Assembly (NCBI RefSeq): GCF_042100115.1
Contig: NC_091272.1
Location: 5,208,001 to 5,272,000, forward strand
Direction of reading: 5' to 3'
Length of the DNA: 64,000 nt
Source of the DNA: Alternaria dauci
Lineage: Eukaryota > Ascomycota > Dothideomycetes > Pleosporales > Pleosporaceae
Of this stretch, positions 1 through 64,000 are shown in pieces. The position numbers were made by a program, and so were the translations under genes. Below the pieces are notes generated by a model, which was given only the letters and a program-made list of their open reading frames with translations, had not been told where the DNA came from and did no database searches. Each line of letters starts with the position of its first letter. Position 1 is the first letter of the stretch.

Positions 1-5
1 TTACA

Positions 6-1419
6 ATGACCAGAAATCCCCTCCGCGCGTTGAGAAAGCTCATTCGCGCTAAGATGCCACGGACTAAACGTCGAACCCTGATTGACCTTCCGGCCAAGCT
101 GATTGAGATGATCGGAATGAAGCTCATCGATCATCCGACTCATGACCAGCTAATTATACCGCAATCAACGCCGGACGGACGACAGGCAGTCTACAACACT
201 CGGTTATCATGTCGATTCTTGCGTGACGCCTTCGTCAAGGTCTTCATGGAGATCGTCCATGACATACCGTATCACTGCACAGAAGAAGGATTTCGCCCAT
301 TGATGCGGTTGTTACAAGTCTCCGAGGTGTCGAAGAATATCAAACAAATCACTATTGGCGGGGCGAATATACTCAATCTGGAAGAACAAGAGAGACAGGT
401 GGCCTGGATAGAACAAAACTTGACGAATACGCTCAAGACCATACTGAAACTTTTACCTCAACTGGCTAGTATCAGGTGCATTCCAGTGAATACGTACGTA
501 TCCGAAGGAGAAGATGTCGAGATAAGGCGCATGGTAGCCGATCGCGCTAATGGAAAGGGATACCATGTCTCAATGGTAATCTTGACAGTATGTTGAACCA
601 TTCCAACATGTGATTCAGAAGGATATTAACAAGTCAATGTAGAGCATTCAGAGTGCATTAAAGATGACTACTTACGCAGCAGCCGTGACATCTTTCACTT
701 TGAGGTGCAGCCATGGCAATGACGTTGATTTAAAAGAATCTATACATGGCACAAACCGCAGCCGTGTAACTATTATTCCTCTCCTTGAGACCCCTCACTA
801 TGATCTCCAGCACCTCACCGTCGATATGGAATGCCTCCAGACATTCGGCGTCAACGCAAATGGCCATGTTTCACTTTCCAACCTCGCAACCCTGACGATC
901 ATTTTGACACGGGCCGAGATTGATGACGAAGAGATGGTGGGACTAGATATCCTGGCAAGTACGCAGGCTCGGCAACTCACAATCACCGGTCGCGTAAGCA
1001 TCTCTTTGAATCAAGTTTACTCCCTTGTTTCGCCATTCACCATTCGGCATCAGCCACCATCACACCTAGTCTTACGCGAGACAGCAATAAGATTGGAGCA
1101 TCATAGCCATGACCCCAAACCGCCCCGCCCGGTTGATTTCTACCCTAGCTTCCGGACAGGTATCTTCGAACTCCAAGACGTAACGTGGAATCGATATGTC
1201 GGGCAACATCACAGGCCAGAGAGCCAGGGATGGTGTGAGACAGGTTGGGATGTGTTCCCTTATCTTTGTGAACTAGCGGACATTGTACGTGTACGTATAT
1301 CGCTGGGCGGTTACGAGAAAGACTTTCTCCGGCGACCTGATGGAGTTTTGAGAATCGACGGATGTAGCGATCCCGATGAGGAGGAAGTTGGCAAGGAGGA
1401 GGGGACAGGGACCGGCTAG
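6..1419 (+). CDS. F-box-like protein (two exons, possibly 5' truncated)
   Basis: I join 6-587 and 652-1419 across a 64-nt intron (588-651, GTATGT...TTCAG); the phase is 0 and the product is 449 residues. Residues ~23-75 resemble an F-box: a 'LPAKLIEMI' helix followed by 'LSCRFLRDAF', as in fungal F-box adaptors of SCF ubiquitin ligases. The rest has no domain I recognise and ends in an acidic Glu/Gly tail. The only visible start is an ATG five bases from the window edge. The frame is open to the edge, so the true start may lie outside. The F-box reading is inferred from pattern and is moderately sure; the exon join is well supported because no stop remains and both halves keep protein-like composition. 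Confidence 0.6.
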
Positions 1420-1518
1420 ATTGTTGGATATGACGGCAGCACGTGGTCATTAGCGTGGACTCGACACGAAGAAGAATTGTGCGACCCGAACGTCGCTTCA
1501 AACTTGACAACGACTCTT

Positions 1519-2304
1519 TCAGCCACCGCTGGGTTTCTTCAGCGCTCCACCAAGGATACTGGGATCAAGCATCTTGGCTTCCGGTACGTCAACACCGCAT
1601 CGCACCCACATGCTGCTCCAAAGCGCGCCGACGGCTCTCTCCTCAGGCATGAAAACGACCGTGTTCACATACGATCGCGTTGTGTTGTAGCAATCTGGCA
1701 AGTTGAACAGTTGCGCTTCACAGTTATCGCCTTTATTTGAATAGAACACGCCACATCGCGCTTCGCTCGGAAGGGTGATGCAGGTGCCGTTCTTCCACGT
1801 CTCGGTTGGCGGCGGAAAATACGTCTTCTGCAGGAGTTCGCCGCGACAGTGCTTAGGGCCACCCGCACCCGAGTATGTGAGGGCAACGATCGGTATTTGA
1901 GGGGTGGTTGGTGGTCGAGGCGCCGGCGCGGCAGGTGGTGTAGGCGTAACTATGGGTCCCAATACGCCTTCAGCGCCCCAACTGGCACTCTTCTGTGGTT
2001 CTGGCGTGAAGCCAATCAATCCATCCTGAGTTTTGGTCATGGTCGTGGGTGCTAGCGTCGCTCCGGATACGATGCCACTGCCGTTGTATACGTCACCACG
2101 ATCAAAGTCTGTGCTGTTCAACAGCGCCTTTGCTGCGACAACATCGTCTCCGTTCTCGACTCTTGCAGCGTGCGCGAAGTTGACATATATGATTTGTGGC
2201 ATTGACCCGCGTACTTCGATGGCGGTCGCTAGCGAGATTGCGATGAAGAGGAGGAGGGATACAGATGACGCGACGAGAACTACGCGTTGCTGTATGGACG
2301 ACAT
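1519..2304 (-). CDS. Uncharacterised secreted or membrane-anchored protein
   Basis: This is a single-exon frame of 261 residues. An N-terminal hydrophobic stretch (residues ~8-30, 'VVLVASSVSLLLFIAISLATA') could be a signal peptide or a type II membrane anchor. A Pro/Thr/Ala-rich linker follows at ~118-136, then a C-terminal half with six cysteines and several N-glycosylation sequons, which suggests an exported domain with disulphides. I do not recognise the family. It is convergent with the F-box-like gene, 99 bp away. The start chosen is the first ATG and places the hydrophobic segment at the terminus. Confidence 0.6.
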   Translation of the reverse strand: MSSIQQRVVLVASSVSLLLFIAISLATAIEVRGSMPQIIYVNFAHAARVENGDDVVAAKALLNSTDFDRGDVYNGSGIVSGATLAPTTMTKTQDGLIGFTPEPQKSASWGAEGVLGPIVTPTPPAAPAPRPPTTPQIPIVALTYSGAGGPKHCRGELLQKTYFPPPTETWKNGTCITLPSEARCGVFYSNKGDNCEAQLFNLPDCYNTTRSYVNTVVFMPEERAVGALWSSMWVRCGVDVPEAKMLDPSILGGALKKPSGG

Positions 2305-2676
2305 TGCGAAAGCATTGGATTGCGTTTAGAAGATCGAGGAAATTGGGGAGAGACGCGACAAAGTCGAGATGCGCACACAATGCCAAGACGTCATCGGGGG
2401 TTCCTGCACTACGCGTTTCATCCCCACGTCCTCCCTAAACACAGTCACAAGCTACTTATTAGCACGTTTCTGACAGCCTGCTAGATAAAACAGGGAGACA
2501 ATGGAGTTGTTCTATGTAAGACCATTTTTAAAACCCCGCATCACCCAACCCTCCACATCCGAAAACATTGCCGAAAATGGAAGTACCTCAATCAACCATT
2601 TCGGCATCATCCTCTACTCTCCCGTCTTCATCTCCATTGTCGCTGATTCCCTCTCCTCCAAGCTCTTTACGTCTGC

Positions 2677-3754
2677 TTACGCATCAGACAATTCCTCTGC
2701 GAATGCCTTGGCGATGTTGCTCTCCAGCTGACTTGCGGAGACCAACTTGGTACGATCATACACCATCCTTCTAAAAATCCATGAGGATCTATCCATGTTT
2801 AACCAAGACACATAAACCCTGCATCCCCTTTCCACAAGTTCCTGGATATGTGGAAGCAGGATGGCTTCGTATTTCTCCATGACAGATGAAGCCCGTGCCT
2901 CCACAGACAGGGTAACTCTCAATCTTGAAACCTGCTTCGAACCCGCGAGATCGCTAAGCCAACCGACTTGTTTCTCATAGTCTTCCTTTTTTGCCTTGCT
3001 CTCGGCTTTTTTCTGAAGGGCTACGGCTTGACCGTAGTCGGTGGTGCTCAAAAAGGGTTCCATAGAAACACATACCGAGATCGCCCGGATGTAGTCGAGA
3101 GGCCGACAGGATGGATGAATCATCAAAGGGCCACTGTGCAGTAGAAAATTAACGTCATCTGTATGAAAAACATTGTACTCGGCATGACGATGGAAGACTT
3201 TTGCGATCCCGATAGCGAACTCTTGTCCCATGTATTCTTCGGTGAAATAGTGTTGAAGCTCATTGCCAAGGCCACGGGCGCGACCACGGCGGCCAACGAG
3301 TTCAACATGAAAGAAGTAGTCTCTGGGCTCATATGTCGGCAAGGTTCGGTAATGTTGTAGAATGTGAGCCCTTGGAGCGCCGCCGATAAGATGGTAGTAA
3401 ACCACGTCTCGCAGTTCGGGGGCGAGGATCTCGAAGATCTTCGCAGCGAACATTCGATTCCATATGCGCGCGTATTCATTGTTTGCCTTTTGGTAGGCGC
3501 TGAAGGGAAAAAGTTTGTAAGTGATCAAATTTGTTTGTGGAGGAGGCCCAGACCTACGTGTTCGAGTTCCGCTTCTTGCGCTGGAGTGTACTTATCCTGG
3601 ACTGAAGTTCCTCGATTTTCTCACCATGACGCTGGATATTTTGTTTAAGTCTATGCAATTTTTAGATACTTGAACAAAACTTATGCATAAATATAGCGTC
3701 ATCTTACAGTGCCATTGCTTGAATTTGGGCAGTAAGTTGATTCTTGGGTGCCAT
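2677..3754 (-). CDS. Uncharacterised protein with N-terminal coiled coil (three exons)
   Basis: Exons run 3754-3708, 3650-3558 and 3499-2677, with introns of 57 and 58 nt. Both introns have GT-AG ends and keep phase, giving 320 residues. The first two exons encode a basic, Gln/Glu/Lys-rich helix (residues ~8-45, containing 'GEKIEELQSRI') likely to form a coiled coil. The main exon contains 'ILAPELRDVVYYHL', a motif type seen at the start of many pleosporalean orphan proteins ('LPAELRNLIY'), but no known domain follows. A start placed inside the large exon (at 3528) would lie in intron 2, which is why I reject it. Function unknown. Confidence 0.6.
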
Positions 3755-4129
3755 TCTGTTGATCGATGCGTTCCTAGGTAATGATGTGATACTTCGAGAG
3801 AGCAAAAGAAGTTCAAGATCTTGGCCTGGAATATGCAGTCGATCGCCTTATGTAGTCCACTTACGCTTAAAAGGCAACGCAAGAAGGTTGCAAGCGAAGC
3901 CGACGCACGTGAACCGGAATCTAGGCAAACTCCTAGCTTGACAATCATACCCGTCTTCGTGAAGGGCATGGAATCGTAGAGAACAGAACTTTCCTGCAAA
4001 GCTTCATGCGACGAAAAAGCGACGAATGCCAGGAAGAGCACAGCGACTGTGAGCACTCGTGAAGAGTTGCGCAAACAAGGACGATCGAATGGATAAAAAC
4101 TATGCTGGTTAGGGTAGATCGGTGTCTCT
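3755..4129. other. Intergenic, 375 bp
   Basis: This spacer lies between the 5' end of the coiled-coil gene and the 3' end of the MDR gene, both on the minus strand. It should hold the coiled-coil gene's promoter. A minus-strand frame crosses it but has no splice or domain support. I see no repeat or strong motif. Confidence 0.4.
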
Positions 4130-5225
4130 TCAAGCATCCACAACCTCAGCTTTATCCTTTGCCTTGTCCTGCGGCACCTTGACAACAATTTTACCCCTCG
4201 CCCTCCCCGTCTTCAATTTCTCATACGCTTTCGGCGCATCTTCCCAATCAAACACTGTGTCAACCACGCCCTTCAGCTTACCCTCCTTCATCCACTCGCC
4301 AAGTTGCCTTAGCGCATCCGCCGACGGCTTCGCCATCATCATCTGATAGCTATTCTTGCCACCGCCTAGAAAGCTCGGTAATAGCATATTCACGCCCACT
4401 GTCTTTATGCTACTCAAGCTCGTTCCTGCTCCGATCTGGATGAACTTCCCGTCTGGTGTAAGAAAAGTGGATGCGGCTTTGTAGAGGTTGGGTGGCGTGC
4501 CGACGTTGTCGACTACGAGGCTAAACACCTGACCCTTGGAGGAAAGAGTATCAATGATATCAGAAGTCTTGTAATCGATAACTTCGTCTGCGCCCAAACT
4601 TTTGCAAAAGTCGACGTTGGGTGTTGAGCACGTCGTGGTAACATGACAACCAAGCGCTTTCGCAATCTGGATGCTATACACTCCGGTGCCGCCCGAGCCT
4701 CCATTGATGAAAACTTTATCACCACTCTTGACGTTTGGCGCGATGGCTTGGTATCTGAAGATGACATTAGTAGAGTCACTGGCTTCATTCGCACCTCGCT
4801 CGGCCTTACCCGGTCAAACCCACGACCCCCGCACCAGCTGCCTCCTCGACCTTGACACCCTCTGGCAATCTCGCCAACATGTTCCTCTCCACAGCCACAT
4901 ATTGCGCCAAAGTTCCTCCCGTCAGCGTACCGACTTTCGAGCCAAACACATATTCGCCGATCTGGAATTCGTCGACCTTCTTGCCAACTTGGGCGACCTT
5001 GCCGCAAAAGTCCGCGCCTGGGGTGACATCAGAGCCTACAAGTCGCAGCGGCAGCGGACCTTCGGTTATCTTGTGGTCGACAGGATTGACCGCCATGGCG
5101 TGGACTTGAACGAGAATCTGTTCATCGTGAAGCGTAGGCTGCGGTGCGGCGTCGTTGATCTGCAGGTTCTTCTCGATTCCGCCTTGTGTGCTATTATACT
5201 GCCAGGCCTTCATCGTGGACGCCAT
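4130..5225 (-). CDS. Quinone oxidoreductase-like MDR protein
   Basis: Exons 5225-4810 and 4754-4130 join across a 55-nt intron (phase 2) to give 346 residues. It is a medium-chain dehydrogenase/reductase: an N-terminal GroES-like domain ('NPVDHKI', 'GADFCGKV', 'GEYVFG') and a Rossmann domain with the NADPH loop 'GGSGGTG'. The structural-zinc loop of alcohol dehydrogenases is absent, which places it with quinone reductases and enoyl reductases that use NADPH without zinc. The true substrate cannot be read from sequence. It is predicted cytosolic, as I see no leader. It is not adjacent to other metabolic-cluster genes. Confidence 0.85.
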
Positions 5226-5737
5226 TTTTGCTGCTTGAGCTGAATCTGACTACTTGTGACGGTTGCCAGGTTGTTTTTATGGGTTCAGTAGGGAGTGCTG
5301 TGCTTGCTCTTTTGTAGCGTGGAAGTAGGCATGCGTCATGACGATTCGCTCTGAGCGGGGATTGCGTCACCGCCGCCTATCATCCCGATCATGCGAGCCC
5401 AGTCGTCCATCGAAGGTTCGCGCAGGCGATTCACGGTATGGTACAAACTAAAACGCGTAGAGAGGTGTTCACACTGCTGAGGCGGGTTAGGTGGGCAAGG
5501 CTGTTCGCCCAGTGGGTCGTCTTACTCGGGGCGCCTGATCGATGGGTCGAACACACAAGCCTGCCTAACGCGATTAGTCGCACTTTACGCAACGACCAGA
5601 AGCTCACTTTGACGATAAGGACAGGAAAAGAATCGCGCATTACAGCATGGACGTGTTGTTGATTTTTACGAAGACATTCCTCGGTCAATGTGTCCAATGC
5701 GCCCTCGCGTACGCCCAGCCACCCTGCATTAAGCCTC
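5226..5737. other. Intergenic, 512 bp
   Basis: The spacer holds the promoter of the MDR gene (reading leftward) and the terminator of the PhoD gene. I see no gene, repeat or clear motif. Confidence 0.4.
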
Positions 5738-8059
5738 TTACGCGTATGTCAAGAACATCTGCTCAAAGCCAGTGACGTTCCACGTCCCAGTGAGGGTGTT
5801 GAGCGTCAAATTCGTTGGAGTCGTGGCACCACGTTGAAGCGCACCACTCTCAACGCGACCGCCACTAGCGACGACAGTTCCGTTGGTCCTTTCCCTAGAT
5901 GTGGGTGTGAGAAGTCAGTACGCATCTCACATGCAGTTCGTACATGGACACTCACAGATGGTTGGCACCGGCCTTGACGGTGAAGTTTGCAAGGCTGATA
6001 TCGAAAGGATTGCGAGATGCGACAGATGGAGAACCTTTATATGGTCAGCATACAAGATGGTTCGTTCAACAAGCGTACAATCCCGCAACTTACCATAGTA
6101 CTGCGCGTTGAGCTCCTCGGGTGAAATAAACAGCTCGTAATATCCTCTGTAGTAGCCTTCGGCCCACTGAAGCTCGCGATTGTCGCGTACGAGGGCTGCA
6201 GAACGATCGCTCGAGTTTGCGATAGATCTGCCAGCGCCATATCCACTAGAGGAGACAGCCGTACCCGCAAATTCGACGCCAATGGCACCAGCGCCCGTAG
6301 ATTGGTCGTACGGAGTTTCATCAAGCCAAACAAGATCAGATACCCAGTTGGCATGAGAATCGCCAGCCAAGAAGGCCGTATTCGGAATCTCGTTGCTGTA
6401 AAGGTGATGAAACGTGCGGTTGCGGTTCGCGGTGTATCCGTCCCATTGGTCGTCGTTGAAGTCTTCATTGTACACGGCGCTATTGTTCATCCGCGAGAAG
6501 ATGAGTTGGTTTCCGACGATCCTCCAAGTAGCACCTCGCTCATTTGATTCGGAGAGCTGCCTGTAGAACCAGTTTTCTTGATGGCTACCCATAAGCGAGC
6601 GGGCAGCATCGTATTTGAGATCCGCAATGTAGTCATCGTTCCAGTTGAGTGTCGTGATGGATCGGTCGTAGTTGCGTGTGTCGAGCATGATCAGGTCAAA
6701 TAGTTTGCCCATCTTGAAGCTACGCCAGATACGTAGGTTGTCGTCCATGTCAACCTGACGGATACTGTGTTGATCGTTAGCGGGATCAAGAAGGCAAATC
6801 ATGAGTTACGTACGGCATCCATTCAAAGTACGCTCTGACGGCGTTCATCTTTCTGGAGTCAACACTAACACCGCCATACTTTCGGAAGCTTTGTTCAGTG
6901 TTGTTCATGTTGCTGAATCCGTCGCGATATCCATTGTTTGCAACCTCTGCTAATGCATTAGTCGAGTGCAGATCATGGGATGTCTTTACGAACCATGATC
7001 ATCCCATGTCGGAATCCATGCAAAGTTTTGGTGGGCAAGACGCAGGTCGTCATCGGTGCGGTACTGGCCAATCCTAGTTCGGTAGTCTATGAAATAGATT
7101 AGGGACGATCGAACACGAGGGATAGTTTCTCACGAACCGTATAGTGTAACAATCTCTCTTGGCGGGTTGGTGGCTCGCGGATCCTGACCGAGTTTGCCTC
7201 TGGTGGACTCATAGATGTAGTCACCGAGATGAACCTATACGTCTCGATCAGCGGAGTCGATAATGCTTGTATCGATTGTGCTTACAAAGAAATCTACCTG
7301 GTCCTTCCTAGCCGCATTTCCATACGCGTTGAAGTATCCATTCTGCCAGTTGGAGCAAGAGAAGATGGCAAGACCGATCTTGGAAACATCGTCATCTTCG
7401 TGAGGACTTGTCTTGGTTCCTAATTGTGGGTGTACGAAGTCAGTATGTGTTTCACATGCAGTTCATACAGGGTCACTTACTACCGAGCGGACTTTTGTTG
7501 GAGCTACCACAAACATTGAACTGGTAGTAGTACTGCGTGAATGGAGAGAGGTTCTTCGCTTCAATCTTTTCCAAGGTCAGCTCGTTACTCGCTATGCCGA
7601 TTTCAGAAGCCTAACCTTGACAGTAAAGTCGATATCGGAAGTGGTGTATGCTTGGCCATGATCCGCGATACTCGAGAAGTTGCTATCCGTACCAACGCGA
7701 TAGTCCACGCAGATAGGGTTTGGTGAGGCCTTGATGTACTTCTCCGTCTCGTGGTTGTAGAAAGCTGCATCACCTGTGACAGTTACATTCGACCGATCGT
7801 GCTCAAGCGATGGTGCAATGCGTGTCCAGAGGATGACCGAGTCCGGGTAGGGATCTCCAGACGCGACGCCGTGCGTGAAGCTCAGCTGGGCAGGATCCCA
7901 GGGAGTTGCCCGTTTGATAAGGCTCCTCTTTGCGACCTTGGGTACATCTATGCCAAGACCTTCATGTCGGCGAGAAGGCGAGTGGTAGTTCAAGTTGCCG
8001 TCGAAGGATGCACGCACGAGCGAGGCTAGAGGCGCCGCTGCAAGAAGGATTGAAAGCAT
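5738..8059 (-). CDS. Secreted PhoD-type alkaline phosphatase/phosphodiesterase (nine exons)
   Basis: Exons are 8059-7616, 7565-7481, 7419-7286, 7234-7138, 7086-6994, 6949-6814, 6764-6094, 6034-5956 and 5894-5738. All introns are 44-61 nt and all phases close, giving 631 residues. Residues 1-17 form a signal peptide. A PhoD N-terminal domain follows ('THGVASGDP', 'ILWTR'), then the metallophosphoesterase core with 'VHLGDYIYE' near the first metal site and 'FLAGDSHANW', whose Asp and His are expected metal ligands. Basic pairs (KR) near residues 40-50 could be Kex2 sites. Family members hydrolyse phosphate mono- or diesters outside the cell, often under phosphate limitation. Introns 2 and 8 are near-copies of each other (see the introner entries). 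Confidence 0.9.
5895..5955 (-). repeat. Introner-like element: PhoD intron 8
   Basis: This 61-nt intron is about 80% identical over its full length to PhoD intron 2. It shares a GAACTGCATGTGAG block, the branch region TACTGACTT and a CACACCCACA tail. The sequence before the branch site can fold (GCAT...ATGC). Introns normally diverge fast, so two like copies in one gene point to recent copying. Confidence 0.75.
7420..7480 (-). repeat. Introner-like element: PhoD intron 2
   Basis: This 61-nt intron runs GTAAGT to ATTAG and matches PhoD intron 8 and BiP intron 4. It contains a hairpin ATGTG-AAA-CACAT just before the branch site TACTGAC, enclosed by a weaker outer stem GTATGAA/TTCGTAC. A folding hairpin and shared sequence are the hallmarks of dothideomycete introner-like elements. 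Confidence 0.75.
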
Positions 8060-8121
8060 TGTGAGGGTTGAAGAAGCCTCAATAGTTCTCTTCCAGCCTT
8101 GCAGAGTCCCCAGACCGGAAA

Positions 8122-8130
8122 GTTTAAATA
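8122..8130 (-). promoter_or_regulatory. Candidate TATA box of the PhoD gene
   Basis: On the minus strand this reads TATTTAAAC about 65 bp before the start codon at 8059. Position and sequence fit a fungal TATA element. It is inferred from sequence only. Confidence 0.4.
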
Positions 8131-8547
8131 CCTCTATACATACTTCGACATGCCGTCCTCCATGTACGGCTCTATCCTCTTTGCACCGCGTAAGCTGTCA
8201 ACATTACCGCATCGCGCATTCAGTACGACATTGACAGCAGTTGCGGCCAATCGCGGGAGATGTATTGTCAGTGTGTATGAACGTGCCTGTTGATCGTCAA
8301 CGGCAGCATATGCAAGATGCGCATGTGCGAAGAGGTAGAGATGAGATTGGTGGAGCGCAACTTCGTCCCGTCTGTCAGTCTAGCCGACAGTGGGGGCATG
8401 CAGTATGTCTGAACCTTGTGCTGGCGGAAGAAACATAGCGTGAGGAGTCGACCCGACAATACAGAACCGAGATGGTTAGTTGAGTCGATGACAAGAGAGA
8501 CAGTGCATGGTTTCCAGCTTTGGACCTCTCAGATGGCTGCGGACCTT

Positions 8548-8573
8548 GACGGCGCTAACATGTTAGCGCCGTC
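8548..8573. repeat. Perfect 26-bp palindrome
   Basis: Each arm is 13 bases, GACGGCGCTAACA, meeting its reverse complement with no spacer. Outside it, TGCGGAC on the left and GTCCGCA on the right continue the symmetry if three bases are looped out. It lies about 0.5 kb from the genes on either side, so it could be a protein-binding site or a cruciform. Confidence 0.7.
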
Positions 8574-9089
8574 CGCACCACCCCACCATCCGTCCCAGCA
8601 ACAACCGCTGTCCTCCAATTTCCCGCGGGATTGAAGGTCACTCCCTGTGTTTTCTCAAACTTGAGTTGCTTTATATATGGTTTGCAGTGCAAATACACCT
8701 TCGAGTTGAAGATTCAATCGTACGCTGGGGTGGCCCTTGTCTCTCTTCATACCCGACCAATCGCTGTATCGTTGGTGCCTCGTCCACTGCACCCGTTTCC
8801 GTCACATCCACGTTCCGGCGCTTGGACTCTCATTCGCTCTCGTTACATTGTAGTGTACCTAGCGTGGTTCGGGTCGAAGATGTAGTACTGAAGCAAATGA
8901 TGAGCCAAAGGGTGACTGTGATGGCAGGCACAGATACTAAGTGAAGTTCAAGTTTCAGGATGAGGTAGGTCATATCACCCTCGGCCTAGGACGTTTGCAG
9001 CATACAGGTCTGACAATATCTGGGCACATATCAGAAGACGTAATGCATGATTACGTACGCGTGACCATTACCACGGCAGCGCGAACAAT

Positions 9090-10284
9090 TTATTCAACCC
9101 TGTACACCAGCTTCACGCCCGATACCTTGCCGTCCTTCAACTCTTGCAAACCCTGTGGAACACCGGCCAGTCCACTTCTAACCTCGGCCGGGTGAGTCTT
9201 GATCTTGCCGCTGCCGAGCCACTCCTCAGCCTGCTTCCAGAACTTTGCGCCAAACTCATAATGTTCCTGGTTGGCTGGGAATCTTTCATTAAATGCCTCG
9301 CCAAGCGCGGTGTAGGCAAAGATGAAGTTGGTCTTCACGTCACTTCGCGGATAGTCCTTGACTGGCCGAAGAGCAGACATGTGGCCACCGCTGGAGCTGA
9401 TGGCAGCAGCGGTGATCTCAAACGAGTTTCCTTCGGCAATGCAATCGAAAGCCAGCTTCAGCTTGTCGTTGGTAGCTTTGCGGATCTGTGCACCGACATC
9501 GGCATCCTTGTAGCTGAAGACCTGATCGGCGCCGAGTTTGCGGAGCAAGTCGAAGTTGTGCGGTGAGGATGTCGCAATGACTTCACAACCTGATGCCTTT
9601 GCGTACTGGATGGCGAGGGTTCCTGTCGCGGTAGATCCACCATAGATAAGAATCGGGGTTGGTTCTTGCACCTTGGCAGGTGGTAGTGGTAGGCCAAGCT
9701 CCTGGTACAAACCTTGACCCACGGTTGTGATTCCTACACCCAAAGTCGATGCGTCCTCGAAAGACAAGCTGTCCGGGATCTTGAGGTTGATTCCAGTCTT
9801 TGCCTTGATGTGTTCGGCGAAAGCGCCGTTGGAATGATCTGCAGGGTCACCTGAGACACGTCAATAGTCACCTTCCAAAATGAACAATGGTGCCCATACC
9901 TCCACGAACGCACCCAGCAATTCGGTCTCCAACCTTGTAGTTGGTCACGGCCTGGCCAACCTCCTCGACTACACCAGCATAGTCACACCCAGCAATGGCG
10001 CCCGGCGCTGTCAACCACTCGATACTCTTCCAGTCAGTTGGGTTCAAGGCTACGGCTTTAGTCTTGACAAGAAGCCAGTTGTCGGCAGGAAGCTTGGGGA
10101 GGGGAACGTCATTGCGCAGCTCTGAAACGCCTTTGGAGACGTGGACGACTGCCTTTTGTGTAGACATGTTTCGTGTGGAGAAAATACGGGGGAGTCTAGT
10201 GTGTGATTTTGTTCCTGACAGTATGGGTATTGACAATTTTGATTGCCTCAGAAGTCGATTGATATACATTCTGCTATGATGCAA
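9090..10284 (-). CDS. Zinc-independent MDR oxidoreductase (ToxD/enoyl-reductase type)
   Basis: Exons 10284-9900 and 9850-9090 join over a 49-nt intron (phase 1). From the first ATG the protein is 381 residues; from the ATG at 10167 it is 342. Domains are GroES-like ('NPTDWKSIEW', 'GCDYAGVVEEVG', 'GDRIAGCV') and Rossmann ('YGGSTATGTLAIQYAK'). This matches the fungal family often labelled 'zinc-binding oxidoreductase ToxD', which includes trans-acting enoyl reductases, although that label does not prove a PKS partner. The extra 39 N-terminal residues are basic and free of acidic residues (RLLRQSK, HTRLPRIFSTRN), as in a mitochondrial presequence. Alternative start use could give dual location. 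Confidence 0.85.
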
Positions 10285-10647
10285 GTCCTTGCAGTGGATT
10301 TGTAATGGACCATCGCGTCATGCAGCTCCTTTTGAAGATCTAGCGGGCGGGGCGGAGCATGTTCGGCAAATGCTGGAAAGCATGCTTCGTAGTCGGGGTG
10401 ATCAGTAATTCATGATCACACATATTGTGTTCGGGGCACTGGTGCGAGTGTACTGTGTAAAGTGCCATGGATATGGTGAGAGGACTGTTGTAGTGGTTGC
10501 TTACTGCAGATGTGATGCGGGTGAAATGGCCCAAGCTCGGGCGCAAGGGTCCAGCATCGCGACGCATTCCACGCGTAGCTCTACTGCTTCAGCTCCACAG
10601 ACACGCTTCCTCGAGGTTTATCGGGTACATAATCTCTCTTTGCCATC
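10285..10647. other. Divergent promoter region, 363 bp
   Basis: It separates the minus-strand MDR gene from the plus-strand Med7 gene and must serve both. I see no clear TATA box or repeat. Confidence 0.4.
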
Positions 10648-11535
10648 ATGGACGACCACGAACGGCCACCAACTCCTGAAGACGAGGACATCAAACTCAA
10701 CTTCTTCCCCGACCCCCCGCCATTCTACAAGTACTTCACCACCGAAAATCTCGCCCGACTCAAAGACATCGAGAAAGAAGCCGCGCCAGAAGATGACGAT
10801 ACGAAACCCTCCACTTCAACCTCCGCGACGCGACTCTCCGCAGAGCAAATTCTCGCCTTGCCCACCGAGCTCCGCTACCTAATACCGCCCGAGCCACCTG
10901 CAGACGATGCCGAGTTCCACGTGTTTGGCGCAGTGGAGAGTGCAAAGGGCGCAAACAACTTGATGAAGAACATGGATTATATAGCCGACCAACTCAGGTT
11001 CCAAGATGTCTTTCACGACTGGACGTACGAACAGCTGTACCCTTCTCCCTCCACCGAACCCTCCGCCGACGACCCTTCCGCGCAACAGCCTACGACGAAC
11101 AACTCCGCGTCTCTCGACCGACAAAACTACTTGTTCCGCTTCCTGCGAAGCATACTGTTAAGCTACATCTCCCTTTTAGGTATCGTAGCTGCGAATCCGA
11201 CGTCAGAGCAAAAGGACCAGAAGCTCAAGGACATCATGACATTGGTCGCGAACATGCACGCGCTGATCAACGAGTACCGGCCGCATCAGGCACGGCAGAC
11301 GCTCATCGCGAAGATGGAGGAACAGGTGCGCAAGAAGAGGGAGGAGATTGAAAGTGTGAAAAGGATAGGAGAGAAGGTCAAGGAGGTCCTTGCTGGATTT
11401 GGTGGGGTAGATGGCGAGGACAAGCCCGCCGAAGGAGGGGAAGAGACCGTAGAGGACAGCACAGGGGCGAGGGAGGAGGACAGACAGCGTGTGCAGAGGG
11501 GGACTTGGGAGGCTTTTAGTGAGGTCGTAGGATAA
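10648..11535 (+). CDS. MED7: Mediator of RNA polymerase II transcription subunit 7
   Basis: This intronless frame encodes 295 residues. The N-terminus is typical of Med7: acidic, then 'FFPDPPPFYKYFT', where the middle-module subunit starts with a Pro-rich peptide. The second half contains 'LRSILLSYISLLGIVAANP' and the family signature 'NEYRPHQARQTLI', followed by a Lys/Glu helix that in known structures pairs with Med21. Med7 joins the Mediator middle module in the nucleus and is needed for activator-dependent transcription. The C-terminus is extended by a low-complexity Gly/Glu tail. The start has a good context (ATCATGG). Confidence 0.93.
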   Translation: MDDHERPPTPEDEDIKLNFFPDPPPFYKYFTTENLARLKDIEKEAAPEDDDTKPSTSTSATRLSAEQILALPTELRYLIPPEPPADDAEFHVFGAVESAKGANNLMKNMDYIADQLRFQDVFHDWTYEQLYPSPSTEPSADDPSAQQPTTNNSASLDRQNYLFRFLRSILLSYISLLGIVAANPTSEQKDQKLKDIMTLVANMHALINEYRPHQARQTLIAKMEEQVRKKREEIESVKRIGEKVKEVLAGFGGVDGEDKPAEGGEETVEDSTGAREEDRQRVQRGTWEAFSEVVG

Positions 11536-12287
11536 GAAGGCGCGACCAGGCTCTGACAATGTCAGACGGCATCGTGACAATGAAGTGCTTTTGATTCAGC
11601 TGTAAGCGTGGATGCGCCGTCGATAAACAAGCTCCAAGCACCATGTGAATTTGAACGCAACACCCATCAGCGGCCCCGCAATCTCACCAGCAATACAGTA
11701 CACATTGTTCGAAGAGACTAATGCACAGACAGCTTATCGCAGGCGGCTGCACTTGGCAAACGTCGGCACCAAGCAGCCGCACAGGACCTGAAGTCTCGGC
11801 ATAGGCAACCATTGATCCAGGAACATGACGTCACGCGACCTCCCACTTGCCAGATACCTACTTACTCTATGCTCTGGTTCTCATCAGCCACATTCAAAGC
11901 CACAGTCGTTACCCCATCAGCTATTCCTCCATAGTTTGTGTCGTTGTCTCGAAAACTCTTGTTGGCGCGCGCCAATCAATAGTGCTTGTGACTCCACCGT
12001 AAGCTTCGAGGGTTGGCACGCGCTCAGCCCCAGTGCGCAGACATCCTAGACTTGATAAAGAAGGCAACCACAGCTGAATATTTGGCGCTTCAGCTCCTGA
12101 CCGACTGTCCTCCACGCTGCGAACGCTGAGAGACAAGCGAGTGAACGGCTGAGAAGGACCTGTGCTTGGCAGATACCACTTGCATCGCATATATCTCTGT
12201 CCTCGACCCGTTTTCTGGTCAAGTCATCTGTGGTACTGAGAGATCTTGAGTCTTTTGAAACTATTCAAACTTGACCACTTCCCCATC
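11536..12287. other. Intergenic, 752 bp
   Basis: Both flanking genes read rightward, so this holds the Med7 terminator and the DUF2235 promoter. In-frame codons extend upstream of 12288 but contain no ATG, so I keep the start there. No other feature seen. Confidence 0.4.
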
Positions 12288-13817
12288 ATGACATCCACAC
12301 CCCCAACAAGACCACCTAAGCGTCTAGCCGTCTTCTGCGACGGGACATGGGTCGGCCGCGAAACCGAAGTCGAAGACGCACCACCCAGCAACATCCGCCA
12401 ACTCGCCAACATGGTCGGCGACGTCGAATACGTGACCGACGACAAGACAGCCGCAAAAGTACACCCCATCAGGCCTCACAACACAGCATCCCTAGACTCT
12501 TCCTCGGACATCATCGCCGGCTACCAAGAAGGCGTCGGCCTCAACAAGACGTTTTTACAATACATCTGGGACGGCGCCACAGCGTCGACCATCAGCGAAG
12601 AATGTATAGCCGCGTACCGCTTCATCGTCGAAAACTACACGTCAGACCACGAAATCTGGCTCTTTGGCTTCAGCCGCGGCGCCTTCACCGTCCGCTGTGT
12701 AGCCGGCATGATTAACAATTGCGGTATCCTCAAGCGCCGCCCGGAATACACAGATATCGAGGTGCAAAGGCTGTGCTACGAAGTTTTCAGGATATACCGG
12801 AGTAACCTCGCCGTCGACGAGCCGAACAGCACAGAGAGTATGCGGCGGAAAGGCCTCGGTGATCGCGTCTGGCAAGTTAAACGGCCGATTCGGTTCATGG
12901 GCATCATCGATACAGTTGGTGCGCTGGGGATCCCGAGACTGAATGCGGGCATCGGGTTTGACTGGAGTCCGTTTGAGTTTTTTGATCAGACGGTTAGTAG
13001 TGTCGTGCAGCATGTGTATCATGCGCCTTGTTTGCACGATCGGCTGTGGATCTTTCAGCCCTGTTTGGTGCATCCCAGTGAAGAGGATGGCGCGGACAAG
13101 GCGGTTGTCAAGCAGAAATGGTTTCCGGGCACCCATTACGATGTCGGTCGTATGACGTTCCGGTTCGTGCGCCAGAGCCCGGCGAATTGGATTGAGGATG
13201 CGTTGGGCTGGGTTACGGATCTAATGTCACGCACGATTTATCCGAACGAGGTGCTTAGCGACGCCGTGTTGAGGTGGCTGGTCCAGGGCGTACGCGAGGT
13301 TGACGGCGGATCCGAGAATCCGTTGATGCCAGATACTAATCGACACATCGAGAACCTCAGCATTAGACTCGGCGAATCCGCTATAGCATCGTCAACTGAA
13401 TCGGATGCAACGACTCGAACAGGCAGCGGCGACATCTACGGCGATGTACTTGCGTACGCACCAGGCGGTGTGGTGTTCAGTGCTATAAAGCGTACCTCGC
13501 ATTCCATCACTGGACTACTAAATGATTTTGTCCCTCGGCTTGGCGACAACATCCAGAGTCTGCTGGGCATCAAGGCGCTTGTTGGTATCTTGACTGCTAC
13601 AGCCGATCGACGTATACCAGGGACGGAGGCGGATATCTATCCCTACAAAGAGTCTGAGACCGTAGTTGTACAGGGAGAGGAAGTGACATTTTCGGTCGAG
13701 GAGTTGGCAAGATTGAATGAGAAGAATGAGCTGGGTGTATTGCGGTATCCGAGTCAGACGCTTGAGGCTTTTGAGCTATGGAAACGTGTGTTTGGGCCGG
13801 AAGAGACGCAGTCATAA
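12288..13817 (+). CDS. DUF2235 alpha/beta-hydrolase (Tle1-like)
   Basis: This single exon encodes 509 residues. It opens with 'KRLAVFCDGTW', the typical DUF2235 start, and has the nucleophile elbow 'GFSRGAF' with Ser129 as the likely catalytic serine. 'GIIDTVGALGIP' and 'WFPGTHYDVG', later in the protein, carry the conserved Asp and His/Asp region. In bacteria, relatives are type VI phospholipase effectors (Tle1). The fungal proteins are common but their substrates are largely unknown. No signal peptide or membrane segment is evident, so it is probably cytosolic. The start is the first ATG in the frame. Confidence 0.88.
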   Translation: MTSTPPTRPPKRLAVFCDGTWVGRETEVEDAPPSNIRQLANMVGDVEYVTDDKTAAKVHPIRPHNTASLDSSSDIIAGYQEGVGLNKTFLQYIWDGATASTISEECIAAYRFIVENYTSDHEIWLFGFSRGAFTVRCVAGMINNCGILKRRPEYTDIEVQRLCYEVFRIYRSNLAVDEPNSTESMRRKGLGDRVWQVKRPIRFMGIIDTVGALGIPRLNAGIGFDWSPFEFFDQTVSSVVQHVYHAPCLHDRLWIFQPCLVHPSEEDGADKAVVKQKWFPGTHYDVGRMTFRFVRQSPANWIEDALGWVTDLMSRTIYPNEVLSDAVLRWLVQGVREVDGGSENPLMPDTNRHIENLSIRLGESAIASSTESDATTRTGSGDIYGDVLAYAPGGVVFSAIKRTSHSITGLLNDFVPRLGDNIQSLLGIKALVGILTATADRRIPGTEADIYPYKESETVVVQGEEVTFSVEELARLNEKNELGVLRYPSQTLEAFELWKRVFGPEETQS

Positions 13818-14095
13818 GGACAACATTCAAGACAAGTTAGCTTCTTCTATATAAAGTTTGTTGATACGAAGAGTATCCAGTTCTTGTTAAATCAATCCTG
13901 TTCGATCTTTACTTGCTCTTGTTCATCTCAAAAGCACCTTCATTTGCAAACGCCTTCTTATCGATGACTTGGTCCCTGGTAAGGCGTCTATTAGATTTCT
14001 TCTATACTCTAAATGTACAACATTATCATAAATAAAAGCGCTCCCTCACTTCAAGCGTACGCTAAGTTCCCAGTACGAAAGTGCTTGGACAAGAC

Positions 14096-15448
14096 TTACT
14101 TCTTGCCACGGCCTCCAAAGCCCCATCGAATCTGGTTAGCCCAGCGGCCCTCAACACCAAGATCATCTGCGCATTGCCAGACAAAACCGGGGTTCTTCTG
14201 GAACATGCGGCCGATGAAGGCGACGTCAAGGTTGTCGTTCTCGAGGTATCCGTTGGCCTGCTTGCCGTCGGTGATGCTACCGACGGTACCAACAGCCATC
14301 TTGTCTCCAACCTTGTCCTTGACAGCCTTGGCGAAAGGCTCTTGGTATCCCGGGCCGGCGTGGATGTGCTGCTTCTCGTGAAGACCGCCGGAAGAAACGT
14401 CGAGAAGGTCTACACCCTTCTCGGCGAGGATCTCGGCGAGCTTGACGGTCTGGTCAACGGTCCAGCCTTCGATACCGGCCTCGTCAAGCCAGTCTGTCGC
14501 GCTAATGCGGAGGACGAGGGGCATGCTGTCGGGGATGGTCTGACGTACGAGCTCAACGACTTCGAGGGTGAGACGTGTGCGGTTCTCAAAGGATCCACCG
14601 TATTCGTCGGTGCGCTTGTTGGATGCTGGTGATAGGAAGGAGTGGAGTAGGTAACCGTGAGCGTTGTGGATCTCGATGGTGTCAAAACCGATGCTGACGG
14701 CGCGCTTGGTAGCATCAACGAATGCCTTCTTGAAGGCCTCGATGTCCTGCTTGGTCATCTCCTTGGGTGTGCAGTGGTGGTCGTTGAAAGCGATAGCAGA
14801 GGGGGCATAGACGTTGTCCGGCCAGCCGTTCATCTCCTTTGTAGCAATGTCACCCTTGCTCAACCATGGGGCGACGGTGCTAGCCTTTCGGCCAGCGTGT
14901 GCGAGTTGGATACCAATCTTCTGGCCCTGAGAGTGTGCAAACTCGACGATCTTGCGAAGAGGCTCCATCTGCGAGTCTTTCCAGAGACCACAGTCTTCTG
15001 GGGTAATTCTTCCCTCGGGTTGTACCGCGGTAGCCTCGATGAATGTGAGACCAGGTCCGCGCTGGATGATACCACCCAAATGTGTCAGGTGCCAGTTGGT
15101 CTGGTGGCCATCTTCAGCAGAGTATTGGCAGAGAGGCGAGAGGGCGAGGCGGTTCTGGATCGTGAGCCCACGAAGCTTGAGGGGCTGGAAGAGTTTTGGG
15201 ATCTTGGAGCTGCCATCGAGCATGCCAAGGGCGGTTCCGGCGACAGGCTCTTGTGCAGGAGTGAAGTATGAGATCTGGATGGGTTAGCTTTCCGGAAACG
15301 AGGAGTGGAGATGAACACATACGCCAGGGGCAGCCTTGTTCCTCAGTTCATCGCGCTTGGGGACCTGTTCGCTGTTCTTGTCCTCGGGGATATCCTTTGC
15401 GATCGCATGATGCGAGTGCGACGTCTGGGTATCGGCATCAGCACCCAT
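14096..15448 (-). CDS. NADH:flavin oxidoreductase, Old Yellow Enzyme family (YqjM-like)
   Basis: Exons 15448-15323 and 15274-14096 join across a 48-nt intron (phase 0) to give 434 residues. It is an FMN TIM-barrel: 'NRLALSPLCQYSA' holds Cys91, equivalent to the FMN-tuning cysteine of YqjM-class enzymes, 'HAGRKAS' contacts the flavin, and 'EIHNAHGYLLHSFLSP' carries the paired His/Asn that bind the phenolate or carbonyl. Later 'NKRTDEYGGSFENR' is the family signature. Such enzymes reduce activated C=C bonds with NAD(P)H. The first exon is a poorly conserved leader; starting in the second exon would lose residues before the barrel. Probably cytosolic. Confidence 0.92.
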
Positions 15449-18400
15449 TATGGCAGTCGTTAGGTGGATAAAATTGGATGTGTAAAGTGTTTAGAGGGTT
15501 GTGTCGAAGGTCGAGGCGTCAATGGATATGGGCAGCCAGAAGTGGGTGGTCAATGGCATCTTTATATTTTCCTCCCACTCTTCTCGAAGGGACCGGCATG
15601 ACGTGCGTCTTTGAACATTACTACCACTGAACCCCTGCCGCGGGGCCTCTTTGTCGCCCCGCCTTCCTGGTTCGGCATAGCTCGACACCTAGCAACCCAT
15701 AGATTCGTTGAAGCCGGATTTGTAAGAAGCACGCCTTTGCATGTACCGACGTGTCGCGTAATCGAGTATGATGACAGTGACGTTTGGAGGCGCACGTAGC
15801 TGAGTCGTGGTTTCCTGTACTACGGTGGAGCCAGTAAGAGCTTTGCTCGGAAGCTTATAGCCGAGTAACATGAGCAATGCGTCTCTGTAATCTGCAGGCA
15901 TCCGCCACACGGTGGATAGCCTGATGGTTGGTACGCCTCTACTTTAAGGACCTGGTCCTCTATATTCTTTCGACACTTAGTGAGTCTCACGCAGCATGCC
16001 TCAGCAGCTCAACACGCATTGCATTGTCGCAGCATATTACTAAGCCTCGGCTACTTGGCTGCGACGCGTCAAACTCGGCCCAAGCATCGCCGCCGAACTT
16101 TACCGCTCCAAGCCATTAGTGCCGCAATCGATTTCATCTCATGGATTTCCAAACACAGTATACCAAGTGCTTTACGCCGGTGTTGGCCCTGTTCTATATG
16201 CGACAAGACTAGGGCGCAAAGCTTCGTCAGCCGTGTAGGATGGTCAAGCTTTCTTCCATCAGTGTACGCCAGGTAGCACATAGCCGATATGATTCCAAGC
16301 TCCATCCGTATCGCCACTGGACTCGGTAATTGGTAAAGGTCTTCGAGAAATTGTTTCTGAGAATCTAATCGTTACGAATTTTAGGCTTTGTAGATCACGC
16401 TGAATGCCACGTAGGTCGTCACAGATCCGCTAGTACGTTGACGCCCGTGGGTAAACGACTGGAGAAAAGTCCCGCTCGAGTGGCAGAGAAACATCAAAGA
16501 CAAATACCTCAAAAGATGGCAGCAGCACGCAAACCAAGAGCAACCTGCTTGGTTTGCCAACGGAGATTCAGATGCTATCTGGGATCGTCTCATAGCTAAA
16601 AAGCTCACCATGTCACATCGGAACGTCGGCCAGATTACATCTAGTCTCCAGACAAGTATGGTACACCGAGCGTTACCAAGGCCATTTCACATATCGTGTA
16701 CGATGTAATTGCGATGTTGAAACATCAGAGAGCGTTAGCAAAGTCTTCCACTGGCTGTTTCTGAGCCTTCAACAACTCTCGATATTTCTTTACGGGCCCC
16801 CAGCCATGATGAGAAATATGCAAGTATGCCAGAACACTTGCACAACAGCTACGAGCAAAGGACATCGATAACGATGAAGGTACTATAGTTACCAGAGGCC
16901 TACTTGTCAGGAACGCTACCCTTCCCTTTTGCCCTACACTGATGGGTACACCAGGGTAGTGGTAGGCTCCTGGCGTCCTGAGAGTTTTGTCTTGTACCAG
17001 AAGACAAGCAAATGGTAATGTTCAACAGCCGAATACGACACCTGGAAAACCACCTCAGTGTGGCTCGGACTTCACAATGAAGCAGATGCGGCGTTAAAGC
17101 TACTGACGTATGCAGTGCTTATACCCGATGAGAAGGAGCGCGCAATGCAGAAACATGAACCGGCCTTACTGTGGAATATTATTCCCGCTGGTTGGTATAG
17201 CAGCTGCAGCCTCGCATGAATCTCTCCGACGTGTCTTCTCAAACTTGGTACATACCAAAGCAGCATCCAGTTAACGAGTGGAGCCGAATCAATGCGGCAT
17301 TCTCCATGGTATGGCAATCTTCTGCCCGACAAGACGACATCAAGGCAGACATGACGACCGCTCCTTCCTCGTCAGGTAACCCAATGATGCGCATCATGCG
17401 TGTTTCGTTTCGAGATGAACGAGGCTTCAAGGCTGAGGCAGCCGACGTTCCCGATATTTCCTACATAACCGGTCCTTCTTGCGCGCAACGTTAAGTGGGA
17501 ACCACTCGGTAAGGCCGAGTTCCTTTTTAGGAGCCATGCAAGCCCCGGACATGGAGTGTGGCATGATGTACATGGCGAAGGGTGCGATGATACGCTTTTG
17601 CTGCAGCCGCCTGTGCCACAGCCATGGGTTGTGCGAGGGACGTCTCTGGACGGGATCATGGCAGCGGGGCTGTTTTCTGTATAGCGAAGCTGTGGCGGCC
17701 GGTGCGGTGATAGGGTCTTTGGTAGATGAGGATTGCAATTTACCCCACGGCGATTGCGGCGCATCGCGAGAGGAACAGGCTAGCGCATTTCCATCTTGGG
17801 CAAGGTGCAGACATGTGAAGCATGGGGCCAAACGTTGGAGAGGGTGGCGGCAGCCAATGGCATGCAGGCGTCGACCATGCGCCAGCCGCTGCGCTCAAAG
17901 GGCAGAGAGTATGGCCTGTCGGCGGTCCCTCGACACCACTCGTGTCCGTTTTGTGCTTCATCGACAAACGTAGACGCCGGCGCTGTGGTTCACTTACCTG
18001 CTCGCTACGTAGCATCTTGTGCTCGATTCGTGTTGCGCTCGACTTGCGACTGCCCCTCGCTGTTCCCTCGCGCCTGCCGCTCCCTGACGCCGGTACCCAC
18101 CCACTCTCGTTCACTCCCGCCACACGACAGTCGCCGTCGCATTCACCACGGCGCAAAAACAGCGACAATAGGCCGCGCCATAACAACACGGCCGTTGTCG
18201 CTATTCATATACATATACATATACATATACGTAGCTGCAGCCGTCGGACAAGCCTCTTCCGCTGTCACTGCCGTTCAAGCTTTGCGCGTCTCAAACACAA
18301 GACGCTCCATCTGCACACTCCTCGGGCTGTCATGCGCACGGCACTCTGGTAGCATACCGAACACCTACCTTTCTGGACAGGACCCCGTCACCTGCCACCA

Positions 18401-18683
18401 GCCGCACTTCTCCGCTTGGAATTACAAGACCGTCGCCCCTGTCGCTCTTTCTCTTGCTCGCTAGTGGTGAGCAGCCGGACTGTCACTACCACATCGCGAA
18501 CCACACTCTCTCGGACTCGAACCGAAATTGCCTCCCTCCTTTTGGCTACCAAACACCAACCCATGTCCTAGCGACCCAAGTCACTCTTTAGACAAACAGC
18601 TGGACTGCAGGCTATCGCACCGCTGAGCGGATACATACATACACATTAACGTACATACCAAATAATACCGAATAGCACCAACC
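15449..18683. other. Gene-poor stretch, 3.2 kb, with possible coding relics
   Basis: No intact gene is seen. On the plus strand 16442-16708 is an open frame of 88 codons with protein-like composition (Trp/Lys-rich, e.g. 'DKYLKRWQQHANQ'). Short frames near 17041-17220 ('LWNIIPAGWY') and 17490-17690 have the same look but lie in shifting frames with stops between. They could be a decayed gene or a gene whose exons I could not join. The last 700 bases are pyrimidine-rich and probably include the leader of the channel gene. Confidence 0.4.
18206..18230. repeat. Microsatellite (CATATA)4
   Basis: Four perfect copies of CATATA plus one base lie about 450 bp upstream of the Kch1-family start codon, in its promoter or leader. 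Confidence 0.85.
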
Positions 18684-20821
18684 ATGGGGTGCTGCGGCGA
18701 TCGCGAGAAGGGCACTATGGTGACGGAGGAGCAGAAGTGGACTTACATTGTGAGCACTCGATGCGACAATTTAATCGCACATGCTAATTGACCTAGACCT
18801 TGTCCGACTTCAAGTCCACCTCGTGCCTCGCGCCTTTCTCTTACGCTTGGCTGTGGATTCTCGTCTTCATCTCATGTGCCGTCTATGCCGCCGATGCCTT
18901 CACCGCCGTCAATCTCCTCGCTTTTGACAAATGGACAAGCCAGGTCAAACCCACCGTGCCCTTCGACGTTGCCAAATGGATCTTCGCCATCACCATCATC
19001 ATCTCCTATGTCTTTCTCGTATATCGATGGATCAGGGCTCTGCGCGTCATGCGCACAGGAAGTGTCACGGAATGCTACCTTGAGCCATTGGCTGCTATAC
19101 TGCAGAGTATGCGCCTCACCAAGACTGGCCAGGGCTGGCGTCGTTTCTTGGTCTTCGCCGAGTTGACCAAGAGTAAGAAGGGTGCCAATTATATTGCTCT
19201 CTTTGTCTACTTTCAGTTCAAGAGCGCCCTGCTCATCATTATCGCACAAGGACCTCGCATTGCCCTCAATGCCATGACCTTGTACGCCGTCATGCAAGCG
19301 AACCTCTTGCCCGTCGGCGAGCACGCGGCGGAAGATCGCTCCAACTTTGAGCAGTTCTTCATGAACATCAAAGTCATGGTCGACACGGGCAACAAGCAAG
19401 AGACTGTCATCTACTTCACCATGTTGTTTTCCCTGGTCATTTGGGTCATCGCTGCGCTGGGTCTAATCGTCGCAGCACTGCTGTACCTCTTCTTTCTGTG
19501 GCACTACATCCCCAAGGCAGACGGCAGTCTTACCAACTACTGCCGGCGCAAGGTCGAGACTCGTCTGCACCGTATCGTAGGCAAGAAAATCAAGAAAGCG
19601 ATTGAGAAAGAGAACCAGCAGCTGAAGCGGGACGAAGAGAGAGCTCTCAAGAAGGGTGAGTTCAACGCGTCCAAATCTCGACCTACTCTGCCCAAGCTCG
19701 AGGGTGACGACGACGATACATCTACTGTCTTTTCGATGCAACGATCCGATACAATGAACACGACCGCAACGCTTCCCCAATACACCGTGTCGAATGCGCC
19801 AGCATACCGGTCGAACCCGCCATCGCGCTCGAATACTTCCAACACTGTCAACACTATGAATACTGGGCGAAATCTGATGAACAAGCCGTCTCTGCCTACA
19901 CTAGCTGAGCGACCTGGTATGCCGGAGCGTGACTTTACAAACTTCTCAAATACCAGTTATGGTTCCAATGCACCAATTTTGAACCAAGCAGGAGGCATGG
20001 GCAGGTCATCACCGGCACCTCCGATGCCACCTCTGGACCGTAACGACACTGGGTATTTTGGCGACCAAGACCACCTGCCATACCAACCAGAACATTCCTT
20101 CGCGCAAATGTCACAGGGTAGAGCATCATCACTCCCACCGCGCGGTCCTATGCCCCCTGTAGACACGAACTACAACAGCTACAACGACTACGACAACAGG
20201 CGATACGAGAACGACTCCCAGTTAATCACCCCCCTTTCCAACGATCAACGCAGCCCGCCCTCGTCTCACCCTAACCGCCCATACCAGGAGTTCAGTCCTT
20301 ACGACAGTCGGGGACCTCAGACGGGTCCTGAGTATGAGCTGTCGCCTGTCGATGTGACCCCAACGGAGGATATCTCCCAGCACTACTTCGCAGATTCGAA
20401 CATTGAGGACAACTACCAGCCACCTCAATTACCCAGCGCATTGAGATCTGGGTCGCCTGCGCCTTCGCAGCCTATGGGCTTGCCGTCTCAACCACGTGCA
20501 GGTACCACGCCTCCACGATCTGGCACAGCTCCGCCCCGAGCAGGCGTGCCAGCATCGCTGCAGTCAGCAATCCAGCGTCGCGAAGCCTCACAGCCTTTTC
20601 CCAACCGAGGTATGAACGGCTCTGCGCCGCCCCAACAACAGCAGCGAAGTGCGACAGCACCAATCCAGCAACCGAGTTGGGCGCAAGGTCCTCCTCCCCG
20701 CAGCTTCACACCCCAAGGTCCGGGTCCCCAACAGCGCAGTTATACACCTGTGTCTGGTCCCCAACAACGCAGCTACACACCCACTGCCCCGCGCGGCTAC
20801 GATAACAGTTACAACTACTGA
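18684..20821 (+). CDS. Kch1/Prm6-family fungal potassium channel
   Basis: Exons 18684-18749 and 18797-20821 (47-nt intron, phase 0) give 696 residues. The protein starts 'MGCCGDREKG', a likely myristoylation and palmitoylation site typical of the family. Four hydrophobic segments follow: ~38-60, ~83-103, ~155-183 and ~228-262, the last two in a conserved block. After 'FFLWHYIPKADGSLTNYCRRK' comes a long cytosolic tail (residues ~300-696) rich in Pro/Ser/Gln/Asn, with repeats of the type 'GPQQRSYTP'. Yeast Kch1 and Kch2 mediate K+ influx that activates calcium uptake during pheromone or ER stress. Calling it a channel is inference from family; the plasma membrane is the expected site. Confidence 0.88.
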
Positions 20822-23800
20822 TTTTCGAGATTCTCTCTTGTCACATAGCGTTGGATACCACATTCCTGCATTGTACGGCGTTCACTTCTCTCCCCCTCTT
20901 TCTTTCCGTCTGTTGGACACAGAGGCGACCCACCTTTCTTTCCTTACACCTTACATTCACACTTTACGACACATACCTTTCGCTTCGATGTACGAGAGCC
21001 AGGTTTGACGACCTCGGCCACTCCTTTCGCTTTCGCATGTTTCGAGATACCCCCACCCGCACGGCTGGCCTCGGACGTTCATTCGCTTCTTTTTGTTTTA
21101 CGTAGCTACTCGGGACGTTGATTGACTGATTGGATAATTTACTGGGCATATCTGGAGGAAGCCTCTCTCTCATGAATGAGGATGAAGAGAGGGATTTGGG
21201 CTACTTTTTCATGCAGGTAGCATACAATGGGTATGCGAAAAGCGGCGGGCTTGCGCAGTGGATCGCGCACCCTTGTATTATATATCTACTTTCTTGCGGT
21301 TCGCTGAATTCGATCAAGCTTGTGTATATGGCAGTTACAGCGCTCCTGCTGCAATGACTCCAACACGTGTTGTGTCTGAGGGGAAGTCGATGTCCTCTCT
21401 TTTGCCTATGCTCTTGTCGCATCGCTTGTGGCTTGCGACCAAACTCTTCATCATCGTTCGTCAGCCACTAACAGAACCTCAGTCGCTTCCCGCCTATCCT
21501 CCAGCTCTCTGTGCTTTTGTACATCGTTTCACATCATACTGGGGATCACACCTCTAGGTTTTGTTGTTTTCTCCAGACCATAATCTTTCTTCTTCCTTGT
21601 GTATGAGCAAAAGCATAACGAAACGCCTCTTGACTCGATTGTCGAGCCTCCAAGAAGGAAAAAAGAAAACGGGTACAACGGAACGAGGCTGGTGGTTGCC
21701 GTTGGACTCAGCTGGTTATGCAGCGGAAGAACGGAAAAAGACAAAAGCAAAAAAAGTGCGTTGCCTTACCGAACGTTTCCGGTGTAGTTTGCAGCGGCTC
21801 CTGCAGATGTAGTTTGCCGCAGCCCTTTTGCATGCGTTAGTTCGTTGTCACATGCTTTGATCTACATGTTGAGTACCATCTCAACGGCTTTGATCCGTTG
21901 TGTTGAGTGGAGCGCATGTTAGAATGAGGGAGGGGTTGTATGCTTTTCGTATAGTTTGAGGTCAAACAACATGGTGCGTCGAGTATGATTCCCATGTCCA
22001 AACTTCGAGGTATAGTAGTATTACCAAAGTTTCTACGTTACTTTCCGTGAGCTGCAAGGGTAGATGGGCAATGCTGCGGTGCGATACAACTAGATACTTT
22101 GTATCCATTCCATGATGGGAAAATGCGGAATGGTAGTGATGGACAGCATGTGACAGTTGACAGGTGAACATGTGGAGCAACTGTAACATGTGCGTACAAC
22201 GCTGCACCTCCAAGTAAAGCCACTGCAGAATGTGTATACTCTGTACCTACTCATTCCGTCATGCTCGTCTCTGGCACAACTCTTGCATGCCCATAACATG
22301 CGACTACTTCGCAAAATTCGTCCGAGGAAAAGAAGACGATATCCCACCGAGACTTCACCATGATAATGCCGGCTCCTACAGCCGTTTCCTCATCCGACTA
22401 CACCACCTAAAAACTTTTCCACGTGGCCGGCCGCGAGCGATCAAGTCGCCAACTACCTAGCTGCTTCCCTCCTTCCACAGCCCGCCAACCCGCTGAAGCC
22501 TACCTACCACCACCCGTCTACATCCAGACCCTGAAAACCCTACAACGGTACACTACCACCCCAGCACCTCTTCTAGCGCACCATCCGTCGCAAGCACCAG
22601 CAGCGCCCCGTAATTCTCGGCCGACCTGACTTGACAGCGGGCTACCGGGAGATGCTCGACCTGCATGTGCGCTCGGGGAGGAAAACGAAGAGGTAGATAT
22701 GTGGGGGGCACGGAAGCGGCGTGTCGTTGAAGCGGGTCGGTTGGCATGCACCGTTCGTTCTTGCGGGTGGGTGATGACAGCGGTGAGGGAGGTGTTTGGT
22801 ACACTATGAGTTCTTGATGGGTTAGTTGGTCTCACCACGTGAACGGGAGGTGAGCTCGGTAATCTGATGAAACGTGGCGACTATAGAGACGACAGCAAAG
22901 GACAGAGACTGTGTCGTGAGTTTCGCCCTTCTCAGTGATAAATGCCTGACAGGTATCGCGATACACCGCAGCGTAACATAATATCTCGCTTCTGCTAGAG
23001 CGACGCGACGCCGTGACAGCGCATCAAAAATAGACCAAAATGTTACGCGCGCGCAATCACGCCTTTCGCATACATGGCACCGCGTCGCCTATCTTTCCCC
23101 AACGACAATCTCATCCGCTGCATACGGCGCATAGAACCGCAGCAGCCATTCCCAGCATCAAAGTGTTGGGCCCATCATGTTGAGCTCATGTGTTGCGCAT
23201 CCGCGCCGCACATACGCAGCAGCGTCAACGCTGATCGGCGAACCTGATCTTCAGTCAGCAGCGGTCCTGCCCAACCGAGATGGGCGTTTGATCGGCAGGC
23301 ACCGCAACCGCACCAGCGCAATGGTGCAGGCGAATATCCCGCCGAACTGACGTCAACGACACAGTCCATTGCCGAAACAACACCAGAGCGGATGGTTTGA
23401 CAGTTCCAGGATAGCGTAGTTGGAAAGATTTAGTTCTTTAGATGTGTTTTGGCGCCTTGGTAAAGAAAAAGGGTTTTGTCTTGGGCAATCTCGGGGCAAA
23501 TTTCGTTTTTGCGTGGTAGCGAAATTCATGGTTGTTGAGTGAGGGGGTTTGAAGGGGAACCGCTGGTGCTGACATGTGTAAACATGGATCCCAGAACTCC
23601 AAATACGTTAGTGTTGATATTATTGTTGTGATTTGCAATCAACGCAAGAATACGTGTGTTGTAAGACCTGGATCCCCAACTGAGCTCCGGAATATGGCGG
23701 CGTTGAAGTTGAGTCATCATTGTAATTGATATGCCTACTGGCACTTGGTGATTTGATGCCACGTTCGTCATGTTGCATGCTTCTGCCCGATCTCACCGAT

Positions 23801-25748
23801 ACCCCCGCCTGCGAACACGTCTGCAGGATTCGTGATCCATCATGCATGCCGTGGTGTAGTCGCCGAAAGAAATTCTTTACAAGAAGAATTCTTCACGCAC
23901 GTTATGCCTAGTCGAACATGGATACTCGAGGTGTTACTGGTGAGTTCGCTCCACAGCACCACAAATCCATCCACAAGCGAAATTACCTGTGGTTGTCTAG
24001 AACACATCTACTTGGCTGGTAGACCTACACCTAGTGACATCACACAGACTCGGCTCTGAGTAGGTATCGATAAGCCGACGGCCCTTGCGACGTCCTGCAT
24101 AAGTTTTTGTTGTCCGCTCCGTAACGAGTTCCGATGGTTGTGTGATTGGTGTAGCTATGTAATCATGATGATAGAGGTGCGAATTCCGCCAATGGGAAGT
24201 CTCGAGAGACAAATGCTGAGATGTCGGACCGGCGGACGATGGTGAGCTGCGTGGCTGGACTAAGGAATTGTGGTGTGTCGCCTAGAGAAGGATGGCAAGG
24301 AGAAGACATCTCTGCATGCAGTAGTATCTTATGTAACTTCCAAGTTTTGCAAGGTATCAGCTGGCGCGAAGAGGTTGTATCGTTGCCTGTGTAAGTGTAG
24401 TGTAGTTTGTTTGACCACGGGTTCAACGAAGAAGGGCGATACGCAGCACTATCGCGAAAGATAAGACATATGAAAGTAATAGAGAACCCGTATCTCTATG
24501 CCAACTAAAGAACGGACACAGAACAAGTGGCCGGAAGCAGGCTTTACACAAGATTTTCGCTTACCGGTCCGTTTTGGCTCGGAGGAGCATCATAGGGAAT
24601 CTCAGCGAACAGCGACCCACCACGTCGTGTGAGGCTTTTCTTGACACGGCTGGCGGTCCCGTTGGACGACAGGTCACCGGTGGGTTAGTTGTCCAGAATT
24701 TCACCATGCATACACCGGCTACCACGTTGCGATAAAGAACCTTATCGTCCCGCTGACGGCACTGGGGCTCCACAAACGTTGCACCGGCACATGCAGCTGC
24801 TCCGTGAGTGGAGGGAGTCCTGCCTAGGTGCAGATGGGCTGCATGTGTGGAGGCAGCAAAGGGCAAGAAAAGTCGTCGTGAGAACATTTGCGTCACGATC
24901 CTGCGGAAGGATTTGCCTGCCCTGGCAGGGGTTTGTGGCAAGGCAATGCATAGCCGGGGGCAAGGGCTTGCCCGGCCTACAGGCTGTTGTCGCGGCTGAG
25001 TGAGGTGTGCATTGCGTCTGCACACGGTAGTGACAGTGATATAACGAGGTTATGGAGTCGTCCGGGCGGCGACGGCTAGACTTGTTGGGGTAGGAAACAC
25101 GTGCCGGAGTGTGACAGGAACACGCAGGCAACGCGGCCAGCGTGCGAAAACGTTCTGGAATCTGGAGGGTCGGTGGAGACTGAGGCGTGCCCCAATCAGA
25201 CGTATCTGGGTTCCACTACGTGTAGATCGCAATTGCGCGGCCTTCGCTTTGGGGAGTGCGGTTGCTGAGTCGTGTGCCGCGTCTTGGCCATCGCGTTGTT
25301 GTGCTGTGCAAGTTGAGCGTCAAGGGCTTTGCTTTGTGGCCGCTTGCGAGTCTGGCCAAGGGCTGCCGGGGCAGCGCCAGGCGATGGAGCGACGAAGAGA
25401 GCACGAAAGCGGCTGAAACCTCGGAGCGCTCTCTGTGCCTGAGCCAGGCACACCAATCAAAAAAGGAGGCCAAGCCACCATGGCAGGCTATCCAGGGGTG
25501 CTACAGATGGTGCCATTGGCCCTGACTAAATTAGCAACGGGGATAGTCCGCAGCGCGCTAGTCCCAGTTTGTCGGCCAGGAGATGAGATGGGGGCAGCCC
25601 GGCTGGAGGGCCACTCACCATTGTCTGGCTGGTCGGCTTGTTTTCCCTTTTCCTCTTCCCCTTCACCGTAACATATAACTCACCTACCGTCCCTCTTTTT
25701 TGAAAAGGCAAATTCGCGCGTTCACTCTTTCACGCCCGTCTTGCTGCC

Positions 25749-25768
25749 TGCTTGCTTGCTTGCTTGCT
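25749..25768. repeat. Microsatellite (TGCT)5
   Basis: Five perfect TGCT units lie in a pyrimidine-rich tract about 130 bp before the start codon of the Asp f 4-like gene. Confidence 0.85.
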
Positions 25769-25850
25769 CGCTCACCCAGTCACTCCTTCAACCCACAACT
25801 ATCCAGCGCATAACGACACGCCGTTGAACGACGTTACGACTTGTCTGCAG

Positions 25851-25858
25851 TATAAATA
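25851..25858 (+). promoter_or_regulatory. TATA box of the Asp f 4-like gene
   Basis: The sequence is TATAAATA, 39 bp before the ATG at 25898. With the CT-rich tract upstream, this suggests a strong promoter and a very short leader. Confidence 0.6.
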
Positions 25859-25897
25859 CCCAGCGCCGTCATACTCCACCCTTTTCGCAACCTCAAA

Positions 25898-26980
25898 ATG
25901 CGTTACTCTTCCGCCGTGGTGCTGAGCACCGTTGTCGTTGGCCAGGCCGCTGCCGCCAACATGCACAACCGCCACGCCAGCTTCCATGCTCGTCGTCAAG
26001 CGTGAGTAGCGTCTGCAGGCGTACGATGAGGCCAATTACTAATCCCTAGCAGTGATGCCAAGCGCAGTGCTGGCAACGACGTTGACTGGAGCAAGGTCGC
26101 GTACGACCTGAACGATGTCAACTGGAACTCCGTCTTCGCTACACCCACACCTACTCCCACTCCCTCCGCTGCCCCCAAGGCCTCTGTTGCCGACGTAAAG
26201 GCTGCTGCCGTGCCCACCCCTGAAGCTGCCAAGGAGAAGCCCGCGACCACGACCAGCGCGAAGCCCGCCGCCACCTCCGCCGAGTCCAACGACCTGCTCG
26301 GTGACCTTGGTGATGCTCTCAGTGACCTTGGCGACGACATCACCGACGCTGTCAGTGAGTTCTTGGACGGTGTTGAGGCCTGGGCCGAGAAGGTCCAGTG
26401 CAAGACCGGACTCAACAAGAAGGCCGCTTGGGATGGTATCTGGATCGGCGGTGATAGCAAGTGGAAGGCCGAGTTCATCAACGACCGCTCCAACGAGGAC
26501 ATGATGCTCTCGTGCTGGCAAGCAAAGGGCTTCAGCGGTATGAGCCTCAACGTCAACTCGCCTGACATCCTGGTCAAGGTTCCTGCTGGCAAGTCTATCG
26601 AGCTCTCCTGGAAGGAGAATGTCCCCTCCGCCTGCGCACCCTTCTACGGCAGCACCGAGCTTGCCATGTTCGGTGGTGTTAACAACACCTGGTGGGAGGT
26701 CACCTTCGGCAAGAACGGTGCCTTCGATGTCTCGCGTAACATCAACATGAACGGTGACAGCATCAGCTCCAAGGGCTCCAAGTGCGTCTCCGACATGGAG
26801 ACCTGTGTCTTCAAGTGTAAGAACGGCATGGACACCTGCGAACAGGGTACCGACTACGACCTCTTCAACTGCGAAGCCACCAACGGTGGCGGCGGTGGCT
26901 ACGATGTCGTCATGGCTGGTACTGGTGGTGGTTGCTCTATGGGTCAGGACAGCGAGACCGTCAAGGTCGTCTTCTCCTAA
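25898..26980 (+). CDS. Secreted Asp f 4-like (allergen-family) protein
   Basis: Exons 25898-26001 and 26053-26980 (51-nt intron, phase 2) give 343 residues. Residues 1-20 form a signal peptide ending in AAA. Basic pairs in 'FHARRQADAKR' could be Kex2 sites. A Thr/Pro/Ala linker with TPTPTP precedes a cysteine-containing C-terminal domain ('WWEVTFGKNGAFDVSRN', 'SSKGSKC', 'METCVFKCKNGMDTC'), which matches the secreted fungal family named after Aspergillus allergen Asp f 4. Its biochemical role is unknown; members are cell-wall or culture-filtrate proteins and some are effector candidates. Family assignment is by remembered pattern, so moderately sure. Confidence 0.75.
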
Positions 26981-28662
26981 GCGTTTTCACCATGAACAAG
27001 CCGGAGTTGGTCGTGTCCTGGGTCGTTTTGTGTATTACTCTTCGCCATATTCCCCCTTGTTCCTTGTCGACCTGAACATATCTTTTTGCTTAGACAGTCT
27101 TCATGACTTAGTTGTCTGGCAAAATGCCCAAGCGCACTTTGGGTAGTGGTCGCAGGTCCATTCGCGTTACTTGTCAAGGCTCTTAGTGGTCTATGTGTAT
27201 TTCTGTAAATGTTTATTGTCAGTTCCGCAAATGCCAAAAGCTGAAAAAAAAAACTACATCGTCTTCCCTGCTTACTCCGATCGTGAACCTCTGGCAATCA
27301 TGAGATTGCGCGTCATCATGTTTAGACGGATGATGATCGCGATCGGCCTGGCCACTATTGGGAGCATCCTAGTCTTTCGATATTGGCGCTCGGCCACAAG
27401 TTTGTTGCTCTCGTCGGGGTTGTTGCGCTCTGGGTCAGGCCATGAACCAACTTCGCAGGCCAATCTCCGAAGGTAGAGCATCTTGCCTGTGCATCGTCGC
27501 TATAGGCGTAGTGCGGGTAGACCCGATGACGACCGACTCTTGCTTCACGATGCCATTCCCAAGTGGTGTTGCATGCGTGAGGCTGCGATCGGAGGCCGCG
27601 CAGCCGGCTTGTAGCTTTGATCTGTCGCTGCGCTAGACATTTGAAGGCCAGATCGCAGTTTCGGAGGAGGAAGCCCTGGGTCACGCAGGCAGTGAGCTGT
27701 CCACGTCATAATTCAGATCGCTGGGGAAATGGCGCGTGCGTTGTCGCTTCTCGGGCGGGCGAAGGGTAGGTACAAGAACGAAGGGATGCGCGGCAGGCAT
27801 CTAGAGCATACTGGAGGTTAAGTTTGTCGAAAGGCAGTAGCCATGTGCATCCTTGTTTCACACCCGCGGCAGTCGCGGTTTTAGTGCGTGGGAGTGTCAC
27901 AAGCGACTTCGAGACGAATGGGTGGAAAGCGCGAGCATGAGATAGAAACTTGTAATGCAACAGGGCAAAGAAGGTAGGATCGATGGAACAACTTCTTAGA
28001 TGATAGTTCGATTTACACACTCGTTGGCTAGATGACAGGGCAGGGAGGAACGATGAAAAGTCAAAAAGACACGCTGCATATGCCGGAAGAAGTTTCGGAG
28101 AAACACGTCTCCAGTACCACGCCATACAATAGAAAAATCGAATACTCCCGGCATTGCCTAGGTAGAGTACCGTGATACAAGGGAGATCGATTGCTCTCCT
28201 TGTAGTTGCCTAGGAAGAGTATTGTGATACAAGAGAAGATTAATCTCACTCTGTAGCTGCCTGATACTGTTATCGTGAACCGGTGGGAAGCGAGGCAGTC
28301 GAGTCTATTACACATTAGTATTCTCTAGAGCCTGATCTATTGGTACCCCAACGACAGCACTGCTGTCCTTGCATACTAGACAACAAGCTAAGCTGGGTAA
28401 CGGCACGCACGAGAAGTCCCAAACCACACGATGAGCTTCACCAAAATGACAAACAACGACAAGAACTGTGAAAATGGTCTCAAAGTATTTCATTTCATAT
28501 GATTAGCCCGTAGCTATAGACAAACTATGCATATATCTGCGCGTCTAAGTAGCCGTTTCCAACGCGAAAAGTGCTTTTCTACTCATACAAGCGGTAAGTT
28601 TCGTGAATGCAACCAAAATCGACATGTAAGATGTAACATTTTCCGCCTCAGATTTTGACCAT
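26981..28662. other. Convergent intergenic region, 1.7 kb
   Basis: It lies between the 3' ends of the Asp f 4-like gene and the BiP gene. It contains the imperfect tandem hairpin repeat at 28154-28282. Short frames on both strands have no domain or splice support. Confidence 0.4.
28154..28282. repeat. Imperfect ~52-bp tandem repeat with internal hairpins
   Basis: Units begin at about 28154, 28206 and 28257 (the last partial) with TTGCCTAGG or CTGCCTGAT, followed by a GAGTA..GTGATACAAG-type block. In the first two units the 3' half is an inverted repeat (TACAAGG...CCTTGTA in unit 1; ACAAGAG...CTCTGT in unit 2). It lies about 400-500 bp downstream of the BiP stop codon. Confidence 0.6.
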
Positions 28663-30959
28663 CTACAACTCGTCGTGGTCATCGGGCATCTCGTCGTCGC
28701 CACCGGGGCCACCAGAGCCGTAGAGCTTGGAGGTAATGGGGTAGGCGACATCGGACAGCTTCTGGAACTGCTCGTCAAAGTCCTCAGCGGCAGCCTCTTG
28801 AGCGTTGCTCTCGAGCCAGTCCTGGGTCTCCTTGACGGCCTCGAGGAGAGACTCCTTGTCCTCCTCGTCAATCTTGCCACCGAGACCCTCGTCGTCGTTG
28901 ACCTGGTTCTTGAGGCTGTAGGCGTAGTTCTCGAGCTTGTTGCGGGACTCAATGCGCTCACGGTTGGCCTTGTCCTCCTCGGCGTACTTCTCGGCTTCCT
29001 CAACCATGCGCTCAATGTCCTCCTTGCTAAGACGGCCCTTGTCGTTGGTAATGGTGATTGACTCGCCCTTACCAGTGCCCTTGTCGATAGCGGAGACCTT
29101 GAGGATACCGTTGGCATCGAGCTCGAAAGTGACCTCGATTTGGGGAACACCACGGGGAGCGGGACTAGAGGATGTTAGTTGAAATCTTGTTTGCCGAATT
29201 CATATACGCGTGACTTACGGAATGTTGGTAAGCTCAAACTTTCCGAGCTGGTTGTTGTCCTTTGTCATAGATCTGGGCATAAAGTCAGTATGTGTCTCAC
29301 ATGCATTTCGTAGAGCACAACTTACCGCTCGCCTTCGAATACCTGGATCAAGACTACGGGCTGGTTGTCGGCGGCCGTAGAGAAGATCTGGCTCTTCTTG
29401 GTAGGGATGGTAGTACCACGCTTGATGAGGGTAGTCATGACGCCACCAGTGGTCTCGATACCGAGAGTAAGAGGGTTGACATCCATGAGAATGAGCTGGT
29501 CGGTAGCGGCGTCACCAGAAAGAACACCACCCTGAACGGCAGCGCCATAAGCAACAGCCTCATCGGGGTTGACATCCTTGCGAGCCTTCTTTCCGAAGAA
29601 CTCCTCGAGCATGGCCTGGACCTTGGGAATACGAGTGGAACCTCCGACAAGAACAATGTCGTCAATGTCGCTCTTCTTCATCTTGGCGTCCTTGAGAACC
29701 TGTTCAACGGGCTTGAGGGTCTTCTTGAAGAGGTCGTTGTTGAGCTCCTCGAACTTGGCGCGGGTAAGAGTCTCGGAGAAATCCTTGCCCTTGTAGAAAG
29801 ACTCAATCTCGATCTTGGTGGTCTTCTGAGATGAGAGCGTACGCTTGGCCTTCTCAACCTCGCGCTTCAGCTTACCCATGGTCTTGGGGTCCTTGGTGAT
29901 GTCGACGTCGTTCTCCTTGTTGTACTTCTTGGCGAAGTAGTTGATGACACGGTTGTCGAAGTCCTCACCACCGAGATGAGTGTCACCAGCGGTAGCCTGG
30001 ACCTCGAAAACGCCCTCTTCGATAGTGAGGATGGACACATCGAAAGTACCACCACCGAGATCGTAGACGAGAACCTGGCGTTCCTTCTGGTCGGTCTGCA
30101 ACGCGTTAGTCGAATGCTTGCAATGTAGCAGGTGCATATCTTACCTTGTCGAGGCCGTAGGCCAGAGCGGCAGCGGTGGGCTCGTTCACAACACGGAGAA
30201 CATTGAGACCAGCGATAGTTCCGGCGTCCTTGGTGGCGGCACGCTGAGCGTCGTTGAAGTAGGCGGGAACGGTAACAACGGCGTTCTTGACAGGCTCGCC
30301 GAGGTAGCTCTCCGCAACCTCCTTCATCTTGCCCAGAACCATAGCGGAAATCTCCTCAGGTGTGAAGGTCGTCTCCTTGCCGTGAACCTCAACGCCGACG
30401 TTGGGCTGGCCATTCTTGTTGACCACCTTGAAGGGGAAGTGCTTGATGTCATTCTGAACAGACTTGTCCTTGTACTTCTGACCGATGAGACGTTTCTACC
30501 CCACAGTCAGTATGCCGTGCTTCAAACAATAGTATATGAGGTTGTACGTACGATATCGAAGATGGTGCGTTCGGGGTTGGAGGCGAACTGGTTCTTGGCG
30601 GCGTCTCCGACAAGACGTTCGTCATCGGTGAAGGCTACCCAAGAAGGTGTGATACGATTACCTGTAGAGGACACATGTCAGTCTTGGTGTGGAGAATGGC
30701 TTGAACATGCAAACTTACCCTGGTCGTTGGTGATGATCTCAACCTTTCCGTTCTTCATGATACCAACACAAGAGTAGGTGGTTCCCAAATCGATACCGAT
30801 GACGGGGCCGGAGACAGCATTGCTGTCCTCCTTGATTGTTTCCTGGTCTTGGGCGTGTGCTGTCTTAGCCAGCATCAGACCGCCGACGAGGACGAGGAGA
30901 AGGTAGAAGGCAATGGACCATGTTGAGCGCTGGTTGGCGCCCCGCGAGCTTCGTGCCAT
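28663..30959 (-). CDS. kar2/bipA: ER lumenal Hsp70 chaperone BiP/Kar2 (six exons)
   Basis: Exons 30959-30719, 30661-30552, 30495-30145, 30095-29326, 29272-29219 and 29164-28663 join with phases intact to give 675 residues, close to yeast Kar2 (682). A signal peptide covers ~1-36. The ATPase domain has '[13 protein letters not shown]', '[14 protein letters not shown]' and '[12 protein letters not shown]'. The substrate-binding domain and helical lid follow, and the protein ends in the ER retention signal HDEL. BiP folds and retains secretory proteins, drives translocation and senses stress with Ire1. Five introns are all 49-57 nt. Intron 4 matches the introner family found in the PhoD gene. 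Unfolded-protein-response control is expected but not proven here. Confidence 0.97.
29273..29325 (-). repeat. Introner-like element: BiP intron 4
   Basis: This 53-nt intron contains TGCATGTGAGACACATACTG, nearly identical to the PhoD intron 2 core, with the same hairpin (ATGTG-AGA-CACAT) immediately before the branch site. BiP and PhoD are unrelated, so the likeness is not by gene duplication. Confidence 0.75.
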
Positions 30960-32098
30960 TGTGATGTGCGTGTGTGTGTGGTGTCTTTCGAAGACGGTGT
31001 GGCTTCAAGTGCCAGTTGCAAGTGTGGGCGTAACTCTCTGGGAGCTCGCAATGTGGTGGAGAAGACTAGGCTCTCCGGGTATCGTAAAGGAAGGAAAACA
31101 AGAGGCGAGTTGCGTTTGCCTGGTTGTAGGTGGAGGAGGAATGGCAAGGAGCGGTGGGAAGGGCTACCTATTATATGGACCCGGTCGTGGAAGTATTTCG
31201 AAAGAACACCTTGCGATCTCGAGGATCTTGCTCCGCAACAGGACTAGCGCCGAGCCCGCTCATGGCCCGTTCACTTTGCCCCAGCCCAGCCTCAATTTCA
31301 CCTGCGTTTGATGCAACCTGCTACAGGACACGTGGAATTCACCACCCGTGGTGCTTTCACTGCCCTTGTGCAATATGTGGCTCTGCAATATGCATTAGCC
31401 ATAGGCCACTGTAGCTTCTGGTGCCGTCACTTGGGGAGCAACAACGTCGCTATCTGTTATCGCGTGTTTAGTACAGTTTACCCCTCCATTTAAGCGAACT
31501 TGAGCATCTCAAGACCTTGGTGCTCTATCCATCTTGACTTTGAAATAGCCAACGAATTCTTCAACATTGCAAAACCTCCATCACTGCATTGTGTGACTCC
31601 CGCGTGTCTTGGTCATCTTGTTAGTAATTTTGGACGTGGTCTTGGTTGTCCTCTCCAAAGGTTACAGGTGTCCTTTCGGTAGGCTTCTAAATCGCTAGGC
31701 GGATCTACACGAGACACCGGGCCCACTCAGGAACATCATTCATCTTCATGACTCCTTCGTCTATATGCAACGTCTTCTCAAATATTGTTGCCACCGGTCG
31801 TAAAGCGACAAATGTTTCTGCGCATTTCGCAGCTGCCTGGAATGACAAGGGACTGGTGCACGTATCCCTCTGACCGCCTTTCACCCATCGTCCCATACTT
31901 GCATTTACCAACGCATGCGCCCTTGACACAGACTTGTCTCTGAATTGGAATGAAAACGGAAAGCACCAGAACACCATACACGCGTTGTTCGATGCTTGAT
32001 TCCAGGTGTCTTGAGGTTGGGCCAAGAGAATCTTCGCGATCCTTCCACTTTCGTACTTTGCCGATCTGCCACCTCACCAACACGACCAATGACCTCCG
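30960..32098. other. BiP upstream region, 1.1 kb
   Basis: It holds the BiP promoter and, at the right, the 3' flank of the sulfotransferase-like gene. A CACGTG box (31329-31334) and an ACCAC-CC-GTGGT inverted repeat (31341-31352) lie about 370-390 bp before the BiP ATG. They resemble stress-response sites but do not clearly match a Hac1 site. Confidence 0.4.
31329..31352. promoter_or_regulatory. Candidate regulatory pair upstream of BiP
   Basis: CACGTG at 31329-31334 and the inverted repeat ACCACCCGTGGT at 31341-31352 are close together about 380 bp upstream of the BiP start. A role in ER-stress control is a guess from position. Confidence 0.3.
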
Positions 32099-33042
32099 TC
32101 ACCATGCCTTCGCCAACGTCTGCTTCACAGCGCTCAACGTCGTTGCCCATTGCGCACCAGATCTGCTTCTCCAGGCAATCAAGCCTATGATTCCAGCACC
32201 CAAGCCATAGGGTATCGCTTTCTTGGCAAACCTCACCGCAACGTGCTTGAAGAACATATTCTGTTTCTGCCTCACCCGCTTCACGTGCTCTCCTCTCTTG
32301 TTCTTTACGGGAAATGGCGTGTCTGGTGTCTCTTTCCCTAGGAACTCACATAGCGGTTCCCATCCATCCTCCAAGCGCAGCTCGAGCAAGCGCTCCGCCG
32401 GCACCGCAGCTCGGACTTCTGCATAGTGCTGCCTATATCGATCCTTGGCAACTCGTCGCATATCCTTCACGTTGCGCACGCCGTAGAAACCGAGCATGAT
32501 TTTGCGAATCGTCTTGCCGCCGTTGAGTCCGTATAGTGGCCCCAACACGTTGATGACGAGATCTGCGCGCAATCCCCACGTCGTACTGAAGATGGCCTCT
32601 TCCATGCTGTCATACCACTCGTCGATATCACGCTCCACCAGAATAACCTTCGCCTCAGGATAGGCTTCGATTAACTGCCTCGCGAAGAAGGAGCCCATAT
32701 CGGTGACGGCTTCGTAAGGCCCAAAAAGAACATCCCAGTCTGCGCGTGTGAATGGCTCACCCGTGTAGGTAGGGAGCACAGGAAAGAAGGCGTCACAGGC
32801 CTTGCTGAATAGCTGCCACTCAAGTGGTGAGCTTAGAGCCTGGATGCCATGGTGCACACCTTCATATCCTAGTATCTCAAGAGCTTGAGTTATCGAGGCC
32901 GATCCTATTTCGTAAGTTGGCTTCGATCATCCTTTCAAGGCGACAATGCATGACAACAGGATTTCAAAAGTCTGAGAAACTCACCAGTACGTGTCATTCC
33001 TAGTGAAAGCACTTTCAGCTCGCGTTTGGGACGGTCGGCCAT
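32099..33042 (-). CDS. Sulfotransferase-like P-loop protein with C-terminal membrane anchor
   Basis: Exons 33042-32985 and 32904-32099 join over an 80-nt intron (phase 1) to give 287 residues. The N-terminus 'VLSLGMTRTGSASITQAL' is the phosphosulfate-binding P-loop of the fungal Sulfotransfer_4 family, often mislabelled 'NAD-dependent epimerase'. 'KVILVERDIDEWYDSM' matches the second cofactor-binding segment. A hydrophobic stretch near residues 252-264 ('GLGAGIIGLIAW') may anchor it to a membrane. The family is frequent next to secondary-metabolite genes, but its chemistry in fungi is mostly unproven. It lies 578 bp from the first P450 on the same strand, with an inverted repeat in its promoter that is shared with another cluster promoter. 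I treat it as the left edge of the cluster. Confidence 0.8.
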
Positions 33043-33620
33043 GGCTCAGACAGAATTCGGTCCAACTAACGTAGAAACGCCAATGAGTGTATATGGACGG
33101 TAGTGAGATCAGACTGCATTCTATCACCACCCGTAGATTGGACAGGACAGTTATCACTGCATACCTGCTGTTCACCATGGACCGTGATCCAAACATGTCT
33201 TCGCAACGCATCTGCCAGAACCTTGAACACGTGGTCAAGGGAGTGGCCATTTTACTTGCGCTCGAGTTCTATCGCCGAAGAGCGCCGACAGCCATCAACA
33301 CGATCTACGGGTAGACCCATTTCAGGTCTCAATACGTTCGGCCCGAACTCCAAAGGGCCGAGCAAATTTCCCCTGCAAATGTATCGCAAATGATCAGCCC
33401 ACGCCCCAAACGTGCGACACATTGTGCGCAACCATCGCCTAGTTTTAGCAGGGTGTTCTCGGGCAGAAATATTCCGCGAAGAAAGTCACAACATGTGGGG
33501 TAGCGCTGTCACACACTTCCGCTGGCATCCTCCGTTTGAGAAATGGTAGAGTGAGCTATCATGAGATGGGCTTTTACACGAACACAGCATACGCTGGCCT
33601 TAGATTCTGGCAATCGCTAA
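33043..33620. other. Intergenic 578 bp, promoter of sulfotransferase-like gene
   Basis: It contains the inverted repeat at 33338-33361, about 300 bp before the sulfotransferase-like ATG. Nothing else seen. Confidence 0.4.
33338..33361. promoter_or_regulatory. Inverted repeat TCGGCCC-N10-GGGCCGA
   Basis: Perfect 7-bp arms at 33338-33344 and 33355-33361. The same arms with a 9-bp gap occur at 39844-39866 between two other cluster genes. CGG-rich inverted repeats are typical sites of Zn2Cys6 regulators. Confidence 0.5.
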
Positions 33621-35349
33621 CTAATGCCGTGGCTTTATTGTGACCATGAGCGGCTTCTTCTCCCACACCAAATACGACTTTTGTGTGATCCACCAATTCC
33701 CAGAGTTGCGGCTCAAGGAGATATCAAAATTCCAGAACAGTTTGGCCAAGGCAAGCTTCATCTCGTTCATTGCCATGCTGGAAAGACAACATGTTAGCGA
33801 CATACTAGTGGTAAGAGAGGGAGCGGGTATGCTTACGTTTGCCCAATACAGTCATGTCGACCATAAGAAAAAGGGCGGGAAGCGCCACGGTCATCGTGAG
33901 TGAACTCTCCCTCTTTCGTCTGCAGCCACCTCTCAGGGATAAACTCGAGAGGTCGATGCCAATTCCATGAGACATGGCAGGCTGCCAGGTTGTGTACGCC
34001 TACGGCAGTCTTTGCGATTCGACTTGTCAGTAAATGGTCTCCACGGCGCAAATAGACAAGAAAGGACTTACTCCTCCCGGCACCCATTTACCGTCTATCT
34101 CTTCTCCACCCTCCGGAACCCAGCGCGGCAAAGCTGAAGGTGTAGGAGGTGACATGCGCATCGTCTCCTCGATGCAAGCTTTCAAGTAGGGTAGCTCACC
34201 AGCAGCTACCATGGTGATGTCAGTATCACTCACGAATTTGTCTCGCACCTCGGCGATGACTTTGGCATAAACCTCTGGATCTCGACAAACAAAGAAGGTG
34301 AAAGCAGTCATGGTATACCTAATGTCGATGTGTCAAGTTAGTAGATGCCTCATACGCAGTTCTTGCAAGGACGTCTTCTTACGTAGTCGTGTTGCTGCCC
34401 GCCACAATCAATGCACTCGCCATACCAAACAAGTCCATGTTGCTCAGATTTTCCTTGTCATTACCAAGGATATAGCTCATGAAGTCCCTTTTCTTTCCCT
34501 CTCGCTTTCCACTACGCTCTTCTTCGATCCGTCGCTGCACCTTCTGCAGCGTCAAAGCCTGGTGCCGCTTGCGCGCCTCCATGGCCGCTTTGGGCATGAT
34601 CCATTTCAGAATCCATTCGATGCGGTAGTACACAGCAAACTGGTACCAAACAATACTCTTGACGCGCGACCCAATGACTTCGAGCCAGGGCTCATCCACA
34701 CGATCCAGACAGCCGGCCGGCTGACCAAAGGCTAGATCGCTCATGATATCGAAACTGAGCAGGGCAAACCAGCGGAGGATGTTCTGCTCAGTGACACCAT
34801 ACTGTGGCTTTCGCAACTGTGCGATTAATCGGTCCGTGTGGTCGCGGAAGAAGTCTTCTTGGTCGCGCAACGCACGCTCACTGAAGGCGGGCTGGAGGGC
34901 ACGACGGAGGATAGTATGCCGCTCGGGCGTCTCAGTGACAATGCTGCGGCGCCCATTAACAACCGCAGGAGCGATACCACGGCCGTCTAGACATTTGAGA
35001 AACTCGCGCGGCGGTGGAGTGCCGTCTATCTTCTTCAGGGCTGTGCTGCTTGTATACGACAGCTCATCCGGAGCAATACGTATCACGCTGCTGTTGTAGT
35101 GTAGATGCAAATCACGAATACGCCATGCGAGGTCTCCTTGTAGGTTGACATAGTTCCAGGGTATGCGGGAGATGGCCCAGAGCTTGGGACCTGGATAAGC
35201 GGATAGAGGATGGAAGACGAGGTAGTAGATGGAGCGAATGAGGAAGTACACGATGGACTGTGCTTGATTAGACTTGGGATTTTTGGCTAACACTTTTAGA
35301 AATATCGACCTACACTGATGCAAATGGAGAAAGCTATAACAGACAACAT
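33621..35349 (-). CDS. Cytochrome P450, CYP65-type (cluster P450 A)
   Basis: Exons 35349-35314, 35257-34383, 34318-34072, 34009-33837 and 33777-33621 join in phase to give 495 residues. The N-terminal membrane anchor spans an intron ('MLSVIAFSICIS' + 'SIVYFLIRSIYYLVF') and is followed by the hinge 'PLSAYPGPKLWAISRIPW'. The I-helix has 'VAGSNTTT', the K-helix ExxR is 'ETMR', and the haem loop is 'FSYGRHDCIG' with Cys440 as ligand. It resembles CYP65 enzymes, which often oxidise fungal polyketides and terpenes in the ER membrane. The frame continues upstream to an ATG at 35520, but those residues precede the anchor and look non-coding. It is a paralogue of the P450 at 37839-39488. Confidence 0.9.
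34319..34382 (-). repeat. Probable divergent introner-like element: P450 A intron 2
   Basis: This 64-nt intron has GAACTGCGTATGAG before a TACTAACTT branch site. It aligns with the GAACTGCATGTGAG...TACTGACTT block of PhoD intron 8. It is more diverged than the PhoD and BiP copies. Confidence 0.5.
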
Positions 35350-35874
35350 ATTCGCGTTGAGCTTGGAAATCTCGTTTCTACTCTTGCTCTCCTTAGTTCG
35401 TCTTTCGAGTCTTGAAGCCGTGGGCCCATGATCGCGCGCCGAGGGAGTGGTGTTGTACCTGTTTTTCTCCCATGAAGCACAATCGACCAATTGAAATAAA
35501 CAGTTATCCACGTGGTTCAATTCATTAACTCTGAGCCTCTGGCATCGAACTCAGCTGAATATGCAGTCTTCGGTCTTTACCATCCTGCAGCTCAGGCTCT
35601 CGGTGGTACATACTGGTACCCTGAACCCGCATTCGGCCCGCGTCAGTCGGCTAGCCCAGTCGCCGTTTACTGATACAATGACTCGCTCCCCGTTGTTCAT
35701 ACTGCGGCCGTATTGATAAAAACGGAAAAGTCAACAGCTGCACGTACATTGCGTTCTGAACTATTTGTGTGGAGAATATGGCGCAATACCGGACTTATAC
35801 TCGAGATAGTACCGAACAATTGATTGAGACCACCGGAAAAGCAAACCAATCACGGCATTTATGATACCAACAAC
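35350..35874. other. Intergenic 525 bp, P450 A promoter
   Basis: It contains a single TCGGCCC half-site at 35633-35639, 284 bp before the P450 A start. A nearby TCGGCTAGCCC is a degenerate partner. No gene seen. Confidence 0.4.
35633..35639. promoter_or_regulatory. TCGGCCC half-site upstream of P450 A
   Basis: It has the flank TTCGGCCC shared with both inverted repeats in the cluster. Alone a 7-mer is expected several times by chance in this window, so support comes from its position. Confidence 0.3.
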
Positions 35875-37488
35875 TCACTCCACGGCGACCCTCAATCGGC
35901 ACATGACTGCAGCATCCCTCGCGACTGGACTGCCAGGGCTACACACAACAGTGAAGTTATGCCAATCGCGCTTCACGTCAATATCCAGACCCTCGATAAC
36001 ATCATACCTCTGCACCATCCTTACCAGCACATATCCAGCCTCTGTAAGTGCAAACTGCTGGCCAATACAGATGCGCGGTCCGCCATTGAAAGGAACATAC
36101 TGCCACGTCATTCCCGGTCTCTTCTTCTCCCACCGCTCAGGCACAAATTCGTCGGCGTCTTCGCCCCACAAGTCTTTCCGTCGGTGCAGCACATGCGTGC
36201 TGAAGTTGACTTCGGTGCCCTTGGGTACGAATACAGGCATGCTTCCATCGGGTCCACCACCGACGGGAAGCGTCGTGTCTCGTGCAGCGCAGCGGGAATT
36301 GAATGGAACGACCGAATGTAACCGTAGTGTTTCGTTCAGAACGTGTTGTAGGTAGGTGCAGCCTTTGAGCTTCTCGAATGTGATCTTCTGCCCAGGATTC
36401 GTCGAGTAAGGGCCGAACTCTGCAAGAACAGTGTCACGTAGCTTTTTGTACACTCGTAGATTTCTTACTAGACAGTAGAAGACCCAAGCTGTAAGTGACG
36501 CCGTTGTGTCTCTGCCTGCGGCCAGCAAGCCTAGTACTTGCTCGCGTACTTCGGCGCGGTCGGAACAACGCGTACGCAGTGTTTCGAGAAAGTCGTAGCG
36601 AAGTTGTGATGAGCCCAACTTTCGTGCTTGATCAGCGGCATCGATGGCACTGTCTACGAAAGCGTGAAGAGTGTTGATACACTTTTGGAGTTCCTTGTTG
36701 CCGTATAGCCAGTATAGGCTTCGTAGTCGCATTCTTGTCCCTAGGATGGCGAGCATGCGCTCGAAGGCATGATCGAAACTATCCGCATCGTGTTCTTCAT
36801 TGCCGCTTTTTTGCTGTTGTCTGGCAAGCGCCTTCTTGAGAGAATGTGTGCTCTGCCCGAGGAATAATTCAGTTGCAGAATCCATAGTCAGACGCGGCAA
36901 CAGTACAGCCAAGCTCACAGGTGCCGACCATGCCCTGTCATCAGCATCAGTCGTCAACCCCTCGTCTTTGGTCTCTATAATCTGCAACATAGTTTGCACA
37001 TGTTCCTCGAGTAACTCGAGCCGGGAAACATTCTCTCGGCTGAAGATCGGCCGCATCGTTTCCCTTGCACGATGCCATGCTTTGCCATCCACAGCAAAGA
37101 TACTGCGCCCAAGTGCCGTCTTCAAGTTTGTCCTCCTCGCAGTACCCATGATGAAGTCGTCGAATTGCGTTGCGAGGAGTGCTTGTACGTTGCGCGGCTC
37201 GGCTGTGATCAGATTCGATGTACCCAGTAGCGATAAACCCCAGGTATAGCGGCCCATGGTTTCAAAGCGGCCAGTTACAAAATCAGGGGTTCTTTGCTCT
37301 TTGTCGGCTTTCAGGCTCCGGCGTACGGTGTCGATACCTAGAGGCCATCGGGTTGGCTCGAATGGCACGGGGCCACATCCGAGACGGCGGCTCTTGAGGA
37401 GGGTTTGCAAGGGCTTTATTAGAAAATTGTTGGCAATGTGAATGATAAGCAATAGACTCGCTGCGATGATAAGAAGGTGTGTTTGCAT
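35875..37488 (-). CDS. CYP52-like cytochrome P450 (cluster P450 B, intronless)
   Basis: A single exon of 537 residues starts at the only upstream ATG (37488) that puts the membrane anchor 'LLIIAASLLLIIHIANNFL' at the N-terminus. The I-helix 'LLAAGRDTTASLTAW', K-helix 'NETLRLHSVVPFNSR' and haem loop 'FNGGPRICIGQQFAL' (Cys474) follow the CYP52 pattern. That family hydroxylates the terminal carbon of n-alkanes and fatty acids. Inside this cluster it may oxidise the end methyl of the polyketide chain; that is inference. Unlike its P450 neighbours it has no introns, so it entered the cluster from a different lineage of P450 genes. All three P450s read leftward. Confidence 0.9.
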   Translation of the reverse strand: MQTHLLIIAASLLLIIHIANNFLIKPLQTLLKSRRLGCGPVPFEPTRWPLGIDTVRRSLKADKEQRTPDFVTGRFETMGRYTWGLSLLGTSNLITAEPRNVQALLATQFDDFIMGTARRTNLKTALGRSIFAVDGKAWHRARETMRPIFSRENVSRLELLEEHVQTMLQIIETKDEGLTTDADDRAWSAPVSLAVLLPRLTMDSATELFLGQSTHSLKKALARQQQKSGNEEHDADSFDHAFERMLAILGTRMRLRSLYWLYGNKELQKCINTLHAFVDSAIDAADQARKLGSSQLRYDFLETLRTRCSDRAEVREQVLGLLAAGRDTTASLTAWVFYCLVRNLRVYKKLRDTVLAEFGPYSTNPGQKITFEKLKGCTYLQHVLNETLRLHSVVPFNSRCAARDTTLPVGGGPDGSMPVFVPKGTEVNFSTHVLHRRKDLWGEDADEFVPERWEKKRPGMTWQYVPFNGGPRICIGQQFALTEAGYVLVRMVQRYDVIEGLDIDVKRDWHNFTVVCSPGSPVARDAAVMCRLRVAVE

Positions 37489-37838
37489 CTTGAATGATAG
37501 CGATTCGACGCGTCTTGAGTTCGTACCGCTTCCTGGACGATACACCACTGGCAATTTAAATATGCTAACGAGCCACTCATGCTAGGGTAGCATCTTGGGC
37601 CCACGCTTAGCGCACTAGTCATGGGATCGGTGCCCGCTCAAAGTCTTGGTTTGTATGCTGACTGCCGCCTGCTTGACCTTCCCAGTGAGAGGGGCTAGGA
37701 GTGTTCGTCAAAACCACCACTGTGACCAAAGGCGGATGCATGTTGTCTTTGCGATCTTTTATTGTATCTACTCGTACGGCTACTGGCCATACCTCACATA
37801 TATCGTAAGCACTTCTACAGCTCCTTGCTCTGCTACCA
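37489..37838. other. Intergenic 350 bp, P450 B promoter
   Basis: A minus-strand TATTTAAA near 37553-37562 lies about 70 bp before the P450 B start and is a candidate TATA box. I see no TCGGCCC site here. Confidence 0.4.
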
Positions 37839-39488
37839 CTATTCGACCACATCAGGCACAGGTGTCAGCTTGACCTGCAAAGGCAACTTCTCCCATACCA
37901 AGTAGGTGCCTTGCTGGTTCCACCAGTCATTGTCGGGGTCATCAAGCTCCCAGTCAAAATACCGTACCAACTTCGCCATTGTTAGAGACATCTCGGCATA
38001 GGCCATAGATCGTCCAATACAAGCCCTCTGACCGTACGAGAACGGCTGGACTGCAGAGCGATCGTCATCCTTGAACTCCGAATCGGGCTCATCGAGCCAG
38101 CGCTCGGGATGAAACTCGCGTGCCTTCTTGAAGTTACGTTCGGAATGGCCGGCCGCTAGCTGGTTGACACCAACAGCATACCCGCCTGGGACCCATTTGC
38201 CTTCAATCATCTCGCCCTTGCCAGGAACAAATCGTGGCAGTGAACCCGGTGTTGGTGGATAGAGACGCATACCCTCGTTGAGACAGGCGCGGAGGTACTT
38301 GCTGCTAGTCACTGCCTGAAGGGTCATATCCGCGCGGCTTTTGAATAGACCTCGTATTTCTTGCTTGAGCTTCTCTAGTTTGTCTGGGTTGCGCAAGAGA
38401 AGATATGTCAAGCCGGACATGCCGCCTGCAGACGTACCGCTACCCGCGACGATGAAGTTGGAAGAAAGCATTACCAGCTCAAGGTGGTTGAGCTTCTCAT
38501 TGTTTTCGAGAATGTAGGACATGAAGTCCTTGCCGGGGTTTTTGGCTTCAACTCGCGCCTTCAACTTGGCCTCGGTCATAGCGATGTGTTTCTTTCTGGA
38601 CTCGGTAACGTATTTTGGTGTCATCCAGTTGAGCAGACCCATGAATCCGTATTGTACAGCAAGCTGAAACCAGACGATGGCTTTGGCACGAGCGAGGATG
38701 GCTTGAATCCATGGTTGGTCAGGATTGTTGACGCAGCCTGACGGCTCGCCGAAAGCCAGATCGGATACGATGTCGAATGCGACGAGGTTGTACCACGTAG
38801 TCATATCCAAGGGTCCGTCTTTGCATCGTTGCTTGAGCTTCTGGACAAGATTGTCCGAGTGGTCTTGGAAATAACTCTCTTGTTCACGTCTAGCGTTATG
38901 CAGTCAGCATGGTCGGATAAAGCCTGGAAGTCGAGATATAGCAGGCAAACTCACAGTGCTCTCTGACTAAATGCCGGATCTATGGCCCTCCTCAGCCTCA
39001 GATGTCTGTCTTGGTGCTCAGTCATCAGGCTTCGTTGGCCGCCGATACTCGCAGGCGCAATGCCTCTGCCGTCAAGGGCCTTGACGAATTCAGGGTTTCG
39101 CTGTCCGTATATCTTTTTCCAAGCACCAGACGTCGTATACGAGAGTTCATCTGGGGCGATACGCACAACGGGACCATACTTGTCGTGGAGCTCGCGGATC
39201 TTCCAGCTGATGCGACCCTTCATATTTGCGCGATTCCATGGTAGGCGAGAGATGGCCCAGAGCTTTGGACCTGGGTAGCCAGCTAAAGGGCTGAGGTAAA
39301 GATTGTAAATGACTTTGAGCAAGACATAAAATACGGGCTGCGCACTGTTGTGAGCTTTCGAGGAAGCGAAGGCAGAACTTGTGCGAACTTACGAGAACAA
39401 TGACACCAGTGATGATGTTTCGAGTTATCAACGATAGTAATTGATCGAGCTGATGCCACAAACTATCCGGCGCGGAAGATGGTGCCAT
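37839..39488 (-). CDS. Cytochrome P450, CYP65-type (cluster P450 C)
   Basis: Exons 39488-39393, 39337-38955 and 38889-37839 join in phase to give 509 residues. The anchor ('LLSLITRNIITGVIVL' + 'PVFYVLLKVIYNLYL') leads to 'SPLAGYPGPKLWAISRLPW', nearly the same hinge as P450 A. The I-helix reads 'FIVAGSGTSAG', ExxR is 'EGMR' and the haem loop 'FSYGQRACIG' has Cys450. Many blocks match P450 A ('DRHLRLRRAIDPAFSQRAL', 'FDIVSDLAFGEPSGC'), so the two are paralogues, but they keep different intron sets (two here, four there). It is divergent from the FAD oxidase, 844 bp away. It is predicted to act in the ER membrane on the PKS product. Confidence 0.9.
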
Positions 39489-40332
39489 GGTACCTAGGTA
39501 CTGTGAAATTGCCAGAATGCAGCGGAATCAACATTCAGAGCTCCAAGTTCCAGAGAAGAGACCCCCTCAGTCTTCTTCAGCCCAGCGTTCGGGCGACAGC
39601 CCAGAATGGCGGGAATATCTACCGCGGCGTCTCTGGATAGTACGCGCCTTTGTTGAAGCGCTGCATCTCCCTCCTTGTCCTCTGACCCCAGGCTTCGTAC
39701 TCACCGAGTGATGGTGCCGAGCAAAACTATCCAATGATACTTCCACATCGTTGCACGCTCAGCAAGAAAGCGTGTATATGAAGAATACTCAAGGTATTCC
39801 GAAAGAAGATGCATAGGCCGATCGAGGTGACCCGGACTTTTATTCGGCCCTAGCAGGTCGGGCCGATCCTCTCTCCGAGATAACATGCATAACGGCAGCA
39901 TGTCGTGCGTGTACACTTGTGGGTACCGCTGTCCACGTGGGTCTACCCACGGTAGGCTAATAACTACGTGAAGCTTGGCCACGTGCTGTGGGTATATGGC
40001 GAAGCTTGACCAGAGGTTGAGCGGAAAAATGATTCAGGGTTCCGCGCGACAGTGCAGAGCAATGTGGAGCCTGCCTACACCTACATGGGTCTAGAAGTGT
40101 GTCGGTTCTTCTTGCGTAGCATTCAGCACGCGATCTTGCTCGGCCGTAGGTACCGATACGCTGAAGGTCTTCATCGGCTGCGACGATCCGTTACTACTAC
40201 GCCTGTAGCTGAGCACTTTGTTAGATGCAAGACCTCCTGTTTCGTTTGATCATTCCTTGTATTCCAGGCCGTCTCTCCACCATCATCAATCGATCTAGTT
40301 AGCATTTCAAATTGTCAGTTCAAGTATAGAAC
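39489..40332. other. Divergent promoter region, 844 bp
   Basis: It serves P450 C (leftward) and the FAD oxidase (rightward). It carries the inverted repeat at 39844-39866, roughly central. No gene seen. Confidence 0.4.
39844..39866. promoter_or_regulatory. Inverted repeat TCGGCCC-N9-GGGCCGA
   Basis: Perfect 7-bp arms at 39844-39850 and 39860-39866 lie in the shared promoter of P450 C and the FAD oxidase. It matches the element at 33338-33361 apart from one base of spacing. Confidence 0.5.
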
Positions 40333-41973
40333 ATGGATATCCAACAAGGCGGCGATGACCTCATCTCGCTGGCAGCCATAATTCGCACCGAGCTCCAGCA
40401 AAAGCTGTCGAGCAAGGCACGGATCCATCTGCTGTTCGACGAGGACAGAACCGAGTTCGACAAAGCCAATTTGCGCTTCACTCAGTATGAGCGCCCGACA
40501 TACCTCGCTATTGTCGATCCAGTCTGTGAAGATGATGTGATCGAGACTGTCAAGTATGCGCGAGGAAAAGGTATTCCGTTCACACCTCGTGGCGGCCATC
40601 ATTCAGTCACGACCACAATGGGACGTTTCCAGAATGGCATATGCATCAACATGCGTCCACTCAACCAGATGCGGTGGGATGCCGAGAAACGTCATGTCAC
40701 CATTGGTGGTGGAGCGATAACTGACAAGTTCGTGCGCTTTGTGCATGACTTGGGCATGGAAGTCAGTATGTATGACATACCCCTTTGTTACAGTGGTGGT
40801 GTTGACGAGACAAAGATGTGGGATCATGTCCGACCACCGGAGTCATTGGTGTAGCATTTGGAGCGGGCTTAGGACGTTTACAAGGAAAATATGGCTTCCT
40901 CAACGATAACATGGTTTCCTGCAAGCTCGTGCTCGCCGACGGAAGTACGGTGATTGCATCCAAAGACTCGCATCCGGATCTATTCTGGGGTCTTAGGGGA
41001 GCAGGCCATAACTTTGGTATCGCACTTGAAGCCACGTTCCAGGTCTATCCGCAAGCCCATGGGGGTATACACCATACTTGGGACTTGGAGTACACTCTAG
41101 ATCAGTGCGATGAGGTATTTGGGACGTTGAATAGCGTTTATGAAAGTATGCCTGCCGAACTGGCAATCTTCATCTTATGGCTGCGCCAGAGTAGTGGTCG
41201 CAAGGTAGGTCCTTCCGTAACGAGAGTAGTGACGCCGCTCATAAGATTCAGCACATCATTCTCGTCAACTTGGTCTGGTCCGGTCCGGCTGCAGGCGCAG
41301 ATCCATATGTGCAGCGGTTCGAATCTCTGATGCCAGTCTTGAACAGCGGGCGAAAATCGGTACCATGGCCAGAACTACCTTTCACGACGTACAAAGAGAT
41401 TAACAAGCTCTTCTGCAACCCCGAGATTTGGCTTCGTGGCCCCTACAAGATGATGGGGGCCGCCTGCGTCGAAAAGTTTGATCTGAAGACGACACGTGAG
41501 TTTTTCGAGAGCGTCAAATCCATGAGTGAGGAATGGGAAGACCGTGGCTGGTTCAGCGCCATGTTTGAATGTCTACCCGATCAGCGTGTTCGCGAAGTCT
41601 CTGATGACGCAACGGCATTTCCGTGGCGTGCAGGGTCAAACCATTTCTTGTGAGTCAACCCAATCCACCCCTCTCAAAAAACAGCTTCTAATATAAGAAC
41701 TGCAGGATGCTGAATGCTACACCAAAACGGATGGAGGATCGAAAAGTCTTTGAGGATCACCTCAACTACTGGAAGAGACGTTTCATTGAAACGTCTGGTT
41801 ATGGCCGGTTGCAGCAATACGTGAGCTATGGCAACGGCACGTCAACTATGAAGGATCCACCAGAGGCGCTATATGGTTATGAGCCATGGAGATTAGAGAA
41901 GCTGCGGAACCTCAAGCTGAAGTACGATCCCGATAACGTGTTTCGGTGGTACCAGCCACTTCTTGAACCCTGA
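40333..41973 (+). CDS. Berberine-bridge-type FAD-linked oxidase (four exons)
   Basis: Exons 40333-40765, 40816-41204, 41252-41649 and 41706-41973 give 495 residues. For intron 2 the acceptor at 41251 (47 nt) looks better than an in-frame one at 41245. The PP-loop FAD domain has 'FTPRGGHHS', where His89 or His90 is the 8-alpha attachment site. 'NVGSCPTTGVIG' supplies Cys149, the second covalent site, so bicovalent FAD is likely. The C-terminus 'NVFRWYQPL' fits the BBE motif. These enzymes use O2 to oxidise alcohols or C-H bonds and can form rings. Most fungal members have a signal peptide; this one ('MDIQQGGDDLISL') does not, so it may be cytosolic. It lies upstream of the PKS on the same strand. 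Confidence 0.9.
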
Positions 41974-43010
41974 GGTTTTCTTTGCCGGGTCTTGAAGTAT
42001 TTCTCAGTACAGACATAGGCAATTAGACGAGATCATCTCTGGAAGTACCATTAGAAGCAAGATTTTCTTCCCTTGCGAACGCGTTTCTCGGCTCTACGAT
42101 GGCTCCATTCGTGTACTACGAGGCTTATCGAGAAGTCTAGCAGCTTAGCAGATTTGGTGACAACTGCTTGCCAAGGAGCGAAAGATGGCTTGCGTACATC
42201 TCAGCATGAAGAAAGGCCTGTAGATCTTGTCCCAACTTCAAAAACGGTCGAGGTCTTGGTCGCAGAAACGAGCGGACACTTTTAGCGTGTCACGACTCAT
42301 GTCTGGCGTGGAATCGATGCCCAGAGGCGTGCGATCTGGGGAAATTTCTAGAGCCGACGCTGCTAACTGTCTGAGTATACGGGCCTTCAGTGGGTCCAGA
42401 TAATGCTGGTCAAAGTAGTGGGGACGAAAGTGAACCCCACAGCGTTGATAACCCTCGTTTATCCCGGTCGTTTTCGCGTCCTGAAAAGAATTACTCCGAG
42501 AGTGGCGACCCGTCAATACCACGAGTCAGGACTACTGTCTGTAGCCAAGTTGTGCTCGTATAGTGCAGAATGCTTGGAGAGCGGAAGGAACCGTAATCGC
42601 TTGGGATCGGTGTTTCGAGAACCCACTCCATATACTCGTTGCACGTGTGCACCCGGGGAATCGCCAGGCAGCGTGCTCAAACAACAAAGTGGGATTGGAT
42701 GCTTTGCTCAAAATGATTCACCGACTTCATATTGGTCCTGCCGAATCGAAGACAAGAGTTTTCCTGAATATGGCAGCTGCTCGGTGTTGACGCGACATCT
42801 GTACGATTAGTGAATAGATAGCAGACGTTACCTCTGAAGACGATATGTACTTATAGTTTCCCTCCAAGTTTCGTCGAACAATTTTCCCATTGCTTATCAT
42901 ACCCCATCATCTCTCATTCGAGTGTGTCTTGTCATTCAGCTATCGCTGATACTGACTTGCCCAACTGCCTGCCATTCCTCATTAGTATTCTTCATCACAA
43001 AGCTGCCACC
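41974..43010. other. Intergenic 1.04 kb, PKS promoter
   Basis: It lies between the FAD oxidase and the PKS, both rightward. I found no TCGGCCC/GGGCCGA site here, and no convincing frame. The last 100 bases are pyrimidine-rich and are probably the leader. Confidence 0.4.
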
Positions 43011-46000
43011 ATGGACAAGCCAGTCGCCATTATTGGTATCGCGTTTCGTGGACCTGGTGACGCTCGAGACCCGGAAGCCTTCTACCGCATGCTCGTCGAG
43101 GGTCGTAACGCACGTACCGAGATCCCCAAGGACCGTTACAATGTCGACGCTTTCTACCATCCTGATTCAGAACGCCTAGGCAGTATTCAACAAAGGTAGG
43201 CTCGATGCCACTCTTCCTGTGATTTGCCCAAGATGCTGATCGCCTGTTACAACAGACATGCGCATTTCTTGCAACAAGACTTCAAGGTGTTTGATGCTCC
43301 ATTCTTCAGCATCACACCGAAGGAAGCAAAGGCCATGGACCCAACGCATCGCATCCTTTTGGAAGCTACATACGAGGGCTTTGAGAATGCTGGCTTGAGC
43401 CTTGAGAAGGTCTCGGGCACACAGACATCCTGCTACATTGGCACCTTCACAGCAGACTTTCCCAACTTGCAAGCACGTGATAACGAAGGTCCTTCTATAT
43501 ACCACGCGACTGGCATGTCAGCATCGCTGGCTTCCAACAGATTATCGTGGTTCTACAATCTTCGGGGCCCTTCCCTAACAGTCGACACAGCTTGCTCATC
43601 CAGTTTGACTGCTTTCCACTTGGCATGTCAAAGCATCCGCACAGGAGAGGCTGAGATGAGCGTGGTTGGAGGTGCCAATCTCATGTTCGGACCGGACATG
43701 TCCATTTTGTTGGGAGCTGCGAAGATCCTGTCCCCAGAAGGCAAGAGCAAGATGTGGGATGCGAATGCGAATGGTTTTGCTCGTGGAGAAGGATTTGGCG
43801 TCACGATCTTGAAGGTATGTACCCGGCGCGATCGTTACTTTTCAGGGTGAGACATTTGGCTGACAGGTGACGATACTTAGCCTCTAGACGCAGCGTTGCG
43901 CGACGGTGACAACATTCGAGCGGTCGTGCTGGCCACAGCTGCCAATGAAGATGGCCACACGCCTGGTATCTCGCTGCCTAACAGTGAGGCGCAACAAGAA
44001 TTAATCCGGAGGGCATACAAGATGGCTGGTGTAGATCCAGCAGAGACGGCGTATGTGGAAGCACATGGAACCGGTACACAGGCTGGTGACCCACTGGAAG
44101 CCCGAGCCATTCTGAAAACCATTGGGTCGGTCGAGGGCCGCAAGTCGGATCTCTACGTCGGGTCTGTTAAGACGAACATTGGACATCTCGAGGGTGCAGC
44201 CGGTGTAGCTGGCATCATCAAGGCTGCACTGACGGTTGAGCGAGGCATGATACCGCCAAATCTTTGGTCAGTACATCAGTGAAACCTCCTATCCGCCCCG
44301 CACTGACGACCTCCAGGTTCGAGAAGCTCAATCCTGAGATCGATTTGCCAGAAAATGTCAAGATTGCCTCCAAATTGACACCGTGGCCGCATAGCGGACC
44401 TCGCCGCGCAAGCATCAACAGCTTTGGTTTTGGTGGTGCAAACGCACATGCTATCCTCGAGGATGCAGCATCGTTCCTGTCACGTCATGGCCTGAGCGGT
44501 CGGCATACGACGGCACCGCTTCTTCCCAGTCTGAGCAGTGTGCGCGTCAGTCATCCCAGTGACAGCCCCAGCAGCTCTGCAAGTACAGTCACCGAAGAGG
44601 CAACAAGTGGCGAATCCAGCGACAACATCAGTGACGTTTCGAGCGAGGTGCTACGTGACGTCTATCCCATACCGAAGTTGTTTGTGTTATCTTCCAACGA
44701 TCAAGAGGGGGTCAAGCGCAGTGCCGAGCGCCTACAAGAGTATCTCGCTTCCAAGACCTCCACCGCACCTTCGTTCCTCAACGATCTGGCATACACGCTG
44801 AGTGCCAAGAGGACTACGTTGCCATGGAAGTCTTATGCCGTGTCTTCAAGTGTCAGCGGCCTTCGAGAGAAGATCTCAAGCCTCCCTCCGGTGGTCCGCT
44901 CCTCTACTTCTGCGATACCACGAATCGCCTTCGTCTTCACTGGCCAGGGCGCACAATGGCACGCAATGGGAAGAGGCCTTTCCGTGTACAAGACTTTCGC
45001 TGAGAGTATGCAGAGATCGGAAGTCATGCTCAAGTCGTTCGGTTGCCCATGGAGCCTTGCTGAAGAGCTGAGTCGCAGCGAGGCTGAGTGCAAGCTGCGC
45101 GAGACTGACTACAGCCAGCCGGCCTGTACAGCTATCCAGGTTGCGCTTGTAAATCTCTTGAGCAGCTTTGACGTGCGACCTGTTGCTGTCCTCGGACATT
45201 CCAGTGGCGAGATTGCGGCTGCTTACGCTGCCGGCTTTATCGATCAAGAGGCAGCAATCAAGATCGCTTGGCTCAGAGGTCAAGTCAGCAAGACTGTCTC
45301 CAAGAATGGTGGCATGTTGGCCGTTTCTGCCAGCGCCGATAGCATACAGAGTCATCTCGACGGCCTGAAGAGCGGCAAGGCAGTCGTAGGATGCTTCAAC
45401 TCCACCAAGGCTTGCACTGTCACTGGTGACGCCTTCGCCATTGATGAGCTACAGACAATGTTGAAAGACGCACAGGTAGCATGCACCCGATTGCCCATGG
45501 ATGTTGCATACCATTCCTTCCACATGGATGCAGCCCGCGAGAAGTACGAAGAGGCTCTCGGAGGTATCGCGCATGGCTCAACGTCGACCATTCCTATGTT
45601 CTCCTCGGTGACGGGCACTCTGGTTGACCCGGCACAAATGAGGCCTTCTTACTGGGTAGACAACTTGGTTTCTCCCGTCAACTTTGTCGCAGCCACCCGT
45701 TCCCTTCTGAGTCACCCGCAGGAGAGCAAATCGCGCAAAGCTTTTGCCAATCTGTTCGTTGAGCTCGGCCCTCACTCAGCCCTGCGCAGCTACCTCTTGG
45801 ACATCTTCAGCAGCGAGAACCGTGCTGCGGATACGACGTACACCACTCTTCTCCGCCGCAATTTCGATGGCGCTGCGACGGCGCTGGAAGCCATGGGTTA
45901 TCTTTGGGCGCATGGATGCAAGGTCGATCTGAGCAAAGTCAACGATGTGTCTTCTGATAGCATCAACATGCTGACCGATCTCCCTCCATACGCTTGGAAC

Positions 46001-49000
46001 CATAAGCCGTATTGGGATGAATCCCACTTGAGCCGTCAGCACCGCCTTCGCAAGTCACCGCGTACAGACCTCGTAGGCTATCGCCTACTTGGAACGCCAG
46101 AGCACACATGGCGCAACTTCCTACGGTGCAACGAGAATCCATGGATTCGCGAGCATAAGGTCCAGGGCGATATCCTCTACCCAGGTGCCGGTATGCTCGT
46201 CATGGCGATCGAGGCGGCGCACCAGCTAGCCCAAGAGACGAATGCCGACGAGATCTATGGTTTCGAGTTGCGCGATGTCAGCATCGATACCGCTCTTCGT
46301 GTACCTGACACTGAGAAGGGCATCGAAGTCATGACGCAGCTGCACAACCGTCGCACTGGAACACGAGCAGCGCCGTCCTCCACGCTTTACGAGTTCACTG
46401 TTTCTTCTTGGAGTGAAGAGATGAGCTCTTGGAGTATGCATGCTCGTGGTCTAGTCTCGGTCACCTTCAAGACCTTCTCTCCGTCCATGGAGCGCGAGGT
46501 GGCACTTGGGAACGAGCGCTACATGTCTTCCCTTGCCGAGGCTAGAAGAGTCTGCCAGAAGCCGGCGCGAAGCTTCCTATATGACACAGTCGAGACCATT
46601 GGCATGCAATACGGGCCGACCTTCCGCAATATGACGGAGCTGTATGCCAGGCCCAACAGCAGTTATGGTGTCATCAAGGTGCCTGACACCAAGGCGATCA
46701 TGCCCAAGGGCTTTGAGTTCCCCCACGTAGTCCATCCGGCCACCCTCGACTCTGTCCTTCACCTCATCTTCCCTAGTATCTCCGGCGAAGATCAAGCACT
46801 GAATGAGGCGGTCGTCCCCCGATCTTTTGATCGCATTTTTGTCTCAGCCAATATACCAAAGAATGCTGGCGCAGAGCTACGCGGTTGCTCTTCTGCAAAG
46901 AAGCTGAGCTACACCACATGGAATTCGAACATCACCATGTCAGATTCGACGATGACTGAGCCTGTTGTCATCATGGAAGGCGTTGTACTAGCATCTGTTG
47001 GCGCGACAGAAGATGCATCGAAGCAACTGGAAACGCGCGCATCGTGCTTTGCGCAGAATTGGCATGTAGATGCTGATCTCTTGACTCCATCCCAGATCAA
47101 GGAGATCATCTACAAGCGTACACTGAAGAGTAAGGATGACGACTCAGTACTTGATCTGCTCGAGTTTGTGTGCTTGGTGTACATCTACCGCATCCTCGAC
47201 TGGTTCCAGACCGACGAAGGGAAGGCACATGTGCCGCAGGATGGCTTCTGGAAGTCATACGTAGAGTGGATGCATGACACTGTCAAGCAGTTCCCTGCGC
47301 TGCCCGCAGATGTCGAGACTGAGATGGAGAAAGCCCGGCAACGCATCGTCAAATCCGAGAGCGGCGACATCACGGTGCATATGGTGGATCGCATCGGGCA
47401 AAATCTTTCTCGCATCTTCACACGCGAAGTCGAAGCTCTGCAATGCATGACTGAGGGCGATCTTCTTTACTCCTTCTACCGCGGCGCGTTCGGAACCAGT
47501 TTCAACACCAACGTCGCCGAGTACGTCGGTCTGATCGCTGACAAGCAACCCGGGTTGCGCATTCTGGAAATCGGGGCCGGAACGGGTGGTACTACATACC
47601 ATGTTTTGGAACGCTTGCGCAATCCAGATGGAACCTCCAAGGCAGCCCAGTATTACTTTACTGACATCTCCCCTGGCTTCCTTGCCAAGGCAGCTGATCG
47701 GTTCAATCAGGATGCGTCCATTATGCAGTTTGGCACGCTCAACATCGAGAACGCGCCTACAGAGCAAGGCTTCAGCCCTGAATCGTTCGACCTCATCGTA
47801 TGCGCGAACGTGCTGCACGCAACGAAGAGCATTCAAGAAACATTGACGCACTGCAAGCTGCTGCTGAAGCCAGGTGGCCGTCTCGTTTTGTCCGAGGTGA
47901 CCATCAAGCGCATCTTCTCTGGGTTCATTATGGGCCCTCTGCCCGGCTGGTGGCTGGGAGAAGCGGACGGTAGGATGGGAGGCCCGCTGTTGGATGCTGA
48001 TGAGTGGAGCGTTGCATTAAAGAAGGCGGGATTCTCGGGTGTCGACGTCGATATCCGCGGTGATCGTGAAACCTCGAAAGAGCCCGTCTCGCTGCTCATC
48101 TCAACCAAGCCCAAGACGACCGCGCCTAGCCTGCCTTCCTGCCTTGTCATCACCACTGGTACTGAAGCATCGAACAAACTAGCTGATACCATACAGAGGG
48201 TATTCGCCTCTGCTGGTCATGACATCAGCATCGCTCAGTGGAGTAGTGTCACCAAGACGCAGGTAGAGGGGAAGTATTGCCTCTGTCTTGCGGAATGGGA
48301 GGATGCTATCCTCGCGAACCTCACCGATGATGATTGGTACAGGTTGCGCGAAGTCGTTCTTTCATCCGAAGGCGCCCTGTGGATCACTGGTGGTGGTGCT
48401 CTCGACACCCCTTTCCCCATGAAGAGCCTTATGGTTGGACTCGGAAGAGCCATTCGTAACGAAGACGCCGGTGTCCGGCTTGCCTGTCTCGATCTGGATC
48501 CACCAACGACTATCGATTTCGAGGAGGCGTCTCGGACTACACTCAAGGTTGCATATGCGCATGTCCACGGTGATGGCACAGAGGGTGAGTTCGCCGCGCG
48601 TGGAGACAAGGTCTATGTACCGCGCGTTGAGCGAACCCTGCAAGTCGATGGATCGTTGCGCAAGTATGAAGCCAAGGGTGACCCCGAGATGGTTCCATTC
48701 AAGAGCTGCGGACGTCCCCTCAAGCTGACTATCAAGACACCCGGTCTGCTTGATACCTTCCAGTGGGAAGAGGATGAGACGTACCACACGCCATTGCCCG
48801 AGGATTGGATCGAGATTGAGGTAAAGGCCGTAGGTCTCAACTTCAAGGATGTTCTCGTTGCGCTCGGTAACCTGGCCGAAAACAAGCTGGGTGTTGATGC
48901 CTCGGGTGTCGTCACTCGTGTTGGATCTGCTGTCACGGACATCAAAGTCGGCGACAGAGTAATGACGGCATCTTGTGACACCTTTGCCACATATGTCCGC

Positions 49001-50842
49001 TTCCCAGCCAAGGGCGCCATAGGTGTTTCAACAGGTATGAGTTTCGAGGAAGCCGCTTCGATGCCCCTCATTTTCCTCACGGCTTACTATGCTCTGGTAA
49101 CCGCGGGCGGTATTGTCGCTGGCGAGAAGGTCCTGATTCATGCCGCTGCTGGTGGTGTCGGACAAGCTGCCATCATGATTGCGCAAGCCAAAGGGGCTGA
49201 GATCTTCGCTACGGTCGGCGCAGACACTAAGAAGCAACTTCTCATTGAGCAGTATGGCATTCCCGAAGACCACATCTTCAGCAGCCGCGATACCAGCTTC
49301 GTGAAAGGCGTACTGCGTGCTACTGACGGTCAAGGTGTGGATTTGGTCCTGAATTCGTTGGCTGGCGAGGCTCTGCGTCTATCATGGACTGACTGCTTAG
49401 CCAAATTCGGTCGGTTCTTGGAGATTGGAAAGGCAGATCTGTTCGCCAACACCGGTCTCGACATGAAGCCCTTGCTGGACAACAAGAGCTATATTGGCGT
49501 CAACCTTCTTGATTTCGAGAACAATCCAACGCCTCGTGCCGTAGCGCTATGGCATGACACCGCGAAGATGATCCATGACGGGGCGATCAAACCCATCGCG
49601 CCGCTTCAGATCTTCACCATGGCTGAAGTGGAGAAGGCTTTCCGCCATATGCAGGCCGGAAAGCACATGGGTAAGGTGGTCGTCCGCGTTGACAATGCCG
49701 ACGTCGTTCGTGCCGTACCCCGAATCCCTCGCGTTAGCATCCACCCCGACGCAACATACGTGATTGCTGGACTGGGTGGAATTACACGTGAGATCGCGCG
49801 CTGGCTGGCAGAAAAGGGCGCACGGTACTTAGTTTTCCTCTCGCGCTCTGCAGCCAGCGGCACAGACAACCAGGCTTTTGCCTTGCAACTGCGAAATACG
49901 TACGACGTTACGCCGCTAGCCTATGACTGCGACGTTGGAAACAAGGCCGCTCTACAAGCAGTCTTGGATGACCTGAAGGCCAAGGGCTTGCCACCCATCA
50001 AGGGATGTGCGACTGGTGCCATGGTCCTGCAAGACTGCCTGTTCGACAAGATGACCGCCGACCACGTACGCACAACGGTCGGTCCCAAGGTTCACGGGAC
50101 CTGGAACCTACATGAGCTACTACCGCGCGACATGGACTTCTTCGTGATGTTGTCTTCGCTCGCTGGTGTTATGGGCCATCGCGGACAGGGTAACTACGGG
50201 TGCGGTAACAACTTCCAGGACGAGTTTGCTTCATTCCGGCGCGGTCAGGGCCTGCCCGCGATGACTATCGATATTGGCTATCTTCTGTCGGTAGGATTTG
50301 TGGCTGAGCATGACGAGTATGTCGATCACGTCAAGGCCATGGGATTGAAGGTGATGCATATCTCGGACCTGCACGGTCTGGTAGCGACCGCCATCGAAGG
50401 CCCCTCGCAGCACCCCGGGCAAGTCATGTGCGGCCTGCCCTTCAACGAGCACGACGACGCGTGGTACTGGATGGCCGACGCGCGATTTGCTGCCCTACGC
50501 AACGTCGCGGCCGGGTCCGCTGCCAATGCGGGGCAGGCTATTTCGCTGCAGGAAGAGTTGACGCGTTGCGGCACCGTGAATGAAGAGGCTGTGCAGCTCA
50601 TCACAGCAGCCATCGTGCAACGACTTGCGAGCTTGATGATGATACCCGAGGCCGATATCGATGCTGGCAGGCCGTTGAGCGCCTATGGTGTTGACAGTCT
50701 GGTCGCGGTTGAGGTGAGGAACTGGGTTGCCCGCGAAATGGCAGTAGAGGTTTCCGTGTTTGATATTATGCAGAACGTGCCGATGACACAACTGGCACAA
50801 AATTTGGCGGAAAAGAGTAAATTGCTCCTTGGCCAGGCTTGA
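43011..50842 (+). CDS. Highly reducing iterative type I polyketide synthase
   Basis: Exons 43011-43195, 43256-43814, 43881-44266 and 44317-50842 give 2551 residues. Order with approximate residues: KS 4-425 (Cys175 in DTACSSS, His310, His350); AT 580-885 (Ser672 in GHSSGE); DH 950-1240 (His990, Asp1188); C-methyltransferase ~1400-1620 with an intact SAM loop '[10 protein letters not shown]' at 1461; a linker with likely structural KR; ER 1840-2150 ('[12 protein letters not shown]'); KR 2185-2370 (Ser2324, Tyr2337); ACP 2470-2545 (Ser2504 in GVDSL). All catalytic residues I can check are present. The KR nucleotide loop is 'AGLGGITR' where most have GGLGGLGR. No thioesterase or reductive release domain follows. 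The product should be a largely saturated, methyl-branched chain in the cytosol. Confidence 0.96.
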
Positions 50843-51223
50843 GGTTGTATATGCCTAGATAGTGTTGATGATAATAACTTCTTATTGTACACATGATCCC
50901 ATTCGACGCTCGTGGTGCTAGCAGAGACAGGAGGGAATGGGGAGTAGGGCCGACCAGCCACCTGAGGCTGGCTGAGCCACAAACCCTGATTGGACAACGT
51001 GCGATCATAACGTCATGGAGTCATAGGATGGTCTGGTCGTCACCACCCCTATGTCACGAAATCGATCTAGATTCATGTAGGAACTACGATGATGCGTAGC
51101 TGTCTAATCAGTCCGAAAATGTTCATTACAACGTACAAACTCACCAGTCCCTCTATCTGGCAGGTCGCTCCATCGAATTCTTTGCCGACAGCCCAGTCGC
51201 AACTATTGCATTAGTCCACTATC
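50843..51223. other. Intergenic 381 bp
   Basis: It separates the PKS stop from the DUF1769 gene. A GGGCCGA half-site lies at 50947-50953 and an imperfect hairpin (CAGCCACCTGAGGCTG) directly follows, which could be part of the PKS 3' end. Confidence 0.4.
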
Positions 51224-52624
51224 ATGTCGGGCAACGTTGTGGATCCTGGAGCAAGGGATAAATATCTCCTACAAGGTATGTGATAGTCAATTCAAAGTGA
51301 TCGTTCAAATTGCTGATATACAGTAGTAACCGCAGGACCATCTTACAATACTTCAGAGCACGAGCAGGTGTCAGTCAACGGCCCAGACCCCACACATGTC
51401 GAAAGCGACCTTGTAGAAGCATGGATTCGCGTCCGGATCAAGGACTACCATGGCCTGCCCCGTGGTTCCCCAGCTTCCTCGTCTTACTTCGAGCACCCAC
51501 AACATACCTCTGATAGGTACTCGATTGCCTACTCCTTTGTACCCAAGGAAGATATGTCTGGTTCCGATCTGGTAATGGGCTTCGATTACGGTCACTCTAT
51601 CAAACACCAGCTTCCACCGGGTTTCAAGTACGCAATGAAGATTGCTACAAGTATGCTTGATCCTGGGCTTTATTCCGACGCATACTCCGATGAGCCATAT
51701 CTATACGGGCCCGCACTTTCAAGTTTCTTTGCTTTCAAAATCGGAGATCGAACAAGCGAAGTGCCAGCAAAAGACCAACTCGCAAATCTTAGTCAAGAAA
51801 CAGACAATGTCATAGAGGAAGGTGCATCAGGAAGCGGCAAAGAAGTTCGAAAAGCTTTGTCTATGCCCTCAAAGTGGAAGAAGAGGCGGAAGCATTTTCT
51901 CGACGAACGAGCCCTCTCAGCCTTCACATTCGAAAAGGGCCGCATGTATCATGCTGACTTCTTCAATCCGCATCTTGATTTTGCGAATTTCTCGTTGAGG
52001 TTGCCGGGCTTCTCCATCAGTGTGGCCAAGTATGTGGATGAGAAAACGCATCATTTGAGGTATGTGCTCAAGAACCGGAGGACTTCAGATGTGCTTCTCG
52101 TGGTCTTTTTCAAATTGTTGTTTGGTAAAGAGCTGGAAGATACGCTGGAGAAGGAGAAGAGGAGAGAAAGTGCGCCATCAGCTGTGGCTGTGGATGATCA
52201 ACCGAAACAGGAGGGTACAGGCCATGCCGAATTAACCAAGGTTTGTGCTGCTGAGGAGGCTGAACGAAGAGCTCCAGAACCTCAACCATCGATAGTGCAA
52301 CGGGATGAGTCCTCTCCAAGGCAACATGCAGGCACGAACGGTGCACCAGCAGGAAGAGCGACCGGGGTTGACGACAAGCCACAAGAAGACCAAAGTTACA
52401 TGAACCAAGCAACAGCCGCTGTGTCGAATCTTGCAAATTCCGTAGTGGCAGTGTACGCAGCGCTGGGCTTCGGCAACTCGTCATCCTCATCGTCCGACTC
52501 AGAGGCCTCAAGCAGGAGGAGTAGCTCATCGCAGCCACCGAACAGGTCAATGGCAACTGAGATCGATAATATGGATGACAAGATAATAGAGCAGTATTTG
52601 AAGAGCCGACAGGGAAGCGTATGA
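51224..52624 (+). CDS. DUF1769 family protein
   Basis: Exons 51224-51275 and 51324-52624 (48-nt intron, phase 1) give 450 residues. The central part has 'LPPGFKYAMKIATSMLDPGL', 'DEPYLYGPALSSFFAFKIGD' and 'FEKGRMYHADFFNPHLDFANFSLRL' (the last spread over residues ~215-240), the pattern of DUF1769 proteins, an uncharacterised fungal family. The C-terminal third is low complexity, Ser/Glu/Gln-rich, and has no known domain. It follows the PKS by 381 bp on the same strand but is a widely conserved gene. I therefore place the cluster boundary before it, while noting the nearby GGGCCGA site. Confidence 0.8.
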
Positions 52625-53511
52625 GGTTTTCTGTAGACCCGTTAAGTATCGAGGCAATGGCGTTGTACAACCTCGTAATGATGCAGATCAGAATCACTCT
52701 TCCTCCATCATTGCTTCCTCGTTATCCCATGATGACCATATGGTGGGAGCACTACTTGCAGAAAGTGCAACCTCGTGTTGAAGCAAGAGTCTACAACGGG
52801 TGGAGAGAACGATGAGAGGAGAGCTGCGGCAGTCGGTATCCGACAACGCCAGCCTTAAGTCGCCTAGCGTACACGTGCACTCGGCCCCACATTCATCTCG
52901 AAGCCGATGAAACTCCGGAGATGTCTCCTTGACACACGCTCTGCACCGCACAACATCCAAAAGGCAACATTACACGCTCTCATACCGCGTGGCGCTGAGA
53001 TCAAGCAACTCTAGTCAGTCCGTGTTCAAGTTTACAGCAACTGCACGCGCCAGGGCGCACCCGAGCCCTCGGTACCCTACCTCCATACGGATCTGCGTCT
53101 CGGAAACTGACGCTTCCATGGCACTAAGCACGTTTTGTCGTGGAAAGACTGCCCACAGGACAGCGCGACGCAAGGATGATTTGCGGTGAAGTACTGATTC
53201 ATCCGGCGTCTGTCTTCCCGCGACTTGTGGGTATCTGTGTTCCAGTAAGAATCTTCTTGAGGCACTTTTAGTGGCGCGGATTCATGCGTTGCCGGTCGTT
53301 GTGGTTCTCTTAGGTAGCTGGAAGATTACCTCCCCACGCCAATGGCGGGTTTGTATAATCTCTTCTTCTTTATGATCATCACCTGCGTAGTGCTACCATA
53401 GCTACGGTATCGGTCCGTTGCGAAAATTCAGGAATCATGATAAGTACTTGTTTGGACCTCGCACTCTTGTGCCATCCGGTACTCGCATTCCTCACGATAC
53501 ATCGACCAAAG
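52625..53511. other. Intergenic 887 bp
   Basis: Between two rightward genes. Short frames here lack splice or domain support. No repeat or strong motif seen. Confidence 0.4.
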
Positions 53512-54487
53512 ATGGCGGCTCAACAATCGAAACGGCAGTACTTTTTCCTCAGCTTCTTTGCATTGCTCGCTATGCGCTATGCGAGCACTACGAACGCTAC
53601 TCCTCAAGCACCGCAAGAAATTGTGCAGGCTGCCTGCCAGACGGTTGACCAGCCAAATCCCATTGCGTCACTCTACCCGATGAACGCGACAGGAGTACTG
53701 AACGGCACTGTATCTGTGGTACCGATATCCCTGGAACTCGCACGTCAGCTCATTCCGTCGCAATACCGCATCCTGGAACATGCATACAGACACCTCCTTC
53801 CTTCGTTTCCGAAAGGAATGTACCCAGCCGTACTCCAAGCTGTACACGATCATGACGTACAAGCGTTTGGCTTTCAGGTACCTGATTTCTCGGTATGAGA
53901 TACACCTGAAATTCTCTCGCAAACATGCTAACGAGGATTAGCGTGCTGGTATTGAATTCCCCTTCCTGGATCTACTAGGCGACAACACGACGTCTTTCAA
54001 GTGGGTCCCATCACTTCTCATGACCGCCGAAAATGAGATGGCTCTCAAAGGCGCGGCGGACTACGGAACTAAGACCTACCCCTCATCGTTCGATCCCGCC
54101 TGTGACGCGTACAGTGCTGTGCCCAACGCCAAGAAACCAGGAACGACCTCGTTCAGCGCAAAGAGTTCAAACTCTACTGCTGCTTCTATCAACACGCAAT
54201 TCTCGTTGACGTCAGAAGAAGTCTATCCAATCGGCTTCTTTATGAACGTCACTAATCAGGTCATATTTGCGGACGCCAAGACGTGCGACAACATGATTCG
54301 TCTTTTCAATACGAGCCTGACGACAAGTCCTTATACGATCGAGACAGTCAAGGGTACCGTGAAAGCTAAGATGTTTCCCTTTGAATCCGAGCAGGAATGG
54401 GAATGCTCGCATGGTATCAGGTTTGCCTCGGCGTTCATCGAGAACAACTATCTGCCTTGCGAGAACTTCCGGAATTACGGGGCTTAG
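53512..54487 (+). CDS. Secreted protein, possibly acetoacetate-decarboxylase-like
   Basis: Exons 53512-53892 and 53942-54487 (49-nt intron, phase 0) give 308 residues. The start at 53512 puts a signal peptide first ('YFFLSFFALLAMRYAS'); an ATG 75 bases upstream would bury it. The body has several N-glycosylation sites and the blocks 'LELARQLIPSQYRIL', 'AVHDHDVQAFGF' and 'SSFDPACDAY'. These remind me of fungal secreted proteins with an acetoacetate-decarboxylase-like fold, but I see no catalytic lysine I can assign. Treat the function as unknown. The gene is convergent with Gpi16. Confidence 0.7.
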
Positions 54488-54842
54488 AGTTGGAGGGTGC
54501 AGGGTAGAAAGTAATCAGCGAGAAGACGACATGTGAAGCGCGCACAACATACGAGGAGATGCGCATCCCTTTCTGGCGCACGGAGTCACGAATGACCCAA
54601 CAACGATACCCATTGCGCTACAGCGGGTAGCAGATCATTATTATAGTGTACATAGGATTTCAGAAGAATGCAAAGATGTTCATACATATGACCTGTATCT
54701 TATGTGGCTTCGGTTGCCTGACATGAAGACGAAACGCGAGCGTAATGGTGAATGCAAACAAGCTGGCGCACATGAAATATGTCGTCACATGAATCAGGAA
54801 AAACAATGCGTATACATTCGGATATAATCTAACAGCAAACAC
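54488..54842. other. Convergent intergenic region, 355 bp
   Basis: It contains the 3' flanks of the secreted-protein gene and of Gpi16. Nothing else seen. Confidence 0.4.
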
Positions 54843-56646
54843 TCAGCCTCTTCCCAACAGACCCTTGAGCCTAGCCACCTTAGCCAGAATGATCCCTTTC
54901 AGCCCCCCAGCGCCCATGGTAGGCACCTCATCCACACCCACAAAGCGGCGAACAAGCAAATTGAAGATATTGCCAAAGCCCAAAGCCATGACAGTACTGG
55001 TCAAGATGATAACGTTGTACGGCATACTGAAATCCGGTGTCGGAAGGGGAAGGAGTAGTGAAGTAGTGCGAACATATATTCCCTTGTTGTCTCCCGATTG
55101 CGGAGAGAGGATACGGATGACAGCAGGTGCGACGTCGAAACCTCGGTTCGCATCTGGTGGGTACTCTGTGTAGCGTAGAATCGCCTTCTCAAAGTCATAG
55201 GTCAGGGTGAGGGTGGAGCTTGGTGGGATGACCATGCGCAGTTCGAGGTGAGTGCCGCGCTCGCGGTCGACTGCTGGTCGGTAGTAGGTCTCCTTGATGG
55301 GGCTTTCATCTATGGTGTCGACGCGGGCTTGGAGAGTATGAAGGTAGGGCTTCATGAACCACGGAAGAGACTCTAGGTATACTATCTCGACGGCGTTGGT
55401 AGTGGACGGGTTCTTGATGACTGACTGTATGCTACCCCGTTCCTGGCCATGGCCGTTTATAGACCTTGCGGCGAAGACGAGAGGATCAGGGCGGACAAGA
55501 CCAGTCATCATCTTCTGTTCAGGTAGGACGAGGTCGAAGTCTGCGCCAGTGGGAAGCTTGTAGCATCGGAGCGTGTCTGATGCTAGTCTCGACTCGGCGA
55601 ACTCGCCTGTGGTCTTGACCTCAATTGTCCGCTCCGGCGGTGTGTTGATACACACATTGTTCGCCTCCCCCTCAGCCTGATCTGCCAACGGACATGCTCC
55701 CCTGAGCGGCCTTCCGAAGACCTCTTCTAGTGTCCAGCCAGGCTCAGTACCCTTGTTCAGAGGGTAACAAGTATCGTGGCCATTGTACGGCTTGGAAGTA
55801 TCGCATTCCATCTGGCTGATCGGCAGTGGTCGCGGGATCGGGTTGTCTCTTGGGCGCTTGGCTCTCGCAATATCCAAGACCATGTCGACGCTTTGCTCCA
55901 TCTCGATGGAACAGCTGGAGCTACCTTGTTCGCAGGTCGGACGCACATCAATAGCCATAGTCTGGAATGAAGCGTCGAATAGCTTGTGTCCATCTAGTAA
56001 GCTGGACACACCAGCCTTGCCCTTGCATGGTAGTAACTTGAGGAAGGGCGTAAGGTTCTCGGTGCAGACGACTTCGTGGGGCAGCGTGCCGTGGAGAAGA
56101 TGAAGGTTGGACGAGTTGCCGTGCTGACCTTCAGGATCGAATGACATGACCGGGCGTATTGTCTTGGTGGCATCGATGAAGTTGATAGAGGCGCAGAAGA
56201 GGCCCGACAGCGCGTTGGTCAGCTTCAGCCATCGTGCAAATGCTCTGCGTCAATTAGTTTAAGTTTATTTCCCATTGGATGCTTTTCACATACTCTTCTT
56301 CAGTGTCAGCCTCTACCCACGCCCACAGCTCAACACCCGTGCCTCCTTCTCTTGCGCCGTTCCACGGCCGCTGTCCCCAGTTCTCGGCATCCCAACGTCC
56401 GACACTGAACCTCAAATGCAGTTCCCTCGTGTGCGCATGTTGCAGGATCTGTCCAAAAGACCGCGGAAAGTATCGAAAGTTCTGCTGTTCGAATGCGTCT
56501 GCGCTTTCGTTGCTTCTGAAGTTGAAAGAGGCCAGAAGAGTGTTCTGGGGAAGGGGCCGAAGCAAGAGTCGCTCGCTGTAGTCGGCACCTGCGGAGACGA
56601 ATGCAATCAAGGCATTGAACAGGAGAAAGTAAAAAGACGAGAGCAT
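54843..56646 (-). CDS. GPI16: GPI transamidase subunit Gpi16 (PIG-T)
   Basis: Exons 56646-56294 and 56244-54843 join over a 49-nt intron (phase 2) to give 584 residues. A signal peptide covers ~1-20, followed by 'YSERLLLRPLP', the conserved Gpi16 start. 'GGTGVELWAWVEA', 'ALSGLFCASINFID' and 'SFDPEG' are family blocks. A single C-terminal membrane segment ('IILTSTVMALGFGNIFNLL') ends in a short basic tail. Gpi16 is the lumenal subunit joined by a disulphide to the catalytic Gpi8 and attaches GPI anchors to proteins in the ER. It shares a 218-bp divergent promoter with the Luc7 gene. Confidence 0.95.
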
Positions 56647-56864
56647 CGCAGCATTGTAGCGCCCTCTACGCGAAATGTGTCCTTGTCGACTGTCGATAGG
56701 CGTTGCATGTCGCGGCCAGCGTGTGAAGTGAAGGCGCCCCACATGTGATTGGCCAGCTGACGTGAGTACTTGGCATTGCCGCGGTCGCGATTTCTTTTGG
56801 CTATCACTCACCTCCCAGCTCTCTACATCACGATCCAACCGCGCAATACCGTAATATACACATC

Positions 56865-57832
56865 ATGGCCGCCGCAGAGACGCGCAGGCTGCTTGGTAGG
56901 CTCTCCTGTTCTCTTCCCGCCGTCACAGATCCTATGCTAACGCGACTACAGAGCAGCTTATGGGCGAGCAGCTCATGAGCGGAACCGACCAGCGCGCGCC
57001 CCAACTCAGCATCACTGACCCCAAAGTCTGTCGCTCGTACCTCGTAGGCAACTGCCCCCATGATCTCTTCACCAACACCAAAAACGAACTGGGCCCCTGT
57101 CCCAAGGTCCACAACGAGGCGCTCAAGACCGAGTACCAGGAGGCGGACGCAGACCAGAAGCGCAAGTGGGGCTTCGAGTTTGATTACATGCGCGACATGC
57201 AGCATCACATTGACAGCTGCAACCGCAAGATAGACACTGCCCAGCGTCGCTTGGAGAAGACGCCTGAGGAGATCCGGCAAACCAATGCTCTTGTGAGTAA
57301 CTCCCGCTTGCGATACTGCTCCACGGCTAATAGTGGACAGCTCAAAGCGATAAACGAACTTACCAAATCCATCGACGCCGGCATGCTCGAGATCCAGATC
57401 ATGGGCGAGGAGGGCATGGTCAACATGGCTGTGCAAGAGTTCACCAAGGTCCGTTACAAGAAAGCTGAGAAGGAGGAGCGCGAGAGGGAGCTCCGGGCTC
57501 TGTCAGACACTGGAGGACCATCCGGTCACCAGAAGCTCCAAGTCTGCGACGTATGCGGTGCGTATCTCAGCCGTCTTGATAATGATCGGCGTCTAGCAGA
57601 CCATTTCTACGGCAAGATGCATCTTGGCTATGCTCAAATGCGCAAGTCCTACGAGAGCCTCGCCAAGGAGCTCAAGGACCGTGCGCCACCGAGCCGCAAC
57701 AACTACGCTTCCTCGGGCGGCGACATGGACCGGGGCGGCGGTGGAAGCTGGGGAGGAGGCGGATATGGCGGTGGCGGCTTCCGCGGCGGACGAGGAGGCC
57801 GTCGTGGTGGCAGGCGAGGCGGCGGCTGGTAA
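56865..57832 (+). CDS. LUC7: U1 snRNP protein Luc7 (three exons)
   Basis: Exons 56865-56895, 56952-57292 and 57341-57832 give 287 residues. The N-terminal helix 'RRLLEQLMGEQL' is followed by the first zinc finger ('CRSYLVGNCPHDLF...CPKVH'), a long coiled coil, and the second zinc finger ('CDVCGAYL...HFYGKMHLGY'). Luc7 sits on the 5' splice site with U1 snRNP and affects choice of weak donors. The C-terminus is an RGG-rich tail in place of the SR/RE tail of animal proteins. Intron 2 (57293-57340) is 48 nt with no in-frame stop, so retaining it would only insert 16 residues in the coiled coil. Confidence 0.94.
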
Positions 57833-58601
57833 TTACCCCCGGAACTTGGCGTTAAGGTGTGTCTATGCGATTCCCAAAAAGTTCGGCTTACTGCAGGACT
57901 CATGCGAAGACTACCGCGACTCTGCGGTATTTGTACAACAACTGGCGACTTTGGATGCCCCGTTCGGGCATGTGAGCTTTGAGACAGTCCAATCAGAACA
58001 TGTACGCTTTTCTCCAAGATGCACTTGTCATGCTTCTAACCACCATCAAGGAATCTCTGTGCGACTGCCGAAACGACTGGATGCGAGAGAGTATCGTCAT
58101 CCGCTACGCATTGTCATAGGTGAGTTGCAATTTTGTGGTAGAGTTCTGCAGATGTGACTCGCTGTCGTAGACTTTGGTCGTGTTACATTCTGATGTAAAT
58201 TCGTCATTGACATCTGCATTTCTACGTTTCTTCGACATGCGCTACATGGTAGGTCATGAGACAGTTGTCGACATCGATTAGTAGCCTGCGGGCTGCTAGG
58301 CATTGCGGAAGCACAGATGTAGGAAACCTTGTGTACTCAAGGTTGTGTCTGTGGTCTTCAACCCAGAAAAGTAGCCTAGCTAGCCTTAGTTTACCCGAAA
58401 AGGACAATCCATGAAATCGTAACAAGAGACGAAGCCACAAACAATATTTGTTCAGATTGCGTCGAAAAAATAAACAGTACTCAGGTACTATGCTGCGCTA
58501 AGGGTATATATGAGCGCCTCATCCAATATCACGAAACGAGCCAAAACATCTCCCTACTGTCCACATAAAGACAACAAGCCAAATCTCCAGATCGACCCGA
58601 G
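57833..58601. other. Convergent intergenic region, 769 bp
   Basis: It lies between the 3' ends of Luc7 and Rap1. No frame, repeat or motif worth naming. Confidence 0.4.
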
Positions 58602-60858
58602 CTAACCATACCTCCGATAAACCTCAAGGAATACCAACCTCTCCGTGATGCCACCCCACCCATCCAGCGAATGTTTCTTCTCCAGCTTCGCCAGCTCGAA
58701 CCCATCCCCACTCTCCACATTGACATCGTCTTGTAAACTCCAAATGCCTCTTGCCATCGGCAAAGGCTTCCCGTCTTTCCACGCCTCGAGGACTCTAACT
58801 GCGAGTTCTGGACGCATGCGCGTGCGCTTAAGTGCTTTGTAGATGAAATCGTTATCCCAACCTTCTTCGTTTCGGTCTCTGTAGAACTCGTCAATCTCGT
58901 CGCCGGTCAGGGGTGGATCGGGATCTCCAGAGCCTGTGGAGGTTGACGACGCTGTAGATGGGGCAGGCGATGAAGATAGGCGGAGTGGTTGTGGGGGTAC
59001 GTGGGAGTAAAGGGTTTGGTCGGGGTCTTCTTCTTCTTGGAGGGAACGCCGGAAGTCTTCTAGGGACTGGGTCGTGGAGGCGTCGGAGTCTGGTTGTTGG
59101 AAGGGGGATGAGGAGCGCTGCGCTTGACGAGGCTTTGCACCGTAGGCGTAGTTGTGTGGTCTTGATGGTATATCTTGTGTCGGCGAGAGAATGGCTTGAG
59201 TGTCAAAGTTGGACAGCTTCTGGCGTGCAGCACGTGGTGTGGGCGTGTTTGAATGTAGATCATCCCTGGCGACACTATCTCTTGGAGGCGGCGGATGTAA
59301 CTGATCTGTGTCAGGAAAGCCATCTGATTCTATGCTCTCAATCTCTTCATCATCAGAGTCTCCTTCCAAGTTGACCACGGTAGCATCGCCATCTGCTGGA
59401 CGGAACGCTTCTGATCGAATTTGCTCTTGCATCAGCTCGTCATCGTCTTCTGGATCTGAACTTGCTTGAGAGCTCTCAGCAGATGATATCTCGAGAGGAT
59501 GGTCTTGTGTGCCGACTTCTCTACTTGGCCCCACTAGATCCTCTCCAGCAGGCGCTGCGCTTGCATCCTTTCGCCGTTTGGGCGGAGGCGCTAGTTGTGT
59601 CTCGTCTTCCTGCTCTGCGAAATCGTTCTCCCGCAATCGCTTCGTGAACCTTTCCATCTGATCTTCGTAAAATTTGGAAGATTCCGGACCGGCAGTAGAT
59701 GATGACAGCATCTTGGTATCTGACGCAGTTCGTTTGGCTCCAACCTTCTCTTGAGCTGCTACAGTAGAAGGCTGCTCATTCACTTTCCCCAACTCTGGCG
59801 ACTGTGGGTTGACCGCTTGACTACTGCTCACGCGTACTTCTTCGTGTTTTCGTTCCACCTGCCGCTTGATTTTCTCTCTTTTCCCAACTGGATCGACCAA
59901 CCATTGCGGACGAACCACCTTCTCATAATACTGTTGCCATTGCTCAACAGACCGTTCGCCCTTTTCTTCAGCCCAGCCAGTCCAACAAGCGTCATATTCA
60001 TCCTTTCCTTTGCATCCGTCGATGAGATCTGCGAAAGCATACAACTCTAGCCATTCGTCTGTGCTGAACATGGCCTCTAGTTCATCCACACTGTAGATAT
60101 CTTTCGCTTTTGATTTGCCCTTCCTACTGGGGGTTGTCGCATTTTGAGTCTGCTCGGCTTTAGGTTTTTGCTGTTTGGCAGGCATAAGGGAGGCCGGGGC
60201 TGGGGGCATACGTTCGTTGGATTGGTCGGAAGGAGGAGATGGGGGAGCGTTGTCAGGTATGTTGAAAGCTGAGGGTGGACGGTCCTTCAGTTGCTTGTGA
60301 TAGCGATCGCGCCATGACTGCCAGGTATGTCGCGGGTACTAGGGCTCGTCAGCGACCAGACTCGGGCATGGTTTCTTTGTGGGTGCCTACCTTGGCTTCG
60401 AGCTGCTTGTATATTTCATTTCCACCAATTGGGATACCAGCTGCTTGGGCGTCGCTCACCCATTTGTAAAGTATGTTGTCCTCTTCTGCGGTAAACTTCG
60501 CTCTTCCACTCTTTGTAGGTAGGTGGAGAGAGCCAGCTTCACGCGCCTCGCCCAATGGTGGTCCCGCCAGGTGGTTGGCAGGATCTTGAAGCTCTCCCTC
60601 CTTGATAGATTTTTCTACGAACGTGTATGATATCGTTCCGACTGCACAGGTAGTTGGCTTCAAGTGGTCTGCGATTCGATAGTCTGCCGTCTTTTCCAGT
60701 GATACAATCTCTCCACCGTTGGCCTTTATGTCGTCCAGCAGCCGAGAGCGTGACGGCACGCGCACCCCGACCCAAAACTTCTTGCCTGCGAATATTCCTG
60801 TCCTCGAACTGAGGTCGAGTTCTTTGGCGACATCCTTGTATACGGTCGGCCCAGCCAT
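58602..60858 (-). CDS. RAP1: Telomere-binding protein Rap1
   Basis: Exons 60858-60391 and 60338-58602 join over a 52-nt intron (phase 0) to give 734 residues. An N-terminal BRCT-like region (~20-90, 'DDIKANGGEIVSLEK') is followed by the Rap1-type Myb domain ('KFTAEEDNILYKWV...IGGNEIYKQLEAKYPRHTWQSWRDRY'), which the intron interrupts. A second conserved block ('DEYDACWTGWAEE') follows. A long acidic, Ser/Pro-rich region runs through the middle, and the C-terminus (~640-734, 'AVRVLEAWKDGKPLP', 'HSLDGWGGITERLVFLEVYRRYG') matches the Rap1 RCT domain. Rap1 acts at telomeres with shelterin partners. It is divergent from Swf1. Confidence 0.93.
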
Positions 60859-61131
60859 GGTGGGATGGTGTTGTCGGTTCGAGGCGCGGGTGGAGGAGGG
60901 AGGGATGACGCGTTGGCTGAGTTGCGACGCGTGCTCACATGGGCCGCTCGATTCACGCGGGGTCGCTTAGCGGCCGCGGCTACTCAGCCCTACCGATCTC
61001 TTGCGCGCTGGCACCTGTGTGAATGGATGAACAAAGACAAGGACACGATATCATGATGCGATAGCAGCTCCGAGTCACGTATTCCTCCCGTGTTCCGCCA
61101 TGCACTGTGTCGCCTCTAGGCTCCCCTCATC
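60859..61131. promoter_or_regulatory. Bidirectional promoter of Rap1 and Swf1
   Basis: The two start codons lie 273 bp apart on opposite strands, so this GC-rich stretch must drive both. I see no TATA box. Confidence 0.5.
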
Positions 61132-62503
61132 ATGACAGTCGCCCGCACAATCATCTTCTTCACCATCACAGTATCCCTGGTCACGTTTGTTGCTTTCTTT
61201 GGACGACTACCGGCTTTTAGGTATTCACAGGTATCCTCCAAGCCACACCTGCAGCTCTGACATAATTAGGAACACACCCATAGGCTTCCTCAACCGCCTC
61301 TTCCTCATCCACATCCCATCCGCGTTCCGCAAACTCGACCTCGCCCTCACAAATGGCCGCATCACCAACGGCGGCTCCCGCCTGGGCAACTACCTCATGC
61401 ATGACAAACACCCGCTGGTCGTCATATTCTTCCTCGGCCTCGTAACTGCATGCGCGACGCTATTTCTGCCTACTGTGTGGCACCTCCTTCGACCGTACCA
61501 TAAGCTCCTGGTTTTCTTTCTGCTGCCACAGCCATACATATTTCTGTATCTAAGCGCAAAGAGAAACAACCAGACATATATCACCACGCTCAATCATGCC
61601 GAGCAGATGCGCCACTACCCGTATGACAGGGTGCTGTACTATCCAGGAACAACGTGCCGGACGTGCAAGTTCTTGAAGCCGGCACGGAGCAAGCATTGCA
61701 GTATATGCAAGACATGCGTGTCAAGAATGGACCATCATTGCATATGGGTCAACAACTGTCTAGGAAGAGGAAATTACAAGTGGTTTCTAGCCTTGTTACT
61801 GTCGACTGGCGTATTGATTGCCTACGGAGCATATCTGGCGTACTTTGCCCTTTCACCGTTGGTCAACAAGCACTACTTGAAATATGAAGGATGGTACAGA
61901 TACAATCCAAAGAAAGGTGTGGATCCAAGCAGCTGGTATGGTTGGTTCGACAGGAGAACTCACTATTTTCTCATCTATGCAACCATCTACCTCGACATGG
62001 GAGGTGTTCGTGGATCTGGAGTGGGATTACTAGCTCTTCTCACATGGCCACTTCCACTAGGTCTACTTGCATACCATATCTATCTCATCTGGGCTGGCAT
62101 GACCACGAACGAGAGCGGCAAGTGGGCTGACTGGCGAGACGACATGGCGGACGGTGTCGTGTTCCTGGGGCAGAGACGCGAGGATACCATGCAAGAGTAC
62201 CGCTCAACAACACCCTCGCATAATCATGCACATGCCTCTGCGCATTCTTCATCATCAGCTTCGCCCTTCCCAACGCCTCCGGAAACCCCGCCCGAAGAAG
62301 AAGAACCCCCAACCACCTGGCCGATAGAAAGCAGGCACATACTTATTCGCACGCAATCGGGCCAACCACCCAAAACTCTCCCAAGTCGCATCAGATCGGT
62401 AGCCAAAGAAGACAGCTTTGAACGAGTGTGGAACCTGGCGGCCGTTGAGAATGTCTACGACTTGGGTTTCTGGGACAACATTCTAGAAGTACTGTTGAAC
62501 TAA
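61132..62503 (+). CDS. SWF1: DHHC palmitoyltransferase Swf1
   Basis: Exons 61132-61220 and 61270-62503 (49-nt intron, phase 2) give 440 residues. There are hydrophobic segments at ~8-26, ~75-93 and ~100-118, then the DHHC cysteine-rich domain ('CRTCKFLKPARSKHCSICKTC...DHHCIWVNNCLG') with the catalytic Cys in DHHC, and further membrane segments at ~220-243 and ~290-315. Order and the early 'NTPIGFLNRLF' block match Swf1, which palmitoylates SNAREs and other single-pass proteins near their membrane spans in the ER and Golgi. The C-terminal tail is a Ser/Pro/Glu-rich cytosolic region. Confidence 0.93.
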
Positions 62504-62859
62504 ATAGACACCCCACATCGATTCTTGGACCCTGTCCAATACACTCTACATGCATTTGTTCGGCCCTACCCCAAGCGCTATCTCTGTACCGTATTGAATC
62601 CTAGACCCTGCGCCTGTTCGTGCTAAAACCTGTTGCCCATCCCAGCCTTCCACGTACAGCTATGACGTCATACGACCAAACCTCAACACGAACCTGAGAC
62701 GGCACATATACAAAAGATTTAGTACCGCCAGACCCGCGGAGTATAATCCGTTACCCGCCTCGCATTTTTTGGAGTTACTAATAACGTACATCTCGATCAC
62801 AACACCAATTCAAGACCCCATATTTTCAAGAAAGAACAAATCACCTGCACGATTTCAAA
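62504..62859. other. Intergenic 356 bp
   Basis: Terminator of Swf1 and promoter of the next small gene. A TTCGGCCC sequence at 62559-62566 shows that this string also occurs outside the metabolic cluster. Confidence 0.4.
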
Positions 62860-63408
62860 ATGACACAAGCCGTATCGAAGCAGGATGCCTCCAAGCAGCA
62901 AATGCAGCAGCAAAGCCAAGCTGCAGGAAGCAGAGAGGTGCAAGAACACCATGCCAGTGCCAACGCTTCTGTACGTTCATCTCCCCCCATAACTCCTTTT
63001 CCCCCTTTTCTATTCCGACGATGACACTCACATCAAATGTGTTCTCCTACTACAGGCTGGTCTAAACCTCAACATCTTCGGCGCCCTCTCTGGCGCTTTT
63101 TCCTCCAAGCAGAAGAAGACTACGCATCAGAATGCTGATGGTTCGTCGACTACGACCGAAGATAGACATGACAAAGGTATCTATCCCATCTCCCCCGTTC
63201 ATCTCGCCTCAATGTCTCCCTAGCAAGACAGTATCGGCTAACAGTCAATCCAGGTATGGCGAATGCGGCAGCTGGCGGCCGCGGAAGTGCATTCGCAGCT
63301 GCGAATGCACAACAGTCTAGTTTGAAAGCAAAGGAGAGTGGCGTGGGACAGGAAAGTAAGCAAGGGAAGAGCGTGAAGCAGGTTGATCATTTGGGTATTG
63401 AGGGCTAA
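62860..63408 (+). CDS. Small uncharacterised protein (three exons)
   Basis: Exons 62860-62970, 63056-63176 and 63254-63408 (introns 85 and 77 nt) keep phase and give 128 residues. The protein is hydrophilic, rich in Gln, Ser, Ala and Lys, with one short hydrophobic block 'AGLNLNIFGALSGAF'. I recognise no domain. Evidence that it is real is the good splice sites, consistent phases and sustained protein-like composition; no single frame is long. The introns are longer than the window average. Confidence 0.6.
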
Positions 63409-63730
63409 AAGGGAAGAGGCGAGGATGGTTGGTTGGTAATGTTGTAATAGATTCCTTGAGCTACGCGGAGAGTGAAATATCAATGATTCATGAATGATCA
63501 TAGTATTATGCTATTACGCTAACCGAAAGGCGCTGCGTCGATAAGAAGTCCATCGCGAAGCGTGCAAAAACAACCACCATCGTGATATCCAACGCCATGA
63601 ACCAAAACACCCAAATATAACAAAACGCTATGCTAGACACGGTATATGCAGGACACCCCCAACCCAACCATCCCAAATCACCAAAAACTCAATCCCCAAA
63701 ACTCCAAGAGAAGAAAGGAAAAAGCTCCTC
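63409..63730. other. Convergent intergenic region, 322 bp
   Basis: It lies between two 3' ends. Nothing notable. Confidence 0.4.
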
Positions 63731-64000
63731 CTAAACCACCCCACCAATCTTATTCAAGCCCTCCACCCCCCTCTTAGCAGCAACCACATGCCAAGGCACC
63801 GTCCCATTCCTCGTCCCCCTCATCCCCCTCAATTTCGCCAACAACCCCAACGCCCTAAACTGCCCCAACACCTCCTTCAACAACCCCTCAGCCGTCGTTC
63901 TCGTTTGCGGCGTAGGCGTCCACATAAGACTCGTCGTGCTTCTCTGTCCCACATCCTGACCGGGCCCCGGACTCTGCGGCGTGCCCGGGTTACTAGCATA
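63731..64000 (-). CDS. 3' end of a gene running off the window
   Basis: About 89 C-terminal residues are in frame from the right edge to a TAG at 63731-63733. A Gly/Pro/Ser-rich stretch precedes a helical segment ('EGLLKEVLGQFRALGLLAKLR') and the tail 'GTVPWHVVAAKRGVEGLNKIGG'. I do not recognise it. The start is outside the window, so length and function cannot be judged. Confidence 0.5.
   Translation of the reverse strand, partial: YASNPGTPQSPGPGQDVGQRSTTSLMWTPTPQTRTTAEGLLKEVLGQFRALGLLAKLRGMRGTRNGTVPWHVVAAKRGVEGLNKIGGVV

Follow-up and report, generated by a model that had tools for sequence, protein, structure and literature searches.

The six adjacent genes between positions 32099 and 50842 of the window (the whole 64,000-nucleotide stretch of Alternaria dauci DNA analyzed here) are almost certainly the alternapyrone cluster alt1-alt5, accompanied at the left edge by a sixth, conserved gene for a sulfotransferase-like protein; this degree of confidence applies to the identity of the cluster. 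A preliminary description of the same DNA had matched the gene set to no known pathway, a view overturned by the gene set, the identity of the polyketide synthase (PKS), and the relatives of alt2 taken together. The cluster itself is already known, is widespread in the Pleosporaceae, and has a known product family. Because these genes already form a described cluster whose product is known, the novelty that had been expected is lost for five of the six genes, alt1 to alt5, and is still possible for the sulfotransferase-like gene only. The six genes and the nearest neighbor on either side are as follows.

28663-31004, minus strand: HSP70/BiP gene, left boundary, outside the cluster; PF00012 on 28663-29199 and 29322-30140, with the end at 31004 being that of the open frame
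33042-32099, minus strand: PF17784 sulfotransferase-like gene, proposed sixth cluster gene; two exons (33042-32985 and 32904-32099), 287 amino acids
35349-33621, minus strand: P450a, probably alt1 by position and family; five exons, 495 amino acids, PF00067
37488-35875, minus strand: P450b, CYP52-like, alt2; one exon, 537 amino acids, PF00067
39488-37839, minus strand: P450c, probably alt3 by position and family; three exons (39488-39393, 39337-38955, and 38889-37839), 509 amino acids
40333-41973, plus strand: BBE-type FAD-linked oxidase, probably alt4 by position and family; four exons, 497 amino acids, PF01565 and PF08031
43011-50842, plus strand: HR-PKS with the domains KS-AT-DH-MT-ER-KR-ACP, alt5; four exons, 2551 amino acids
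51317-52624, plus strand: Duc1-domain gene, right boundary, outside the cluster; PF08588, 217.9 bits

All six genes described earlier were recovered as complete models inside 32099-50842, uninterrupted and with GT-AG introns, by our own splice-site reading of the sequence alone. The synthase had been called complete, and every one of its domains is matched by a Pfam profile: AT, DH, MT, ER, KR, and ACP in a scan of the long PKS exon and KS in a profile scan of the genome (34.9 Mb, ten contigs; PF00109, E = 4.8e-58). Motif patterns for KS, AT, DH, MT, ER, and ACP and the KR NYxxxN motif are also present in the PKS; the KR nucleotide-loop pattern had no match there, and the Pfam KR domain was nevertheless found at an E value of 1.1e-58. 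The three P450s, the FAD-linked oxidase, and the sulfotransferase-like protein of the preliminary description likewise agree with their profiles (PF00067 three times, PF01565 with PF08031, and PF17784), the value for P450c in the genome scan being 4.8e-57, and one of the P450s is indeed CYP52-like. Each of the three P450s has the heme-cysteine motif. With 48.6% identity between them, P450a and P450c are paralogues, and P450b is distinct from both, with relatives that carry the name CYP52A13-like. The oxidase has the cysteine motif, as GSCPTTG, while the pattern for the flavin-histidine loop found no match in this protein, where the stretch reads RGGHHS. A broken P450c gene was considered and rejected: we take the gene as intact because a 55-nt intron (GTAAGT...GCGCAG) keeps a single frame and leaves a plain N-terminal membrane helix.

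The bounding of the cluster by core genes also holds, with HSP70/BiP on the left and, by Pfam, Duc1, Gpi16, LUC7, and Rap1 on the right. Neither a transcription factor of a type usual in clusters nor a drug-efflux transporter was found among the longer flanking frames scanned, a set of 20 plus three in which 6 of the 20 had no family match.

The alternapyrone cluster was reportedly described in Alternaria solani by Fujii et al. in 2005, and we take alt1-alt5 to be MIBiG entry BGC0000012. The PKS of the window has the domain set of an alt5-type HR-PKS. Among the matches listed (the best 120 of 7,797), a full-length comparison with a protein of A. alternata gives 94% identity; the values are 88-89% for Pyrenophora, 84% for P. 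nodorum, and 82% for a protein from Exserohilum that bears the name alt5. The link to Alt5 runs through A. alternata and the Exserohilum protein and not through the A. solani Alt5. The closest listed relative of the sulfotransferase-like protein is also from Alternaria (A. gaisen, 92%). Adjoining the PKS are three genes for P450s and one for an FAD oxidase, and an alt2 orthologue is among them: relatives of P450b named "Cytochrome P450 monooxygenase alt2" are 63% identical in Colletotrichum orbiculare, 58% in Apiospora saccharicola, and 57% in A. arundinis. In 21 cases among the matches listed, a PKS relative and an alt2 relative lie on contigs of equal size.

These results fit what has been published on the cluster. 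The neighbors of alt5 in A. solani are given as three P450s and an oxidase (PMC4936691, PMC4205913), the identity between the P. nodorum PKS and A. solani PKSN as 82% (PMC4205913), and that between A. dauci and A. solani as 91%, with "the whole cluster" conserved (PMC9114375). In a survey of genomes (PMC12278603), the alternapyrone family was recorded throughout section Alternaria (100%, n = 86) and sections Infectoriae and Pseudoalternaria (100%, n = 15); its share was 50% in the rest of Alternaria (n = 22) and 73.4% in the remaining Pleosporaceae (n = 64). It is highly improbable that the cluster yields a new, unassigned polyketide. Papers from 2014 and 2016 called the end metabolite of the cluster in its native Alternaria host unknown (PMC4205913, PMC4936691), but the PKS and the gene set match the alt cluster, and alternapyrones G and H were later linked to the alt' cluster (PMC11669671).

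By orthology with the Arthrinium (Apiospora) cluster, the Alt5 PKS would make alternapyrone. Judged by orthology and position, Alt2, the CYP52-like P450b, would then convert a methyl group to an alcohol and on to an acid, and Alt3, probably P450c, would hydroxylate, epoxidize, and oxidize the chain. CYP52 enzymes oxidize chain ends, and for that reason a CYP52-like Alt2 fits the oxidation of a methyl group to an acid. According to a review of the heterologous expression of the alt' cluster of Arthrinium arundinis, alt5' alone gave alternapyrone, alt2' turned the C-26 methyl into an alcohol and an acid, alt3' accounted for hydroxylation, epoxidation, and oxidation, and alt1' and alt4' led to no new product (PMC11669671). 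The structure of alternapyrone is that of a 4-hydroxy-3,5-dimethyl-2-pyrone bearing a triene chain with methyl branches (PMC11990127), and the reduced, methyl-branched chain oxidized at several positions that had been predicted from the genes corresponds, in outline, to the published pathway (PMC11669671). In the same work, the five alt' genes without a sulfotransferase gave the precursors or products of alternapyrones G and H in A. nidulans, and the sixth gene is hence dispensable for these two compounds.

The product of the sixth gene is matched by Pfam PF17784 (Sulfotransfer_4) at 223.2 bits against a cutoff of 22.8. Its relatives often go by the name "NAD dependent epimerase," and also by "P-loop containing nucleoside triphosphate hydrolase" and "efflux pump antibiotic resistance." The nearest solved sequences are SgdX2 (8y9p), Cpz8 (9kf1 and 9kf2), and schistosome sulfotransferases (4mua, 5tiz, and others), with E values from 1.5e-23 to 5.3e-15, and a model predicted for the orthologue P0001 (pTM of 0.78, mean pLDDT of 88.1) has its best matches among sulfotransferases of the same three groups (Foldseek E values from 7.6e-14 to 1.9e-12, 23-29% identity). 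Across 26 chosen homologues, R111 and S119 are invariant, and R18 and S21 are each conserved in 24, with K replacing R18 in the other 2. We take the R-T-G-S/T loop and the R...S pair to be the PAPS-binding residues. Around residue 245, a hydrophobic stretch (19-residue mean of 1.23) forms part of the long C-terminal helix 223-265 of the P0001 model, and this stretch might conceivably hold the protein close to the membrane-bound P450s.

It is likely that the PF17784 gene belongs to the alternapyrone pathway, as judged by the company that it keeps in other fungi and by the fold and conserved motifs of its product. There were 824 relatives at an E value of ≤0.001, of which we used the best 120 for comparison with 75 alt5-like PKS matches (4 of them without a contig; from the best 120 of 7,797, with 45 more distant ones dropped) and with the best 120 of 5,226 alt2 matches, a set headed by the P450b of the window itself. 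Contigs of equal size served as a stand-in for the same contig, which misses sequence clusters whose longest contigs are not the same, as in P. nodorum. By this measure, at least 24 of the best 120 relatives share a contig size with a match from one of the other two sets (9 with an alt5-like PKS, 17 with alt2, and 2 with both), and 23 of these 24 fall within the first 83 of the best 120 and 1 within the last 37. A smaller comparison, with 72, 69, and 45 matches, gave the same 24. Organism names are given in 17 of the 24 pairs and agree in all 17. Three classes are covered, namely, the Dothideomycetes (Clathrospora), the Sordariomycetes (Sarocladium), and, with one species, the Leotiomycetes (Rhexocercosporidium). 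The other 96 of the best 120 provide no evidence of separation, because all three sets are confined to the best matches and many contigs are short. Close locus tags link the sulfotransferase-like gene (ST) to alt genes in seven species.

Colletotrichum jinshuiense: EsH8_II_000208 (alt2), 000210 (PKS), 000211 (ST)
Sarocladium strictum: NLU13_2134 (PKS), 2135 (ST)
Apiospora saccharicola: PG996_009790 (ST), 009794 (PKS)
A. rasikravindrae: PG993_002936 (ST), 002938 (alt2)
A. phragmitis: PG994_000099 (alt2), 000101 (ST)
Bipolaris oryzae: COCMIDRAFT_32802 (alt2), 32804 (ST)
Pyricularia sp. CBS 133598: PspLS_00222 (ST), 00228 (alt2)

In Clathrospora elynae, the locus numbers are far apart, yet they belong to a single contig of 180,598 bases.

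The same gene could in principle be a lasting neighbor with no role in the pathway, such as a general detoxification enzyme lodged between BiP and the cluster. It does sit at the cluster edge, adjoining BiP, the published clusters consist of five genes, and heterologous expression succeeded without it (PMC4936691, PMC11669671). Many taxa with an alt5-like PKS also have no PF17784 match among the best 120 of 824, where none comes from Cercospora, Pseudocercospora, Phyllosticta, Neofusicoccum, Penicillium, or Talaromyces, all of which are represented among the alt5-like PKS matches. The identities of the sulfotransferase-like proteins do correlate with those of the PKSs (Pearson 0.79 and Spearman 0.66 for 66 pairs from 12 chosen taxa), but this carries little weight because common descent alone can produce such a correlation. 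What makes a mere neighbor unlikely is that the gene stays by the alt genes across classes in which general gene order is scrambled, with the link kept in Pleosporales, Colletotrichum, Sarocladium, Apiospora, Pyricularia, Gnomoniopsis, and Rhexocercosporidium. In addition, the A. dauci genome has three PF17784 copies, and only the one in the window is near a KS (11 kb, versus 439 kb and 2.2 Mb for the others).

Membership in the pathway leaves the reaction to be considered. The most likely reaction of the PF17784 protein, judged by family and fold, would be sulfate transfer from PAPS onto an alternapyrone hydroxyl, for which we favor the pyrone 4-OH. We regard sulfation of an alternapyrone by this protein as a tentative proposal, and no less tentative is its fuller form, in which an overlooked sixth enzyme would sulfate the 4-hydroxy-2-pyrone or a hydroxyl that Alt2 or Alt3 had introduced, so that the native end product would be sulfated or would be reached via a sulfate leaving group. 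Either outcome would explain why Alt1 and Alt4 seem idle in the five-gene host. In the excerpts of the alternapyrone literature examined, no sulfated alternapyrone was met and no sulfotransferase was tied to the alt cluster; a putative sulfotransferase of A. alternata is mentioned with no genomic place in the passage concerned (PMC12613980), and the epimerase that appears in another paper from this literature is an unrelated one (PMC9495618).

A different possibility is that the protein works in the pathway and leaves no sulfate in the product, either through transient sulfation that activates a hydroxyl, through protection of the producer, or because sulfation has been lost. The structure entry for its relative SgdX2 has the title "bacterial activating sulfotransferase," the schistosome enzyme SmSULT places a transient sulfate on a hydroxymethyl group (PMC10359000), and the absence of a visible product of Alt1 and Alt4 in the five-gene host (PMC11669671) gives room for a missing step. 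The conserved nucleotide-binding motifs, however, argue against a loss of PAPS binding, and we consider this set of explanations, as a whole, rather improbable.

A sulfotransferase-like gene is conserved by the cluster in three fungal classes and absent from the reconstituted five, so that the end product of the native pathway may have escaped notice; Alt1 and Alt4, the two enzymes with no visible product, might also gain a role. In caprazamycin biosynthesis, Cpz8 adds sulfate to pyrones of polyketide origin, and pyrone sulfation might thus be a common trait of this group of sulfotransferases.

Compared with known systems, the locus has the same PKS domains as alt1-alt5 of A. solani and, side by side as there, three P450s and one FAD oxidase; unlike in the published five-gene set of that species, the PF17784 gene here adjoins the last P450. 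The alt' cluster of Arthrinium arundinis is said to have been described, with alternapyrones G and H, by Hu et al. in 2024. It consists of the same five orthologous gene types, and the Apiospora relatives of alt2 are 57-58% identical to P450b; the passages on this cluster in PMC11669671 leave a sulfotransferase-like gene unmentioned. Such a gene is found close to the PKS or alt2 in A. saccharicola, A. rasikravindrae, and A. phragmitis, as it is here. The alt region of Bipolaris cookei is described as holding homologues of alt5, alt4, alt3, and alt2, the four having low expression in vitro, together with an "NAD-dependent epimerase" gene; no homologue of alt1 is named there, a difference from the present locus with its probable alt1 (PMC5722872). 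Because relatives of the PF17784 gene bear the same name, we infer from this shared name that the B. cookei "epimerase" gene is its counterpart. At the level of the protein, the sixth gene product resembles SgdX2, Cpz8, and the schistosome sulfotransferases in fold, in the RTGS loop, and in the R...S pair, and it differs from them in a C-terminal helical stretch, residues 223-286 in the model, that extends past the sequence matches to these enzymes.

Among the best 120 of 5,226 relatives of the CYP52-like P450 Alt2, at least seven P450s (protein relatives P0277, P0288, P0289, P0322, P0326, P0327 and P0338) carry the public-record name "alanine transaminase alt2" while having P450 as their Pfam domain, and this label apparently arose because the symbol alt2 is common to two unrelated genes. 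Two further Alt2-like proteins are about twice the usual length, P0267 (Bipolaris oryzae COCMIDRAFT_32802) with 930 aa and P0354 (Phyllosticta citribraziliensis) with 916 aa, and each is perhaps the product of two adjoining P450 genes fused in the gene model. Record names also diverge from domain content for the PF17784 protein encoded by the sixth gene, where relatives among the matches listed, e.g., P0019, P0032, P0034 and P0077, are named "NAD dependent epimerase" and have Sulfotransfer_4 as their listed Pfam domain.

Two open frames were found outside the cluster:

12240-13817, + strand, 525-aa open frame with a Tle1-like phospholipase catalytic domain (PF09994; Pfam, 204.9 bits)
26030-26980, + strand, open frame that hits PF25312, the Asp f 4-like allergen domain, weakly (its 22 bits fall below the cut-off of 27)

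A sulfur supply is needed for SAM and, if the sixth gene encodes a sulfotransferase, likewise for PAPS. For Alternaria alternata, PMC7851696 reports that the alternapyrone cluster is down-regulated when the fungus is on citrus leaves, as it is in mutants of the methionine/cysteine pathway.
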